Made by a program: the position numbers and the translations under genes. A DNA stretch of 64,000 bases, from contig JBBHKE010001182.1 in NCBI GenBank assembly GCA_037447655.1, positions 199,272-263,271 on the forward strand, written 5' to 3'. Source of the stretch: Zygnema cylindricum. Taxonomy: Eukaryota; Streptophyta; Zygnematophyceae; Zygnematales; Zygnemataceae. This document shows positions 1 to 64,000 of the stretch, in pieces; position 1 is the stretch's first letter; every line of letters starts with the position of its first letter. Below the pieces are notes generated by a model, which searched no databases, had not been told where the DNA came from, and saw only the letters and a list, made by a program, of their open reading frames with translations.

Positions 1-726
1 GCTAAGTCCTAATTTATATACTCACAGTGTGTATCTACTGATCTACACTAATTCGGGTAACCGTTACTACGGTTATTATCGTGACTAACGACAAAGCATC
101 CTACCCGTACGTCACTGTACCTCAAAAAACACTAATTACTAATTTCTAAAAACCTGATTAATAGAACACTATTTTATATCACACTAAACGACAAACTAAT
201 GTTATTCAAATATTTACAGAAATTGAACCGTACACAAAACGTTCTAACCGTACACAAAACGTTTCAAATGCTTAGTTAGCGGTGACCGCTAAAGTCCAGC
301 CGAATGTGGTCGTGTAGTACGAAACACCTGAGTGCTTCGTCACTTGTGGTCCCACGCGAATCACGCTTGTGGTCCCTCGTGAATTATGCTTGTGGTCCCA
401 GGTGAATCGCGTCCGTTGAAACAGATTCGATTGACGGTGGTACCGTCGATCTGTATCATATGTTTCCGGAATACTCGGGACAGATCCCGTTCGTCCGATC
501 ATGTGAATCGCATCGTCAACTTTTTGACACGTATGCTTGACTGTCGGCGCTACTCCGAAAAACCTGCATACGTTCTTTCGCCAACACGTGTCCCTGCAAA
601 AGTACAATACACTCTACTGTACCTTTTGCTACTCTAACACTAATTAAGGTAAGTATTACTAGAAAAAATATCCTAAGTTATTTTTACCTCTATAAACTGA
701 AATAAGATTTATAAATTCCAACAGTT
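1..726. other. Upstream or intronic DNA, no gene recognised
   Basis: No exon or conserved frame could be recognised. Short frames on both strands lack any family resemblance. The stretch holds a 20-bp direct duplication at about 225-264 (core ACCGTACACAAAACGTT) and a 23-bp triplet repeat listed separately. Scattered copies of the word ACACTAATT recall the ends of the TA-flanked MITE family seen elsewhere in the window. It may be intron of the gene whose last exons start at 1739, or its flank. Confidence 0.5.
343..411. repeat. 23-bp tandem repeat, three copies
   Basis: Three adjacent units start at 343, 366 and 389, each beginning CTTGTGGTCC and ending near GAATCAC, GAATTAT and GAATCGC. The copies differ at a few positions each. 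No function is visible. Confidence 0.75.
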
Positions 727-1061
727 TCCCCTCTCCCTCTCCCTCTTCCTCTCCCTCTCCCTCTCCCCTCCCTCTCCCTCTCCCTCTCCTTCTCCCTCTC
801 CCTCTCCCTCTCCCTCTCCCTCTCCCTCTCCCTCTCCCTCTCCCTCTCCCTCTCCCTCTCCCTCTCCCTCTCCCTCTCCCTCTCCCTCTCCCTCTCCCTC
901 TCCCTCTCCCTCTCCCTCTCCCTCTCCCTCTCCCTCTCCCTCTCCCTCTCCCTCTCCCTCTCCCTCTCCCTTTCCCTCTCCCTCTCCCTCTCCCTCTCCC
1001 TCTCCCTCTCCCTCTCCCTCTCCCTCTCCCTCTCCCTCTCCCTCCCCCTCTCCCTCCCCCA
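727..1061. repeat. (CCCTCT)n microsatellite
   Basis: About 330 bases of the hexamer CCCTCT, nearly perfect, with a few interruptions near both ends and one CCCTTT variant near 970. The minus strand reads (GGGAGA)n, which fits the G3N3 pattern of G-quadruplex DNA. The plus strand is an uninterrupted polypyrimidine mirror repeat able to form triplex DNA. Long Gly-Arg and Gly-Glu frames on the minus strand are artefacts of the repeat. Confidence 0.95.
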
Positions 1062-1168
1062 CCATATACTTGATTGGAAACATTTGGTGTCAAAGTCTTG
1101 TTTCTTTCAATGTTTTTTTTTCCGTTGCTTCTATAATGTAATGATATATGTTGTCAATAACTATTTAA

Positions 1169-1738
1169 TTGTCAAGTTTTCTGTATCTTTCCTTCGCTGT
1201 TACCTTCACCTTCTACTTTACCTTAAACTTCTATGCTTTTACCTTCCCATATTACTTTTTTAAATTTACTCGTTACTTTCACTTTTGCTTTTCCTTTTGC
1301 CTATACTTTTACTTTCACTTTCATGTTTTACTTTCACTGTTGCTTTTTTTTACTTCACCTTAGTGTTCCACTTTTGAAGGTCGCTTTTGACTTTGACTTT
1401 GTCTTTGTCTTAAGTTTTAGTTTGATTCCTATTTTTTACTTTGCTGCTTACTTGACATGTTACTCCTTTACTTTGCTTACACTTTTCACACTTTTACTCT
1501 TAACTTTAACTTTTACTTTTACTTTTACTTTTGCTTTCACTCTCACTCTCACTCTTTCACTTCCACTTTCACTTTAGTTCACTTTCAACTCAACTTCAAC
1601 TTGCGTTTTCACTTTCCCTTTCAATATCAATTTCAACTTCACTCTCACCCACTCCCCCTCCCTCTCCCTCTCCCTCTCCCTCTCCCTCTCCTTCCCCCTC
1701 TCCCTCGCCCTCCCCCTTTTCCTTTATGGTTTTGCCAG
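1169..1738 (+). repeat. Degenerate polypyrimidine tract ending at a 3' splice site
   Basis: Almost only C and T on the plus strand, built from imperfect TTTTAC / TTTCAC / TTTGCT hexamers, then a second CCCTCT block at about 1650-1720. It runs straight into the intron end TTTTGCCAG at 1738. Together with the array at 727-1061 it makes an intron (or intron plus upstream DNA) with about 1 kb of pyrimidine-biased sequence before the acceptor. Confidence 0.8.
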
Positions 1739-3511
1739 GAGGCATCTGTATGGCAGTACATCGATGGGAGCCAGCCTCTCCCTTCGGATGATTGGATGAT
1801 GCCCACTTTTGACTCAACTTCATGGAAGTCAGGTACTTCTAAACTCTTTAACTCCAACTTCTTTCTATACTACCAAAAAACCACACTACTCATCGGTAAT
1901 AGTGTTACTATCACTACTTCGGTCGCGAGTTTTTTTGAGGGAAAATTGCGAAGTAGTGTTGGTAACACTATTTGAGGTGTGGGTTACTTTCTGTCATGAC
2001 TCGTTACACTAAATTAGTGTTCAACGTTCTAATTCCGCATTTACTGTAATAAATTCTTTACACTAATAATGGTGGGAAAGTGTAGTGGTTTACTTTTGTG
2101 TATTTGTGACTTATCGTTTTTCCATCTCTGCAAGAAAAAAGAGAAAAAAACAAAGAGAGAAAATTATGTTTCTTATTTATCCTTTTCTTCTTCTGTTTAA
2201 GGCTTTGAAACTTTCCCAAATCATCAAACTGTACTCACCTAATCAAGCTCTTCACCGTTTTCTTTTCTTTCCTTTCCCTCTTCTTTTTTTTGTTTAACCA
2301 GGGGCAGCCCCACTAGCTTGGGAATCCTATGTAGGGAGGAGAACAACTCTTATTCCGGGAAATGAACCTCGTATAACTTATTTTTTTCGTCGAGTTATTC
2401 AAGTTCCTGATGCTGTCTGTTATTTTCAAATAGATAGCAAGTTGCTATCGAGGGATGGAGCTGTAAGTTTTTTTCTTACAGAACCTTTTTTACAAAAATT
2501 TATGGCACTGAAAGACATTGTTGACCAGTATTTAGTGTTGATGAAAAGGCATCAGATCCGTTATCTTGATTCTCATTTTACAGATTTTGAGTGAATGTAT
2601 TAATTGGAAACCACACCATGAATCACTATTGGTGTTAATAACACTAATTTGGGGCCGACTTTTCCTTTGTTCTGTTTGGCCTCCAATCATAAAATGGCGT
2701 TTATAGTACTACTGATTATTTACGTTCATAACGTTAATTTTATAAGGGATCGGTAACACTAACTAATTGTCCACATGATTTGTAACTATATTGGAATTGA
2801 TGACACTAAAATAATGCTTTCCGTAATCCTTTTTTGACTTTAATAGCCATTCACGGTACATGTTGTGTTGGTGTTCAGTTGCAACCCTGCATGTTGTTTT
2901 CCGGTGTAAAACAAAAACCTATTGTATAAACATATTTTTTATCAACACTATCACCGATGGACATTCAAACCATCCACAGCTATTTAGCTATTTAAATGGA
3001 ATTGGGAATTATAATCATTGTTACTACTTTTAAGGTTGAGTGATGTGAGAGGGACATATTTGTCCGCTTCAGTTACTTTGTTTGCTGTTACTTTCAATTA
3101 TTTATGTTTCGAGTTGAAATTAAACACGCAATGAATCACAGTGGTATTAACTCCAAAAGCAACGAATGATGATTATGCGAAGAAAATTCATTTTTCGGCG
3201 GAGATTCTGACAAGTCCAAAGACAGCTGACATCTAAAAGTTTCTCTCCCGTTTCAGGTGGTATACATAAACGGTGTGGAGGTTTACAGAACCAATATTCC
3301 TCCCGGGCCTGTCAATGCGACGACATACGCGAACAATTTTGGAACCTGGCTGTACAACCCAACGGAACTGACAGGCGGTTGGCTGAAAACTGGACGGAAT
3401 CTGCTTTCCGTTGAACTGCACCGAACGTCGAGAACGACGACGTGGCTCTTCTTTGATTGGCTGCTCACAGGATTGCGGGAAGCTGTCACGTGCTCTCCAC
3501 AGCCGTTTTAG
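1739..3511 (+). CDS. 3' exons of a multi-exon gene, beta-sandwich domain
   Basis: Three coding exons join in frame: 1739-1832, 2302-2462 and 3257-3511 (stop TAG 3509-3511), about 169 residues. Acceptors are TTGCCAG, TTAACCAG and CCGTTTCAG; donors are CAG/GTACTT and GCT/GTAAGT. The joined product shows, in order, VWQYIDGSQPLPSDDW, FDSTSWKSG, ITYFFRRVIQVPD, RDGAVVYINGVEVYRTNIP and NLLSVELHR. This matches a family I know mainly from bacterial secreted multidomain proteins, with WxYxDDGS, FDDSxW, TYFRRxF, DDGAVVYLNGxEV and NxLAVEVH. The second splice falls inside the DGA/VVY motif, strong support for the model. The 5' exons and start codon are not found; they lie in or upstream of 1-1738. The final 16 residues after LLTGL look like a simple tail. 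The molecular function of the whole protein cannot be told from this part. The second intron (2463-3256) holds a MITE-like terminus near 2614. Confidence 0.8.
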
Positions 3512-4395
3512 GGAATATCTGTCAAAATATGAGTGAGGATGTCGCAGTCAAAATATGGTGTTGAAAAACATTGCATTCGATTTTTTGCAGTCAAGGAACA
3601 CGGTAAAATATCTCGGTGACAATTTTGCGGTGAAATTATCATGGTCAAATTATCGCAGTGAGGTTCAGTCGGTGTTTTGCGGAAAAAGTAGTTTAGTTAA
3701 AATGTTGTAGCTTATTTATTGCAGTGAAGTACCAATACCTTTGTACATGTATTGCATAAACGAGGTCGCAGTAGGAGTGGATGGAAGTCTTTAAGAATGT
3801 CTTTTGTAGATTATTGTACCAAATTGTAGACTCCACATCCTCCTTCCATTTCTTTTCAAGTTATGAGAGTTCCGGTGATTCACCAGTAACTTTTTTGCTC
3901 ATTCAATTAATTGTATTAATTTACTTGCTTATTTTTCGTTTCTTAGTGTTCTAATATAGTTGTGTTTCAACTTCGACGACTTGTATGTAGAAAAATTTGT
4001 ATTTGAATAATGTTATGTTGTCACTTTCTTCCTGTCCCGATGTTTTATCACCAGGTCTATGTTTCTTGCTCCTCTCTCGCTACCCAATAGCTCGTCCTTC
4101 CCGTTGCGATGCTTTACCTTTGGATGCAGGTTTCTCCACTACGTGACGACATGTTTTTCTCGTCCCAATGTATTCCCTTTGAAACAATGATTCCTGCTCC
4201 TCTTGACTGGGAAACAGCACTATGTTCCCGGCGCAAAGTTTGACCTTCAAATTTCAGGTTTTCTACACCCGTTTTTTACAATGGCGGCACTTTAACACCC
4301 TCGGTTGAACTTCACCCCCCCTCCCACTCCCCCTCTATGGTTTCAATTAAATATTTGTAACTAAATGTTATTATCACCGTACAATTTACCTTGAA
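3512..4395 (+). other. 3' UTR and downstream flank
   Basis: AT-rich DNA after the stop codon. At 3520-3665 there are irregular repeats of a GTCAAAATAT / TCGCAGT theme, seen as GCAGTCAAAATATGG, GCAGTCAAGG and GGTCAAATTATCGCAGTG. No further frame or clear polyadenylation signal stands out. Confidence 0.4.
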
Positions 4396-5135
4396 GGTGT
4401 GTGCCAATGTGTTAAAGTAAGATTTTTTTTCTGTCGTTTTCCTCCAAAATTGTACCTACACCAAGAATATCTTTTGTCCTACAAAGAAAATGGAAAAACC
4501 GAAGTATAATTTGCGACATCTTTAAACATAGTGTTTACCTTAGTTGGGCGCCTTCCCCTTTTGGACCCATTGACGCGACATGCCAACTCATCTTTAAACT
4601 TTTACCGTGGTCTACATTAGAGCATGTCTTACTAAAATTAATACTTGACCAACAAATATGAAAACATTTTCGCATGTTTCGCATGATTTTGAACATTTTC
4701 CCCCAAAAGAGGGTACAAGCAACCATTTTTGTTTTTGGCTCCTCACAAGCATGTGCAGAAAAGAAATTGCAGGGTTTACAGACCTCCACTTTCATTCATG
4801 GGTCATCCACAAAAGTCTATACCGTCGTCACCTCTCGCTCTCCCTCTCCCACTGTCATTTCCATCTTCTCTTCTTGAAATGGAACATGTCGATATTGGCG
4901 TAAAATGAAAAAGCCCTAGATTTCCATTATTTTAATAATTCAAGGCATGGTATCATGACAAATCGAGTGATAAAAGACAAAAAATAAAATCGAGAAGCCT
5001 TGATTGGAAGTTCCAGGATTAGTGACATTAATGGTGTGACAGGTAAGCATGACGTCACAATGTCACAAAAACCTAAGCATCTACAAGGTCAAAAAAAAAA
5101 ATGTCTAAAGTATAAAATCGTCACAAAATTAAGTA
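4396..5135 (+). mobile_element. Tourist-like MITE copy, 3' end displaced
   Basis: Starts GGTGTGTGCCAATGTGTT, followed by the internal landmarks of the family seen complete at 45610-46564: TTTTTTTCTGTCGTTTT, a block ending in a TTCATGGGTC-like word, then a GAAGCC...GACGTCA...ATGTCACAAAAACC block near 5000-5080. The copy breaks off at 5135, where a different element terminus begins, so its 3' TIR is missing here. Confidence 0.65.
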
Positions 5136-5230
5136 CGCTGTGAATCGCTATTAGAGTTCATAATAATTAGTGTAAAAATACAATTACTCATAATGCCAAT
5201 AAAAATAAGCGCTAATTTATACATCTAACA
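5136..5230. mobile_element. Left terminus of the TA-flanked MITE family
   Basis: After TA at 5134-5135 the sequence CGCTGTGAATCGCTATTAG begins. It matches the terminal repeat of the complete element at 35094-35641. It interrupts the Tourist-like MITE to its left and abuts the DNMT-bearing retroelement at 5231. The matching right terminus was not found, so the retroelement may lie inside this element. Confidence 0.55.
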
Positions 5231-6397
5231 CTAATTTGGGTACACAATCCAATATTGTAGCCGCCATAGTCTGTATTCACATACGCGACGATTGAACATG
5301 TGTAGCGAAGGACGAACTAACAAATTGGCCTCACGGAGTCTACCAATATCGATCACGTTCGTCCATTTGGAGCGAACCCGGTGTGCTAGTGAACCATGGC
5401 GAGCCGCGTCAATAGTAAGAGGCGGACCAATTAATTGTTCGATCCGTTGATTATCAGCCAAGACTCTAGGTCTTGAATCATTATAGGCTGCGACATTTTC
5501 CAAGATATACCCCATAGGATGATCTAAAGTTTGTAGAAAATGCAGGATGCGAACGAATTCAAAAAATAGTTTGGTGCGGGGATCAGCTAATCCGAGACCT
5601 TTCCCGGCCCGAGACATTCCCTAGCACTCCCATCCTCCAAGAACTAGATCGATTGGACCAATCTCTAGTAAGTGATGGTTGCCCACAATCTGAGTGTCGT
5701 GTAGGAGGGCAGTATGCATATGCTCGTATGCAGATTTTGGTAACAAATGCGGGTATTAGGAATGCAACAGATTACAATGATGTAATTGTGCTTTCCGTGC
5801 TAACGGATCAATCTCAACCAAATAATAAAATCGGATTAATAATCCATTCCGCAAACATGCAAGGAGGGAAGTGCCTATTCCAGCGAACAGGTCCAAAATC
5901 ACCAATCCATTTAGATTAGGTTTCCATTGGACCGAATTCCAATTAATGGGAAGAAACCCAGAAGAGTCTGTATGGATTCGGATTGTAGGAGAGACTAGAG
6001 AAAGTGGAATTGACAAGGTTTGGTTATAGATTTGGTCAAATTCCGTCGTATCTATAAGAAAACGTGGGTCACTGAAATTTTTTGGTAAGTAAGAACTATC
6101 GGGCAGAATTTCTTCTACTGACAATGAATGAAATATTTCGGCCCCCATTGAATTCCTTGAAAATGCAGGTATGGATGTGGCCGAATTTGCCATAACAGGC
6201 ATGGGCTTCCTAGCGGAAATTAACGGAATGCAGATTTTGCGTTCCGGGAAGTTAGTGGGCCTATAAGAAAATGTCTGATCATGCATGTCAACTCCACCCC
6301 CTACACGAAATATAACATCCTGTCTCACTAGGCATTCATAGTCACTACATTTAGTGACCAGAGCGTAACCCGAGATCTCAGGAAGGTCTGTAGCCAT
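5231..6397 (-). pseudogene. C5 cytosine DNA methyltransferase, broken
   Basis: DNMTs transfer a methyl group from SAM to cytosine C5. From 6397 the frame first gives the tail of the protease and a linker. From about 5914 it gives motif I, VILDLFAGIGTSL, then YYLVEIDPLAR (the region that binds SAM adenosine). Motif IV reads LGGWEC, with a stop codon at 5624-5626 where the Gln of the usual PCQ would be. Next come FFEFVRIL, motif VI in YILENVAAYN (5500s), and a motif VIII-like DAARHGSLAHRVR followed by WTNV. A second stop (TAA) lies at 5756-5758. Both stops and all motifs share one frame, so this is one gene with nonsense codons rather than two genes. The catalytic Cys is kept; Pro before it is Glu. 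Target-recognition and motif IX-X regions are short or lost at the 5231 boundary. Its closest DNMT class cannot be decided by eye. Confidence 0.8.
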
Positions 6398-6403
6398 TCC
6401 GCT

Positions 6404-7117
6404 CTAGAACCTGAAAACGAGCGGTTCCTTAGTGATTCCTAGGACTTGCTCGGTTGTACCCGCTGATGTTAACAAACGAGTAGAAGTGGTCTGAAGCTTG
6501 TCCAGAGTTAGACCAAGCTTGAGTGCAAAGCTAGAGACCAATATAACCGGCTTTTCACCCGTATCCATGAAAGGCAGGGAAGGGGCTATACCATTGATCA
6601 ATAATGCACCCTTCCCGTTATCCAAAAAACTGATGTCAGGATGGAGGGAATTTCGCTCCTCTATAGAAATAGGCTGAATAGCAGCAAAATTTTTGTGCAG
6701 ATAAAGTGCTTGTAACGCGGCAGCTGCACCTGATCTATCGGAGGTAAAGGAGATAAGGGAGATTTCTGGTGAGTCGGAAATCATAGTGGATAGAATGCAC
6801 AAGCGTTCTTTTACGCGGTGTGCCTCATGTATAGTTCGATCCACTATGTCGAGAGCTTCAGCCGCGATGGCAAAAGCGGTTTCGGGCAAGGGAGGAGAAC
6901 GTTCTTTAGTGAATGACAAAGGGATGCGTTTGTTAGGAGTTTTACCGTCACGGCTGTGATCGGTCGAACCTTTGTCGAACGTAGCCTCTCGTTGTTGGAT
7001 GGTAGAATCTCGTAAGATTCGACCTGCCAACGTGGGCATGTGTACAACAGTGCGAGCCATGCCTATAAACTGTGGCTTCATTTGAGTCATGAAGGTTGCG
7101 AATTGTTCCTTCATCAT
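6404..7117 (-). pseudogene. Retropepsin-like protease of the DNMT retroelement
   Basis: Contains a linker rich in charged residues, then LLINGIAPSLPFMDTGEKP and ILVSSFALKLGL, a good fit to the retroviral-type aspartic protease active site (DTG followed by hydrophobic beta strands). The protease tail (SGYALVTKCSDYECLV, RVGGGVD) lies beyond the TAG at 6404-6406 in the same frame. Such proteases cleave the Gag-Pol polyprotein. The active-site Asp is present; only the nonsense codon breaks the frame here. Confidence 0.75.
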
Positions 7118-7132
7118 AGCCTCTAATCGCTC

Positions 7133-8275
7133 TTACATTTCTAAACGCTCTCTCTCTTCTCGAGATACCCTAGGTGGAGTAGTGTCCTTCTCCGGTTCTT
7201 TAACTGGTTGAACCGGTTTTGCGGATCGAGCGGGAATGCCACCATTCTTAATTTGGTTGTGATAGGAAAATTCCGGGTTCTTTATATGACAATGTTGGAC
7301 ATAGTGTCCGGTTTGCTTGCAATGTGTACAGGTAACAGTTTTGTCTGGACACATTCGGGCATCATGCCCCGTCTTCCCACATCGAAAACATAATCGATTT
7401 CTGGGAGCAACAAGTGGGGTTCCCATGGCCGGGATTTTAGGAGGCCGGTTGTTAGGACGAGGATTGTACTATGGTGGAACAATCGGTTCTTTCGGGACCG
7501 CTTTAGGACGGTCATAGGCTTCCCACCAACAATTTTGCATTTCGTATTCCACGGCATGTTGGGCGGCTTGGTCGAAAGTGAACTTCAAGCCGTAGGTTTG
7601 AGTCAGATGACTCTGGATAAATTTTTTAACCTGACTCGAAAACTGTCCCACAAATTTCTGGACAGCTTCAGCATCCGACATTAAGTCCGGCAATGCTTCA
7701 CGAAGAGTTTCTATACGAGCACGCATGGCAGGAGCGGTCTCTCCTGACTTCTGTTCGAAGTTCATTAACTCACTAACTTGGTCAGGGTTTTGCTTACACT
7801 ATTCCGCTTGCAACATTTTGAAACATGACAGAGAGCGGATCCAGTATAGGGATCGTCATAGCTAGTCGTGCTGGGGTTCCAGCACGTGCGGCTATAGCAA
7901 ACTGTTGCGGTATTTCCACAACTACTGCTGTATTAACATCGCCGTTGAGATCAAGGACTTCCGGGATAGCCGATTGGTAAGGAATTTCTGGTTGTCCTAT
8001 AATAGCAGACTCACAGCGAAAGCCGGAGAAAACTCTGTCATCGCAAGTACGGAATCATACTTGCGGGAATAAAGAGTAAGGGTTAAACCGCGAAGGTAAC
8101 GACCTAAAAAAGAGAAAGCGACCCGTAGGTCAAACCGATCTTGGTACCGAAATGTAAGATCACGCATTTCGGTATCGAATAGCATTCGAAAATGCGATAA
8201 AGTCATGGTGTCCTTCATTCCTAAAAAACAGAAATGAAGGCGACCCCCTCCCTCGGATGTGGAAGCCATTTCCAA
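7133..8275 (-). pseudogene. gag of the DNMT retroelement, two CCHC zinc knuckles
   Basis: Segment 7765-7469 is a capsid-like helical region (MNFEQKSGETAPAM... AAQHAVEYEMQNCW). After a TAG at 7469-7471 the frame continues into two intact CCHC knuckles, CFRCGKTGHDARMC and CTHCKQTGHYVQHC, which bind nucleic acid. A TAA at 7133-7135 ends this segment. Upstream, a TAG at 7799-7801 and a one-base shift near 7824 separate the capsid from the N-terminal part (8275-7997, starting MEMASTSEGGG). All main segments share the frame of the protease and DNMT. The true start is not certain; the ATG at 8275 is the best candidate. Confidence 0.7.
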
Positions 8276-11200
8276 TAATGGAATGATTGGGGATAATAAT
8301 GAATTTGTAATTTGTGGAAACCAAAAAGATAATAAATTGGAATCCGACCCGTCAAGGGAATCGTGGTCAGATTCTTCCTCAAAAAATGTGGAAGAGACTG
8401 ATGATAAGGAAGATACAGAGGTGAGAGAAGATCGAACCCAAGGGGAAACTTAACTTAAGATATTCGGGAAAAGATGGTCCAAAAGACTAGGTAAATCTGA
8501 TGGTCCTGATTCTGTGGGCCTAAACGGGGCCAACGATCGGGTGGTTCCGAAAGGATAATCGAGATTATCCTAATCGGTAGGCATAAAATGATAAAACCAA
8601 ATGACAATCGGATAACAAAATCGATCTATAAGAGGTGCTTCAAATGCTAGACCACACCACTCACTCGTCCAATCAGCCAATCAATCTCTAAAATGGCCTC
8701 GATGGCCAGATCTATCAGGAAGCCGTATTACCAAAACCTTTTACCCTGCAAACAAGGGAACAAAGCCGAAGGGCCAGATCTATAAAGGCAAATAACTTAA
8801 TATCCAAGCACCCACAAGTGCAGATCTAAAGCGACACAATCCACAAAAGAGCTAACCAATGCCTCCAACGACAAGATGTATGGAAGAAATTCCACACCGA
8901 ACAAAGCAAACTCAGCCAAGGCCACTCAGGGCCAAATAGCAAGCATGGAAAGCTGGACAAATGCAATGCTCAATACAAGTGGATTAACACTAATCCACTC
9001 CAAACACGATCCCTCTAAACGATCAACCGACTACCTTAGCACGCGCCTGTACCCGCAAGGCATTGTGATGCTTACATAACACTCTTAGCAATCTGGTGAT
9101 TGCAAAGGGTGAACTGCGGTTGTTCGCTACAACCGAAGTTTTGCAGAGCTCCCAAAAACGGATCCGCTCCACTAACTCCTCTCTTTGGTGAAGTATGTCA
9201 CACATTGAGCACACGGTGCCTCTTATCTAAGCAAAAAGAAGGAGGAAACAAAAACCAAATACTTAAGTTAGTGTAGTGTATCGTTGGCCGAAAATTGGCC
9301 AATAAGATAAAAACGTCAACCAACAAGCAAATGGTAATTATAAATGTAAAGCTAATTATAGATTTTTGTAGAAATGTATCTATAAATATATATTTTTGAT
9401 TTTTGAATATTTTTTTTTCTTTTTATTTTAACCAAAGAAAATTGAAATTGAAATAAAACAAACAAGCGAGAAAAGAAAAGAGACAATTTTCAAGTGCAAG
9501 AATACTAAGCCGATGGATGACCACTAGGCTCCACGGTCTATTTATATTCATTGCAGGAGTTATCTATATCGCGAATAATCTGAATTTATACTTAAATAAA
9601 TTAAATCAAAACATAAATAACCGAGAAAGATAAATAAAAATTGAAAATGACAATATGCCCGACACTTATGAGGTTTGAGATAACCAAACTCAAAAGATGC
9701 GCAAAAGCCAAATAGAAATAAATACACAATCACAAGAAATAAAAACAACAAATCAATAATCCCAACATGCAACTTCCACACTAATTAAAGTTTAGCCACA
9801 GCCGAGGAAAGAAGTTTGTGTCGTGAGAACGCGGTCAAAATCCAGTCAAAAGGATGAGAGAAGTGAAGGGAAACCGTGTAGGTCTTGGCCGAAGCCGTAT
9901 AGATTAATATGTAAGGCTTTACAAGATATTGATAATGTAGTAGAAAACTAGACGCTTCACGCAAAGGTAGAAAATCGCCTCTAAGTTGTCTAGACAATTT
10001 TACAAATAAAAAGATGGCTGTAGAAAATCCTCAATACTGAAAATAAATAATTCCTGCACTTGAAAATCTGCACTTGAAAATTGTGTGCACGAAATGATCT
10101 AAAATGAACTAAGTAACAAAAACTACGCCTAACGAAAACAAGCCAATCAGAGTACAGCGTGCTATGTGTTGTTTTTAGAAAGCTTTAGTCCTCTTTATGC
10201 CTCAGCTGTGAGAGAGAGCTGTTCAGGACTTAAGCTATTTTTGGTTGAGTTCGGTTCAGTACTTACCGAAATTAGTGTGACAGTGAAGTTGGGAGTTCAC
10301 GGTTCATTCACACTTGGGACACGTGTCGTCACTTGGGAGAATGCGTGAGTATGTCCTCCGTGGACGTACGGAAATTCGGCAGGACCACTGGACTTCGTAA
10401 AGTCAATTCTACGGTGCCAAATCCTGTAATCGGACCGCTGACAGCCGCCGCCAACAAATAGTGACGAGGCGTGACTAGATCATTATCACTTTACGTTGTC
10501 TTAACTTCGGTGTAAATATTTGTGATAGAATGTTAGATGTACGGCTGGAATGCCTCCGTACAGCTTAGTGTAGTTTCGGTGTATAAAAGTAGGACTTAGC
10601 GAATTTGATTTTTAGGAACAAATGATATGAAAACTGTACACTCAGTTTTATGTAATTTCATTTCTACATATCTCACAGATTTGTGAGCGGAATTGATTGA
10701 AATTTTGTGTGTGTGTTCTTTTGTATGTCAGCTACATTGTGGAAAATATTCAGGACGTTGGGAGCGTTTTTCTGAAAGTTATAGTCTGTCAAAGTTTCTG
10801 TTCAGCCATCGGTATTTGTGGAAGCTTCCTCTCTTGATTTGTTCTACGATGACTACTGCTGCATCTTCTTCATCTTCAGTGCCAGTAATTGTGTCAGAAC
10901 AACACTATGTAAGTATTTGCGTCTAGTTTGGATTCAGCCAAAAGGAGGCCGAAATCCTATGCCCTACGTTACAGAATCTATAACCTACGGATTAAAACCC
11001 TTCCTATCTACGTGTGAACGCATGAACCTCCAAATGGTTCACGACTTAAAATGGTCCAATGACGTCGCTTCGTCAAACCTGACAACCGATTTGTCTGTCA
11101 TTTGCATCGACGGTCCAGATGTGATGTAACAAAAATTGCATATTCGACGTCGACGGCCGAGATTCTCTCTCACGCGAAATGATTCAAAATGTCGTCGACC

Positions 11201-11819
11201 AGGATTTCCGGGAATGAAAGTAGGTACGGTATACATAAAATCATCGAAGTAGCCGTCGGCGGAAATCGCGGCAGATAGATGTGATACGGAAAGATCATTG
11301 TACCGACGTGAATTTAAACATAAGTCGTCGCGCGATTTTCGAAAAGTATAAGTCGTACGGTCGACGTGAAATGACGAAGTCGCCGTTGGCAGAAATTGCG
11401 GAAAATAGATATTATATGATCAAACTCGCCGTCGGCGGAAATTACGCAAATTTTGAGTTGTACGTCGGCGCATATTACGGCCAAAAATACATATGTACGG
11501 TTGACGCGTACGGCGATATGTAAGTATGTACGGTCCTGTAAAACCCAAAAAAACACCCAAATACAAATTAGTGTGGCGGCTGCTCGTCCTAATACCTAAA
11601 TATAAACAATTAAAATGGCCGACGAGATGCGGCATGACACGATTGTAGACGACTACAAAACATGTGACAATGGGTGACACTACGAAAATAGCTTGTTTTA
11701 CGTCTTAGAAAATAAAATCTTGATTTCAAAAAGTGCGATGGTAAATATCATCGAAATACAAAAGGGTTTTAAAAAAGAAAAAGTAACGATTAAAGATTAT
11801 AAAAGCCAAGTGAGGCAAA
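8276..11819. other. Gene-free stretch, possibly including the retroelement 5' region
   Basis: No protein family recognised on either strand. By position, 8460-10160 could hold the 5' leader and LTR of the minus-strand DNMT retroelement, but without a second LTR in the window this cannot be shown. 9350-9480 is strongly AT-rich. At 11130-11530 a word like GCCGTCGGCGGAAAT recurs near 11252 and 11429, with a weaker form (CGCCGTTGGCAGAAAT) near 11380, among many GTACG words. Short frames (for example 10818-11129) look like chance. Confidence 0.4.
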
Positions 11820-12295
11820 GGCGTTGTGCCCACGTGTTGATGGAAGGATTTTTTTCAGTAGTTTTCACAAAAAATAGGACTTGCAACGGGAAAATTTTAT
11901 GTCGTACTACAAATGGCCTAGAACCAAATAACATTACGCGTCCTCTTAAAACTTACTCCAATTTGGCGTTATTATCTTTTCGACCCACTTCCACGTTTTG
12001 CCAACTTATCTTGAAACTTCTAATAAAAGAGACTTGGGAGGTGATTATATTAAAAGTAATAACCGATTGACTAATATAAAAACTTCATTGCAAGCGTCAA
12101 ACGATTTCAAACAAATTTGCACAAGGGAAAGTACACTCTATTTTTTTCTCAGCTCGCCACACGCGTGTACTAAAAAAATGACAAGCATGTAAGTAAAAAA
12201 AATCGTAGGGATCTTGGACCTCCACTTTTATTTTTGGGTGGTCGTCCTTATCTCCCCCCCTCTTTCGCACTCGCCCGCTCCTCTTTCTCTATTAT
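11820..12295 (+). mobile_element. Tourist-like MITE, first half (split by gypsy G1)
   Basis: Begins GGCGTTGTGCCCACGTGTTG and follows the family layout (a TTTTTTTCAGTAGTTTT word, then a GCATGTAAG and GGACCTCCACTTTTAT block, then a CT-rich stretch). It breaks at 12295 at ATTAT, where G1 starts. The other half resumes at 32165. Joining the halves gives a CT-rich to CTAGATGAAATACAAC junction that matches the intact copy around 46090-46120. Confidence 0.8.
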
Positions 12296-13263
12296 TATAA
12301 TATGATCTCATACCTCTCAGAAAATCTCATTGCTACAACCAATTTCAACCACACATTCCACACATTGGAAAATACACATCCATATTGGAAATCACTCACA
12401 TAAGGATAAACTTTAAATTAGAAAAAGCTTTTGTCCACATAACATTAGCTTGGTCTCTTGCCCTTGTGGCTCAACCCTTCTTTTAAAGTGTTTTCCACTA
12501 CTCTCCACTCTTAATACTTCTATCTTTTAACTACTAAAACACTACTTAGTTAGTAAGAGATTTCAGTGCAAAAATGTCATTGCTCCAATTTGGTTTTAAT
12601 CGCTCATGACCAAGATCAGTCAAAATTCCACAAACTTTTCCCAAAGGAAAAAATCTTTACTTTTCTCTTAGACTTCACAATTTATCCATCATCGCCCTGG
12701 ACTCGCCAGGCCAGTGTCAACGCTACGATGAACATGTTTTACATGGGCCAATCATTAACCAGCAATGACTCAGACTGACCAATGCAAAAACGTGCGAAAT
12801 CTCTTACTAACTACGTAGGATTTACTAGCCAATCAAACGCTACATTTCAATACGTAACATTTACGTGCAAAAGTGCGCGCCAAAAAAAACGCGACTTCGC
12901 ACAAACGTGCGTCGCAAATTTCACACGCGAAACTACTTACAAAATTCTATGAAGTGAAAATGACGTTTCCTACTAAAAATTGTACGAAATGAACCATCGT
13001 GCTTACCAAACGAAATGTTGATTCATTTGGTACAACTTGAGCCTGAAATTCTGTAGCTAGGTTTACCCTTAACCTGTTACAATGAACACCCACTCGTTAT
13101 TTTGACCTCGCGCTGTCCCTTAAATACACCAATCGCTATATCTTTTGAAATACATCCCCAAATCGTGCATTTCTTTCGCGGACATCTACCAAACTCAAAA
13201 CTTTATATTCATAACACTTATATACCCATTTACAAAAAAGTTTGATCCACTATTATTGTTACA
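12296..13263 (-). repeat. 3' LTR of gypsy G1
   Basis: About 968 bp, aligned end to end with 31185-32159. Shared landmarks include GCTTGGTCTCTTGCCC, AAATCTCTTACTAACTA and GAACACCCACTCGTTATTTT. The terminal TGC of the 5' LTR copy appears here as TAT at 12296-12298, two transitions. The right end is TTGTTACA. Confidence 0.92.
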
Positions 13264-13276
13264 TCATCCCCTCCTT
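13264..13276 (-). other. Polypurine tract of gypsy G1
   Basis: On the minus strand AAGGAGGGGATGA sits directly before the start of the 3' LTR (TGTAACAAT). This is the position and composition of the plus-strand primer of LTR elements. Confidence 0.85.
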
Positions 13277-13387
13277 ATATTTAACTGATCTCAATTATAA
13301 AATATTTGATTATCAAGATTGGACTTATATATTATTATCCCTCCAATACCTTTGTAGAAACCTAGAATTTTTATCTTCTAAAGTTAA

Positions 13388-14444
13388 TGTAACTCTAAGA
13401 CCTCCACTAGCCCTTTGAGTAGGTAGCTCACTAAAAGCCCCTAAGATAACCCTAACCCCTTTGATTTTTCACAAGAATAACTGCCACCTTGACAGATAAA
13501 AACTCTAACCAACTTCATTGTTGTGAAGACAAGACTTCTTTGAGTCGATAGCAAAAAAAATCGTTGAATTTGCTCCTCTGAGCAGTAAGTTATGAATGGT
13601 CAAAGTTGACCTTTTATACATGAGCTCTCTAGGAGAGACGAGTCTACCTACCAAATTTTCTAAGTCCTAAATCCCTCTCTAAACCGTGTACTACTAGAGT
13701 ACGGCACCAATGAGATTACTGTGTCGTACAAAAAAGTACAGGTGTACTTCCTGTAAAGCCATCGTACGGCATGGCCAAAATGTCGACGTCTGTCATATCC
13801 GTATTCCCTCCCGTTTTCTCCGGAGATGCCGCAAGCCAATGTGATTGTGCCACGTGTCAATTGACGTGGCAATGACCGAAAACCGCCAAATCGCCCATTC
13901 CGCGATCTCGGCATCTATCTCGGCCGTTCGATGAAGATCGACTTTTAATTGTAGCCGTCAAAAGTAAATGCGTGGTATTTGTTTCGCCGTCAAAACAAAT
14001 GCGCGGTATTAGTTTCGTGGAGTACCATACACCGTACGTTTACAAAATTGTATCTTTGTCGAAAGACTGCTCGCGCCGTTTAATGAAATCGTCTACGTTT
14101 ACATCTATAAATATATATATATGAAACCCCATATATCTCAGCACTGATCCTAGACTAATAGGATAAAGCTACCGGCTACTGCTTGACTTAAACGATGGCA
14201 AGTACCAAGATAAAATCTTGGGTCCGTCAAGGTTATTTTGGTAAACGTACCAAAGTACTACTTGTTTCTCTCTAGACAACATGGGCAGCCACGGCTCTAG
14301 CTTCCTCTCCAACCTTTAGTGATTGCGACAAGTGTGGGAGTTTGGAGAGAGGAGTTAGAGGCAGACTGCCTCTGCTTTTTTTTTGCTCTTTATCTTTACA
14401 TGTTTTAAACCTAGAAAATACAAATAAAACCTTTAGTTTCTACA
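13388..14444 (-). repeat. 3' LTR of copia C2
   Basis: 1057 bp from TGTAACTCT to TTTCTACA. It contains the antisense tRNA-like module (14152-14229), the U3 stem-loop (14282-14370) and G-box-like GCCACGTGTCAA near 13850. On the minus strand the PPT GAAAAAATAAAGGGAG (14445-14460) precedes it. Confidence 0.9.
14152..14229 (+). other. Antisense tRNA-like module in the C2 LTR
   Basis: Reads as a D-arm-like GACTAATAGGATAAAGC, then about 40 bases, then a T-arm-like CCAAGATAAAATCTTGG (5-bp stem, 7-base loop), on the strand opposite to the LTR. The corresponding place in the C1, C3, C5 and C6 LTRs holds a similar module. It is not a functional tRNA gene: the acceptor stem does not close. Confidence 0.55.
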
Positions 14445-14457
14445 CTCCCTTTATTTT

Positions 14458-17400
14458 TTAGTCACTTTTCAATTTAATACCACACTTTTCCCTACAGAAA
14501 ATAGGCTTAGGGGAAGGCACAAGTTTGGTCATCAAAACTGCTACCATCTCACTATTTGGTCTGTACTCTAAACTGATCATTTTGTCTTCTACCTTCTCTC
14601 TAACAAAGGATAGTCTAATGTCCCTGTGTTTAGCTTTAAAATGATGTTTAGGATTGGCAGCAATAGCGATTGCTGCCTGATTATCACAAAAAAAAATCTG
14701 CACATCACTCTTAAGGTGACCAAGCTCACCAAGCAAAGACTCGACCCACATCAATTCTTTTACAGCAAAGCAATATGCCATATACTCAACCTTCATGGTG
14801 GACTGAGCAATAACCTTTTGTCGTTTGTTACTCTAGCCACAAGCCCCATCACCCACATATAATAAATATCTAGAAGTACATCTCCTCATCGGAGCATCAC
14901 CATAACTAGCATCACTCCAAGTGGCGATGTCAGTATTCCCCTCACCGAAATGCAACTATAGATCTATAGTTCCTATCAAATATCTAAAGACTATCTTACC
15001 TGCCTCCCAATCTCTCTTAGAGGGAGCATTTAGACTTCTACCCAACACTCCTACAGCTGCAGCTAAATCCGGCCAGGTATAATTCATAAAATAGATTAGA
15101 CTTCCGACTACTTGTCTGTAAGGAATAGTCTGCATGGACTTTTGTTCTTCAGGACCTAATTCCTCGTCTAAGATTATGACTCCTTCTTTCACACTCCCCT
15201 CACTTCCCTTCTTTAACTCCATTGGAGTTGTACAACTATTAGCCTTATCCATCTGAAAGTTTTCCAACATATGCCTTATTGCTTCTTTCTGAGTTAGTCT
15301 TATAATCTTTCTTTCTCGGTCTCTTTCTAATTGAATACCCAATATATATTTTGCCTCCCCCATATCCTTGATCTTAAATCTTCCCTTAAGATGCGTTTCA
15401 GTTTATTAATTTTGTCCATTGGTTTACTTAAAATAGGCAAATCATCAACATTAATTGCAATAAAAATAACACATTTTTCATCTTCAAAAACATAGATTGA
15501 GTGATCTGAGCTGATCGAGATTATTCCCAAACCGGTGAAAAACTCATCAAGCTTCTTATTCCATTGTCGGGGTGCTTGTTTCAAACCATAAAGAGATTTA
15601 ATTAGCCAGCAAACCTCACTCTCCTCTCCATGCTCCACAAATCCTTCTAGTTGTTGCATGAAGATCTCCTCTTCCAATTCTCCCTGCAAAAAAGTTTTCT
15701 TGATGTCCATCTAGTGCACTTCCATGTCTTCCGCTGCTGCCACATTGAGAGGTATGCGGACGGAGGGAAATCTGACGACCGAGGCAAAGGTTTCCTCGTA
15801 GTGGATTCCCTCTTTCTGTGTAAATCCTTTAGCCACTACCCGGGCCTTGTGGCCCTCACTAGTGTTATCCGGGTTCAGTATTAATTTGAACACCCACTTA
15901 CAACCGATTGGTTTTCCGTTAGGTGGACAATCCACCAGCTCCCAAGTATCGGCTGCCATAATTGAGGCCATCTCCTCATTGATGACTGTCTTCCACCGGT
16001 TCCTTTCTGGACAATTCATCGCCTCTCCATATGTCCGAGGTTCATCCGGATGAGATAGTTTTGTTACCTTGTTATTAACATGTTTTTCTTGCAACCTTTT
16101 GCTACTTCTCCTTCCTCCCTCAAAATCTGCTGTGGGAATAGATGGTTCCCGTGGGTTCTTTCGAACAATCTCGGCTTCTCCCTTGTCCTTTGATTTTGGA
16201 TCAATTTCCACCACGTCTTTCGTTTCGGGTACAGTTGTCACTAGAGTTTCCGCGGCCGAGTCTTTCTCGGTCTGATTTGTTCCTGCAAGAATGTCATCTT
16301 CTCTAAATTATAGATAGTTAGGAAGCTCAAAGTCATTGGAATTTTCTGACTCAAATCTGATTTCTACTGACTTTGTATAATTAAAGGGATCCATAGACTT
16401 TCCTTCATCCATAACTACTAGGTTTCACTAAGATTATATCTTCCCTTTTTAGATCATAAACTTTGTACCCTTTTCCATCCTCATCATATCCTAATAAGAT
16501 TTTGATTTTCCTTAAAGATCTAGTTTCCAATCAGACCGATATGTATCTAGACTAAACACTTGACTGCCGAAAACTTTAAGTGAGATATGTCTGGTTTCCG
16601 GCCGGTCTATCTCTCATAATGTGTTTGGCCTTTTACCGCCGAAGTAAGAACTCTATTTTTTAGGTAATTAGCACAGTTCATTGCTTCGGCCCAAAACCTT
16701 TTTCTTATCTTCTTATTTTACACTATAATTATAACACTATCACTTAGTGTCATATTTAATCTTTCAACTACCCCATTTTGTTCCGAGTTTTCTAGAACTA
16801 TCTTTTGGTGTTGGACTCTATCTTCCCTCAAAAAATCCTCAAACTAGTTAGAGGTATATTCTCCACCATTGTCACTCGTTACTCTCTTGATTGGGGTTTA
16901 ATGAAGTTTTTCACTCCATGCCTTATATTGTCTAAAACATTCATGAGCATGTGACATAATTTTCAAAAAATACACCCTAGAATACCGAGACCAATCATCG
17001 GTGATAGTCATCATAAATCTCTTCCCCCGGGTGAGGGCACTTTGGCTGGTCCCTAAATATCTGTGTGTACCAAATCTAGAATCTTTTCTCCCTTATAGGT
17101 GGCAGTTTATGGAAAGGGTAACCTGTGTGCTTTACCTTGTGCACATCCATTACAATCACTTAGATTCTCACTCTCACCAAACGGATTCCCTTCCACTACT
17201 CCCATCTTTTTCATCTCTCTTAACTTATATAGATTCACATGCTGAGGCCTCTTATGCCACAACATTATATCATGAACACCAGCATAATAAAGTTTCTTCT
17301 TTTCATTGCTTAAAATCAGCCTAAACATCCCTTGGCTACCTTTTTTAGCCGTGAAATAAACTTCCTCCTCTAAACTAGCAGTAAAGACTCCATTCCTAGT

Positions 17401-17688
17401 GCTAGTATCAAAACCTTTATCATTTAATACACATGTAGAGATGAGGTTTTTGTTCAACTCCGAAATTAACAATACATCGGAGAATGTAACTATATATATC
17501 ATTTTTTCTAGTAATACTTTGAGATCTATCGATCCTACAAGAGTAGTAGTGACTATCCTCCCATCCCCGTACTCTTTCTCTACGGTGGGAATCTTTTTTA
17601 TCTTAGTGAACAGGTGTTTATCCTTACAAATGTGCATGGAGGCACCTGAATCTACAATCCAGCTTGCTTCACCTTTCAATCCACCCAA
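14458..17688 (-). pseudogene. C2 copia pol remnant (protease, integrase, RT, RNase H)
   Basis: Read downward from 17688: protease with WIVDSGASMH and active-site DSGA intact, the GAG-pre-integrase segment with WHKRPQHVNL, a badly decayed integrase core (17100-16300), the linker RNPREPSIP...RRSSKRL, RT from KPIGCKWVFKL (about 15920), YGLKQAPRQWN, and RNase H with CDNQAAIAIAANPKHH ending at 14458. The RT catalytic box reads NVDD instead of YVDD. Frames at 15711, 15327 and 14956 are joined by shifts and stops, so no polyprotein can be made. Confidence 0.88.
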
Positions 17689-18273
17689 AACACATTTTTG
17701 CTTTCATGGAATTTCGACCTCGTTTTTCGCCTCCACCTCCTCATCCAATAAGAGCTCATCCTCCTCGTCCTCGGATTTTGCCTCATGTACCTGTGTCACA
17801 AGGGCCTTTTTCTTTCCTCTCAGGGGTCCACCGGTCTGCCCCTCCTTTAACTGAAACTTGGTTAGCTTAGTACACTCTGTCATATAGTGTCATGGTTTCT
17901 TGCAAAAGTGACACAACCCCTTTGAGACCCTCGGTCCTGATTCAACGATCTGCGTTTTCTGTCCTCCTCCTTTATAGTTTCCTACTGATTTTTTGGGATC
18001 CTTGCTCCTTTAGTCAGTTTTTGTTGCCAAAGCTTGTCCACTCTTCCCTCCCTTTCAGATCTCAATTGTATTCTCTCGAACGAGAATCATCCCTACCATA
18101 GAATTCGAGATCCATCTGGAATCCGGCAAATCTTGCACACGGTTTACTATGTTTTCATAGTCATTCAGTATCTTCATGAGCAGGCAGTTAACCTTGACCT
18201 TTTCTGTTTCTACCTAGCAAGCACTCGCTAGTTCCCTGAAAACGGTTGGAAGCTCGTTACAAAAGTCTAGCAT
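17689..18273 (-). pseudogene. C2 gag remnant, N-terminus deleted
   Basis: In decayed form on the minus strand it matches the C1 gag from about the KGGKMLDFCNG region through the knuckle to the acidic linker before the protease. The sequence jumps at 18273 from gag straight into LTR (CTACCAAATTTTCTAA). The start codon, PBS and about 300 bases of LTR are therefore missing. Confidence 0.75.
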
Positions 18274-18742
18274 TTACCCACCTACCAAATTTTCTAATTC
18301 TTAAATCCCTCTCTAAACCCTATACTAATAGAGTACGTCACCAATTAAATTACCGTGTCGTACAAAAAAATACAGGTGCCGATGTACTTTGTGTACAACC
18401 ATCGTACGGCATGGCCAAAATGTCGACGTCTACCATATCGGTATTCCGTCATGTTTTCTCCGGAGATGCCGCAAGCCAATGTGATTGTGCCACGTGTCAA
18501 TTGACGTGGCAATGACCGAAAACCGCCAAATCACCCATTCCGCGATCTCGGCATCTATCCCGACAGTTCGATCAAGATCGGCTTTTAATTGTAGCCGTCA
18601 AAAGTAAATGCGTGGTATTTGTTTCGCCGTCGAAACAAATGCGCGGTATTAGTTTCGTGGAGTACCATACACTGTACGTTTTCAAAACTTTATCTTCCTC
18701 GAAAGACTGCTCGCGCCGTTTAATGAAATCGTCTACGTTTAC
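18274..18742 (-). repeat. 5' LTR of copia C2, left piece
   Basis: Matches 13645-14110 of the 3' LTR. It ends at TTTAC (18738-18742), the duplicated target of C1. The LTR continues after C1 at 25156. Confidence 0.88.
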
Positions 18743-19799
18743 TGTAGAAATTAATGGTCTTTTAAAGTATTTTCTAGGTCTGAATAGAAATAAGAAAGAA
18801 GCCGAGGCAGTCAACCTCTAAATTCTCTCTCCAACTCTCAAACTTGTCGCAGTCACTGAGAAATTGGAGAGGGAGCTAGAGCCATGGCTACCTAGGCTAT
18901 CCAGAGGTTTACGGGAAAATATATATTAGTTAGGGGTTTATTTACTAAAAGAGATGTGCCGGCCACAGGATTTGATCCTGGTACCTACCGGTCGGCATAC
19001 AGCCGGTAGCCGTTAGCCTTAGCCGTTAAGTCTAGAAGTAGTGTTACGTACTATATGGTTTGATAATTATTTAAACATTTATACGTAGGATAGTTCATTT
19101 AACTGTAACTGTTTACAAGAGACATATATCTAGTAAATGTAAAAACACGGATTCCGGTACATATAAGAAACCAATACCGCGCATTTATTTCTTTAGTGAA
19201 ACGAATACCGCGCATGTATTTATTACAGCTACGATTAAATGTGAATTTAATCGGACGGTCGGAATTAAGGCCGAGATCGCGGAAGAGGATATCGGCAGTT
19301 TGTGGTCATCGCCACATCAGATGACATGTGGCGGAATGACATTGGATCGCGGCATCTCCGAGGATTAAGGGAGCAAATCCGGACATACCACGTGTCGACA
19401 TTTAGGCCATGTCGTACAGTGTCCTTACATAAAGTACACCGGCAACTGTATTTTTGTGTACGGAACTGAAATCTGATTGGCTCCGTACATCAGTAGATAG
19501 AGTCTGTGAGAGAGAGATAGGACTTAGAAAAATTAGAAGATAGGACCCTCTCTCCCAGAGAGCTTCTGTACAAAAGGTCAACTTTGACCCTCCATAACTT
19601 ACTGCTCAGGGGAGCAAATTCAGAGATTCTTTTTGCTATCAACTCAAAGGAGTCTCGCCTTCACAAGGGTGAAGTTGGTTATAGTTTTTTTCTGCCACGG
19701 TGGCAGTTATTTTTGCTGAAACACAAAGGGGTCAGGGTTATCGTAGAGGCTTCTTGGAAGCTGTCCACTCTGGGGACTTATGGAGGTCTCAGAGTTTCA
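18743..19799 (+). repeat. 5' LTR of copia C1
   Basis: 1057 bp, TGTAGAAATT to GAGTTTCA. The LTR includes the stem-loop (18818-18900), antisense tRNA-like module (18957-19032), CACGTGTC G-box near 19398, and the gag start codon at 19780 only 20 bases before its end. It keeps a 45-46 base segment near 19510-19555 that the 3' LTR lacks. Confidence 0.93.
18957..19032 (-). other. Antisense tRNA-like module in the C1 5' LTR
   Basis: On the minus strand: CTTAACGGCTAAGGC (D-arm-like), ACCGGCTGTATGCCG, then CCAGGATCAAATCCTG (T-arm-like, close to the Pol III box B GGTTCGANNCC with two changes). The 3' LTR copy lies at about 24356-24433. The orientation is opposite to element transcription. Confidence 0.55.
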
Positions 19800-22700
19800 G
19801 GTTATGGGCCCACCCTTTAGGGTACCAATCTTTAATGGAACTGGCTTCATATACTGGGAAAGTATGATGATAGGAGCTCTATGCGAAAAAAGGTTTTGGG
19901 GGATAGTGAGTAGACGGTTGTGGCGTCCATCAAGTCTTAGAATTCCTCCTGGGTTTGGAGGAAGCAGATTCACCAGAAAAGAGGATCTACCCTCAACGGA
20001 GGAAGCAAAAGAAGCAGAGGTGGTGGAAAAAGGAAAGGAGAAGGAGGCGACCACACCAATAGCAACTGGTTCGGCATTCATGTCACCAATTCCGAGGAAC
20101 GAGGAGAATGATAGTGAAACCTGGGACTTCAACAATATGGCGGCAAAGCACTTCATCCTACGCCATCTCACTCAAGGACTTCCATGTCCTCATTTGCAGG
20201 TAGAAAGGGCATCCAATCTTTGGATGGCTCTCATAGAGATGTACGGAAGTGGTACGATTCAGCAATAACAGTTGGCTGATCAAAAAGTTAAGGAGTATGT
20301 ATACAAAGGGGGGAAGATGTTGGATTTTTGCAATGGGCTTGCTACACTCTTCATGGAGCTAGAGAGTGCGGGAAAAAATTTTAGTGAAAAAGAAAAGGTT
20401 AACTGTTTACTGATGAAGTTACCCGATGAGTTCGAGAACATAGTCAATCGTGTACAGGACTTGCCGGACTCAAGGTGGATATGGAACTCAGTGGTAGGGA
20501 TGATTCTCGTTCGGGAGAATACGATTGAAATCCGAAGGGGAGGAAAGAGTGGCCAAGCCTTGGCAACTGCGACCGATTGGAGGAACAAGGATTCTCGGAA
20601 ACCGGTCGGAAACTATGGGGGGAGGGAGCAGAAAAATCACACCGACGAGTTCGAACCAAGGGCTCTCAAAGGTTTATGTCATTTTTGTAAGAAACTTGAG
20701 CACTATATGGCAGAGTGCACTAACCTAACCGAGTTTCGGTTAAAGGAGGGGCAGACCGGTGGTACCCCAAGAGGAAAGAAAAAGGCCCTTGTGACACAGG
20801 TACATGAGGCGAAATCCGAGGACGAGGACGATGAGCTCCTTTTAGATGAGGAGTTGGAGGCGAAAAACGAGGTCGAAATACCACGAAAGCAAAAATGTGC
20901 TTACGGTGGATTGAAAGGTGAAGCAGGCTGGATTGTAGATTCAGGTGCCTCCATGCACATGTGTAAGGATTGGCACCTGTTCACTAAAATAAGAAATATT
21001 CCCACCGTAGAGATAGAGTACGGGGATGGGAGGATAATCACCACTACTCTTGTAGGATCGGTAGATTTGAAAGTGTTAGTAGAAAGAAAGACATCCATAG
21101 TAACATTCTCCGATGTATTGTTTATTCCGGAGCTGAACAAAAACCTCATCTCTACATCCGTATTAGATGATAAGGGTTTTTTTACTAGCACTAGGGAAGG
21201 AGTCTTTACTGCTAGTTTTGAGGAGGATGTCTATTTCATTGCTGAGAAAGGTAGCCATGGGATGTTTCGGCTGGTTTTAAGTAATGAAAAGAAGAAACTT
21301 TATTATGCAGGTGTTCATGATATTATGATGTGGCATAAGAGGTTTGGGCATGTGAATCTAGACAAGTTAAGAGAGATGAAAAAGATGGGAGTGGTGTAAC
21401 GGATTAAGTTTAGTGAGAATGATAATATAAGTGATTGTAGTGGATGTGCTCAAGGTAAAACACACAGATTACCCTTTCCTAAAACAGCCACCTATAAGGG
21501 AGAAAAAATTCTAGATCTAGTACACAAAGATATTTTGGGACCGGCTAAAGTGCCCTCACCGGGGGGGAAGAGATTTATGATGACTATCACTGATGATTGG
21601 TCTCGGTATTCCCAAGTGTATTTTTTGAAAAACAAGTCCAAAACTAAGGATTGTTTTAGACAATATAAAGCATGGAGCGAAAAACTCCATGAAACTCCAA
21701 TCAAGAGAATAAGGAGTGACAATGGTGGAGAGTATACTTCTAACCAGTTTGGGGATATTTGAGGGAAGATGGGGTCCAACACCAAAAGACAGTTCCACAA
21801 AACCCGGAACATAATGGGGTAGCTGAAAGGTTAAATAGAACACTAAGTGATAGTGCTAGAAGTATGTTGTCAGATAAGAAGATAGGAAAAAGGTTTTGGG
21901 CAGAAGCAATGAACTGTGCTTATTACCTCAAAAATAGAGTTCTTACTTCAGCTATAAAAGATCAAACACCTTATGAGAGATGGACGAGCCGAAAACCAGA
22001 CATATCTCACTTGAAGGTTTTCGGTAGTCAAGTATTCAGTCTAGATACAGATCGGTCTAATTGGAAGCTAGATCCTAAAGGAAAACCGGGATACTTATTA
22101 GGATATGACGAGGATGTAAAATGATATAAAGTTTATGATCTAAAAAGGGAAGATATAATCTTAGTAAAGCATGTAGTAGTTATGGATGAAGGAAAGTCTG
22201 TGGATCCCTTCAAATATACAAAGTCAGTAAAAATTATATTTGAGTCAGAAAATTCTGATGACTTTGACCTCCCTAACTATCCAGGTTTTGAGAGAAAATG
22301 ACATTCTTGCAGATACAAATCAGATCGAAAATGACTCGGCTGTGGAAACTCCAGTGACAACTCTACCCGAAGCGGAAGACGTGGTGGAAATTGATTTGGA
22401 ATCAAGGGATAAGGGAGAAGCCAAGTTTGTTCGAAAGAATCCACGAGAACCATCTATTCCGGCCTCAGATTTTGAGGGGGGAAGGTGAAGTAGCAAAAGA
22501 CTACAAAAAAAAAGGTTAATAACAAGGTAACTAAACTATCTCATCAAGATGAAGCTCAAACTTATGGAGAGGCGATGACTTGTCCAGAAAGAAACCGGTG
22601 GAAGACAGCCATCAATGAGGAGATGGCCTCAATTATGGTAGCTGATACTTAGGAGCTGGTGCATTGTCCACCTAACCGAAAACCAATCGGTTGTAAGTGG

Positions 22701-24131
22701 GTTTTCAAATTAAAACTGAACCCAGATAACACAAACGAGCGCTACAAGGCCCGATTAGTGGCAAAGGGATTTATACAAAAGGAGGGAATTGACTACGAGG
22801 AAACCTTTGCTCGGTGGTCAGATTTCCCTCCGTCCCCATACTTCTCAGCGTGGCAGCAGCGGAAGACATGGAAGTGCACCAGATGGACATCAAGACAGCC
22901 TTTTTGCATGGAGAATTGGAAGAGGAGATCTTCATGCGACAACCCGAAGGGTTTGTGGAGGAAAGAGAGGAGAGTAAGGTATGCCGGCTGATTAAATCTC
23001 TTTATGGTTTGAAACAGGCGCCTCGACAATGGAATAAGAAGCTTGATGAGTTTCTTACCGGTCTGGGATAAATCCGGATCAGCTCAGATCACTCAATCTA
23101 TGTTTTCGAAGATGAGGAAGGTATTATATTTATTGCAATTTATGTTGATGATTTGCTTGTTTTGAGTAAACCAATGTAAAAAATTAATAAACTGAAAACC
23201 GATCTTAAGGGGAGATTTGAAATGAAGGATATGGGGGAAGCAAAATATATTTTGGGAATTCAAGTAGAGAGAGATCGCAAAAGAAAAATTATAAGGTTGA
23301 CTAAAAAGGAAGCAATAGGGAACATGCTTGAAAATTTCAAATGGATAAAGCTAATAGTTGTACAACTCCAATGGAGTTGAAGAAGGGAAGTGAGGGGAGT
23401 GAGGAAGAAAGAGTCATAGTCTTAGACGAGGAATTATCTCCTGAAGAGCAGAAGTTCATGCAGACTATTCCTTACAGGCAAGTAGTGGGAAGTCTAATCT
23501 ATTTTATAAATTGTAACCGGCCGGATTTAGCTGCAGCTGTAGGAGTACTGAGTAGAAGTTTAAATGCTCCCACTAAGAGGGAATGGGAGGCAGCTACGAG
23601 AGTAAATATTTGATAGGAACTAGGGATCTATGGTTGCATTTGGGTGGGGAGAATACTGACATCACTACTTGAAGTGATGCTAGTTATGGTGATGCTCCGA
23701 TGAGGAGATGCACTTCTGGATATGTATTATATGTGGGTGATGGGGCTTGCTGTTGGAGTTGCAAACAGCAAAAATTTATTGCTCAGTCCACCATGGAGGC
23801 TGAGTATATGGCCTCTTGCTCTGCTGTAAAAGAATTGATGTGGGTCAAGTCTTTGCTTTGTGAGTTTGGTCACCTTAAGAGTGGTGTGCAAAAAATTCTT
23901 TGTGATAATCAGGCAGCAATCGCTATTTCTGCCAATCCTAAACATCATTTTAAACCTAAACATATGGACATTAGACTCAGCTTTGTTAGAGAGAAAGTAG
24001 AAAACAAAATAATCAGTTTAGAGTACCGACCAGATAGTGAGATGGTAGCAGATATGATGACCAAACCTGTGCCTTTCATTAAGGTAATTTTCTGCAGGGA
24101 AAAGTGTGGTCTGAAATTAAAGATTGACTAG
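19780..24131 (+). pseudogene. C1 gag-pol polyprotein, broken
   Basis: ATG 19780 lies in the LTR and the frame crosses the PBS. Gag runs to a CCHC knuckle CHFCKKLEHYMAEC (about 20680). Then come the protease WIVDSGASMHMC, GAG-pre-integrase WHKRFGHVNL (about 21335), integrase core with DDWSRY, SDNGGEYTSNQF and NGVAERLNRT, the linker SVAVE/RNPREPSIP region, RT KPIGCKWVFKL and YVDDLL (catalytic box intact, about 23140), and RNase H with AEYMA, CDNQAAIAI and KHMDIRL ending TAG 24131. Stops include 20266, 21397, 22122, 22486, 22651, 23069 and 23177. Frameshifts lie near 21765, 22503, 22815 and 23338. No active product is possible from this copy. Confidence 0.93.
19800..19814 (+). other. Primer-binding site of C1, internal tRNA-iMet type
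   Basis: GGTTATGGGCCCACC directly follows the LTR end TTTCA. It is the reverse complement of GGTGGGCCCATAACC, the anticodon arm of plant initiator tRNA-Met as I recall it. Most plant copia elements pair with the tRNA 3' end (TGGTATCAGAGC) instead. The same 15 bases encode part of the gag N-terminus (QVMGPP). Confidence 0.8.
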
Positions 24132-24144
24132 AAAGTAAGGGGAG
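24132..24144 (+). other. Polypurine tract of C1
   Basis: AAAGTAAGGGGAG lies between the gag-pol stop and the 3' LTR start TGTAGAAATT. The same AAGGGGAG ending precedes the LTRs of C3 and C5. Confidence 0.85.
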
Positions 24145-25155
24145 TGTAGAAATTAATAGTCTTTTAAAGAATTTTCTAGGTCTAAACAGAAATAAGAAAG
24201 AAGCCGAGGCAGTCTACCACTAACTTCTCTCTCCAACTCTCAAACTTGTCGCAGTCACTGAGAAATTGCAGAGGGAGCTAGAGCCATGGCTACCTTGGCT
24301 ATCCTGAGGTTTACGGGAATTTAATATTAGGATTTTTTTTTTTATTTAAAAGGTATGTGCCGGTCACAGGATTTGATCTTGGTACCTACCGGCCGGCATA
24401 CAGCCGGTAGCCGATAGCCTTATCCGTTAAGTCTAGAAGTAGTGTTACGTACAATATGGTTTGATAATTATTTAAACATTTATACGTAGGATAGTTCATT
24501 TAACTGTACCTGTTTACGGGAGACATATATCTAGTAAATGTAAAAACACGGATTCCGGTACGGATAAGAAACGAATACTGCGCATTTATTTCTTTAGTGA
24601 AACGAATACCGCGCATGTATTTATTACGGCTACGAATAAATGTGAATTTAATCAGACGGCCAAAATTAACGCCGAGATCGCGGAAGAGGATTTCGGCAGT
24701 TTGTGGTCATCGCCACATCGGATGACATGTGGCGAAATGACATTGGATCGCGGCATCTCCGAGGATTAAGGGAGCGAATCCGGACATACCACGTGTCGAC
24801 ATTTAGGCCATGTCGTACAGTGTCCGTACATAAAGTACACCGGCGGCTGTACTTTTGTGTACGGAACTGAAATCTGATTGGATCCGTACATCAGTAGATA
24901 GAGTCTGTGACCAGAGAGCTTCTGTACAAAAGGTCAACTTTGACCCTCCATAACTTACTGCTCAGGGGAGCAAATTCAGAGATTCTTTTTGCTATCGACT
25001 CAAGGGAGTCTTGCCTTCAAAGGGATGAAGTTGGTCGAAGTTATTTTTTGTCAGGGTGGCAGTTATTTTTGCTGAAACACAAAAGGGTCAGGGTTATCCT
25101 AGAGGCTTCTTGGAAGCTGTCCACTTTGAGGACTTATGGAGGTCTCAGAGTTTCA
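24145..25155 (+). repeat. 3' LTR of copia C1
   Basis: 1011 bp, aligned with 18743-19799 with scattered substitutions and a 45-46 base deletion after GAGTCTGTGA near 24910. It ends GAGTTTCA followed by the TTTAC target duplication. Confidence 0.93.
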
Positions 25156-25506
25156 TTTACATCTATAAATATATATATATATATGAAACCCCATATATCT
25201 CAGCAGTGATCCTAGACTAATAGGATAAAGCTACCGGCTACTGCTTGACTTAACGGATGGCAAGTACCAAGGTAAAATCTTGGGTCTGTCAAGGTTATTT
25301 TGGTAAACGTACCAAAGTACTACTTGTTTCTCTCTGGACTACATAGGCAGCCATGGCTCTAGCTTCCTCTCCAACCTTCAGTGACTGCGATAAGTGTGGG
25401 AGTTAGGAGAGAGGAGTTAGAGGCAGACTGCCACTGCTTCTTTTTTGCTCTTTATCTCTACATGTTTTAAACATAGAAAATACAAATAAAACCTTTTGTT
25501 TCTACA
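25156..25506 (-). repeat. 5' LTR of copia C2, right piece
   Basis: Resumes the C2 LTR after C1 and matches 14096-14444, including the tRNA-like module (25213-25291) and the stem-loop. It ends TTTCTACA, then GTTAA, where G1 resumes. Confidence 0.9.
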
Positions 25507-25658
25507 GTTAACTCATATATTGGCCTTCCTAGATAATGCACTTGCCCGAATATAGTATTGCCAACTTTAAACCATTGACCAACCCAATCTATAACCTATC
25601 AGTAGACCTCATGTTATATAATTATTGAGGGATCCAATACCAATTCCCTTTTAATTGG

Positions 25659-26588
25659 TCAAATATTTGCTGGTTTTAACTGACTGATGGGTATCACTGG
25701 TTGAATTTTTGTTGAAGGCGAAAAGTCTAATTTGGCAGCAAGTGACGATATCATCTCGATTTCAGTAAATGGTCCCACGTACTTAGGAGCAAATTTCCCC
25801 GTAGGATCCGTTTGTCCCTCGATCTTGCACTTGTAATGAGTTGTTGAAAGCCAAACCTTGTCACATGTGCTTACCACCCATTCACCCCATTTGTGGTTAG
25901 TATTTAATTCTTGCCTTCTTTGTGCCTCCACTAGTGCATTGCGGACTGTTTTCCAAACTGTTTGAATGTATTCCCAAAACCCCGTTCCAGAACCCCTATT
26001 ATCTTGAGTGACCAATGTTATTAAGTCTAATGCTTCTCTCGGTTGGTATCTGTATGCAAATTCAAACGGTGAGAATCTTGCACTAGAATGTTTACATGAA
26101 TTGTATGCAAATTCCATTAATGGCAGTTTAGATTCCTATGTGTACCGAGCTCCACTGCAAACAGTCCTAAGCATTTCTTCTAGTGTACGGTTCATACTTT
26201 CTGTCTGTCCATCTGTTTGAGGATGATAAGAGGTACTCATTTTTAATTCAGTGCCTAAATTTTGCTTCAATTTCTTCCAAAATGCAAACGTAAATTTAGA
26301 ATCCCTATCACTGACTACAGACAGGGGAATTCTATGATGTCTGACCAGGTTGTCAAAGTATAACTTTGCAATATCCACAAGTGAATGAGTAGTTTTGCAA
26401 GGGATATAGATTGCCATTTTACTGAACCTATCGACTACGACCATCATACTATCATTTTTTCTAGATGTAGTTGGCAACTTGACAATAAAATTCATACTGA
26501 CAGATTCCCATGGTCTTTCGAGGATATCTGAAGGTTTTAAGAGACCTTTTCTACGTTTTTCGACACCTCCTTTGCCATCCCGGGCCAA
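25659..26588 (-). pseudogene. G1 integrase
   Basis: Minus strand from about 26588: KRRKGLLKPSDILERPWES, then SVSMNFIVKLP, where the first catalytic Asp of the DDE triad (normally MDFI) is Asn. SDRDSKFT (second Asp) and HPQTDGQTESMNRTLEE (Glu) are kept. The frame shifts at about 26130 into the C-terminal part EFAYNSCKHSSARFSPFE to SQLKPANI. No chromodomain is seen. Integrase inserts the cDNA into the genome; this one should be inactive. Confidence 0.9.
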
Positions 26589-26725
26589 AACAATCTACTC
26601 TGAAATCGACTAAGAGTTTTATCTCAACCTAGATGACTTAAATGCTCATGAGCTTCCTGTAAAAGTTGTTTTCTAAAGTCTCCCATTTCACGAATGCATA
26701 ATCTATCCCCTGTTCGCAAATAGAG

Positions 26726-28080
26726 TCAACCATCTTCTATTCTAAAGTATTTGACATGCCTCTCATTCAATGGGTCAGAATTCCCTTCCGAAATATTCTT
26801 GCAAATCACTACAAATAAAGGATCATTATCATAACCATTTCTAACTGCCTCTAAAAACAATTCATCTCGAACCATCACACTTATTTCAAAACATCTACTC
26901 AAAGGATCTGCGACTACATTTCTTTTTCTAGGAATATGTTTGACATTAAATTTGAAATATGCAAACTTCTGCATCCACCTAACTTGTCTGCCAGTCATAA
27001 TCTGTGCATCACTTAATTTTTGTAGAGAGGAGAGTGCCTCATTATCACAGTGAACTGTAAATTCTTTATCATGCAAATAACAACGCCATTTCACCAATTC
27101 ATGAACAATTGCAAGTAATTCTTTTTCATGTGCTGGATAGTTTTTTTCAGCATCATTGAATTTCGTGGATTCAAAAGCACTAGGGTGAAAATGTTTGCCG
27201 ACTTTTTGACTTATGAATGCACCTAAACCTTTATCAGATGCATCAGCAGTGATCATAATTTCAAATTCTTCAGCAAAATCAAGATACACGAGTGTAGGGG
27301 CGGAGGTCAACTTCTCTTTTAGTTCCTCGAAAGTTCTCTCGTGATTGGTTCCCCACACCAACGTCTCTTTCTCTCGAAGTAAACCCATAAAAGGTGCGGC
27401 GATCATAATAATGTTCCTGATAAATTTCCTTTAGTAAGTGGCCAACCCCAAAAACGATCTAACTTTTGTGACATTAGTGGGTTGCTTCCAATTTTGGATT
27501 GCAATTATTTTAGATGGATCTGTTTTAACACCTTCCCCACTAACTACATGTTCCAAAAATAGTTGTTCACTTTTAAGAAAACTGGTTTTTGACAATTTTC
27601 TTTATAGTTTTCTTTCCCTTAACCTTTCCAACACTTTCTTTAAATGAATTAAATGTTGTTCTTTATATTTGGTGTAAATTAGAATATCATCTATAAACAC
27701 CTAAACAAGCTCATCTATATAATTTGAAAAGGTTTGGTTCATTAATCTTTGATAAGTAGGCGCTGCATTCGTCAAACCAAATGGCATCACTATCTATTTA
27801 AAATGACTTATTCTACTTCTAAAAGCAGTTTTGTGAACATCCTCGGTTCTAATTGGCACCTGATTAAAGCCACTACTCAGATCAATCAAAGAAAATAAGT
27901 TAGCAACTTTCAAACGATCTATCAAGTCAGAAATTAAAGGTAACGGATACTTATCCTTCACGGTAATCTTGTTCAGACTACGATAGTCGACACACAATCT
28001 CAAAGTTCCGTCTTTCTTTTTGACGACGAGAACTGGTGCTACGTACGGTGATTTGCTGGGCTGAATATGTCTTTTCTCTA
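26726..28080 (-). pseudogene. G1 reverse transcriptase and RNase H
   Basis: RT begins near 28080. [20 protein letters not shown] and [10 protein letters not shown] lie at 28003-27800, the stop-broken MPFGLTNAA stretch follows, and the catalytic box VFIDDILIY near 27690 is intact. RNase H follows with ADASDKGLGAFISQ, AHEKELLAIVHELVKW and VHCDNEAL, ending at 26726 near the start of the integrase zinc-binding region. Stops and frame changes occur between 27794 and 27406. RT-RH followed by integrase is the Ty3/gypsy order. Confidence 0.9.
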
Positions 28081-28101
28081 GAAGCTCTTTGATGTGTTTC
28101 T

Positions 28102-28512
28102 TTAACTCCTCTTGCTCAAAAAAACCGTGCCAATAAATTCATGTGACGAAGGATTACATCCAAGCTCAAGGTTAATAACATCTTCCACATCTCGGGAAGG
28201 TGGCCTTCCTAAGGGTAAATCACTTGGGAAAACATCTTGAATTTCAAAAATCAATTTTTTTACAGCAGCATCAGATGTATTTATGTCAGTTACAAAATCA
28301 GATTTTTGTTTTTCAAGATTTTTAGACGTGTCTGATTTAGGTGTAAGATCAATGTTAGTGTTTTCTCCCCCGCTTTCATCAATAACTTCCTCAGTTGCTA
28401 ATAACAAGAAAGCATGATTTGTTTTATCTTTTAAATGCTTTTTAAATTGTTTAACAAAATATAAACCTTCCATTCCCAATTTGGTTATGTTATTTATTTG
28501 ATTCCTATACAT
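28102..28512 (-). pseudogene. G1 protease-RT linker
   Basis: A 136-codon frame with ATEEVIDESGGEN, FEIQDVFPSDLPLGRPPSRD and INLELGCNP. The DVFP...LP.GLPP...H.I.L..G pattern is the usual approach to RT in gypsy Pol. A frame change near 28110 separates it from the RT proper. Confidence 0.75.
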
Positions 28513-28868
28513 TCTTCGAAGGTAATTTCTTGCAAAACCTTCCAGCTGTTTTCATACTTCACTCTCAAGGTGTTAGTTTCCCAACTAATTTGAGGGTTAT
28601 GTTCTGTTAACCAGGACTTTCCCCGTATTAGTTCCTCATTACCCAAATTCATTATTTCACACACAAGTTTCATTTTATGATAATGGATATCAATTTCTAT
28701 TGTGATAGTTTGTAAATCAAATGTGGACTTATTACCATTTGGCACCCGAACATGCAAAGGTTTTTCCTTTATGACTTTAGGAATTTTATTTTCATCTACA
28801 AACTTATGTGAAATAAAATTATGTGTAGCACCTGTATATACCATAACTCTCAATGGGTTCCATTCCAC
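28494..28868 (-). pseudogene. G1 retropepsin
   Basis: The active-site segment reads VMVYTGATHNFISHKF. The family has DTGATHNFIS, so the catalytic Asp is Tyr here (one G-to-T change in GAT). The rest of the fold (LHVRVPNGNKS, MNLGNEELIRGKSWL, NPQISWE) is kept, comparable with other gypsy proteases of about 120 residues. Confidence 0.85.
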
Positions 28869-30370
28869 TAAGACTCTAATCTGATCAAATTGTGTTTGGT
28901 GTATTCGTTACTTAACTGTCCCAACATAGATCTGTTGTTATGAGTTTGATCAAAAGGATTGTTCAAACTTTGGAGTGTACCGAGCGTCATAATAAATTTA
29001 GCTATCCTAGCCTTTCCGTTCATTAGCTTGCCCTCCAAATTTAACTCTTTAACCTTTGGATCTGGTTCACTCAACTGAGAACTTTCAGCTAGTCCTTTCC
29101 GTTTCCCACCTTCTATGCTTCCTCCTCAGTTAGGTATAATGCAATATCTTCCCGAAGACCTTCATTGACATCAACTGTTTTAAGAGATCTTTTATCTGTA
29201 CAGTCCTTAGCGTAATGATCTGGACCTTCGCATTTAAAACAAGTGACTTTCTTTTTCGGTTTTGTGCACTCTCTGTTGAAATGTCCCTCATCTCCACAGT
29301 TTTAAAAGTTAATTTTCTTCAGTTGTGCACACTCAAATGCCTTATGACCTCTTCTTTGACAGATACTGCATGTTGGAATGTTAAGATTGGGTTTGTGAGC
29401 ATTAATACTTGGTTTAGGACTCTTAGTAAATCTCCCTCTATTGTTTAATTTGTTTCTTGCATTAACACTCTCTTCACCCTTTCTGATTTCCCCTGAAGAT
29501 ACTTTGCCCATTCACCATACCCGCATTCATACCCTCTTCCACAACTTCCTCCTCACCCCACTCTGATATTTCATTCACATTACCCTGAATGATCAAGTTT
29601 CCTGATTATACCCCAACTGATCCTCTAATTCCAATGACTTATCTTGTAATTCCTTCAAATTAATACATTTTTGATGTTTCAGTTCTGATTTCAGTATAGG
29701 ATTCAGATTGTTCAAGAAATGCAACTTAGCCATTTCATCAGTCAAACCTATGTCATGCATTATAGATGAGTCAAGTTCTACAATATAATCTTTTACATAT
29801 CCAGTCTGCTCAGCCACTTTTCTTCCATTCTGGATTTTTAAGTGACAGATAAAAAACGCGATTTGATTGCGGTTTTAAAAGCTTCCCAATCAGTATTATC
29901 AGAAATTAGGTTAGCCTTCTCTGAGTGTAATACCAAATCTGAGCATCAACTTTCATACAGCTAATGGAAAAAGAAGTGTAACCATCACGATTACAATTCC
30001 TAGTTTCCAAATAATACTCCAAATGAAAAACCCAAGCATCCAACTGATCAATCTTTTTACCATCAAAGGATGGTGCTTCACTAATTGACCATTTCAGATC
30101 TCTTATCTTCTTAGGTCTATCGTGATCATCTTCCCTAAGACTATGATTACTCTTACTACACTCACCCTTTTGGTCATTCACATCATTTCTCGTGTTGATT
30201 AAATTTATTAGCTCATCCAATTTTTGATTTGAAACATTCCCATTTTCCTTAGCATCCTTCAATTCGATCTTCAATTCGGAAATTGTTTCATCCATTAGAG
30301 CAGCATGATTATTAAATCTTTTGACCAATTTCACAGTAGGCTTCTTCAAAACATTCAAAGCATTTTCCAT
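28869..30370 (-). pseudogene. G1 gag with zinc knuckles
   Basis: Starts ATG 30370 with a coiled-coil-like N-terminus (ISELKIELKDAKENG, NQKLDELINLINTRND), then capsid FDGKKIDQLDAWVFHLEYY and DAQIWYY. After stops comes KDYIVELDSSIMHDIGL (29817-29593), then three knuckle-like motifs near 29390-29210: CSICQRRGHKAFEC, a damaged one whose first Cys is Phe (NCGDEGHFNREC), and CFKCEGPDHYAKDC, where the usual Gly before His is Asp. At least five stops or shifts break the frame. Confidence 0.85.
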
Positions 30371-31165
30371 ATCTCATTTCTATGCAGAATTTGCCATTAT
30401 CACACAATGAAACCGAACCAAAGGAAAGATAGAATATAATTTCCAAAAGAAATTTGTTGCATGTTTAAAAGCCTCAGATTGCTCCAACCCAAGACTTCCC
30501 TCTTTAACAAATCATTCGAAAAAATAAAAAAAATCAGAATCTGAAATATGAATAAAACATTGAAAGTAAGTTAGTACAAATTCAATTCTTCAATTTCCCA
30601 AACATTCATGCAGAAAGATAAAAATTTCCCCACAAATTTTGCAACAGCAAAATTGAAAGCTCTCAAAGGTAAGATTCAACTATAGATTTTGCAACAAAAA
30701 AATTGAAAAGCTCTCAAAGGTAACAATTTAGGGTTTGAAAAGTTTTAAGACATTTCTATTCTCCTTTGCTCTTGAAGAAGTAAAATACTCCACTTTTTTT
30801 TTCCTCCATTAGCAAATTTCCCATTTCCCATTACATCAAGTTTTTTTTACTCTCTAATCCTCACATCTTCGCCCTTCTTGGCTTCAAGCCCTCCCTCTAC
30901 ACATGATTCGTCGCTAAGAGAAGGCAAGTTTGTTCGGCCTCTAGGTAATTGGAGTGAGCTTCAGCGATGGCTACGCTGCCCACCCCCTGAGTCCTTAAGA
31001 CCTAAACACGCCCCACATCTAGCCAGCGGCCGCTGGCAGTGTGGTCACTTAGTTCCCCTCTAATCCCCTACCACTCACATTGTGGTTCCACAAACATATG
31101 TCGGAGCTCCCTCACTGGTCACGACAGTCGATTTTCGGGTGAGCAAACTTCTCTCTGGTTTCTAA
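30371..31165 (-). other. G1 5' leader
   Basis: Untranslated leader between PBS and gag ATG. It holds a local near-duplication: AACTATAGATTTTGCAACA (about 30678) and AATTTTGCAACAGCAAAATTG (about 30635), each followed by AGCTCTCAAAGGTAA. No frame recognised. Confidence 0.6.
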
Positions 31166-31182
31166 CCAAAGCTATGATACCA
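31166..31182 (-). other. Primer-binding site of G1, tRNA-iMet 3' end
   Basis: Minus strand TGGTATCATAGCTTTGG, two bases downstream of the 5' LTR end. It differs from the common plant TGGTATCAGAGCTTTGG at one position, so priming by the 3' end of initiator tRNA-Met is inferred. Confidence 0.85.
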
Positions 31183-31184
31183 TA

Positions 31185-32159
31185 TGCAATAGGATATCTT
31201 ACCTCTCAAAAAATCCCATTACTACAACCAATTTCAACCACACATTCCACACATTGGAAGATACACATCCACAATGAAAAACAGTCACATAAGGATAAAC
31301 TATAAACTATAAGAAGTTTTTGTCCACATAACATTAGCTTGGTCTCTTGCCCTCGTGGCTCAACCTTTATTTTAAAGTGTTTTCCACTAATCTCCACTCT
31401 TAATAATTCTATCTCTTAACTACTAAAACACTACTTAGTTAGTAAGAGATTTCAGTGCAAAAATGCCATTGCTCCAATTTGGTTTTAATCGCTCAAGACC
31501 AAGATCAGACAAAATTTCCACAAACTTTTCCCAAAGGAAAAGATCTTTACTTTTCTCTTATACTTCACTATTTATTCATCATTCCCTTGGATTCGCCATG
31601 CCAAAGTCAACGCTCCGTTCAACAGGTTTTACCTGGGCCAATCATTGATTAGTAAGGACTCAGAGTGACCAATGCAAAAGCGTGCGAAATCTCTTACTAA
31701 CTATGTAGGATTTACTAACGAATTTAACACTGCATTTCATTATGTAACATTTACTTGCAAAAGTGCTCGCTAAATAAAACGCGACTTTGCACGAACGTGC
31801 GTCGCAAATTTCACACGCGAAACTACCTACGAAATTCCATAAAGTGATAGTGACGTTTCGTACTAAAAATTGTACGAAACGAACCATCCTGCGTACCAAA
31901 CGGAATATTGATTCATTTGGTACTTTTTAAACGTGCGCATAAATTTCTGCAGCTAGTTTGACCTTTAACCCGTTACAATGAACACCCACTCGTTATTTTG
32001 ACCGCGCGTTGTCGCTTAATAACACCAATCGCTATATCTTTTGAAATACAACCCCAAATCGTGCGATTCTTTCGCAGACGTCTACCAAATTCAAAACTCT
32101 ATATTCGTAACACTTGAATTCCCATTTACGAAAAAGTTTGATCTACTATTACTGTTACA
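31185..32159 (-). repeat. 5' LTR of gypsy G1
   Basis: About 975 bp, from TGCAATAGG to ACTGTTACA on the plus strand. It is clearly diverged from the copy at 12296-13263 by many substitutions and small indels. It is followed by ATTAT, the target duplication. Confidence 0.92.
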
Positions 32160-32164
32160 ATTAT

Positions 32165-32628
32165 CTAGATGAAATACAACATTAATGGTATAAATAAAAG
32201 AGCCCTTTTATTTATGTTTAATCGTAGTTAGATGGCAAATATAGTGATATAAGATAAATCAAATAAATCGGGAATCCTTGGCGGAAATTTTACGTACTAC
32301 TGACGTCACAAGGTAAGATGAATTCGCAATGTCAGAACTCCTTAAACATTTACAATTGCACAACAAACTCGACGTCTACAACCGTCATCGCAACCGTCGG
32401 CGTTTTTTACACGTCATCAAATTTAGGAAGCTTTGTAGTCCTCAACATTTCACTCCGTAGTCTGCCTCACACGTTGTAGACGTATAAAATTGTTACATAT
32501 TTAAGGTAACGAAGGCTCAAGTAACGATTTTGTTATTAGACATAAAAACAAATCTACAAGTACATCGGAAAATTTGCGATATAGTTGAAAGTAACATTCC
32601 AAAGTTTTGGTTACGCGGGCACGCTGCC
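32165..32628 (+). mobile_element. Tourist-like MITE, second half (split by gypsy G1)
   Basis: Continues the element of 11820-12295: ATGAAATACAAC, AAATCGGGAATCC, TGACGTCAC, then the terminal GTTACGCGGGCACGCTGCC, the inverted match of GGCGTTGTGCCCACG. Flanking triplets are AAA on the left and TAA on the right, a one-base mismatch to a TAA/TTA duplication. Confidence 0.8.
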
Positions 32629-32632
32629 TAAA

Positions 32633-33564
32633 GGCATGTTCCCATGTGATAAAAGAAGGGTTTTGTCTTAACGTTTCCCTCCAAAACTTAGCCCGCATTG
32701 AGAAAATTTGCATCTTTACTAAGCAAATGGAAAAACGACAGTACAATTTGTGTCATCTTGTAATTTTAAATGCACGAAAGTTTTTCGTGTTGCGCATTCC
32801 GACCCACTTTCGCGCCATCGCCTCATCTTCAAACCCCCACTAAAATCACACCGCGAGGAGATCTTAGTTAATGTAATAAGTTATAAGCGAATAAGAACAG
32901 GTTGTGGCACGGGTCACACGCTTTCAAAAGTTTTTTTGTAGCGCGGAGTATACAAAAAAAATCGCGACTATTTGTTACCAGTCTGTACATATTTTTTTCC
33001 GTAAAGGGGCTATTCAAGGGTCTCGAACAACGAATGCCATTTTGCAAAAGCAAAGTCCATGAATGTGCCTCTCTCTATCTCTCTCTCTCCCTCTCTAACT
33101 GCCGCGCTTAACTCACAATTGTTGCAAATTCAAACGACAATAATAGTATGAAATAAATAATCTTTAAAAACAAAAAAAATGATTTTCTTTACGCGTATTT
33201 TTATGGCAAGTAGAGTGAGAAAGGACGAAAAAACAAAATAGGGTTACTATGGAGGAAGGTTTATGAATCAGTGACGTAAACATAACTTTTAGTGAGCTTA
33301 CCGTTAAAATGTCACAAACTGTAAACATTTACAATGTCATAGGAAACGAAACATCAACAACCGTCGCTATTTTGTAAACATGATCAATTGCTGCAAATTT
33401 TGTAGTCGTCTACAATCGTCACAAATTACACCCACATCGACATCCGTCGAAGTTAACAGTGACGATTTCATTCCGTTACAACGGAACACTTTAAAAGCAC
33501 TACGAAGAATCTTCACTTAAAAACAAAGTAATGATATTAAGTTTCGGTTCCATGGGAACGGGCT
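32633..33564 (+). mobile_element. Tourist-like MITE, adjacent second copy
   Basis: Starts GGCATGTTCCCATGTGAT four bases after the preceding copy and ends CCATGGGAACGGGCTC. The internal order agrees with 45610-46564: a GTTTTGTCTTAACGTTT word, a block with GTTGCAAATTCAAACGACAA, then GTGACGTAAAC and ATGTCACAAACTG. It is a degenerate, non-coding copy. Confidence 0.75.
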
Positions 33565-35093
33565 CAACTGCAAAAAAAACAAATGAATATGCCACATCCA
33601 ACTAAAGTAACTACCAAAACCAAAAAAACACACCTAAAATGAGTATACACAAACGAAAACATACAATACATGAAGCCTCACAACTGTAACAAACTAAAGC
33701 ACACACCTTAACGCTCGTGGATATGGATTAGATCCCTTGATAGTAGTTATAGAAGGCCGCGCCTGTCACCGTCCACCGTCTTTGGTCCATTGTGACATTA
33801 TATATGTGTAAATGATATATATACTTTTTTTTTCCTAACTCGACCTTAAAAGGTAGCCAAGTTTTTATTTTTCATAGCTATTTCAGTCTATGTCAATACA
33901 TTTGAAGAAAAGGAAGAGAGAGCGGTAATGTGAGAAGGAGAGAGAAAGGTGAAGACGACATAGGCTTTTGCAAACGACGCGTGAATGAGAGGGGAGGTTC
34001 GAGACACTTACATTTTTTCACCGTACGTGGGCGTGAGGGGCAAGAATAAAAATAGCAAGTACTCTCCGTTGATAAAAAATATCACATTTGTGCGACAAGG
34101 GCTTCAAGGTTTTACTACTCCCTATCCAAGTGATACTTTAATTAAAATCAGATGTCGAGGTGATTTTGGTCAAAGTTTTAAGTTGAGTTGGAAACACCTC
34201 GTTGTGTGTCAAAAACCGAACGATAATAAACTAGAGTACAAAGGACGCCAAAAATGAAGTATATTTGAAGTTTTACGATGATGTCAACTGTATTGTGGTT
34301 TGTCCAAATTTCTCATGTGTTGTAAGACTTTTTCGTTGCAGATTGAATTTATAGTACTCGCATTTTTAGTATGTTAGACTTGTGAGCCCTAAGTAATCAA
34401 CCATTTGGTGCAAATGAATTATAATTTTAATCATGTTATTCTTAATTAAAAATACCGTATGATTGTAGTACACGACACATTGTTATTAGTGGTAAAGAAA
34501 TAGGTTTTAAAGACTATCACTTATAAGGATGGGCGGTGTAGTGTTGTGTCTAATGTATAGGTAGCCTCTTACTGATAGTCGATATGTACATTTTCATGAC
34601 GTACTAATCTAGATGAATAATCTTGATGATTGTGATATTGTGTCGATCTTGATTCGATTATAGAAAAAACAACATATGCACATGGTTGATATGTTTGGCT
34701 ATACATCCATACACATTACTCTCTTATTACAAAAAAAGCGTCGGATAGTGGGAGGCGACTAAAAGGCAAGTATTAAATTATAAATATAAAAATATATCAG
34801 CGTAATTATTTATTGGTCACTACACGATATATTAGTATTTATTTGTCGCTTGATAATCGATAATATCAATTGGATTTATCGCGATGGGAAATTAATCCGT
34901 ACACAACACAATAATTTAGGATAGGGAAAGTTTCATCACCTCAGCTACTGCAGCGAATCCTTATTATTTCGACAAAAATAAAATGTGACCAAAATGGTAC
35001 TCCTTAGATTAGTTGCGATAGGCGGTGTGATGATTCGAGGAGTCTAAAAAGATTTGTACTCGCTAAGTACAAAACTACCATCACTCGACGCTA
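33565..35093. other. AT-rich gene-free stretch
   Basis: No recognisable protein. A 90-codon plus frame at 33985-34257 (starting MRGEVRDTYIF) has no family resemblance and probably arises by chance. 34700-34900 is strongly AT-rich. Confidence 0.45.
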
Positions 35094-35641
35094 CACTGTG
35101 AGTCGTAATTAGCGTTATGAACTAATTAGTGTAAAAAAACAATTAGTGTTAGTAACTTTAATTTGGGTTTTTCGTTTTCTCAAAAAAAAAAACTCTAATT
35201 TATCAATAACTCTAATTTGGGTTTCTTTGCGTAGTTAATATCCGCGCTGAATATATTTACACTAAATTAGGTGACGTACAGAATCTGACCAAACCTATAT
35301 TTTGCGTCATTATGACGTTTGCACTAGGTGGTTGTGAAAACGCAGTTACCTGATAACGCAGTTACGTGGTTTTTTTTAGTGCACTTTCACGTGCGCGTGG
35401 GATTATACTAATCATTCTTTGTATTTTCTTACTTAATAAAGTAAAATTGTGCACAGTCAGATACCAGCGGTACGCCACACTATTTAAAACGGCAGTATAT
35501 TAGAGTTGTTAACGCTAATTAAAAGGTACCTTAAATAATGTAAGAAAACATTTAGAGCTATTTATTATATTTTGGGTTGGAGGGTCAAAATTTTTGGGGG
35601 CAGCGAATTAGCGTTATTAACGCTAATTACGATTCACGGTG
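35094..35641. mobile_element. Complete TA-flanked MITE, 548 bp
   Basis: Left end CACTGTGAGTCGTAATTAG, right end its inverted match ending ATTACGATTCACGGTG, flanked by TA at 35092-35093 and 35642-35643. TAATTAGCGTT-type words recur inside near both ends. It has no transposase frame. The TA target suggests mobilisation by a Tc1/mariner-like enzyme, but the terminus is unlike the Stowaway consensus I know. Confidence 0.8.
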
Positions 35642-37053
35642 TAGCCCTATTCCAAATTCTTCGTGGCGGGGCAAGAAATTTCCGCAGGATGAGCATCCAA
35701 GCTTTGCTTGTCGACACGTGTAAAGTCACACAAGGGCATGCTCCTTTCGATGACGCGTATTTGACTCGTACAAAAACCGTTCGTCGCATCGAGTGGAATT
35801 CCGTCGCTATAATTTTTCAGAATGGGCTGCATGTCATAGTCTACATACGACAATCTAAATAATGAATGACCGGCGCTGGTCGGTTAATTTGAACGTGTGG
35901 TTTTCCGTGGCTATTCTGAACACCGTTCGATTCAGAGCTGCAACAGAAATGTCCGGAATATCCGGATGCACCGACCAGAAACGGCAGTACGATCGACTTG
36001 CGTCATCAGCCATTATTTATGTACAAATGACAACACTCACTACGGAATACTGCTACGTGGCAGGATATCACTTTGCACGCCTTTAGAAGCGTTACTTGTC
36101 AGAAAATTACTGTACAAAAACCTGTACGGTTATTGCAGTTTAGCTGTACGATATATACGATTAATTGCCAGAAATCCAAGTAATACGGTACGGCTCATTA
36201 CTCCATTCCACCATTCCACGTAATATGCCGTAACGACGGCTACAGTTCACCACTGTACTGGACTGTCACTGTGTGAAAAGGTTCGCCTTTTTGTCCTCAT
36301 CTTCATGACTTTAAGAGCCTAGGTGAACAGCAGCAGCACATAGAACCACATGTTGCTACAGTGTTTCACTGTACTGCTGTTTTATATGAAGCCGCCTCGA
36401 AGATAACGCCTTCATGATTAGCACTAACGCTTGCTATTCAATGATTGGCATGTAGGCTTGATGTGCACTGCGCCCCTCGTATCTTGTGATCATCTAATCA
36501 TTCGGTATTCTGAAAGGTCAAATTTCCAAATCGAATACAATCCCGTGCAATGAAGCCCCACTCTTTTTTCTCTCCTGAACTGGTGGTGGGAAGCGAACCG
36601 TCAGCAGTCAGCAGACGAAGCCAAAACTGTGGTCATGACGGCCAGCTTGTCATCGGGAAAATGGACACACGTCAGAAAAGGGAATCCATGAGGATACGGG
36701 CAGCAGATTCATCAAAGAAAAAACAAACTTTTGGACGTTGCCCGGCCAGTCGAATCCGCTTAATAATCGTCAGTGTGCTACACAAAGGGTTATAGGTCGT
36801 CCTTTGATATTGTTTTAGTTATATTGCGGATGCGGGTGCTACCAGTAATCTTAAAGTATTCGTACAGAAAAGTGTATTAAAGTACAGAACAGTGTAAAGC
36901 TGTACATTTTCTGCTCGAGAACATGCAGTTCGTACATTTGTTTGTTTCTTGATTACTGAGATTACCGGCCACGACTTTCAGTTTTTGGCTTTTTGCCTGC
37001 ATATATATAAAGTGAAGCTAAATTTGCCAACTGTAACTAATCAAGCTACAGTG
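35642..37053. other. Gene-free stretch
   Basis: Short frames only (for example 36550-36795, starting MKPHSFFSPEL), none recognisable. The DNA is rich in GTACG and CGTAC words, like much of the non-TE sequence in the window. Confidence 0.4.
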
Positions 37054-37061
37054 GTTAAGGT

Positions 37062-37359
37062 CATAGTTCAAAAGTAGGCGTTTTTATGGTAGGCGGTCGG
37101 CGCCTTTATCGTAAGTTGTGTTATGGGCTTTTCATGTGATCTTCTTAGATCGCTACTTTGATCATCGACCGTCCGATTGTCCGAATCTGACGGTATAAAA
37201 AAAATTGGTCCAAATGTTTTAATTGGTCCAATTTTTGGTCCGAATGTTTTAATTGGTCCGAATAGGTCCGAATACAATATGGGTCTTAAGATTATATTGT
37301 ATGTTTTGCATACAATAGGCATATTGTATGGGCCTACTTTCACCTACTTTTGAACTATG
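37062..37359. mobile_element. hAT-like MITE, copy 1
   Basis: 298 bp with perfect 17-base start CATAGTTCAAAAGTAGG and inverted end CCTACTTTTGAACTATG. The 8-bp duplication GTTAAGGT lies at 37054-37061 and 37360-37367. An 8-bp target and TIRs of this kind fit the hAT superfamily. It is non-coding. Inside are several imperfect TTGGTCCGAATGTTTTAA repeats. Confidence 0.88.
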
Positions 37360-37624
37360 GTTAAGGTACAAAAATCGTAGAGCTGCCGATTATTAGCCAA
37401 TTATTTCTGATTACGAGCCAGTTTCGCATGTTATTGCGGCTTCACTGCTGAGCAAGCTAATCTTGGCGTTACCAGCAGTACCAAACGTACAGATAACTGT
37501 AAGATGACCATTACGATTTTATGTACGATTACTTTTATTCTTGGCCAATAACACGAGGGGTAATTGTACGATTCGTATGAATTTTAATAACAACTAACGC
37601 CAGGGATACTGTACTGTACAGTAC

Positions 37625-37841
37625 CACCGCGAATCGTTATTAGCGTGAAGGTTTTTTTCGCCACTTAAAACATATTTTCTCCGTACACACTTATAGGATT
37701 GTGGGACTGACGGTTGCGATTGAAAGGTAACATTCTCAGCTTCCGATTGGCGGTCTCAAATTGAGAATCCAACAAGTATGTACGGAGAAAAGATGTTTTA
37801 AGTGGCGAAAAAAACCTTGACGCTAATAACGATTCCCGGTG
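37625..37841. mobile_element. Fold-back MITE of the TA-flanked family, 217 bp
   Basis: Left CACCGCGAATCGTTATTAGC, then TTTTTTTCGCCACTTAAAACAT and TTTTCTCCGTACA. The right side is the inverted copy: TGTACGGAGAAAAGATGTTT, AAGTGGCGAAAAAAACC, ACGCTAATAACGATTCCCGG. Inverted repeats extend about 60 bases. No clean TSD is seen. Confidence 0.8.
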
Positions 37842-38037
37842 CGTTCGTCTAAGGGTGAAGTTCAATTAGACGAAAAGTGAGGTTTTTTACAAAAAATCGG
37901 ACCTCTCCGTACTACGCCGTACCTCCTATTTTGTTTTTATCCCGAAAACAACATTACAGAGAATCTTGCCAATCCACAAGTCTGGGAGTTAACAATGACC
38001 GTTGAATATTTTTTCGCGAAGTAGTCGCTTCGAAAGC

Positions 38038-38085
38038 TTCTGTAGTTGGTGATGTACCTCGCGAGGTACATCACCAATTACAGAA
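38038..38085. repeat. 48-base near-perfect palindrome
   Basis: A perfect 32-base palindrome (38046-38077) made of TTGGTGATGTACCTCG and its exact reverse complement. It extends by one mismatched pair and seven more pairs (TTCTGTA / TACAGAA). There is no loop, so it would form a cruciform in DNA or a long hairpin in RNA. Confidence 0.9.
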
Positions 38086-38708
38086 AAAATTGTGCCGCGA
38101 CACGTTGGATAATGAGCATACGTGTCAATATGACAACCAACGGAAATAAAAAAAAATCGCTCACGATATACGCTTTCAAAAAAACAACAAAAAATACAAA
38201 CGAAATGTCGTAACGCACTTTCGTCACGCTATTTCATTTAGCGCCCATTCGTCACACTATTTCTGGCAGCGCTCATTCGTCACGCGAAAAAACTGAAACC
38301 CTAAAAAAATGAGGCGGTATCTGACAAGGCGTCTACAAAGAGTATAGATGTTGTGTTACGCGATGATCTGGTACGCAAATGAAGATCTTTGGTCGGTGTG
38401 AAAATCATTGACGATTTTCAACATCCGATCCTAACTCACTTGGTACCACTAAATGATGAAATGTGGATTACAGACTCTGCGCAATGGAACTTCGTTCAAA
38501 TTGTAGCTTTCTGTAATGTTGACCGTACAATTACAGAAAGTCCTAATGGAACTTCACCCTAATTGCTCGAGTATAGGATGTTAATATACTACACTTGCGC
38601 GGTACCGTAATTATATTTAAAAGCACAGGAAAATGCACGATTTGTTAAAAGCGTGCAGCTATTCTGTTTCGTACTTCAAACGTACAGCTCTTCTGTTATG
38701 TTTCGTAC

Positions 38709-39072
38709 CATAGTTCAAAAGTAGGTGAAGGTACACCCATACAATATGCCTATTGTACGCTAAAAATACAATATACCCTTAAGACCCATATTGTATTGGC
38801 CGCAAAATGAAATAAAATAGTAACAGGGTTGAGTTGCACATGGATCGATAGAGAATTAATCGTCATGTCTAAATTTGAAAAAAAAAACGGACAAAAAAAA
38901 AATTTTCTTTGAGTTTTGAGCGACTTTTTATTTAAACTGTCAGATTCGGAAGATCGGACGGTCGCTGATCAAAGTAGTGATCGAAGAAGATCACATGAAA
39001 AGCCCATAACACAACTTACGATGAAGGCGCCGACAAAAGACCTACAATAGAAACGCCTACTTTTGAACTATG
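38709..39072. mobile_element. hAT-like MITE, copy 2
   Basis: 364 bp, CATAGTTCAAAAGTAGG to CCTACTTTTGAACTATG, with 8-bp duplication TTTCGTAC at 38701-38708 and 39073-39080. It is inverted relative to copy 1: GAAGGCGCCGACAAAAG here mirrors the left side of copy 1. A poly-A rich insertion near 38880-38905 makes it longer. Confidence 0.88.
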
Positions 39073-39080
39073 TTTCGTAC

Positions 39081-40069
39081 TTCGATGGTCTTATGATCGC
39101 GTTTTTGGCGATAAAATCTTTCTTCTTTTTGTTTTAGATCACCATCAATAGGTACGTATAATTATTACCTTTAGCGTACAGCGTACGTTACGCTTCCAAA
39201 CGATAAAGTAGTACGGTAAAATTGTTAATATCAGTTTTTTGCGTGATGCAAAAGCATGTGCGAAAAGTTGGGAACGCTAAATGCGATAGCCCCATACTAT
39301 ACGGGAAATTACCGTGTCCTCGTGTTTAGCATAGTGTACCTCATATAGCGTTGCCATGTGTTTTCGCACGTTTGAAGTATGACGGTAAAAGGAAGTGGGA
39401 AAGTTTCCATACCAAGTACGGGACTCTACAAGAAAAGTACAAGACGCTGATTTCAACGTGGATCGTAATAATGATCATCATGCAGAACAGCATAGTAAAA
39501 CTTTCATGAAACTTTGTCGTTTTGCCAGTTTTCGTTAAATAGTTCATTAGTCTTGTACACTTTGTCGGCTGCGTCGGTTATCGGCTAAATCCAATCTTTC
39601 AACAAGCCAAAACAGATTGTACAGGGTCGGTGCAGTCGGTAGCCTGGATCAACCCACCGAGTCCACGTGCAGCCTTAGATTTTGAACGTTTCTGTACCAC
39701 CCAGTACGGCTCGACTCAAAAATCCACCGTCCATCTACGGATTCCACTCACGGCCGGCTATCGCGCCTGGGCGGCCAACGAAATGGTCGCTTCTCTTCGC
39801 CCCCTTCTCCACTTTTCGCATGCCCTCGCCCATCGTTTCGTGCGTCATCGTACACCCTCGTACGACGTTCTTGCGACCTCCACGACAAATTCCTTTACCG
39901 TACCAATCTCTCCTGCGACCGTTTCCTACGACTCTCTCCTGCGACGTTCCCTCTTGCGACCAATCAATCTACCAGCACCAATCTTCCTCATCATCTCTAT
40001 CCTCCTCCGGTCCCTCCCCCCTACAGCACTTTAGGTCATCTCCTCCCTCGCTCCAATACTGGCTCCACC
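39081..40069 (+). promoter_or_regulatory. Upstream region and 5' UTR of the DRB gene
   Basis: From about 39600 the plus strand is C- and CT-rich, as in many plant 5' UTRs. No TATA box is obvious. An upstream frame with ATG near 39783 ends at 40032-40034, before the DRB start, and could act as a uORF if transcription begins upstream of it. The exact transcription start is unknown. Confidence 0.45.
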
Positions 40070-41560
40070 ATGTTCAAAAACCAGCTGCAGGAGCTCGCCC
40101 AGCGCAGCTGCTTCAACCTCCCAGCCTACGCCTGCCTACGCGAAGGCCCGGATCACGCGCCGCGTTTTAAGGCGACCGTTAGTTTCAATGGCGAAGTTTT
40201 CCAATCCCCGGGCTTCTTCAGCACTCTGCGCCAAGCCGAGCACGCGGCCGCCGAGCAAGCTCTCAGCACTCTGAGCCGCAGGGGCCCCGCCATGTCTCTG
40301 GCGGCCCGGGTGCTGGACGAAACTGGCGTGTGCAAGAATCTGTTGCAGGAAACGGCGCAGAGGGCAGGTGTCGCCCTGCCGGCGTACAACACTGTACGGT
40401 CGGGGCCCGGACATCTGCCGGTGTTCACTTGTACGGTCGAAGTGGCGGGGATGAGGTTTGCAGGGGAGCCGGCGAAGACCAAGAAGCAGGCGGAGAAGAA
40501 TGCTGCCATGGCGGCGTGGTCGTCGCTGAAGAAATTTGTGAACAAGGGCCAGGCGACACCTCTCGCAGACATCGAAGTATGTGATGAACAGGAACAGAAC
40601 ACCATCGCTCGTGCCCTGGCCACAGTGGGAAGCCGTGGGGAGCGTCTCTCCAATAGTACCGGCAATATTGTCCAACCGTCTCTCCTCCAGCAACAACAGC
40701 GTATTACTCCGTACCGTAACTCCATGGAGGAACGCATTATTCAGAGAGGAGGTGGACCTCCGTCAGGACCGCCTCCAACCTATATTCCTCACCACGTGAA
40801 TCCCACATGGGTGCCGATGGAGAGGAGGTCTCAAGATTCTTTGACTGGGTATTCGCACGAGATGTTACAGAATGGGAGGTTTCCTCAACAACAGCAGGTG
40901 TCTGGACAGAATCTCATGCAGTCTCAGAATGGAACAAGGACTCCGGGAGCTTCAGGTTCTGTTGTTGTACGCCATACCAGTATTGCCATTAAACCAGGAA
41001 TGGCCTATCAGCCCCGTCCCCGTATGCTGATCGAAGAAACAGCCCTTGAAGTTGACTACCGTCCTCCTATGGCATACCAACCTCGTGCCCGGCAACTTCC
41101 TGCGGCTGGAGTTATTGGAAGCGGTATGGCTCTTTCCAGCAGTTCCATGCGCTCCGTTCCTCCTTCTCCTGCGAGACAGCAACAGACTCTTGATGAGCAT
41201 CAGGCGGATGAGGAGGAGTGGCTCCGAGAGACGACAGGAAAGAAGGAGACTGTGGGGCTGTCCCAGCCGGTTCGACAGGAAAGCAACAATGAGATGAGTG
41301 GAGATATGATGTGGCCTCAGTCGTACTGGCCACACAGTTTGGGGAGTAGCATGTCGTCTATGACTGGAATGGGAATGGATCTTTCTCACATCGGAGTTAG
41401 TGGTATGGATGGAAGACTCGCCCCACCTGTCACAGTACGCACACTAATTCAAGTGCATGCGGCTCCACGCCGCTCGAGAGACGAAGAAGACGAGGATGCG
41501 AGTGATTCTATCGAAGGAGAGGTTGCGACACGACAGGTCCTTAGCCAATTGAGCCTCTAG
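40070..41560 (+). CDS. Double-stranded RNA-binding protein, DRB2/3/5 type
   Basis: An intact 496-residue intronless frame with start context CCACCATGTT. Residues 1-70 form a first dsRBD (KNQLQELAQRSCFNLPAY, EGPDHAPRFKATVSFNGE, then LRQAEHAAAEQAL). Residues about 84-154 form a second (LDETGVCKNLLQETAQRAG, GPGHLPVFTCTVEVAG, KTKKQAEKNAAMAAWSSLK). Both retain the KKQAEKNAA-type helix that contacts RNA. The sequence follows Arabidopsis DRB2 closely through both domains. The rest is a Gln/Pro/Ser-rich, probably disordered tail with one conserved patch near the C-terminus (LAPPVTVRTLIQVHAAP), which seed-plant DRBs also have. The DRB2 clade acts with or against Dicer-like enzymes in small-RNA production and has nuclear and cytoplasmic pools; that role here is inferred from family. 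The tail makes the protein longer than seed-plant DRB2 (about 430 residues). An intronless form could be a retrocopy, but the frame is perfectly open. Confidence 0.95.
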   Translation: MFKNQLQELAQRSCFNLPAYACLREGPDHAPRFKATVSFNGEVFQSPGFFSTLRQAEHAAAEQALSTLSRRGPAMSLAARVLDETGVCKNLLQETAQRAGVALPAYNTVRSGPGHLPVFTCTVEVAGMRFAGEPAKTKKQAEKNAAMAAWSSLKKFVNKGQATPLADIEVCDEQEQNTIARALATVGSRGERLSNSTGNIVQPSLLQQQQRITPYRNSMEERIIQRGGGPPSGPPPTYIPHHVNPTWVPMERRSQDSLTGYSHEMLQNGRFPQQQQVSGQNLMQSQNGTRTPGASGSVVVRHTSIAIKPGMAYQPRPRMLIEETALEVDYRPPMAYQPRARQLPAAGVIGSGMALSSSSMRSVPPSPARQQQTLDEHQADEEEWLRETTGKKETVGLSQPVRQESNNEMSGDMMWPQSYWPHSLGSSMSSMTGMGMDLSHIGVSGMDGRLAPPVTVRTLIQVHAAPRRSRDEEDEDASDSIEGEVATRQVLSQLSL

Positions 41561-43170
41561 TAGAGTGTGACACCAGAATGTCTTCTCATTGGTTTGGAAT
41601 CTGTGTTCTTGTAAGAACGGGGGTAGTATTTTTCACGTTGAAATCAGGAGGGAGGAGGATAGAAGAGTGGGAGGCTGCTGTACAGATTCGGGTTCAGATT
41701 GGATTCTGAGGCAGCCTCGGCATGAGTCGGTTGTACAATAGATTCCGTCCTCCATCGGGGAATCCATCAGTCGACTAATCAACTAATCAGGTTTATTCGG
41801 GCATTTCACAGAGATTTTCTGACATCGCTATCATCACTTCCGAATGTTTCCACCGTGACGTGATGTGACGCGATGTGACAAAGTACAGAGGCTAGGCTGG
41901 CGGTGCCCTGCCATGGCATGACGTGGCATGCCTGGCCATGTGCGAACACTCGAAGGAAGTTTCGGTTTTGTTTCATGGAGTGGCATGCCATGGAGAGTAT
42001 GCTATGGCATGGCAGTGCCTGCTAACCTCTCCATGGTGCCTGTAGAGGGAAAAAGAGGCATATAAAGGAGGGAAAGGGGAGGCTGCACATATGTTTAGTA
42101 GGTAGAGGAGGTAGAGAGAGGCGAGTTTGCCATTTTATGTTTTTTTAGAGGGTATCTGGCGGGTTTTTCGTTAACAAAGACCGCAACGGACAAATACAGA
42201 GGTTCCCTGTGCAGTGCTAATTGCGCTGTATTCTGTCCGTTAGGGTATATGTTTTTTACGTTTTTAGGTTTTCGGTTAGGTTTTAGCTCCGTTTATATGG
42301 TGGTGTGTGAATGTGAGTGGAACTTTTCGCAAGAAATTTATCTGCCCGCTGAATAGTGTTGTTTAGGGTTGTTGTATGGGGGATGCACCCCCAAAAACTT
42401 TGTTGGTCCAGTGACTAAGTTATGTCAAGTCTGTATTTTCTATTGCGGTATAATGCGCACGTGGTTGGGCAGTGGTTTGGGAACTTATTTTTATTTATGT
42501 TTCTTGAGATGCAAATTTGTAGATGAATACTACTATGGTTCGGCCTTTTGCGACAATTTTACAGTGGAATATTTTATTATATGCTGTATTTTGTTTGAAA
42601 TTTCTTTGAGAAGCTTTTCTGTGAATGTTCAGTTGAATTGGCAGTATGGCCTTGGAAGTTTGCAGTGTATTATGCAATAGCTGAGTACTTATTCTTTGTT
42701 ATGTGACTGTTTTATGTTTTATGTTAGACTGCATTTTAGGGTTTGTTTTATCCCGTCATCTCTCACTGCATATTCCTATGGTTGCTCGTGTGGGGGAATC
42801 AGTCAGTTACAACTCTTGACACATGAGGTGACATGTAATTTATCACAAAAGAAATTGAAAATGAACTCATGTCATTTTTCCACATGTAATTTATCTGTGT
42901 TCTAGACCAGGAGACTGGATAACTGGTTTTGGCGGCCAGGATGTTTCCTTTTTGAGCAGAGAAGGTTTTATTCTGTGATTTTTTTTGAAATGCTGAATTT
43001 TGAAGGTCTGTTGGTAGCCAATTTTTTTTGCCTCCTGCCATTGTTACTTTCCTTTATCTATGTTTAATATGCTTCATTTAAACTAACAACGTAAGCCATA
43101 AGAGTTATAATTTTATGTGCCAGTGTGATTCTTGAGTTGTTGCTGAAATAAACCGGAGCTACAGTAGTTA
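41561..43170 (+). other. Probable 3' UTR and flank of the DRB gene
   Basis: Non-coding after the DRB stop. 41900-42020 is dense in ATGGCATG / TGGCATGCC words. A TATA-like CATATAAAGG lies at 42059-42068, so a second transcript starting here cannot be excluded. From 42100 the DNA is T-rich on the plus strand, as in plant 3' UTRs. Confidence 0.45.
43147..43152 (+). terminator. Candidate polyadenylation signal AATAAA
   Basis: AATAAA in a T-rich context after GTTGCTG, about 1.6 kb beyond the DRB stop codon. Use by the DRB transcript is a guess; a nearer site may exist. Confidence 0.3.
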
Positions 43171-43453
43171 CCATTCCTGTGACACATGATGGACTTCACC
43201 AATCTGCTGTCGGTTTTTCCTGCGCCGTTTCACAGCTATATGGCATTCTTTCAAAAAGAAGCCGCACCATACAAGCCACTGTTGAACTGGAACTAATTAG
43301 AAGAAAATTAAGGTGCGGCTGAGTTCGAGGAGTTTGATATTGTTTTACCTTGTGAGGTCAAAATTCTATAATTGTAGAACGCAGTCAGATGTTTGAATCA
43401 GGTTCTTCTAGACCTACGCATTCGATTTGACCAGGTATTGTATTAATAACTAA

Positions 43454-43819
43454 TTACGTAACAATTTCTAAACATGTTTCAAATTTAGGTTTATTTTTCG
43501 CACCAACCAGAATTAGATATAAACCATTTTCAGGGTCGCCAGGCTGGACAATACGTTTATTCGAGTGCTCCCGAATGACCCGGCCCGGATCTCGAATATC
43601 AGGTAGCTTTTCGTACAGTAGGGGTTTGGTTTCATACAAAGTGAATCCCGAAATTATTGTATGGAAAGCTTTTGCGACTTCGTCGTTGGATGAAATTTCA
43701 TCTAACGGTAACAGACAGCATCTCCTGATAGGATAACGAACAGAGGGTGTATACCGGTGCAAGCGTAACCTCGCTCGTGAAAATTCTTCATACCAATGTT
43801 CAAAAATTAAAGTCGTCAC
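43454..43819 (-). CDS. Hypothetical 121-residue frame
   Basis: ATG 43819 to stop 43454. The composition looks protein-like (SNDEVAKAFHTIISGF, GRVIREHSNKR, PGDPENGLYLILVG), without low complexity, but I recognise no family. It abuts MITE sequence starting at about 43825. It could be a captured exon, a remnant of a transposon gene or chance. Confidence 0.3.
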   Translation of the reverse strand: MTTLIFEHWYEEFSRARLRLHRYTPSVRYPIRRCCLLPLDEISSNDEVAKAFHTIISGFTLYETKPLLYEKLPDIRDPGRVIREHSNKRIVQPGDPENGLYLILVGAKNKPKFETCLEIVT

Positions 43820-44012
43820 TTACAGGGTGTGACCATGTGTTGAAGGATCGGTTTAATTCTGTCGTTTTATCGCAAAATTCAGTTTGTAACGAGAAAATCT
43901 TCTTTCGTACTATAAATTTTAAAACTACAGGACAGCTGATGTCATTTTCAAACTTTGAAAGTACTACAGTTTTGGCATCTTTGGTACTCAAGTTTGGAGT
44001 AGTCCTCTTTTA

Positions 44013-44824
44013 GGGTACTTTCGCATATGCTAAAGTTACAGTTATTTTCTGTCGTTTTCCTCCATAACTTAGAAAAAAACGAGAAAAACCGCAGCCGTAC
44101 CAAAAAATAGAAATTACCACCGTACAAGTTGCGTTACCCTGAAACTTTATACGTACAATATTTTGTTGTCTAACGCGATGCTATTTGTAGTATAGCGCAT
44201 TTCGACCCACTTTCGCGTCCTTTCAGCACGTGTTCAAACATTACATCAAATCACCTCGCGAGGTGCTTTGAAATAAAGTCCAATAAGGTGGGTGAATAGG
44301 CAGGCGTTGTCGCACGTGTCTAAAGATTTTTACAATTTTTGTGCTCGGAGTACCAAAAAATAAATCATACTGCACGTTTCCAGCATGTGCGTATTGTTTT
44401 CCGTGCGCCGATTTTCGTACAAGGGCCTTCTCTCTCAAACACACGTGTCTTCCCACATACGGCGTAAGATAAACATTGGGCACCTGTTGGCAAGAGGGAA
44501 AACGAAACTCGAAACCGCATTTCTTTGTGACACCGAAAGGTAATTTAGAGTTTCGACACGTCGACAATGTGGCGTATGGGCATTACGAGTCACAAAAATT
44601 GTACAGCGTGCGGATAGACGCCTCAAATTGAAGCCGAGTGGAAGTTTCACCTCATTTTGTGTACCACTTCATATGTCACATTGTTTCGTACACATCTACG
44701 TAAGTAACATTTTTAATTAACAAGGTATTTGCGTTTACATCGGAATGCTCTTGAATTTGTACGAAGAATCTTTGCTAAAAAACAAAGTAACAAGACTAAG
44801 TTTTGGTTACATGCGAAAGTACCC
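44013..44824 (+). mobile_element. Tourist-like MITE subfamily with GGGTACTTTCGCAT ends
   Basis: 812 bp, left GGGTACTTTCGCATATGC, right GCGAAAGTACCC, flanked by TTA at 44010-44012 and 44825-44827, the PIF/Harbinger target. It shares TTTTCTGTCGTTTTCCTCC and other internal words with the 45610 element. Another partial member lies just upstream (43825-44009). Confidence 0.8.
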
Positions 44825-44989
44825 TTATCATGATATAAAATATACCGCTACACATTAAAAATAACGAACGACGCAACACGCAAAACGCGCGTGTGCGCAA
44901 CTCTACTTGGACCTTGGATTATTATGGGCGCTGTTAGGTGTACCAACTGTGTGCACCAATCCAGGAATTGACCCATTTGGTACTGAACC

Positions 44990-45121
44990 GATGGTTCTTA
45001 TTGGAAGGCAAGATTCTTAACTTCCTACTTGCCGTCTCTGATTGACAATTCAACAATTGTGCACGGAGAAAAGATATTTTAAGTGGCGAAAAAAATCTAA
45101 CACTAATGATGATTCGAGGTG
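44990..45121. mobile_element. Right part of a TA-flanked fold-back MITE
   Basis: Contains TGCACGGAGAAAAGATATTT, AAGTGGCGAAAAAAATC and CACTAATGATGATTCGAGGTG followed by TA, matching the right half of 37625-37841. The left half is diverged or replaced. Confidence 0.6.
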
Positions 45122-45606
45122 TATTGTTATCTATCATTCTGTGTTTTCGATGCTTTTGTTGAAACCATGTTTAAATGTTGCCTCAATTTCGAAACTTTAG
45201 ACCCGAAGCGAGTTTAAGTTTTCCGTACGTTTGTGCACATATGGTATGTATATGAAAGTATAAATTACATGTGTTTTAAAGTACAAAATGAATCGAACAT
45301 GTACGGTTATACACAATATATCGAATGCATGTAATATTTTCAAACTTTGATTCCAAAGTGACGGACTAAAAGCATCAAAGATGAGAAAAAAAAAATCTTA
45401 GTACAATTAATAATTGCGTTATAATCCTCTTGGCTCAATTTTGTGAAATAATCCATAAATACAACAAAATAAATCAAAAAAATATACGGAAATAAATATA
45501 TATGTTGACACCCTACTCATTACTTTCACGACAAGTATGAGGGCTGCTGTAAGTCCACAAGAAAGACTACAAAATACCTCTCTTTTCAACACCACGGTGA
45601 GAGCAC
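45122..45606. other. Gene-free stretch
   Basis: AT-rich DNA without recognisable frame or repeat. The minus frame 45419-45880 spans into the MITE and is not credible as a gene. Confidence 0.4.
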
Positions 45607-45609
45607 TTA

Positions 45610-46564
45610 GGGCGTGTTCCCATGTGTTGAAGTAAGGGTTTTTTTCTGTCGTTTTCATAGAAAATGGGACTTCCAACGAGAAAATATTACGCCGTACGAA
45701 AAATGGGCAAAAACACAAGTACATTTTGCGTCCTCTTGGAACTTGGAAGGTACGGCAATTTGGCGTTATTATCATCGCGATCCACTTCCAGCTCATCTTC
45801 ACACTTGCACTGGAATCAAATCGCGATCTGATTTTAACCAAAATAACACCGTATCGACGAATAAAAAGCAGGTATTGCACGCGTGAAACGTCTTCGAAGT
45901 TTTTTGAACGAGAGAAAGTACACGCTATTTTTTTCCATGCTCGTCACGCGCATGTACGTACAAAAATGACAAGCATGTAAGGAAAAATAATCGTTGGGGT
46001 CTCGGACCTCCACTTCCATTCATGGGTCTTTTGCAAAAATTTACAACGCCCTCGTCTCTCCCCATCTTTTTCATTCGACCGCTCTTCCTTCTCTCATATC
46101 TAAATGAAATGCAACAATAATAGTATCAAATAAAAGATATATATTTTTTCTTTTTTTAATATATTTATGGTCTCATTTTGATGGCGTATCGAATTATAAA
46201 TGGTAAGAAAAAGAAATCGGGAAGCCATGGCGGAAAGTTTACGTGTTGATGACGTCATAAGGAAGCATGACTTCGCGATGTCACAAAACCCTAAACATCT
46301 ACAATGTCACAAAAACTCGACGTCTACAACCGTCGCCGTTTTTGTAGACGTCACTGATTTTAGGAAGGTTCGTAGTCGTCTACATTTCGTTTTGTACTAT
46401 CATAGGCTGTCGCGTCTTTTGTAGACGTCTACACCTGTCACATATTTGAAGTAATGAAGACGCAAGTAATGATTGACATAGGAACACTTTGAGAAGTACA
46501 ACGTAAAATTTGCGCTAAAATCCAAAGTAATGTTTCAAAGTTTCCGTTACATGGGAACACCCCC
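45610..46564 (+). mobile_element. Tourist-like MITE, complete reference copy
   Basis: 955 bp. Left GGGCGTGTTCCCATGTGTTG, right inverted ACATGGGAACACCCCC, flanked by TTA at 45607-45609 and 46565-46567. TTA duplications and GGG(G/C)GTGTT-type termini fit Tourist / PIF-Harbinger elements. It has no transposase. It served as the guide for the split and degenerate copies at 4396, 11820/32165 and 32633. Confidence 0.88.
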
Positions 46565-46591
46565 TTAGCCGCAAAATTGAAATTGAATCGT

Positions 46592-46942
46592 CTAAGCGTT
46601 ACATTGAACTTAGACACAAAGTGAAACAGAACCTCTTTAAACTAAACTGAACTACTGTAATTTCTGAACGGAAATACTAAAACGCACGAAACAAATAAAA
46701 TTTGTGCACTATAATAAAACGAAGCGGTGCAAAAATATCAATTGAAATTAAATGAATAAAATGCGTGTCGTCACGCGTGACGAAATCCAGCCACATTATC
46801 TACGATTCAACATTCTTACATTGACATCAAAATTTCGTTTCTTGCGTTTTAATATTTCCGTGCAAAACTTACAGTACTGTGGTTCAGTTTAGTTTAAACA
46901 CGTTCCGCTTCACTTTGCGTCGAAGTTCAATGTAACGCTTAG
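46592..46942. mobile_element. Fold-back element with about 110-bp inverted arms
   Basis: Left arm from CTAAGCGTTACATTGAACTT through AGTTTAGT-like words and AAAACGCACGAAAC. The right arm is the imperfect inverse, ending AAGTTCAATGTAACGCTTAG. The arms are separated by about 130 bases. No clear target duplication. It interrupts or abuts a copia gag start at 46943. Confidence 0.8.
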
Positions 46943-47004
46943 GGTTGTTGTTCTACGACCACCGGTGCACGTGGAGGAGCAGCAGTAGTAGTAGAAGTAG
47001 ACAT
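46943..47004 (-). pseudogene. Copia gag start fragment
   Basis: From ATG 47004: MSTSTTTAAPPRAP followed by VVVEQQP, then a TAA supplied by the adjacent fold-back element. A Ser/Thr-rich gag N-terminus of this sort follows the 5' LTR in many copia elements. Only 21 codons remain. Confidence 0.4.
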
Positions 47005-47009
47005 GATAC

Positions 47010-47850
47010 ACTCTCCTAAGCTATCAAGAATCCTCCCAAACAGCTAATCTTAAGTGCTCACCAATTCTTATACAAGCATCCAAACCTCACAAAACTCTAT
47101 CAGAATATAGAGTAGCATAAACACTGATAACTCCCAAAGTTTTAGCACAATTGACGCGACAACACTCAAGATATAATACTCAGAAGTTTCCCAAAAATTG
47201 TTTGCAATTTTACTACTTGGAAGTCTTGGATACATAATAAGTTCTGAGTCCTAAGTCTTATACTTGTGTTAAATTGGCAACACCAGTGTACTTGAGAGGC
47301 ACGTCAAACCACCAAGCTACCACTAATCTGTCAAGCTACCACTGGGATATCACTAAGCTACCACTAAGCCATCACTAAGCTACCACTGAGTTTCCCACTA
47401 AGTTACCACTGAGTTACCCACTAAGTTGACTAGAATCATATCTATGGCAGTTGCTCTATCCTGTACAGAATCACATTAAGAATATCAGACGTTGCGTTGT
47501 CCGTACGGACCATATCAAATATAATCGTGGTTGTGTTTTCCTGTCTGTGTTGCAGCTTCGCTGCTGCGCTGCTATGCTGCTGCGCTGCTCTGTCTGTATA
47601 GCACTTGCGTTGCATTGTCTGTATAGCAGCTGCGCTGCTGTGTCTGTATAGCAGCTGCGCTACTCTAAGATTGAAAGCTTTCCAAAAAGACAACACTCCC
47701 CTAAAGCTTTAGACTGAGAATACTGGCGCAACTGCGGTGATAAACTTGCGCAGCATTGCAGCATAGCAATATAGCAATTAGCAAGTCACCCAATCCCACG
47801 ATATCTCAATGGTTGATTTATTGCAGAGTGGTAGTATAGCAGTGCAACAA
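47010..47850 (-). repeat. Putative LTR of copia C4
   Basis: Lies between the C4 RNase H stop (47856) and the gag fragment. On the minus strand it starts TGTTGCACTGCTATAC after a weak purine run (GGATTAAAGGAATAG). It contains short repeats: TACCACTAAGC-type words at 47320-47430, and GCTGCTGCGCTGC / TGTCTGTATAGCA words at 47550-47660. No second copy is in the window, so the ends are uncertain. Confidence 0.45.
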
Positions 47851-47855
47851 TTCAA

Positions 47856-48640
47856 CTATTCCTTTAATCCCACTGTGTCCCTACAATACTTCAGCTTAGA
47901 AGCAGGAAGAGCTTTAGTGAGCATATCAGCAATCATTTTTGCATCTGGCAAATAACATAACTTAATCACTCTAGAGAACACTTTTTCTCTTACAAAGTGT
48001 AATTCTACATCCATGTGCTTGGTTTTGAAGTGATGACTCGGGTTAGAAGCAATGGGAATGGCTGCCTGATTATCACACCAGATCACCTGTGGACCAACTT
48101 GCATGTGTCTTAGTTCTTGTAACATGGATTTTACCCATAAGAGTTCTTTGAGGGCCAAGCTTGCTGCCATATACTCTGACTCCATTGTCGACTGTGCTGT
48201 AACCTTTTGAAGTTTGCTGCTCCAGCAGCACGTACCGTTCCCAATTTGTAGAACGAATCCCGTGGTGGATTTTCGGCTTGGCATGTCGCCATAGCTTGCA
48301 TCACTCCATGTTTGCAGCTTGACTTCTCCTCCGCCTAGGGTGAGTTTGAGGTCTTTGGTTCCGGCCAAATATCTTAAGACTCTCCTTGCTGCATCAAAGC
48401 CAGATTTTCTCGGATTCTCTAGACTCCTGCTCAGTACCTCGACTGCTGCAGCAATGTCAGGACGGGTACAATTCATGAAATATATTAAGCTTCCGACTAT
48501 CTGTCTGTAAGGTATTTGTGTCATAGAATCATTCTCCCCTGATTCTAAATACTCGCTAACAATGACACCTGGTTCTGTCTCTTCTCCCTCTAACTTCTGC
48601 CAAACCTCCATTGGAGTTAGACATCATTTTGCCCCCCGCA
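47856..48640 (-). pseudogene. C4 RNase H and RT C-terminal part
   Basis: A 251-codon open frame from MEVWQKLEGE (48611) to TVGLKE (47856). It has the RT tail IPYRQIVGSLIYFMNCTRPD and the RNase H motifs WSDASYGDM, QSTMESEYMAA, WCDNQAAIPIASNPSHH and HMDVELHFVREK. The frame reads open to its own stop, but a TGA just upstream at the gag-pol level and the C3 insertion break it from RT. Confidence 0.9.
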
Positions 48641-48645
48641 TTCCG

Positions 48646-49838
48646 TGAAACTCTGAGACCTCCATTGGCCCTCAGAGTATGCAGATCCAAAAGAAGCTAA
48701 TCTAGATAGTGCCGACTCCAAGTTAATATAAACCCAAGTGACTGACCCCTTGACAGTCAGAACCCCAATATAGATTCACCCCTGTGAAATAACACTTTCT
48801 GTGTGCTCAGTTCCACCACAGAATGCAAAGTTAGAATATGAGATTTGGACACATTCACCCACTTTGACTTTCCCTTAGAAATACAGCCACCCTGGCAGAC
48901 AAAAACTCTGACCGACTACACCCCTGTGTAGCCTAGACTCCCCTGAGTCCGCAGCAAAAAGAATCACTGAAAATGGTCAAGTAAATTGATAGTTATGGCT
49001 GGCCAAAGTTTGCCATTTATACAGGGTGCTCTCTGGGAGAGGCAGCTGCCTACCCAAAATTTATCTAAGTCCTATTCCCTCTCTAAAACTCTATCTACTG
49101 AAGTACGGCACCAATCAAATTACTGTATCGTACATAAAAGTACAGGTGCCGGTGTACTTTATGTACGGCCATTGTACGACATGGTAAAAATGTCGACACG
49201 TGTCATATCCGGATTTGTTCCCGTAATCTCCGGAGTTGCCGCAATCCAATGTAGTGTTACCACGTGTCACTTAATGTGGCGGTGATCGCAAACCGCCAAA
49301 ATCGTACGCCGCGATCTCGGCATCCTTCGCGGCCGTCCGATCAATTTGGATTTCAATCGTGGCCGTCATAAATACCTGCGCGGTATTCTTTCCGGCGTCA
49401 AACAAACCGCGCGGTATTTATTTCGTAATCGTACCGTACGTCGTACTTTCCACAACTGTTTCTATGCAGTATCCATATAGTTCTAGTTAAATGAATTATT
49501 CTTATAGTAACTATTTAAATAAATATCATACCTAATAATGTCTAATATTATTAAGACTATCTGGATAAGACTACCGGCTATTGTCGGTTTGACAAGTGGC
49601 AGGTACCAAGATCAAATCCTGGACCTGGCGAAACTATCTTTTACAGAAAATCCCCTATAAAACAACTGTCTGTCTCCCTCTAGACAGCACAGGCAGCCAT
49701 GGCTAACTCCTCCTTCAGTCTTCAGTGACTGCGACAAGTGTGGGGACTTGAGGAGGAGTTAGAGGCAGGCTGTCAATATCTACTATTTTGCTTTTTATTT
49801 TGCAATCTCTAGACCTAGAAAATACTTGAATTCCAACA
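48646..49838 (-). repeat. 3' LTR of C3
   Basis: 1193 bp, TGAAACTCTG to TTCCAACA on the plus strand. Carries the stem-loop (49690-49777: TAACTCCTCC pairs with GGAGGAGTTA), the antisense tRNA-like module (49551-49629) and CACGTGTC boxes near 49195 and 49261. The minus-strand PPT AAAATAAGGGGAG precedes it. Confidence 0.95.
49551..49629 (+). other. Antisense tRNA-like module in the C3 LTR
   Basis: GACTATCTGGATAAGAC (D-arm-like), CCGGCTATTGTCGG (hairpin), then CCAAGATCAAATCCTGG here and CCAGGATCAAATCCTGG in the other LTR, where the T-arm-like stem is perfect (5 bp, 7-base loop). The orientation is opposite to the LTR. Confidence 0.55.
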
Positions 49839-49856
49839 CTCCCCTTATTTTCTAGT

Positions 49857-51839
49857 CTATTTTTCTTTCAACTCCCACAAACAAGTAAACAAACATCCCC
49901 TCCCCTTTTTCCTTTTCTTTTTCCTCTTTCCTTTTCCTTTCATAAAACTTAAGTATTTAACACAGTGCATTAAATGAACTGAAATGATAATTATATCACA
50001 CATTTTATTTAACATCCCATTTTTCTTAAATTCAAGCAAAGATTTTATCCACTTCATCACTCTTTCATCCACACACAAACCGATTTCCCTCTTGCGATCC
50101 AAATAGCCAGCCCCATTTCCAATCTGCAACATACACCTAGATGCTAACCCTTTTACAGGCACATCTTCGTCACACCAAGTAGTGATGTCAAATCCATCCA
50201 CCCCCAAATATTCCCAAAAACCACTAGTCCCCACTAAGTTCCTCATAAGATCTATATCTTTCGTACTCATATTTTTATCCATGATAATTACCCCATTTTC
50301 TGAACTTCCCTCACTCTCTCCCATGGAATTCTTTCCACTATTACTTTCTAATTTAGTTCCCAATAAATATTTCTTCTCCCCTAAACCTTTAATCAAATAT
50401 TTCTCTTCTCCCCTATCCTTTAAAACCTCTTCGAGTTTCACTTCTCCCCTTTCCTCGGAATCCGTTGAAGTCTCCCTTTCCGACCAGTTTTCTGTTTCCC
50501 TATTGTGTATAAAATTATCCTCATTAATTTTATCTTTCCCGTTTTCACTTATGGATCCTAGATCTGACTTTCTCATTTCTAAATCATATACTCTACACTC
50601 CTTGACATCCTCAAGTATTTCCTCTCTCTTTACTTCCCTTATACCTCCAAAAGCACACTGTTGCCTTCGTCCTATTTCTGTGTACTTTTCTCTCTTCCCC
50701 ATTCTACCGATGTGAAGAAGCTCCAATTTTTCTTCATCCTCTTTCTCCTCTTCCTCTTCGTCCTCCTCATCCACATTCCAACTTCTAAGTTTTTCCAAAC
50801 AAGGGCATTCCTCCATATAATGACCCGGTTCCCTACAAAAGAAGCAAACCCCTTTTTTCAAAGCTCCCGTGCCTTTTCCTCTCCCTCTCTTTCCACCAAA
50901 GTTCCGATAAGGTTTACCTTTGTCTTTCTTTCTCTCATCACGCTTCCGCTCGTCACCACCGTTCTTCTCATCACGCTTCCGCTCGTCACCGCCGTTCCTC
51001 TCATCACGATTCCGCCAATCACCACCAGCTGAAAATGCATTGACCCTGTCCTTTCCCCTACGAAGCTCCAAAGTGCTTTCCCTCACAAGAATTATCCCCA
51101 TGGTAAAGCTCCAAGTCCATGAGGAGCCATCCATTGCCTGCATACGACAAATTATGTTTTCGTACTCATCTGGGAGTTTCATAATTAGTGTATTAATCTT
51201 ACTCTCCTCAGATTCTACATATCCCGCACTAGTAAGCTCAACATATAACGCAGCAATATCATTACAAAACTCTATCATGCTACCGCCTTTATAAACGTAG
51301 GCATCTATTTCTTGTTTTACTAATTGCTGCCTCTGAATAGTCTCACTCTTATAAATCTGAGTTAGTGCTTCCCATATCTCCGAAGACTTGGTTAGACTTA
51401 AAAGAGTGATAGCTATCGACTTAGACACATATCTAAGAATGAGATGTTTTGCTATAGTGTTTTTGTATTCCCATATTTTCCTGTCATTTTCTTCAGTTTT
51501 AATCCCTACATGTGGTACCATAGCTGAGAGCCTAGCTCCCCTCACCATAGGTGTCCCTTTTTCCTTCTCCCCTATTTCCCCATCCACGGAAAGGTTTTTC
51601 CCTTCACCTTCCGTTGCATCTGAACTCCGGGTGATATTCTGGACAGTCTCAGATGATTCTCCGTAATAAGCTCCTCCAAAGCTAGGTGGCGGACATCTCA
51701 CTTGTCCCGCAACAATTCCCCATAAGTGCTTCTCGAAAAGCAATCCCTCCATTGTAAACGCCCAATACGTGAAGCCTGTTCCATCAAACATAGGCACCCT
51801 AGATGGTGGGCCCATAACCTGAAACTCTGAGACCTCCAT
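49857..51839 (-). CDS. C3 Gag protein with condensed pol-derived tail
   Basis: 660 codons, uninterrupted. ATG 51839 is inside the 5' LTR; MEVSEFQVMGPP is encoded by LTR end plus PBS. Residues 1-350 are gag: capsid (YWAFTMEGLLFEKHLWGIV, TIQRQQLVKQEIDAYVYKGG), a charged repeat of DERNGGDERKRDEKN type, and the knuckle CFFCREPGHYMEEC. The rest is a chain of short pieces in the order of the copia Pol of C1/C5: QCAFGGI (before the protease, but no DSGA), CRVYDLE, GLGEKKYLLGTKLE (RT), GVIIMDKNMS, FDITTWCDEDVP and RCMLQIGNGAG (RNase H), KWIKSLLEF, then a basic tail (KGKGKRKKKRKKGRG). All catalytic boxes are gone while the frame stays open. Translation is likely; the function beyond packaging is unknown. 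Confidence 0.88.
   Translation of the reverse strand: MEVSEFQVMGPPSRVPMFDGTGFTYWAFTMEGLLFEKHLWGIVAGQVRCPPPSFGGAYYGESSETVQNITRSSDATEGEGKNLSVDGEIGEKEKGTPMVRGARLSAMVPHVGIKTEENDRKIWEYKNTIAKHLILRYVSKSIAITLLSLTKSSEIWEALTQIYKSETIQRQQLVKQEIDAYVYKGGSMIEFCNDIAALYVELTSAGYVESEESKINTLIMKLPDEYENIICRMQAMDGSSWTWSFTMGIILVRESTLELRRGKDRVNAFSAGGDWRNRDERNGGDERKRDEKNGGDERKRDERKKDKGKPYRNFGGKRGRGKGTGALKKGVCFFCREPGHYMEECPCLEKLRSWNVDEEDEEEEEKEDEEKLELLHIGRMGKREKYTEIGRRQQCAFGGIREVKREEILEDVKECRVYDLEMRKSDLGSISENGKDKINEDNFIHNRETENWSERETSTDSEERGEVKLEEVLKDRGEEKYLIKGLGEKKYLLGTKLESNSGKNSMGESEGSSENGVIIMDKNMSTKDIDLMRNLVGTSGFWEYLGVDGFDITTWCDEDVPVKGLASRCMLQIGNGAGYLDRKREIGLCVDERVMKWIKSLLEFKKNGMLNKMCDIIIISVHLMHCVKYLSFMKGKGKRKKKRKKGRGCLFTCLWELKEK
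51805..51819 (-). other. Primer-binding site of C3, internal tRNA-iMet type
   Basis: Minus strand GGTTATGGGCCCACC, identical to the C1 site, directly after the LTR end TTTCA and inside the gag frame. Confidence 0.8.
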
Positions 51840-53012
51840 TGGCCCTCAGAGTATGCAGATCCAAAAGAAGCTAATCTAGATAGTGCCGACTCCAAGTTAA
51901 TATAAACCCAAGTGACTGACCCCTTGACAGTCAGAACCCCAATATAGATTCACCCCTGTGAAATAACACTTTCTGTGTGCTCAGTTCCACCACAGAATGC
52001 AAAGTTAGAATATGAGATTTGGACACATTCACCCACTTTGACTTTCCCTTAGAAATACAGCCACCCTGGCAGACAAAAACTCTGACCGACTACACCCCTG
52101 TGTAGCCTAGACTCCCCTGAGTCCGCAGCAAAAAGAATCACTGAAAATGGTCAAGTAAATTGATAGTTATGGCTGGCCAAAGTTTGCCATTTATACAGGG
52201 TGCTCTCTGGGAGAGGCAGCTGCCTACCCAAAATTTATCTAAGTCCTATTCCCTCTCTAAAACTCTATCTACTGAAGTACGGCACCAATCAAATTACTGT
52301 ATCGTACATAAAAGTACAGGTGCCGGTGTACTTTATGTACGGCCATTGTACGACATGGTAAAAATGTCGACACGTGTCATATCCGGATTTGTTCCCGTAA
52401 TCTCCGGAGTTGCCGCAATCCAATGTAGTGTTACCACGTGTCACTTAATGTGGCGGTGATCGCAAACCGCCAAAATCGTACGCCGCGATCTCGGCATCCT
52501 TCGCGGCCGTCCGATCAATTTGGATTTCAATCGTGGCCGTCATAAATACCTGCGCGGTATTCTTTCCGGCGTCAAACAAACCGCGCGGTATTTATTTCGT
52601 AATCGTACCGTACGTCGTACTTTCCACAACTGTTTCTATGCAGTATCCATATAGTTCTAGTTAAATGAATTATTCTTATAGTAACTATTTAAATAAATAT
52701 CATACCTAATAATGTCTAATATTATTAAGACTATCTGGATAAGACTACCGGCTATTGTCGGTTTGACAAGTGGCAGGTACCAGGATCAAATCCTGGACCT
52801 GGCGAAACTATCTTTTACAGAAAATCCCCTATAAAACAACTGTCTGTCTCCCTCTAGACAGCACAGGCAGCCATGGCTAACTCCTCCTTCAGTCTTCAGT
52901 GACTGCGACAAGTGTGGGGACTTGAGGAGGAGTTAGAGGCAGGCTGTCAATATCTACTATTTTGCTTTTTATTTTGCAATCTCTAGACCTAGAAAATACT
53001 TGAATTCCAACA
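51820..53012 (-). repeat. 5' LTR of C3
   Basis: Same length and almost same sequence as 48646-49838. Tells of a very recent insertion, since LTR copies are identical when a new element integrates. Confidence 0.95.
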
Positions 53013-53017
53013 TTCCG

Positions 53018-53817
53018 TACTCATCTAACATGTTTCCAATAGCCTACTTTTGAGTCAATTTTATCACTTTTTTATTTCTGTCCCTCTCTACCTGAATACC
53101 CAAAATATATTTTGCCTCATCGAGGTCTTTCATCTCGACTCGTGAGTTTAGAGCAGTTTTGATTTTGTTAATTTCAGCCATTGATTTGCTAATTAAAAGT
53201 AAATCATCTACATACACCGCTATATACACTATCCCATTTTCACCCTTTAGAACGTAGACAGAGTGATCAAAACTTATCATTTTAAATCCTAGGCTAGTTA
53301 GGAAATCATCAAGCTTCAGATTCCACTGTCTGGGGGCCTGTTTTAGGCCGTACAGAGATTTTAGCAACTTGCATACTAAGTGCTATTATTTAGGTTCCAT
53401 ATAATTTTCAGGCTGCTGCATGTAAATGGTCTCTTCTAGTTCTCCATGCAAAAAGGCCGTCCTTACATCCATCTAATGTATTTCCATATCTTCTATACCA
53501 GCTAGGGACAGCAAAATCCTAACTGTCGGAAATCTTACAAATGAAGAAAATGTTTATTCAAAATCGATTCCTTCCTTTTGATTATACCCCTTTGCCACAA
53601 GTCTGGCCTTATAATGTTCAACTGGGTTGTCGCGATTTAACTTCACCTAGAATACCCATTTGCTGCCGATCGCTTTTCAGTCTGGAGGAAGGTTCACAAG
53701 CTCCCATGTTTGAGCCTCCATGATGGACTTCATTTCGTCGTTTGCTGCCTCGATCCAGTGATTCCGTTCTGGTGATGAGAAGGCCTCCTGAATGGTCAAA
53801 GGCTCCCCTCAGGTTGC
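53018..53817 (-). pseudogene. C4 reverse transcriptase part
   Basis: Frame 53367-53044 holds KSLYGLKQAPRQWNLKLDD, YIAVYVDDLLLISKS (catalytic YVDD intact) and KDLDEAKYILGIQVERD. Upstream pieces in other frames match the RT N-terminus and connector up to 53817. A TAG at 53044-53046 stands where relatives have Glu (LTQK-EAIGNML). C5 interrupts it at 53818. Confidence 0.88.
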
Positions 53818-54811
53818 TGTTGAAATCACTAGATTTAGGGGAGGTATTTTCTAGGTCTTAATTAAAATAAGAAAAGAAAAAAACAGAGGCAGCCTGCCTC
53901 CATCTTCTCTCTCTGACCCCCACACTTGTTATAGTCACTGAAGGAGAAAGAGGGCGGTGGAGCCATGGCTGCCATAGCTCTATTGGCAGGGCTTAAGAGT
54001 GACCTAAGTCACTCTTAACCAAAAAGGTTGAGTCCGGCAGGACTCGAACGTGCGACTGGTAGGGCGAGGCATAGCCGTCAACCTTTACCAGTCTATCGTA
54101 GTAGTCCGTTAGGGTACATAAGGTTCGTTAGCTATTTAAATAATAGATAGACAACTAATCCGATTAACAGAATTACAAATATGATACATAGAAACTAGTT
54201 GGGGAATTTAGTGCAAACGAAACAAATGTACCAAACATTTGTTTTGAACGGTTGGGAATTAAAGCCGATTTGGATCCGACGGCTCACATCACCGCCGAGA
54301 TCTTGGAATGGCCGCTTTGGCGGTTTACGGATGCAACATAATCTAGCGACACGTGGCAATATGTCATTGAGAAGTTGGAATCCTGGGGAGCGTGAGGACA
54401 AGTCCGGTGGAGACACGCGTCCACTCTAGGCCTTGTCGTACACAGGTCGTACAGAAAGTACATCGGCCATAGTACCTATCTGTACTATACAGTCTTCTGA
54501 TTCGTTCCACACATCAATAGATAGGGGTTGTGAGAGGGTTTGGGACTTAGTGGATAGAGGAGGTAGCCGCCTCTCTCCCAACAAGTTTGTATAAATATTG
54601 GCATCTTTGCCATTCTATAATTAATCTCTTGGTTAGGCATTTTCAGTGATTCTCTTTGCTGTGGACTCACGAGAGTCCAGACTACACAGGGGTTCAGTCA
54701 TATTATCTATTTATCTGCTAGGGTAGCAGTTTCTCTCGTTGAAAGTGGGTTAGTCAAAAACTACCTAGAGGCTTCCTCAATTTTGGTCCAAATGGAGGAC
54801 ACAGGATTGCA
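53818..54811 (+). repeat. 5' LTR of C5
   Basis: 994 bp, TGTTGAAATC to GGATTGCA. Contains the stem-loop (53898-53975), antisense tRNA-like module (54027-54116), GACACGTGGC box near 54350, and the gag ATG at 54792. Confidence 0.93.
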
Positions 54812-57800
54812 AGTTATGGGCCCACCCTCTAGGGTGCACATATTCAACGGATATGTATTCATTTACTGGGAAGCTATGATGACAGGGGCATTATGTGAGA
54901 AACGATACTGGGGTATTGTTAGTGGACAAGTGAAACGTCCATCTCAAGGAACTCCACCAAGGTTTGGAGGAGTGAGGTTTTCTGCAAGAAGATCTGCTCC
55001 AACGGAAGAGACAGATGATGGGGACAACAGTGTGTCCGAAATGGGGAAAGGAAAGGAGACACCTTTCACTCCTATTGCCATGGCACCCAGAGCGGTGGCC
55101 GTGAAGACTGAGGAAAACGACATTCAGATGTGGGAGTACACCAACATGAATGCCAGGCATTTCATTCTAAGGCACCTCACCCAAGCGTTGGCAACTTCAT
55201 CGTCAAATCTTCAAGGCCGAGGAGTTGTGGATGACCTTAGTGGAGATCTATAGAGCTGGCACCATTCAGGAGCTTAAGCTGGTTGAGCAAAGGCTGATTA
55301 GTTACAATTTCAAAGGAGGAAAGATGTTGGACTATTGCACCGATCTCTTTTGTCTATACATGGAGATGGAAAGTGCCGGATGGCCAGGCACTATGAAGAT
55401 GAAAGTTAACACTCTCATCATGAAGTTGCCGGAGGGGTATAAAAATATAGTGTACCAAGTGCAACAAATGGATGATAGTGCTTGGAAGTGGAGCACCGTG
55501 GTTCGAATGATACTTGTACAAGATAACAACATTGAGATCCAAAGAGGAGGAAAGAACGTGCAAGTTCTAGCTGCCGGAACTGACCGGTGGAGGAAGGATC
55601 CGAAGAAGCCATACAACAGTTTCAAAGGGGAAAATGATCAATCTAGAGAACCGAGGACTCCAAAGGGCCTTTGTCATTTCTGCAAAAAGCCGGGGCACTT
55701 CATAGCTGATTGCATCAAGCTATCGGAGCTGAGGCTTCAAGAAAATCGATGAGGTGATTCTTCTGGAGGGAAGAAGAAAGCACTTGTGGTCACACGCGTG
55801 AAAAGAGAGACCGAGGAGGACGAGTCCTCTGAGGAGGACGATGGGGAGCTTCTTGTTGACGAGAATCTAGAGGAGAAAGAGATCCCTCGGAAATAGAAGT
55901 GTGCCCTTGGAGCCATTCAGAAAGCACCAAAGGAGGGATGGATCATCGACTCAGGTGCATCCATCCATATGTGTCGTGACAGGCACCTGTTCACTAAGCT
56001 AAGAAATATCCCTACTGTGGAAATAGAGTATGGGGATGGGAGAGTAGTTACCACAGATCTAGTGGGATCGGTAGATCTTAAAGTCTTAGTGGAGGGTAAG
56101 ACTTCTATTCTCACCTTCTCAGATGTGCTCTACATTCCTCAGTTGAGTAACAATCTTGTGTCTACTTCTGTATTAGATGACAAGGATTTTGATACCTTCA
56201 CTAGAAAGGGAGTCTTTACAGCTAAGTATGGAAATGAAGTCTACTTCACAGCAGATAAGGGTAGCCAAGGAATGTTTAGGCTTAACCTGAGTAATGAAAA
56301 GAAGAGTGCTTACTATGGTGGTGTTCCGAGCTTGATGATCTGGCATAAGCGTTTGGGACATGTGCATTTTGATAGACTGAGGGAAATGAAGAAGCTGGGT
56401 GTAGTAGAGGGCATTCAGTTTGGGGATAATGAGATGATGGATGACTGTAGTGGCTGTGCCCAATGTAAGGCTCACTGACTTCCCTTTCCCAAAACTGCCA
56501 CATATAGAGGTGAGAAAGTACTAGATCTGGTCCACACAGATATATGGGGACCAGCAAGAGTGCCTTTTGTTAGGGGAAAGAGGTATATGTTGACAATTAC
56601 CGATGATTGGTCGAGATATTCCAGAGTCTACTTCTTAAAAACAAAGTCTGAAACACCAAAATACTTTAATGAATACAAAGCTTGGAGTGAGAAGTTGCAC
56701 GGAACCCCCATTAAAAGAATAAGGAGTGATAATGGGGGAGAGTACACCTCTAACCAGTTTGAAGATTACTTGAGAGATGAGGGAGTTCAACATCAGAAAA
56801 CTGTACCAAATAATCCAAAACAAAATGGGGTAGCTGAGAGGTTAAACCGAACTTTGGGAGATAGTGTGTGCAGCATGTTGGCAGATAAGAAAATAGGAAG
56901 AAGATTTTGGGCAGAGGCCATGAACTGTGCTAACTACATTAAGAATAAAGTCCTCACCACAACTGATAAAGGAATGACCCCTTTTTAGAGATGGGTTGGA
57001 AAGAAACCGAATGTTTCTCACTTGAAAGTATTCGGTAGTCAAGTTTACAGTCTTGACACAGATAAGAAAACCTGGAAACTAGTTGCTAAAGGGAAACCGG
57101 GATATTTTGTGGGATATGATGAGGATGTCAAAGGATATAGAGTCTATGACTTAGCTAAACAAGATATCATTCTGGTAAAGCATCTAGTAGTCATGAATAA
57201 ATGAAAGTCTTTTAATCCCTTCAAATACACTAAGAAAATCAGAATCAGCTTTGAGTCCGAGAGTGAGGAAGACTTAGATCTTCCCAAAAAGGACAGTAGT
57301 GAAAACATGATTGCAGATCCAGGGGAGATAAAAGATGGGGGAGATATACCAAAATCTCCTCATATTCCTACACCCTTTGAGGAGAGAGAGGAAGAGGAGT
57401 CAGAACCGGTTCCCATGGATAGGGGAGCTGATGAGACAGTTCGGAGGAATCCAAGGCTTCCCTCTATTCCAGCCTCGGACTTTGAGGGAGGACGAAGGAG
57501 CAGCAAAAGGCTTCAAGGAAAACAGGCTGCTTGCAAGGTAACAAAGCTTTCTCATCCAGATGAGCCTCAGTCATACTCGGAGGCAATGGACAGTCGGGAG
57601 AAAGAAAGGTGGGTCAGAGCCATAAATGATGAGATGGCTTCAATCATGGAGGCAAATACTTGGGAGCTGGTGGACTGTCCACCAGATAGAAAACCCATTG
57701 GGTGTAAATGGGTATTTAAACTGAAACTGAATCCAGATAACACCATTGAGAGATTTAAGGCTCGGCTGGTGGCAAAAGGGTTCACTCAAAAAGAGGGGAT

Positions 57801-59152
57801 AGATTATAATGAGACCTTTGCTCCGGTAGTTTGATTCCCATCTGTAAGGATTCTCCTTAGTCTAGCAGCAGCGGAAGACATGGAAATTCACCAGAAGGAT
57901 ATCAAAACCGCCTTCCTCAACGGTGAACTTGAGGGCGAAATCTTCACGCGGCAACCAGAAGGTTTTGTAGGGTAAGGAGAGGAAAGCAAAGTTTACAGAC
58001 TTATAAAGTCCTTATATGGACTGAAGCAGGTCCCCAAACAATGGAATAAGAAACTAGATGAGTTTCTTACCAGTCTGGATATTCGGATCAGTTCAGACTA
58101 TTCTATTTATATGTTTGAGGATGAGAATAGTGTGATTTTTATTGCAATTTATGTGGATAATTTGTTGGTATTGAGTAAGTCTATGGAGAAGATAAATAGG
58201 TTAAAGAAAGATCTGGGAAGCAGATTTGATATGAAGGATTTAGGAGAGGCTAAATATATTTTGGGAATTCAAATGGAAAGAGATAGGGGGAAGAGGATCA
58301 TCAGACTTACTCAGAAAGAGGCTATAGGAAATATGCTGGAGAAATTTCAGATGGAAAATGCAAACAGTTGTACCACTCCCATGGATTTGAAGAAAGTAAG
58401 TGATGGAAGTGTAGAAGGAGGAGTGATAATGTTAGATGATCAGATGAGTCCAAAAGAGAGGCAGTTTATGAAGTCTATTCATTACAGACAAGTTGTAGGA
58501 AGTTTGATTTACTTTATGAATTGTACTAGGCCTGACATAGATGCAGCAGTTGGAGTCCTCAGTAGGAGTCTTACTGATCCTAGAAAGAGAGACTGGGAGG
58601 CAGCCAAGAGAGTAATGAGATACCTGGTGGGAACTAGGGATCTATGGTTGCATTTGGGAGGGGAGCACACAGACATCACTACTTGGAGTGATGCCAGTTA
58701 TGGGGATGCACCTATGAGAAGATGCACTTCTGGGTATGTATTGTATGTGGGGGAAGGTGCTTGTTGTTGGAGCAGTAAGCAACAAAAGGTTGTTGCTCAG
58801 TCCACTATGGAGGCTGAGTACATGGCCTCCTGTTCTGCTGTGAAAGAGCTGATGTGGGTGAAGTTCTTGTTGCAAGAATTGGGGTACATGAAGAAGGGAG
58901 TACATGAAGTGTTTTGTGACTAATCAGGCTGCAATTGCAATTTCAGCCAATCCAAAACACCATTTCAAAGCTAAGCATATGGATATAATATTGAGCTTTG
59001 TGAGGGAAAAAGTGGAAAATATAATTGTAAATTTGGTGTATAGGAGTGATGGGGAAATGGTGGCCGATATGATGACAAAGCCTGTGCCATCTCCCAAGCT
59101 AAAGTATTGTAGAAAAAAATGTGGATTAAAAGAGAAATTAAAATTAGACTAG
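54792..59152 (+). pseudogene. C5 gag-pol polyprotein, broken
   Basis: ATG 54792 in the LTR: gag with YWEAMMTGALCEKRYWGIV, a one-base insertion near 55215, and knuckle CHFCKKPGHFIADC (about 55675). Protease IIDSGASIHMC, integrase DDWSRY, SDNGGEYTSNQF and NGVAERLNRT, linker RNPRLPSIP, RT KPIGCKWVFKL, YGLKQVPKQWN, then YVDNLL where the family has YVDDLL, so one catalytic Asp is Asn. RNase H has TWSDASYGD, AEYMASCSAVKELMW and, after a one-base insertion at about 58920, NQAAIAISANPKHH. Stops lie at 55750, 55894, 56476, 56986, 57202, 57832 and 57974. At least three (55750, 56476, 57832) fit CGA to TGA changes. Long open stretches remain between them, so decay is moderate. Confidence 0.94.
54812..54826 (+). 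other. Primer-binding site of C5, internal tRNA-iMet type
   Basis: AGTTATGGGCCCACC follows the LTR end ATTGCA. It is one base off the perfect complement of the tRNA-iMet anticodon arm, at its 5' end. It is translated as part of LQVMGPP in gag. Confidence 0.78.
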
Positions 59153-59165
59153 AAAATAAGGGGAG

Positions 59166-60160
59166 TGTTGAAATCACTAGATTTAGGGGAGGTATTTTCT
59201 AGGTCTTAATTAAAATAAGAAAAGAAAAAAGCAGAGGCAGCCTGCCTCCATCTTCTCTCTCTGACCCCCACACTTGTTGTTGTCACTGAAGGAGAAAGAG
59301 GGCGGTGGAGCCATGGCTGCCTTAGCTCCATAGGCAGGGCTTAAGAGTGACCTAAGTCACTCTCAACCAAAAAGGTTGAGTCCGGCAGGACTCGAACCTC
59401 CGACCGGTAGGGCGAGGCATAGCCGTCAACCCTTACCAGTCTGTCGTAGTAGTCCGTTAGGGTACATAGGGTTCGATAGCTATTTAAAAAATAGATAGAC
59501 AACTAATCCGATTAACGGAATTACAAATAGGATACATAGAAACTAGTTGGGGAATTTAGTACGAACGAAACAAATGTACCGGACATTTGTTTTGAACGGC
59601 TGGGAATTAAAGCCGACTCGGATCTGACAGCTCACATCATCGCCGAGATCCTGGAATGGCCGCTTTGGCGGTTTACGGATGTAACATAATCTGGCGACAC
59701 GTGGCAATATGTCATTGAGAAGTTAAAATCCCGTGGAGCGTGAGGACAAGTCTGGAGGAGACAGGCGTCCACTCCATGGCCTTGTCATACAGAAGCCGCA
59801 CAGAAAGTACATCGGCCATAATACCTTTCTCTACTATACAGTCTTCTGATTGGTTCCGTACATCAGTAGATAGGGTTTGTGAGAGGGTTTGGGACTTAGT
59901 GGATAGAGGAGGTAGCCGCCTCTCTCCCAACAAGCTTGTATAAATATTGGCATCTTTGCCATTCTATAATTAATCGCCTGGTTAGGCGTTTTCAGTGATT
60001 CTCTTTGCGGTGGACTCACGCGAGTCCAGACTGCACAGGGGTGCAGTCAAATTATCTATTTATTTGCTAGGGTAGCAGTTGCTTTCGTTGAAAGTGGGTT
60101 AGTCAAAAACTACATAGAGGCTTCCTCAATTTTGGTCTAAATGGAGGACACATGATTGCA
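59166..60160 (+). repeat. 3' LTR of C5
   Basis: 995 bp, aligned with 53818-54811 with scattered substitutions (roughly a few per hundred by eye). It ends ATGATTGCA, then unrelated DNA. Confidence 0.93.
59375..59464 (-). other. Antisense tRNA-like module in the C5 3' LTR
   Basis: On the minus strand GACTGGTAAGGGTTGACGG, TGCCTCGCCCTACCGG, then GGAGGTTCGAGTCCTGCC. GGTTCGAGTCC is a perfect match to the Pol III box B consensus GGTTCGANNCC. The 5' LTR copy (54027-54116) reads ACGTTCGAGTCC, one change within the box. Confidence 0.6.
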
Positions 60161-61467
60161 ATAGGAGGATGGCACATCTGAATTTCGAGATGTACGACGT
60201 TGCATGAAAGAAACACTCACAACTCGATCCTCGTGCTCGGCATTAAGGGCTCGCCAATCGCCTCAAAGGAATCGTCGACATCGAGCCATAGTTTCTCGGG
60301 CCCCGCTACCACCGCCACGACCAGGTAAAACTAGAACCCAAAGTGAGAACATGAAAAAGAGGTGCCACGGTCCAACATCCGTGGGATCCGAATAAATACG
60401 GGACGAAGGAAGGTGGAGGGCGTCCAGTACGATAATCCGCAGAGCCATCGGAATCCGCATGTATAAACATGAACGGGGAGCTCCCAAATCATAAGCTCCG
60501 AGCATGTCTAAACCGCGCACAAATGCCCAATCTTCGCTCGTAGGTCCGAACGGGAGGGTCGTGGAAGAAAGGGTACTAGAGGAAGGGTGGCTCAGGGCCA
60601 AAGATTGTTTACAACTTTTTGTATGTCGGGCAATGCCGGCACCGATCGCGAAATGGTTATGACACCCGTTACATTCTACCCATGTTGAGGCTTCTTTACG
60701 AGGTTTAGGTGGAAGAGGTGAACGAGGGAGAAGATGCGAGGATGCACGGCCAGACATGGTCATTGAATGAGAGGGAGAAGCATGGGACGTGATAGAGAGA
60801 GAGGAAGGGGGAAATGGGAAAGAGGAAAGGAAACCATGGGAAATGGATGGTGGAAATGGTAGTGGGACAGCAACATAGGTAGGGTGGGAGAAAGGTTGCA
60901 ACGGGGAGAAGGGGGGTGGGATATGGGGGAAGGGACCAAAACGGGGGGGGGGCGTGGGAAAGAGAAGATGGTTGAAGTAGTGGTTTGGGGAGGGGAAGTG
61001 GTGGAGGAAATCGAAAAGGGGGGGGGGGGGATGAGGGGTGGGGAATTTAAAGAAATTGATAGTAGGAAAGAAAATAGGGAGGGGGTAGGGGGTTCGTGGT
61101 TGGGGTGGGAGAAAGGGTGAGTATCAGTTTTTGGTTGGAGAGGAGAGGAAAAGAGAATCAATGTCGAAAGTAGGGGGGGGGGGGGGAGGGGAGGGTGGAG
61201 AGGAAGGGGATGTGGAAAAAAGGGGGGGGGGGGGGGGGGAAAGGGAATTGTTATGTTTTTTTTGTTTTTTTTTGTTTTGTTTGTTTGTATTTTTTTTTTT
61301 TTTTGTGCGGTTGTGTGTGTGAGTGAGCGTGTGTCTGTGTGAGCGTGTGTGTGCGTGTTATTGGCGTTACGTTTTGAGGTGTGAGTAATTTTAGTGGGGG
61401 GAAATGGGTTTTTTCTATCGTGTAATGGAAGGGGAGAGGGAGGTAGGATGACTGAAGGGGGCTTCAC
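60161..61467 (-). pseudogene. 5' part of a LINE-like reverse-transcriptase ORF
   Basis: Minus frame 60901-60263 has a Ser/Pro-rich start (MTMSGRASSHLLPRSPLPPK from 60766), a C2HC zinc finger (CNGCHNHFAIGAGIARHTKSC), then PWHLFFMFSLWVLVLPGRGG and ETMARCRRFL. A finger plus a WHLF...RCRRFL segment recalls the region before RT in non-LTR elements of algae and fungi; that assignment is from memory and tentative. A stop follows at 60263 and the element breaks off at 60161 against the C5 LTR. 60902-61467 would be its 5' UTR, with long C-runs on this strand. Confidence 0.5.
60900..61260 (+). repeat. G-rich homopolymer-prone region
   Basis: Several runs of 8-15 G (for example near 60942, 61018, 61174, 61224) in purine-rich DNA, followed by T-runs at 61255-61305 and a TG-rich stretch to 61360. 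Potential G-quadruplex; also prone to assembly error. Confidence 0.8.
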
Positions 61468-61534
61468 CTATGATTTCGCTCGGGGGCGTACGGTTGGCTG
61501 CGGCCGCAGGCTAGATCCGGAGGTGAATTTTTAC

Positions 61535-61790
61535 GGGAGCAGGTCCTGTCGCGATGTGGAGGAGGAAAAGACACGATTTTGCGGGGAGCAGATCCTATAG
61601 CGATGTGGAGGAGGAAAAGACAGGATTTTGCGGGGAGAAGGTCCTATCGCGATGTGGAGGAGGAAAAGACAGGATTTTGCGGGGAGCAAGTCCTGTCGCG
61701 ATGTGGAGGAGGAAAAGACAGGATTTTACGGGGAGCAGATCGTGTCGCGATGTAGAGGAGGAAAAGACAAGAATTTGCGGGGAGCAGATA
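61535..61790. repeat. 49-bp minisatellite, five copies plus a partial
   Basis: Units recur every 49 bases (GGGAGCAGGTCCTGTCGCGA start; GAGGAGGAAAAGACAGGATT later). Copies differ at a few sites. The repeated MWRRKRQDF frames are a by-product of the period (49 is not a multiple of 3) and not a gene. Confidence 0.92.
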
Positions 61791-61896
61791 TTTCATTTTT
61801 GTTGTTCCCAAATTTGCATTAAGCCGAAATTACAATACACCTTTTTAAAAACAAATAACAAATTCTTAATTAGCACCAATTACAGTAATTTTAAAC

Positions 61897-61922
61897 TTCT
61901 ACACTAATAACGATTCGCGGTG
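61897..61922. mobile_element. Right terminus of a TA-flanked MITE
   Basis: CTACACTAATAACGATTCGC then GGTG and TA (61923-61924), the inverted form of the CACCGCGAATCGTTATTAG terminus. The left end was not located; AT-rich DNA at 61795-61896 may be its body. Confidence 0.6.
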
Positions 61923-62112
61923 TAACGCTGCCGTGCGATCTTCCGCAGTACGGACCGCTGTACCACTGAACAACTTGACGTTGTACTTGACGTTGCCGTG
62001 CATCAGCAGTACAGACCACCGTATCGCTGCCACAACGTGACGTTGCCGTGAGTCAACGGTACAGACCGCCGTACCGCTGCCACAACGTGACGTTGCCGTG
62101 CGTCAACAGTAA
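61923..62112. repeat. 50-bp minisatellite, about three copies
   Basis: CGTTGCCGTG recurs at 61991, 62041 and 62091, followed by CAACGGTACAGACCGCCGTA-like sequence. A degenerate unit lies upstream (61925-61975). Confidence 0.85.
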
Positions 62113-63019
62113 GGGCATGATAATCTGGACAGGTCCATACCCGTGTAACAGGCGTTGATTTACTAGTTAGAGGAAAAGTGGGGTTGTTTACTGGAAGTCA
62201 TACGATTTCGTACAGATTTGTACCAATTTTTTTTTTGTCAGACGAAACATGACGAAACATGTCTACTGGATGGCTCCAATGATATAGGCGTAAAAATCGA
62301 CCGTTGGATTTTTCACTTTTTTTTATTCGCGAAGCAATCACGCAAATCGTCCAATGTGAAGAGACTCTCCTCGGCGAGGAGAGCTTCTTCACACTGGTCA
62401 GGAAAGTAAAAAAAAAATCTACCACGAACAGGCGATGAGAATGGAACACGTCCTACACGCCATATGCGTTACGCCACGGTGTATGAAGGTCGACCGAAAT
62501 ATCTTTGCACGCTTCTTCTGACATCCCCTGACCTTAAAAGTTTACGATGCCTTTTTGACATTACGTTTGAAATTTTGATTTTCAATTTCAGAATTAAAAT
62601 CTGGTCGCAAAATTTTCGTACGAATCATTAACTACCTCTGCCTGTACAAATATTATGTACACATTTTCAGCTTGAAGGATATTTATAGATTTTAAGAATA
62701 TGAAATCAACCTACGTGGCGCCAATCATAATTGAGAAACAATGTCTACTGGCACGACATAATGGAAGGCCGTGCCAGTAAACACTATAAATAGACGTATC
62801 CGCATGTTTACTGGGACCGCCTTATGGAGAACAGGCCTTACTGTTAATAGTTTGTTCGCCACTTAAAACATACTTTCTCTGTACACATTTGTCCGATATC
62901 AAATTTGAGACCGCCAATCGGTGGTGAGAATCTTGCCTTCAATCGCAACCATCTGTTCTTTAATCCGACACGTATGTACGAAGAAAAGATGTTTGAAGAG
63001 GCAAAAGAATAGTCGCGGG
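62113..63019. other. Gene-free stretch with a decayed fold-back MITE
   Basis: 62845-63010 resembles 37625-37841: TTCGCCACTTAAAACATACT on the left, GTACGAAGAAAAGATGTTTG on the right. At 62355-62395 GAAGAGACTCTCCTCGGCG meets its inverse GAGGAGAGCTTCTTC, a small hairpin. A word GGCCGTGCCAGTAAACA near 62770 echoes TTTACTGG words at 62187 and 62808. No gene recognised. Confidence 0.5.
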
Positions 63020-63321
63020 CGACTCGGTGCTAATTGGATAAAACTGTCGCCTACCGGCGACTTTGACAGATGACAGATGACAGGTACTAGGTTCAAATTC
63101 TGGGTTCGTCAATTACCATTTTGGCAAATCTACCAATCTACTATCTCTCTCCCTCTGGATAGCATAGGCAGGCATGGCTCTAGCTCTCTCTCCAACTTTT
63201 AGTGATTGCGACAAGTGTGGGAGCTGAAGAGAGGAGTTTGAGGCAGACTGCCTATGCTTCTTTTGTGCATTTTATCTTTTACAAAACCTAGAAAATACTA
63301 AAAAAACCTTTAATTTCTACA
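63020..63321 (-). repeat. Partial 3' LTR of copia C6
   Basis: Matches the outer third of the C2 LTR: tRNA-like module (63035-63109, with CTAGGTTCAAATTCTGG), stem-loop (63160-63262), then CCTAGAAAATAC and TTTCTACA. The rest of the LTR is absent; MITE-like sequence lies beyond 63010. Minus-strand PPT GAAAAGAAGGGGTT follows at 63322-63335. Confidence 0.8.
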
Positions 63322-63339
63322 AACCCCTTCTTTTCTAGT

Positions 63340-64000
63340 CACTTTTATTTTAACTCCACACTTCTCCCTGCAGAAAATTAGTTTAGAGGAATGCATAGGT
63401 TTGGTCATCATATCTGCTACCATTTCAATATCTGGTTTATACTCTAAACTGCTTATCTTGTTTTCTACTTTCTCCCTAACGAAGCCAAGTCTAATGTCCA
63501 TGTGTTTGGCTTTAAAGTGATGCTTAGGATTGGCAGAAATGGCAATGGCTACCTGATTATCACAAAACACTTTTTTGACACCACTCTTAAGATGACAAAG
63601 ATCACCAAGCAAAGACTTGATCCACATTTTTTCTTTTACAGCAGAGCAAGAGGCCATGTACTCAGCCTCCATGGTAGAGTAGGCAATGACCTTTTGCTTC
63701 TTGCTGCTCTAACTGAAAGCCCCTTCACCCACATATAAAACATACCTAGACGTGCATCTCCTCATAAGAGCATCCCCATAGCTGACATTACTCCAAGTGG
63801 TGATGTCAGTATTGCTCCCACCCAAATGCAACCATAGATCTCTAGTCCCTATGAAATACCTAAAGACTAGCCTAGCTACCTCCCAATCCTTCTTAGTGGG
63901 AGCATTCATACCCCTACTTAGTACTCTTAAAGCTGCGGCTATATCTGGGCCGTTAGAATTCATAAAATATATTAGGCTGCCCACTACTTGCTTATAAGGA
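63340..64000 (-). pseudogene. C6 copia RNase H, continues past window end
   Basis: Frames 63672-63310 and 63984-63709: MEAEYMASCSAVKEKMW, FCDNQVAIAISANPKHH, KHMDIRLGFVREK and VADMMTKP, then upstream TWSNVSYGDALMRRCTS and GSLIYFMNSNGPD. The first RNase H Asp (WSDASYGD in C5) is Asn here. A stop near 63709 breaks the frame. The remainder lies beyond 64000. Confidence 0.88.

What the first reader, a model, noticed from the sequence alone, without database searches (positions are those of the whole stretch)
5231..8275. Retrotransposon that carries a cytosine DNA methyltransferase
The sequence shows one minus-strand frame running from CCHC knuckles and a DTG protease into a C5-methyltransferase with motif I (LDLFAGIGT), the catalytic Cys of motif IV, ENV of motif VI and a motif VIII-like segment. 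Known: retrotransposons with captured DNMTs were reported in 2018 in dinoflagellates and charophyte algae. Inference: this is such an element in a genome with land-plant-type DRB and copia elements, perhaps an independent or inherited capture. A self-methylating element would be able to shape the host silencing that targets it.
Basis: partly seen in the sequence, partly recalled or inferred. Interest (0 to 1): 0.9.

Follow-up and report, generated by a model that had tools for sequence, protein, structure and literature searches.

The report
Jumping gene carrying DNA-methylation enzyme
A dead fragment of a jumping gene that carries its own DNA-methylating enzyme sits here, and the same genome holds many fuller relatives that also carry a chromatin-type zinc finger and an unusual arrangement of end repeats, which makes this published but rare kind of genome parasite open to direct study.

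Summary
On the minus strand the window has two CCHC knuckles, a DTG protease and a DNMT3-class cytosine methyltransferase in one decayed frame. It is the 5' piece of a retrotransposon (11639 to 5309), broken by stops and cut off inside the DNMT. Fuller copies in the 352.8-Mb genome show the plan: A1 - gag - CCHC - protease - DNMT3 - RT - RNase H - DDE integrase - PHD finger - B1 - A2 - B2. A and B are split direct repeats, as in DIRS/PAT elements, yet the integrase is Gypsy-type, the ends are TGTC...GACA, and 3 of 5 copies have a perfect 4-bp target duplication. At least 151 DNMT places and 418 B|A junctions are found. DNMT codons were under purifying selection before insertion. Metagenomic relatives carry the DNMT before RT or after RNase H, with a similar integrase-PHD tail where it is covered. 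This is a new variant of the published KnitGypsy-Dnmt3 kind, not a new kind. Self-methylation is inferred, not shown. The host was not identified.

The parts
9502..11639 (-). 5' terminal repeat A1 (starts TGTCATGCCG at 11639), interrupted by a 737-bp insert at 10168-10904
   Evidence: blastn of the 1475-bp A repeat of copy L010 to the window: 84-91% over A positions 1-110, 507-823, 818-1475; 5' boundary next to flank CAATCG
9484..9501 (-). primer-binding position directly after A1, complementary over 15 nt (my reading of the strings) to a stretch inside A1 at 10083: self-primer type
   Evidence: 18 of 18 nt in L010; best of 300 shuffles 15
7136..8449 (-). gag region, broken into several frames; two CCHC knuckles at 7349-7390 and 7289-7330
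   Evidence: homologous to L010 gag
6407..7132 (-). gag C-terminal part and aspartic protease with DTG at 6548-6571
   Evidence: same region in L010 Asp_protease_2 3.4e-4, below its cut-off
5309..5950 (-). DNMT3-class C5-methyltransferase (5' limit approximate), truncated after motif VIII; motif I 5870-5896, motif IV with the Cys 5624-5638, ENV 5489-5506, motif VIII 5357-5389; stops at 5758 and 5623
   Evidence: Pfam DNA_methylase 2.8e-11; DNMT3A best in PDB; homology to copies ends at 5309

Best explanation
Identity (shown, about 0.95): a decayed, 3'-truncated copy of a Gypsy-type retrotransposon whose pol/gag reads gag-CCHC-PR-DNMT3-RT-RNaseH-INT-PHD, framed by split direct repeats A1-coding-B1-A2-B2. 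Replication (inferred from anatomy, about 0.6): the transcript starts inside A1 and its 5' part folds back on the site just after A1 to prime reverse transcription. The B1|A2 junction keeps the two end sequences that the transcript loses (A's 5' part and B's 3' part) and serves as template to rebuild them. The DDE integrase then inserts DNA ending TGTC...GACA with a 4-bp target duplication. DNMT (inferred, about 0.5): lying in Pol, it rides with the cDNA or pre-integration complex and methylates CGs of the new copy, most plausibly the CpG-dense first third of A, so the copy enters chromatin already marked. PHD (inferred, about 0.4): it tethers the integrase to histone H3 tails and biases where the copy lands, as chromodomains are thought to do in chromoviruses (recalled).
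For: Domains, four ORFs of L010 searched apart; same RT-RH-INT-PHD piece in L035 and a family-B piece in L036. DNMT collinear with DNMT3A from motif I to X, 79.7 bits, against 52.6 for 4onj (DNA methyltransferase; recalled as a tobacco DRM), 41.6 for DRM2 and at most 42.6 for HhaI. A repeat 1475 bp, 99.5%; B repeat 192 bp, 99.5%, after the PHD stop and again after A2. TSDs CCCT, AAGG, GACA. 22-bp junction around GACA-GC-TGTC, up to 2 mismatches, in 418 places, control 0. Self-primer 18 of 18 nt, shuffle maximum 15. Selection: DNMT singleton changes 195 N/89 S against shared 58 N/60 S. Catalytic Cys and motif VI Glu in 21 of 21 copies. First third of A: CpG o/e 1.96-2.13 in five copies against 0.86-0.95 for the element body in 16 copies. 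PHD nearest solved PHDs: PHF12, DPF2/3, KDM5A, lid, WSTF, BAZ2.
Against: No activity, expression or methylome data. In the 2018 yeast assay the KnitGypsy-Dnmt3 domain gave no methylation, called inconclusive (PMC5890265 section 10). Motif IV reads ECQ instead of PCQ in this family. The CG/CHG mutation bias suggests methylated copies but not by which enzyme. The element body's CpG o/e is not higher than that of neighbouring stretches of the window (1.06 and 1.08). The self-primer was exact in only 3 of 5 copies (L022 none of 12 nt or more; L015 not evaluable). TSD 3 of 4 bases in L012 and L022. Only 15 of the 100 listed junctions have a scored DNMT within 8 kb, so many junction copies may be non-autonomous.
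Confidence: 0.8

Rival explanations
1. Gag-protease and DNMT are unrelated neighbours joined by chance or assembly error.
For: The window copy alone has stops, a truncation and no RT.
Against: 20 of 20 copies on other contigs share the order; open frames through a DNMT match reach 2,395 codons; DNMT and RT share one open frame in L010 and L034, and metagenomic proteins join DNMT with protease, RT or integrase.
Confidence: 0.01
2. A tyrosine-recombinase DIRS/PAT element, judged by its A-coding-B-A-B repeats.
For: Split direct repeats; DIRS elements can carry methyltransferases (PMC4157794 passages; PMC5890265 section 6).
Against: Gypsy-type DDE integrase rve plus H2C2; no tyrosine recombinase among the Pfam matches; the leader has no open run longer than 100 codons and 15 bp separate the PHD stop codon from B1; 4-bp TSD.
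Confidence: 0.03
3. The DNMT is kept for something other than marking its own DNA: RNA methylation, a structural or nucleic-acid-binding role, or damping of its own activity for host tolerance.
For: Motif IV P to E in this family; no activity for the K. nitens relative in yeast, inconclusive; DNMT shared N/S 0.97 is laxer than RT 0.38.
Against: Cys and motif VI Glu unchanged in 21 of 21 copies, motif VIII Arg 19 and 20 of 21; closest solved match is DNMT3A.
Confidence: 0.25
4. Ordinary LTR element in which B1-A2-B2 is a nested-insertion artefact.
For: Such nesting occurs, and the flanks of L010 hold another repeat.
Against: Same A-B-A-B layout in 5 of 5 copies with different 5' flanks and 418 junctions genome-wide.
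Confidence: 0.02

Closest known systems
KnitGypsy-Dnmt3 of Klebsormidium nitens (de Mendoza 2018, PMC5890265; abstract, sections 6, 10, 11 and search passages read)
   Same: DNMT3 in the Pol frame of a Gypsy element; repeats laid out as in DIRS (Fig. 4 legend); DNMT under purifying selection
   Different: Here a PHD finger ends the integrase ('PHD' has 0 occurrences in that main text; figure drawings and supplements not seen); at least 151 DNMT places, while K. nitens has 'fewer copies' than Symbiodinium; ends, TSD, self-primer and CpG-dense A resolved; several families. Sequence kinship could not be tested
SymbioDIRS-Dnmt3 of Symbiodinium (same paper)
   Same: Retrotransposon DNMT3, A-coding-B-A-B repeats, two domain orders
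   Different: Tyrosine recombinase instead of DDE integrase
Gypsy-10_Ec32 (Tudor) and chromodomain Gypsy of Ectocarpus (PMC12477816, search passages)
   Same: Chromatin-reader domain at the C-terminus of a Gypsy integrase
   Different: Tudor or chromodomain; no cytosine methyltransferase in these Gypsy elements in the passages seen
Ginger1-9_HM DNA transposon (PMC2836005, passages)
   Same: Gypsy-like integrase with a C-terminal PHD finger
   Different: DNA transposon, Ulp1 next to the PHD, no RT or DNMT
Self-priming LTR elements such as Tf1 (recalled, no call)
   Same: Primer site complementary to the element's own transcript
   Different: No split repeats, no DNMT
Orchid Gypsy with AlkB-like m6A demethylase (PMC9289625, passages)
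   Same: Gypsy element that captured a nucleic-acid-modifying enzyme
   Different: RNA demethylase, additional ORF

Membership tests
KnitGypsy-Dnmt3-type elements | Gypsy domain order PR-RT-RH-INT with DNMT in Pol | tested here: met
KnitGypsy-Dnmt3-type elements | Repeats A-coding-B-A-B | tested here: met
   5 of 5 copies with both flanks
KnitGypsy-Dnmt3-type elements | DNMT of DNMT3 class, not rearranged like DRM | tested here: met
   collinear with DNMT3A over profile 20-344
KnitGypsy-Dnmt3-type elements | DNMT under purifying selection | tested here: met
   pooled pN/pS 0.44 (the paper gives Ka/Ks < 0.2 for its copies); shared N/S 0.97 against singleton 2.19
KnitGypsy-Dnmt3-type elements | Clusters with the K. 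nitens sequences | not testable with these tools
Canonical Ty3/Gypsy LTR elements | Two plain LTRs bound the element | tested here: not met
   B2 lies outside A2
Canonical Ty3/Gypsy LTR elements | TG...CA ends and short TSD | tested here: met
   TGTC...GACA; 4 bp, perfect in 3 of 5, 3 of 4 bases in the other two
Canonical Ty3/Gypsy LTR elements | tRNA primer site | tested here: inconclusive
   self-complementary site instead, exact in 3 of 5 copies; tRNAs not searched
DIRS/PAT | Tyrosine recombinase | tested here: not met
   DDE integrase and no tyrosine recombinase match; no open run over 100 codons in the leader
Chromoviruses | Chromodomain at integrase C-terminus | tested here: not met
   PHD instead, 2.9e-10; no chromodomain match up to E 0.1

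The most novel reading that the evidence does not exclude
A distinct, old lineage of green-lineage retrotransposons combines a DDE integrase with DIRS-like split repeats and carries both a writer (DNMT3) and a reader (PHD) of silent chromatin. It integrates at PHD-bound nucleosomes and pre-methylates the CpG-dense repeats in its own end, choosing and writing its chromatin state at birth. The DNMT was held on one backbone while it was moved between two slots in Pol.
Probability: 0.25. Interest if true: 0.88.

Novelty: new variant of a known kind. Interest (0 to 1): 0.72.

Why it matters
Cytosine methylation is a host weapon against transposons, so parasites that carry the enzyme themselves are a direct test of what methylation does for a mobile element. 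The 2018 case in K. nitens had fewer copies and an inconclusive enzyme assay. This genome offers many copies, several families and young insertions in which methylation, targeting and selection can be measured. The integrase-PHD plus DNMT pairing makes 'choose and mark your own chromatin' a testable hypothesis, and split repeats with a DDE integrase ask how such elements rebuild their ends.

Tried and rejected
Viral contigs: 4 stretches matched a pattern, none encodes a relative of the window DNMT. A first reading of plain LTRs was dropped when the sequence after A2 proved the same in five copies. No tRNA-type primer was assigned. Family B at C1374: a B repeat pair (335 bp, 97.6%) with GACA ends and one GACA-GC-TGTC junction was seen, but the copy next to the coding region is followed by other sequence instead of A2 and A1 was not reached, so its layout is unsettled; the 319 bp after that junction have CpG o/e 0.82, not enriched. 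Host identity: Closterium passages and two listings gave no match; the term '352.8 Mb' is in none of the 8 papers listed of 1,069; undetermined. Structure prediction was never accepted. A protein search of the own genome did not complete. DNMT tree: 64 proteins gave a domain match, 45 had 170 aa or more, 5 of those (P0032, P0037, P0039, P0046, P0052) were dropped as short or weak, 40 used; one cellular DNMT3 only, with long branches flagged. In one search my script printed only the first 3,500 characters of its last table, so 'B in 18 of 20 loci' is a minimum.
Full report
WHAT IS IN THE WINDOW. Pfam gives zf-CCHC 1.5e-6 and DNA_methylase 2.8e-11 for the C-terminal 241 aa with X at stops; the protease is weak here (0.032) and better in copy L010 (3.4e-4, still below its cut-off). 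Eleven stops lie inside the frame. Compared with other copies the element runs from 11639 to 5309. A 737-bp insert (10168-10904) interrupts its 5' repeat; 15 of the 20 fetched copies match both sides without it. Everything after DNMT motif VIII is missing.

THE WHOLE ELEMENT. The DNA search scored 40 of 1,102 candidates and gave 44 matches; I fetched 20 of the copies that match most of the query, at 10 kb each. Searching the four open pieces of L010 apart gave CCHC, protease, DNA_methylase 9e-12, RVT_1 2e-30, RT_RNaseH 2.5e-33, Integrase_H2C2 2.4e-13, rve 6.4e-13 and, at the end, a PHD finger 2.9e-10. The DNMT sits between protease and RT, and the integrase ends in a PHD finger. RT is fully covered in 18 of the 20 copies and PHD in 17. 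The same RT-RNaseH-INT-PHD set is in another copy, L035. A second family (L029 and the overlapping L034/L036; family B) has DNMT and RT in one open frame, a protease-like piece before it (2.1e-4, below cut-off) and INT with a weak PHD (0.0039, below cut-off) after it. L031 holds a third, related DNMT (6.5e-14); the piece before it has no Pfam match.

ENDS. For five copies I fetched both flanks. All five have A1 at the 5' end and A2 after the coding region (1475 bp at 99.5% in L010, 1384 bp at 99.1% in L012, 1388 bp at 99.6% in L013, 1521 bp at 93.5% in L022; in L015 only 876 bp align, 96.1%, A2 being cut short). The sequence after A2 is the same in all five for about 191 bp (B2). In L010 it recurs at 99.5% as B1, starting 15 bp after the stop codon that follows the PHD. 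B is found in at least 18 of the 20 fetched loci, in L028 in two pieces. The layout is A1-coding-B1-A2-B2. The element starts TGTC and ends GACA. Target duplications are CCCT, AAGG and GACA in L010, L013 and L015, and 3 of 4 bases agree in L012 (CCTC/GCTC) and L022 (AAAG/AAGG). The internal B1|A2 junction reads GACA-GC-TGTC, as if two element ends had been joined with two extra bases. A 22-bp pattern around it with up to 2 mismatches occurs 418 times in the genome, the reversed control 0 times (100 places listed). Only 15 of those 100 have a scored DNMT within 8 kb, so many may be defective or non-autonomous, or have a DNMT that was not scored.

PRIMING. The 18 nt after A1 are exactly complementary to A position 902 of 1475 in L010; the best of 300 shuffles reached 15. 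The match is exact also in L013 (18 nt) and over 14 nt in L012. L022 has none of 12 nt or more, and L015 could not be judged because its alignment ended inside A. In the window the complement is at 10083. This resembles self-priming (Tf1-like; recalled).

HOW MANY. Pfam DNA_methylase rings 123 times over its cut-off (123 of 782 candidates scored), with open frames through the match up to 2,395 codons. Only 11 of those 123 places lie in the 44 DNA matches. The union of the two searches is 151 places when merged within 3 kb, a lower bound. I read the 20 copies, 5 of the 6 loci fetched, the piece L035 and the window; the others were not read, and some may be cellular DNMT exons.

DNMT CLASS AND KIN. 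A profile of 11 DNMTs (A2: L010 and 10 protein-collection hits, 8 of them) finds DNMT3A best in the PDB (79.7 bits, aligned from motif I to motif X), then DNMT3C and 3B, 4onj 52.6, 3g7u 45.3, HhaI up to 42.6, DRM2 41.6. In the protein collection the first DNMT search gave 8 hits. The polyprotein search gave 11 hits, all E 2.6e-33 or better: proteins with DNMT plus integrase plus PHD (P0010, P0013, P0014, P0015), DNMT plus RT (P0011, P0016) and protease plus DNMT (P0009, P0012) (the Pfam DNMT match alone is below cut-off in P0013, P0014, P0016 and P0019). In P0011, P0016 and P0019 the DNMT follows RNase H instead of preceding RT. A profile search gave 40 hits (8,000 candidates scored) with a gap between E 5e-15 and 2e-7. 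One hit above the gap, P0031, is named by its source as Chlamydomonas eustigma; it joins a DNMT remnant to integrase-like sequence (my reading). In a 40-row tree the element DNMTs, together with 17 rows of unknown context, are one clade against DNMT3A and bacterial enzymes (100/99). All 8 rows in which the DNMT precedes the integrase or follows RNase H fall, with 12 of unknown order, into one clade (100/99); all 8 PR-DNMT rows lie outside it. Long branches, DNMT3A among them, were flagged and only one cellular DNMT3 was included, so one or several captures cannot be told apart. The integrase C-terminus and PHD align collinearly across both orders (7 rows), which argues for one backbone.

SELECTION AND DECAY. 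Over 21 copies (window included) pooled pN/pS is 0.44 for DNMT, 0.28 RT, 0.25 RNase H, 0.29 INT, 0.28 PHD, 0.42 and 0.37 for the two gag pieces, 0.46 protease (136-210 pairs). Changes seen in one copy only run 195 N to 89 S in the DNMT, near what unselected change would give (rule of thumb, not computed). Changes shared by two or more run 58 N to 60 S; RT shared 17 N to 45 S. So the DNMT was held by purifying selection while copies multiplied, though less tightly than RT, and decays freely after insertion. The 19 other copies that I fetched have a stop or frame change in at least one domain relative to L010, as has the window; in L010 itself stops separate the pol pieces. The catalytic Cys and motif VI Glu are kept in 21 of 21, motif VIII Arg in 19 and 20 of 21, the motif IV Gln in 17. 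The Glu replacing the usual Pro of motif IV is in 21 of 21 and also in P0009, P0012, P0013, P0014 and P0002.

METHYLATION TRACES. Between 16 copies C-to-T differences are 0.056 per site at CG and at CHG and 0.030 at CHH, the pattern expected if copies are methylated at symmetric sites. It does not tell whose enzyme did it. The first third of A has CpG observed/expected 1.96-2.13 in five copies (in L015 of its shorter A), against 0.86-0.95 for the element body and 0.31-0.65 for three Copia stretches of the window; two other stretches of the window have 1.06 and 1.08. I read the dense first third as a possible cis target for the element's own enzyme; that is inference.

MECHANISM. Shown: anatomy, ends, target duplications, selection. 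Inferred: self-primed reverse transcription; use of B1|A2 as template to restore both ends, as proposed for split-repeat elements (recalled); integration by the DDE integrase; methylation of new DNA by the DNMT; tethering by the PHD, whose nearest solved relatives (PHF12, DPF2/3, KDM5A, BAZ2, with ATXR5 and UHRF1 further down) are mostly H3-tail readers (recalled).

COMPARISON. De Mendoza et al. 2018 (PMC5890265: abstract, sections 6, 10 and 11, and search passages) describe KnitGypsy-Dnmt3: DNMT3 in the Pol of a Gypsy element with DIRS-like repeats, purifying selection, yeast assay inconclusive. The present element matches the features of it that I could test. A 2025 paper (PMC12344493, passages) calls retrotransposon DNMT3s in streptophytes and dinoflagellates Copia and DIRS; ours is Gypsy by domain order. 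I found no report of a DNMT plus PHD retrotransposon in the searches (listings, passages of a few; most listed papers were not read, and the library lacks most subscription papers). The 2018 main text has no 'PHD', but its figure drawings and supplements were not seen, so its element may have one.

Noticed in passing
window 700-1090: Long CTCTCC-type hexamer array that reads as open Ser-Leu/Gly-Arg frames; low complexity.
   Followed up: no
window 10168-10904: 737-bp insert in the element's 5' repeat; 15 of 20 fetched copies match both sides without it; probably a small later insertion.
   Followed up: partly
window 15711-17703, 19747-24131, 47856-51845, 54621-58923: Pieces of several Copia elements (Copia gag, Pol_BBD and RVT_2 matches in 50161-51845, 20269-21396 and 57976-58920; the rest by my reading of the ORFs), with CpG o/e 0.31-0.65 in the stretches measured, lower than the DNMT element.
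   Followed up: partly
window 26726-27430: Fragment of another Gypsy-like element with RNase H; only RNase H models matched in this piece.
   Followed up: no
   Followed up: no
P0010 residues 1060-1077: Weak Tudor match (2.1e-4, below cut-off) after the PHD in a metagenomic DNMT-integrase protein; P0015 has a similar stretch by eye.
   Followed up: no
P0031 (Chlamydomonas eustigma): Source-annotated hypothetical protein that looks like a retrotransposon piece with DNMT remnant and integrase tail.
   Followed up: partly
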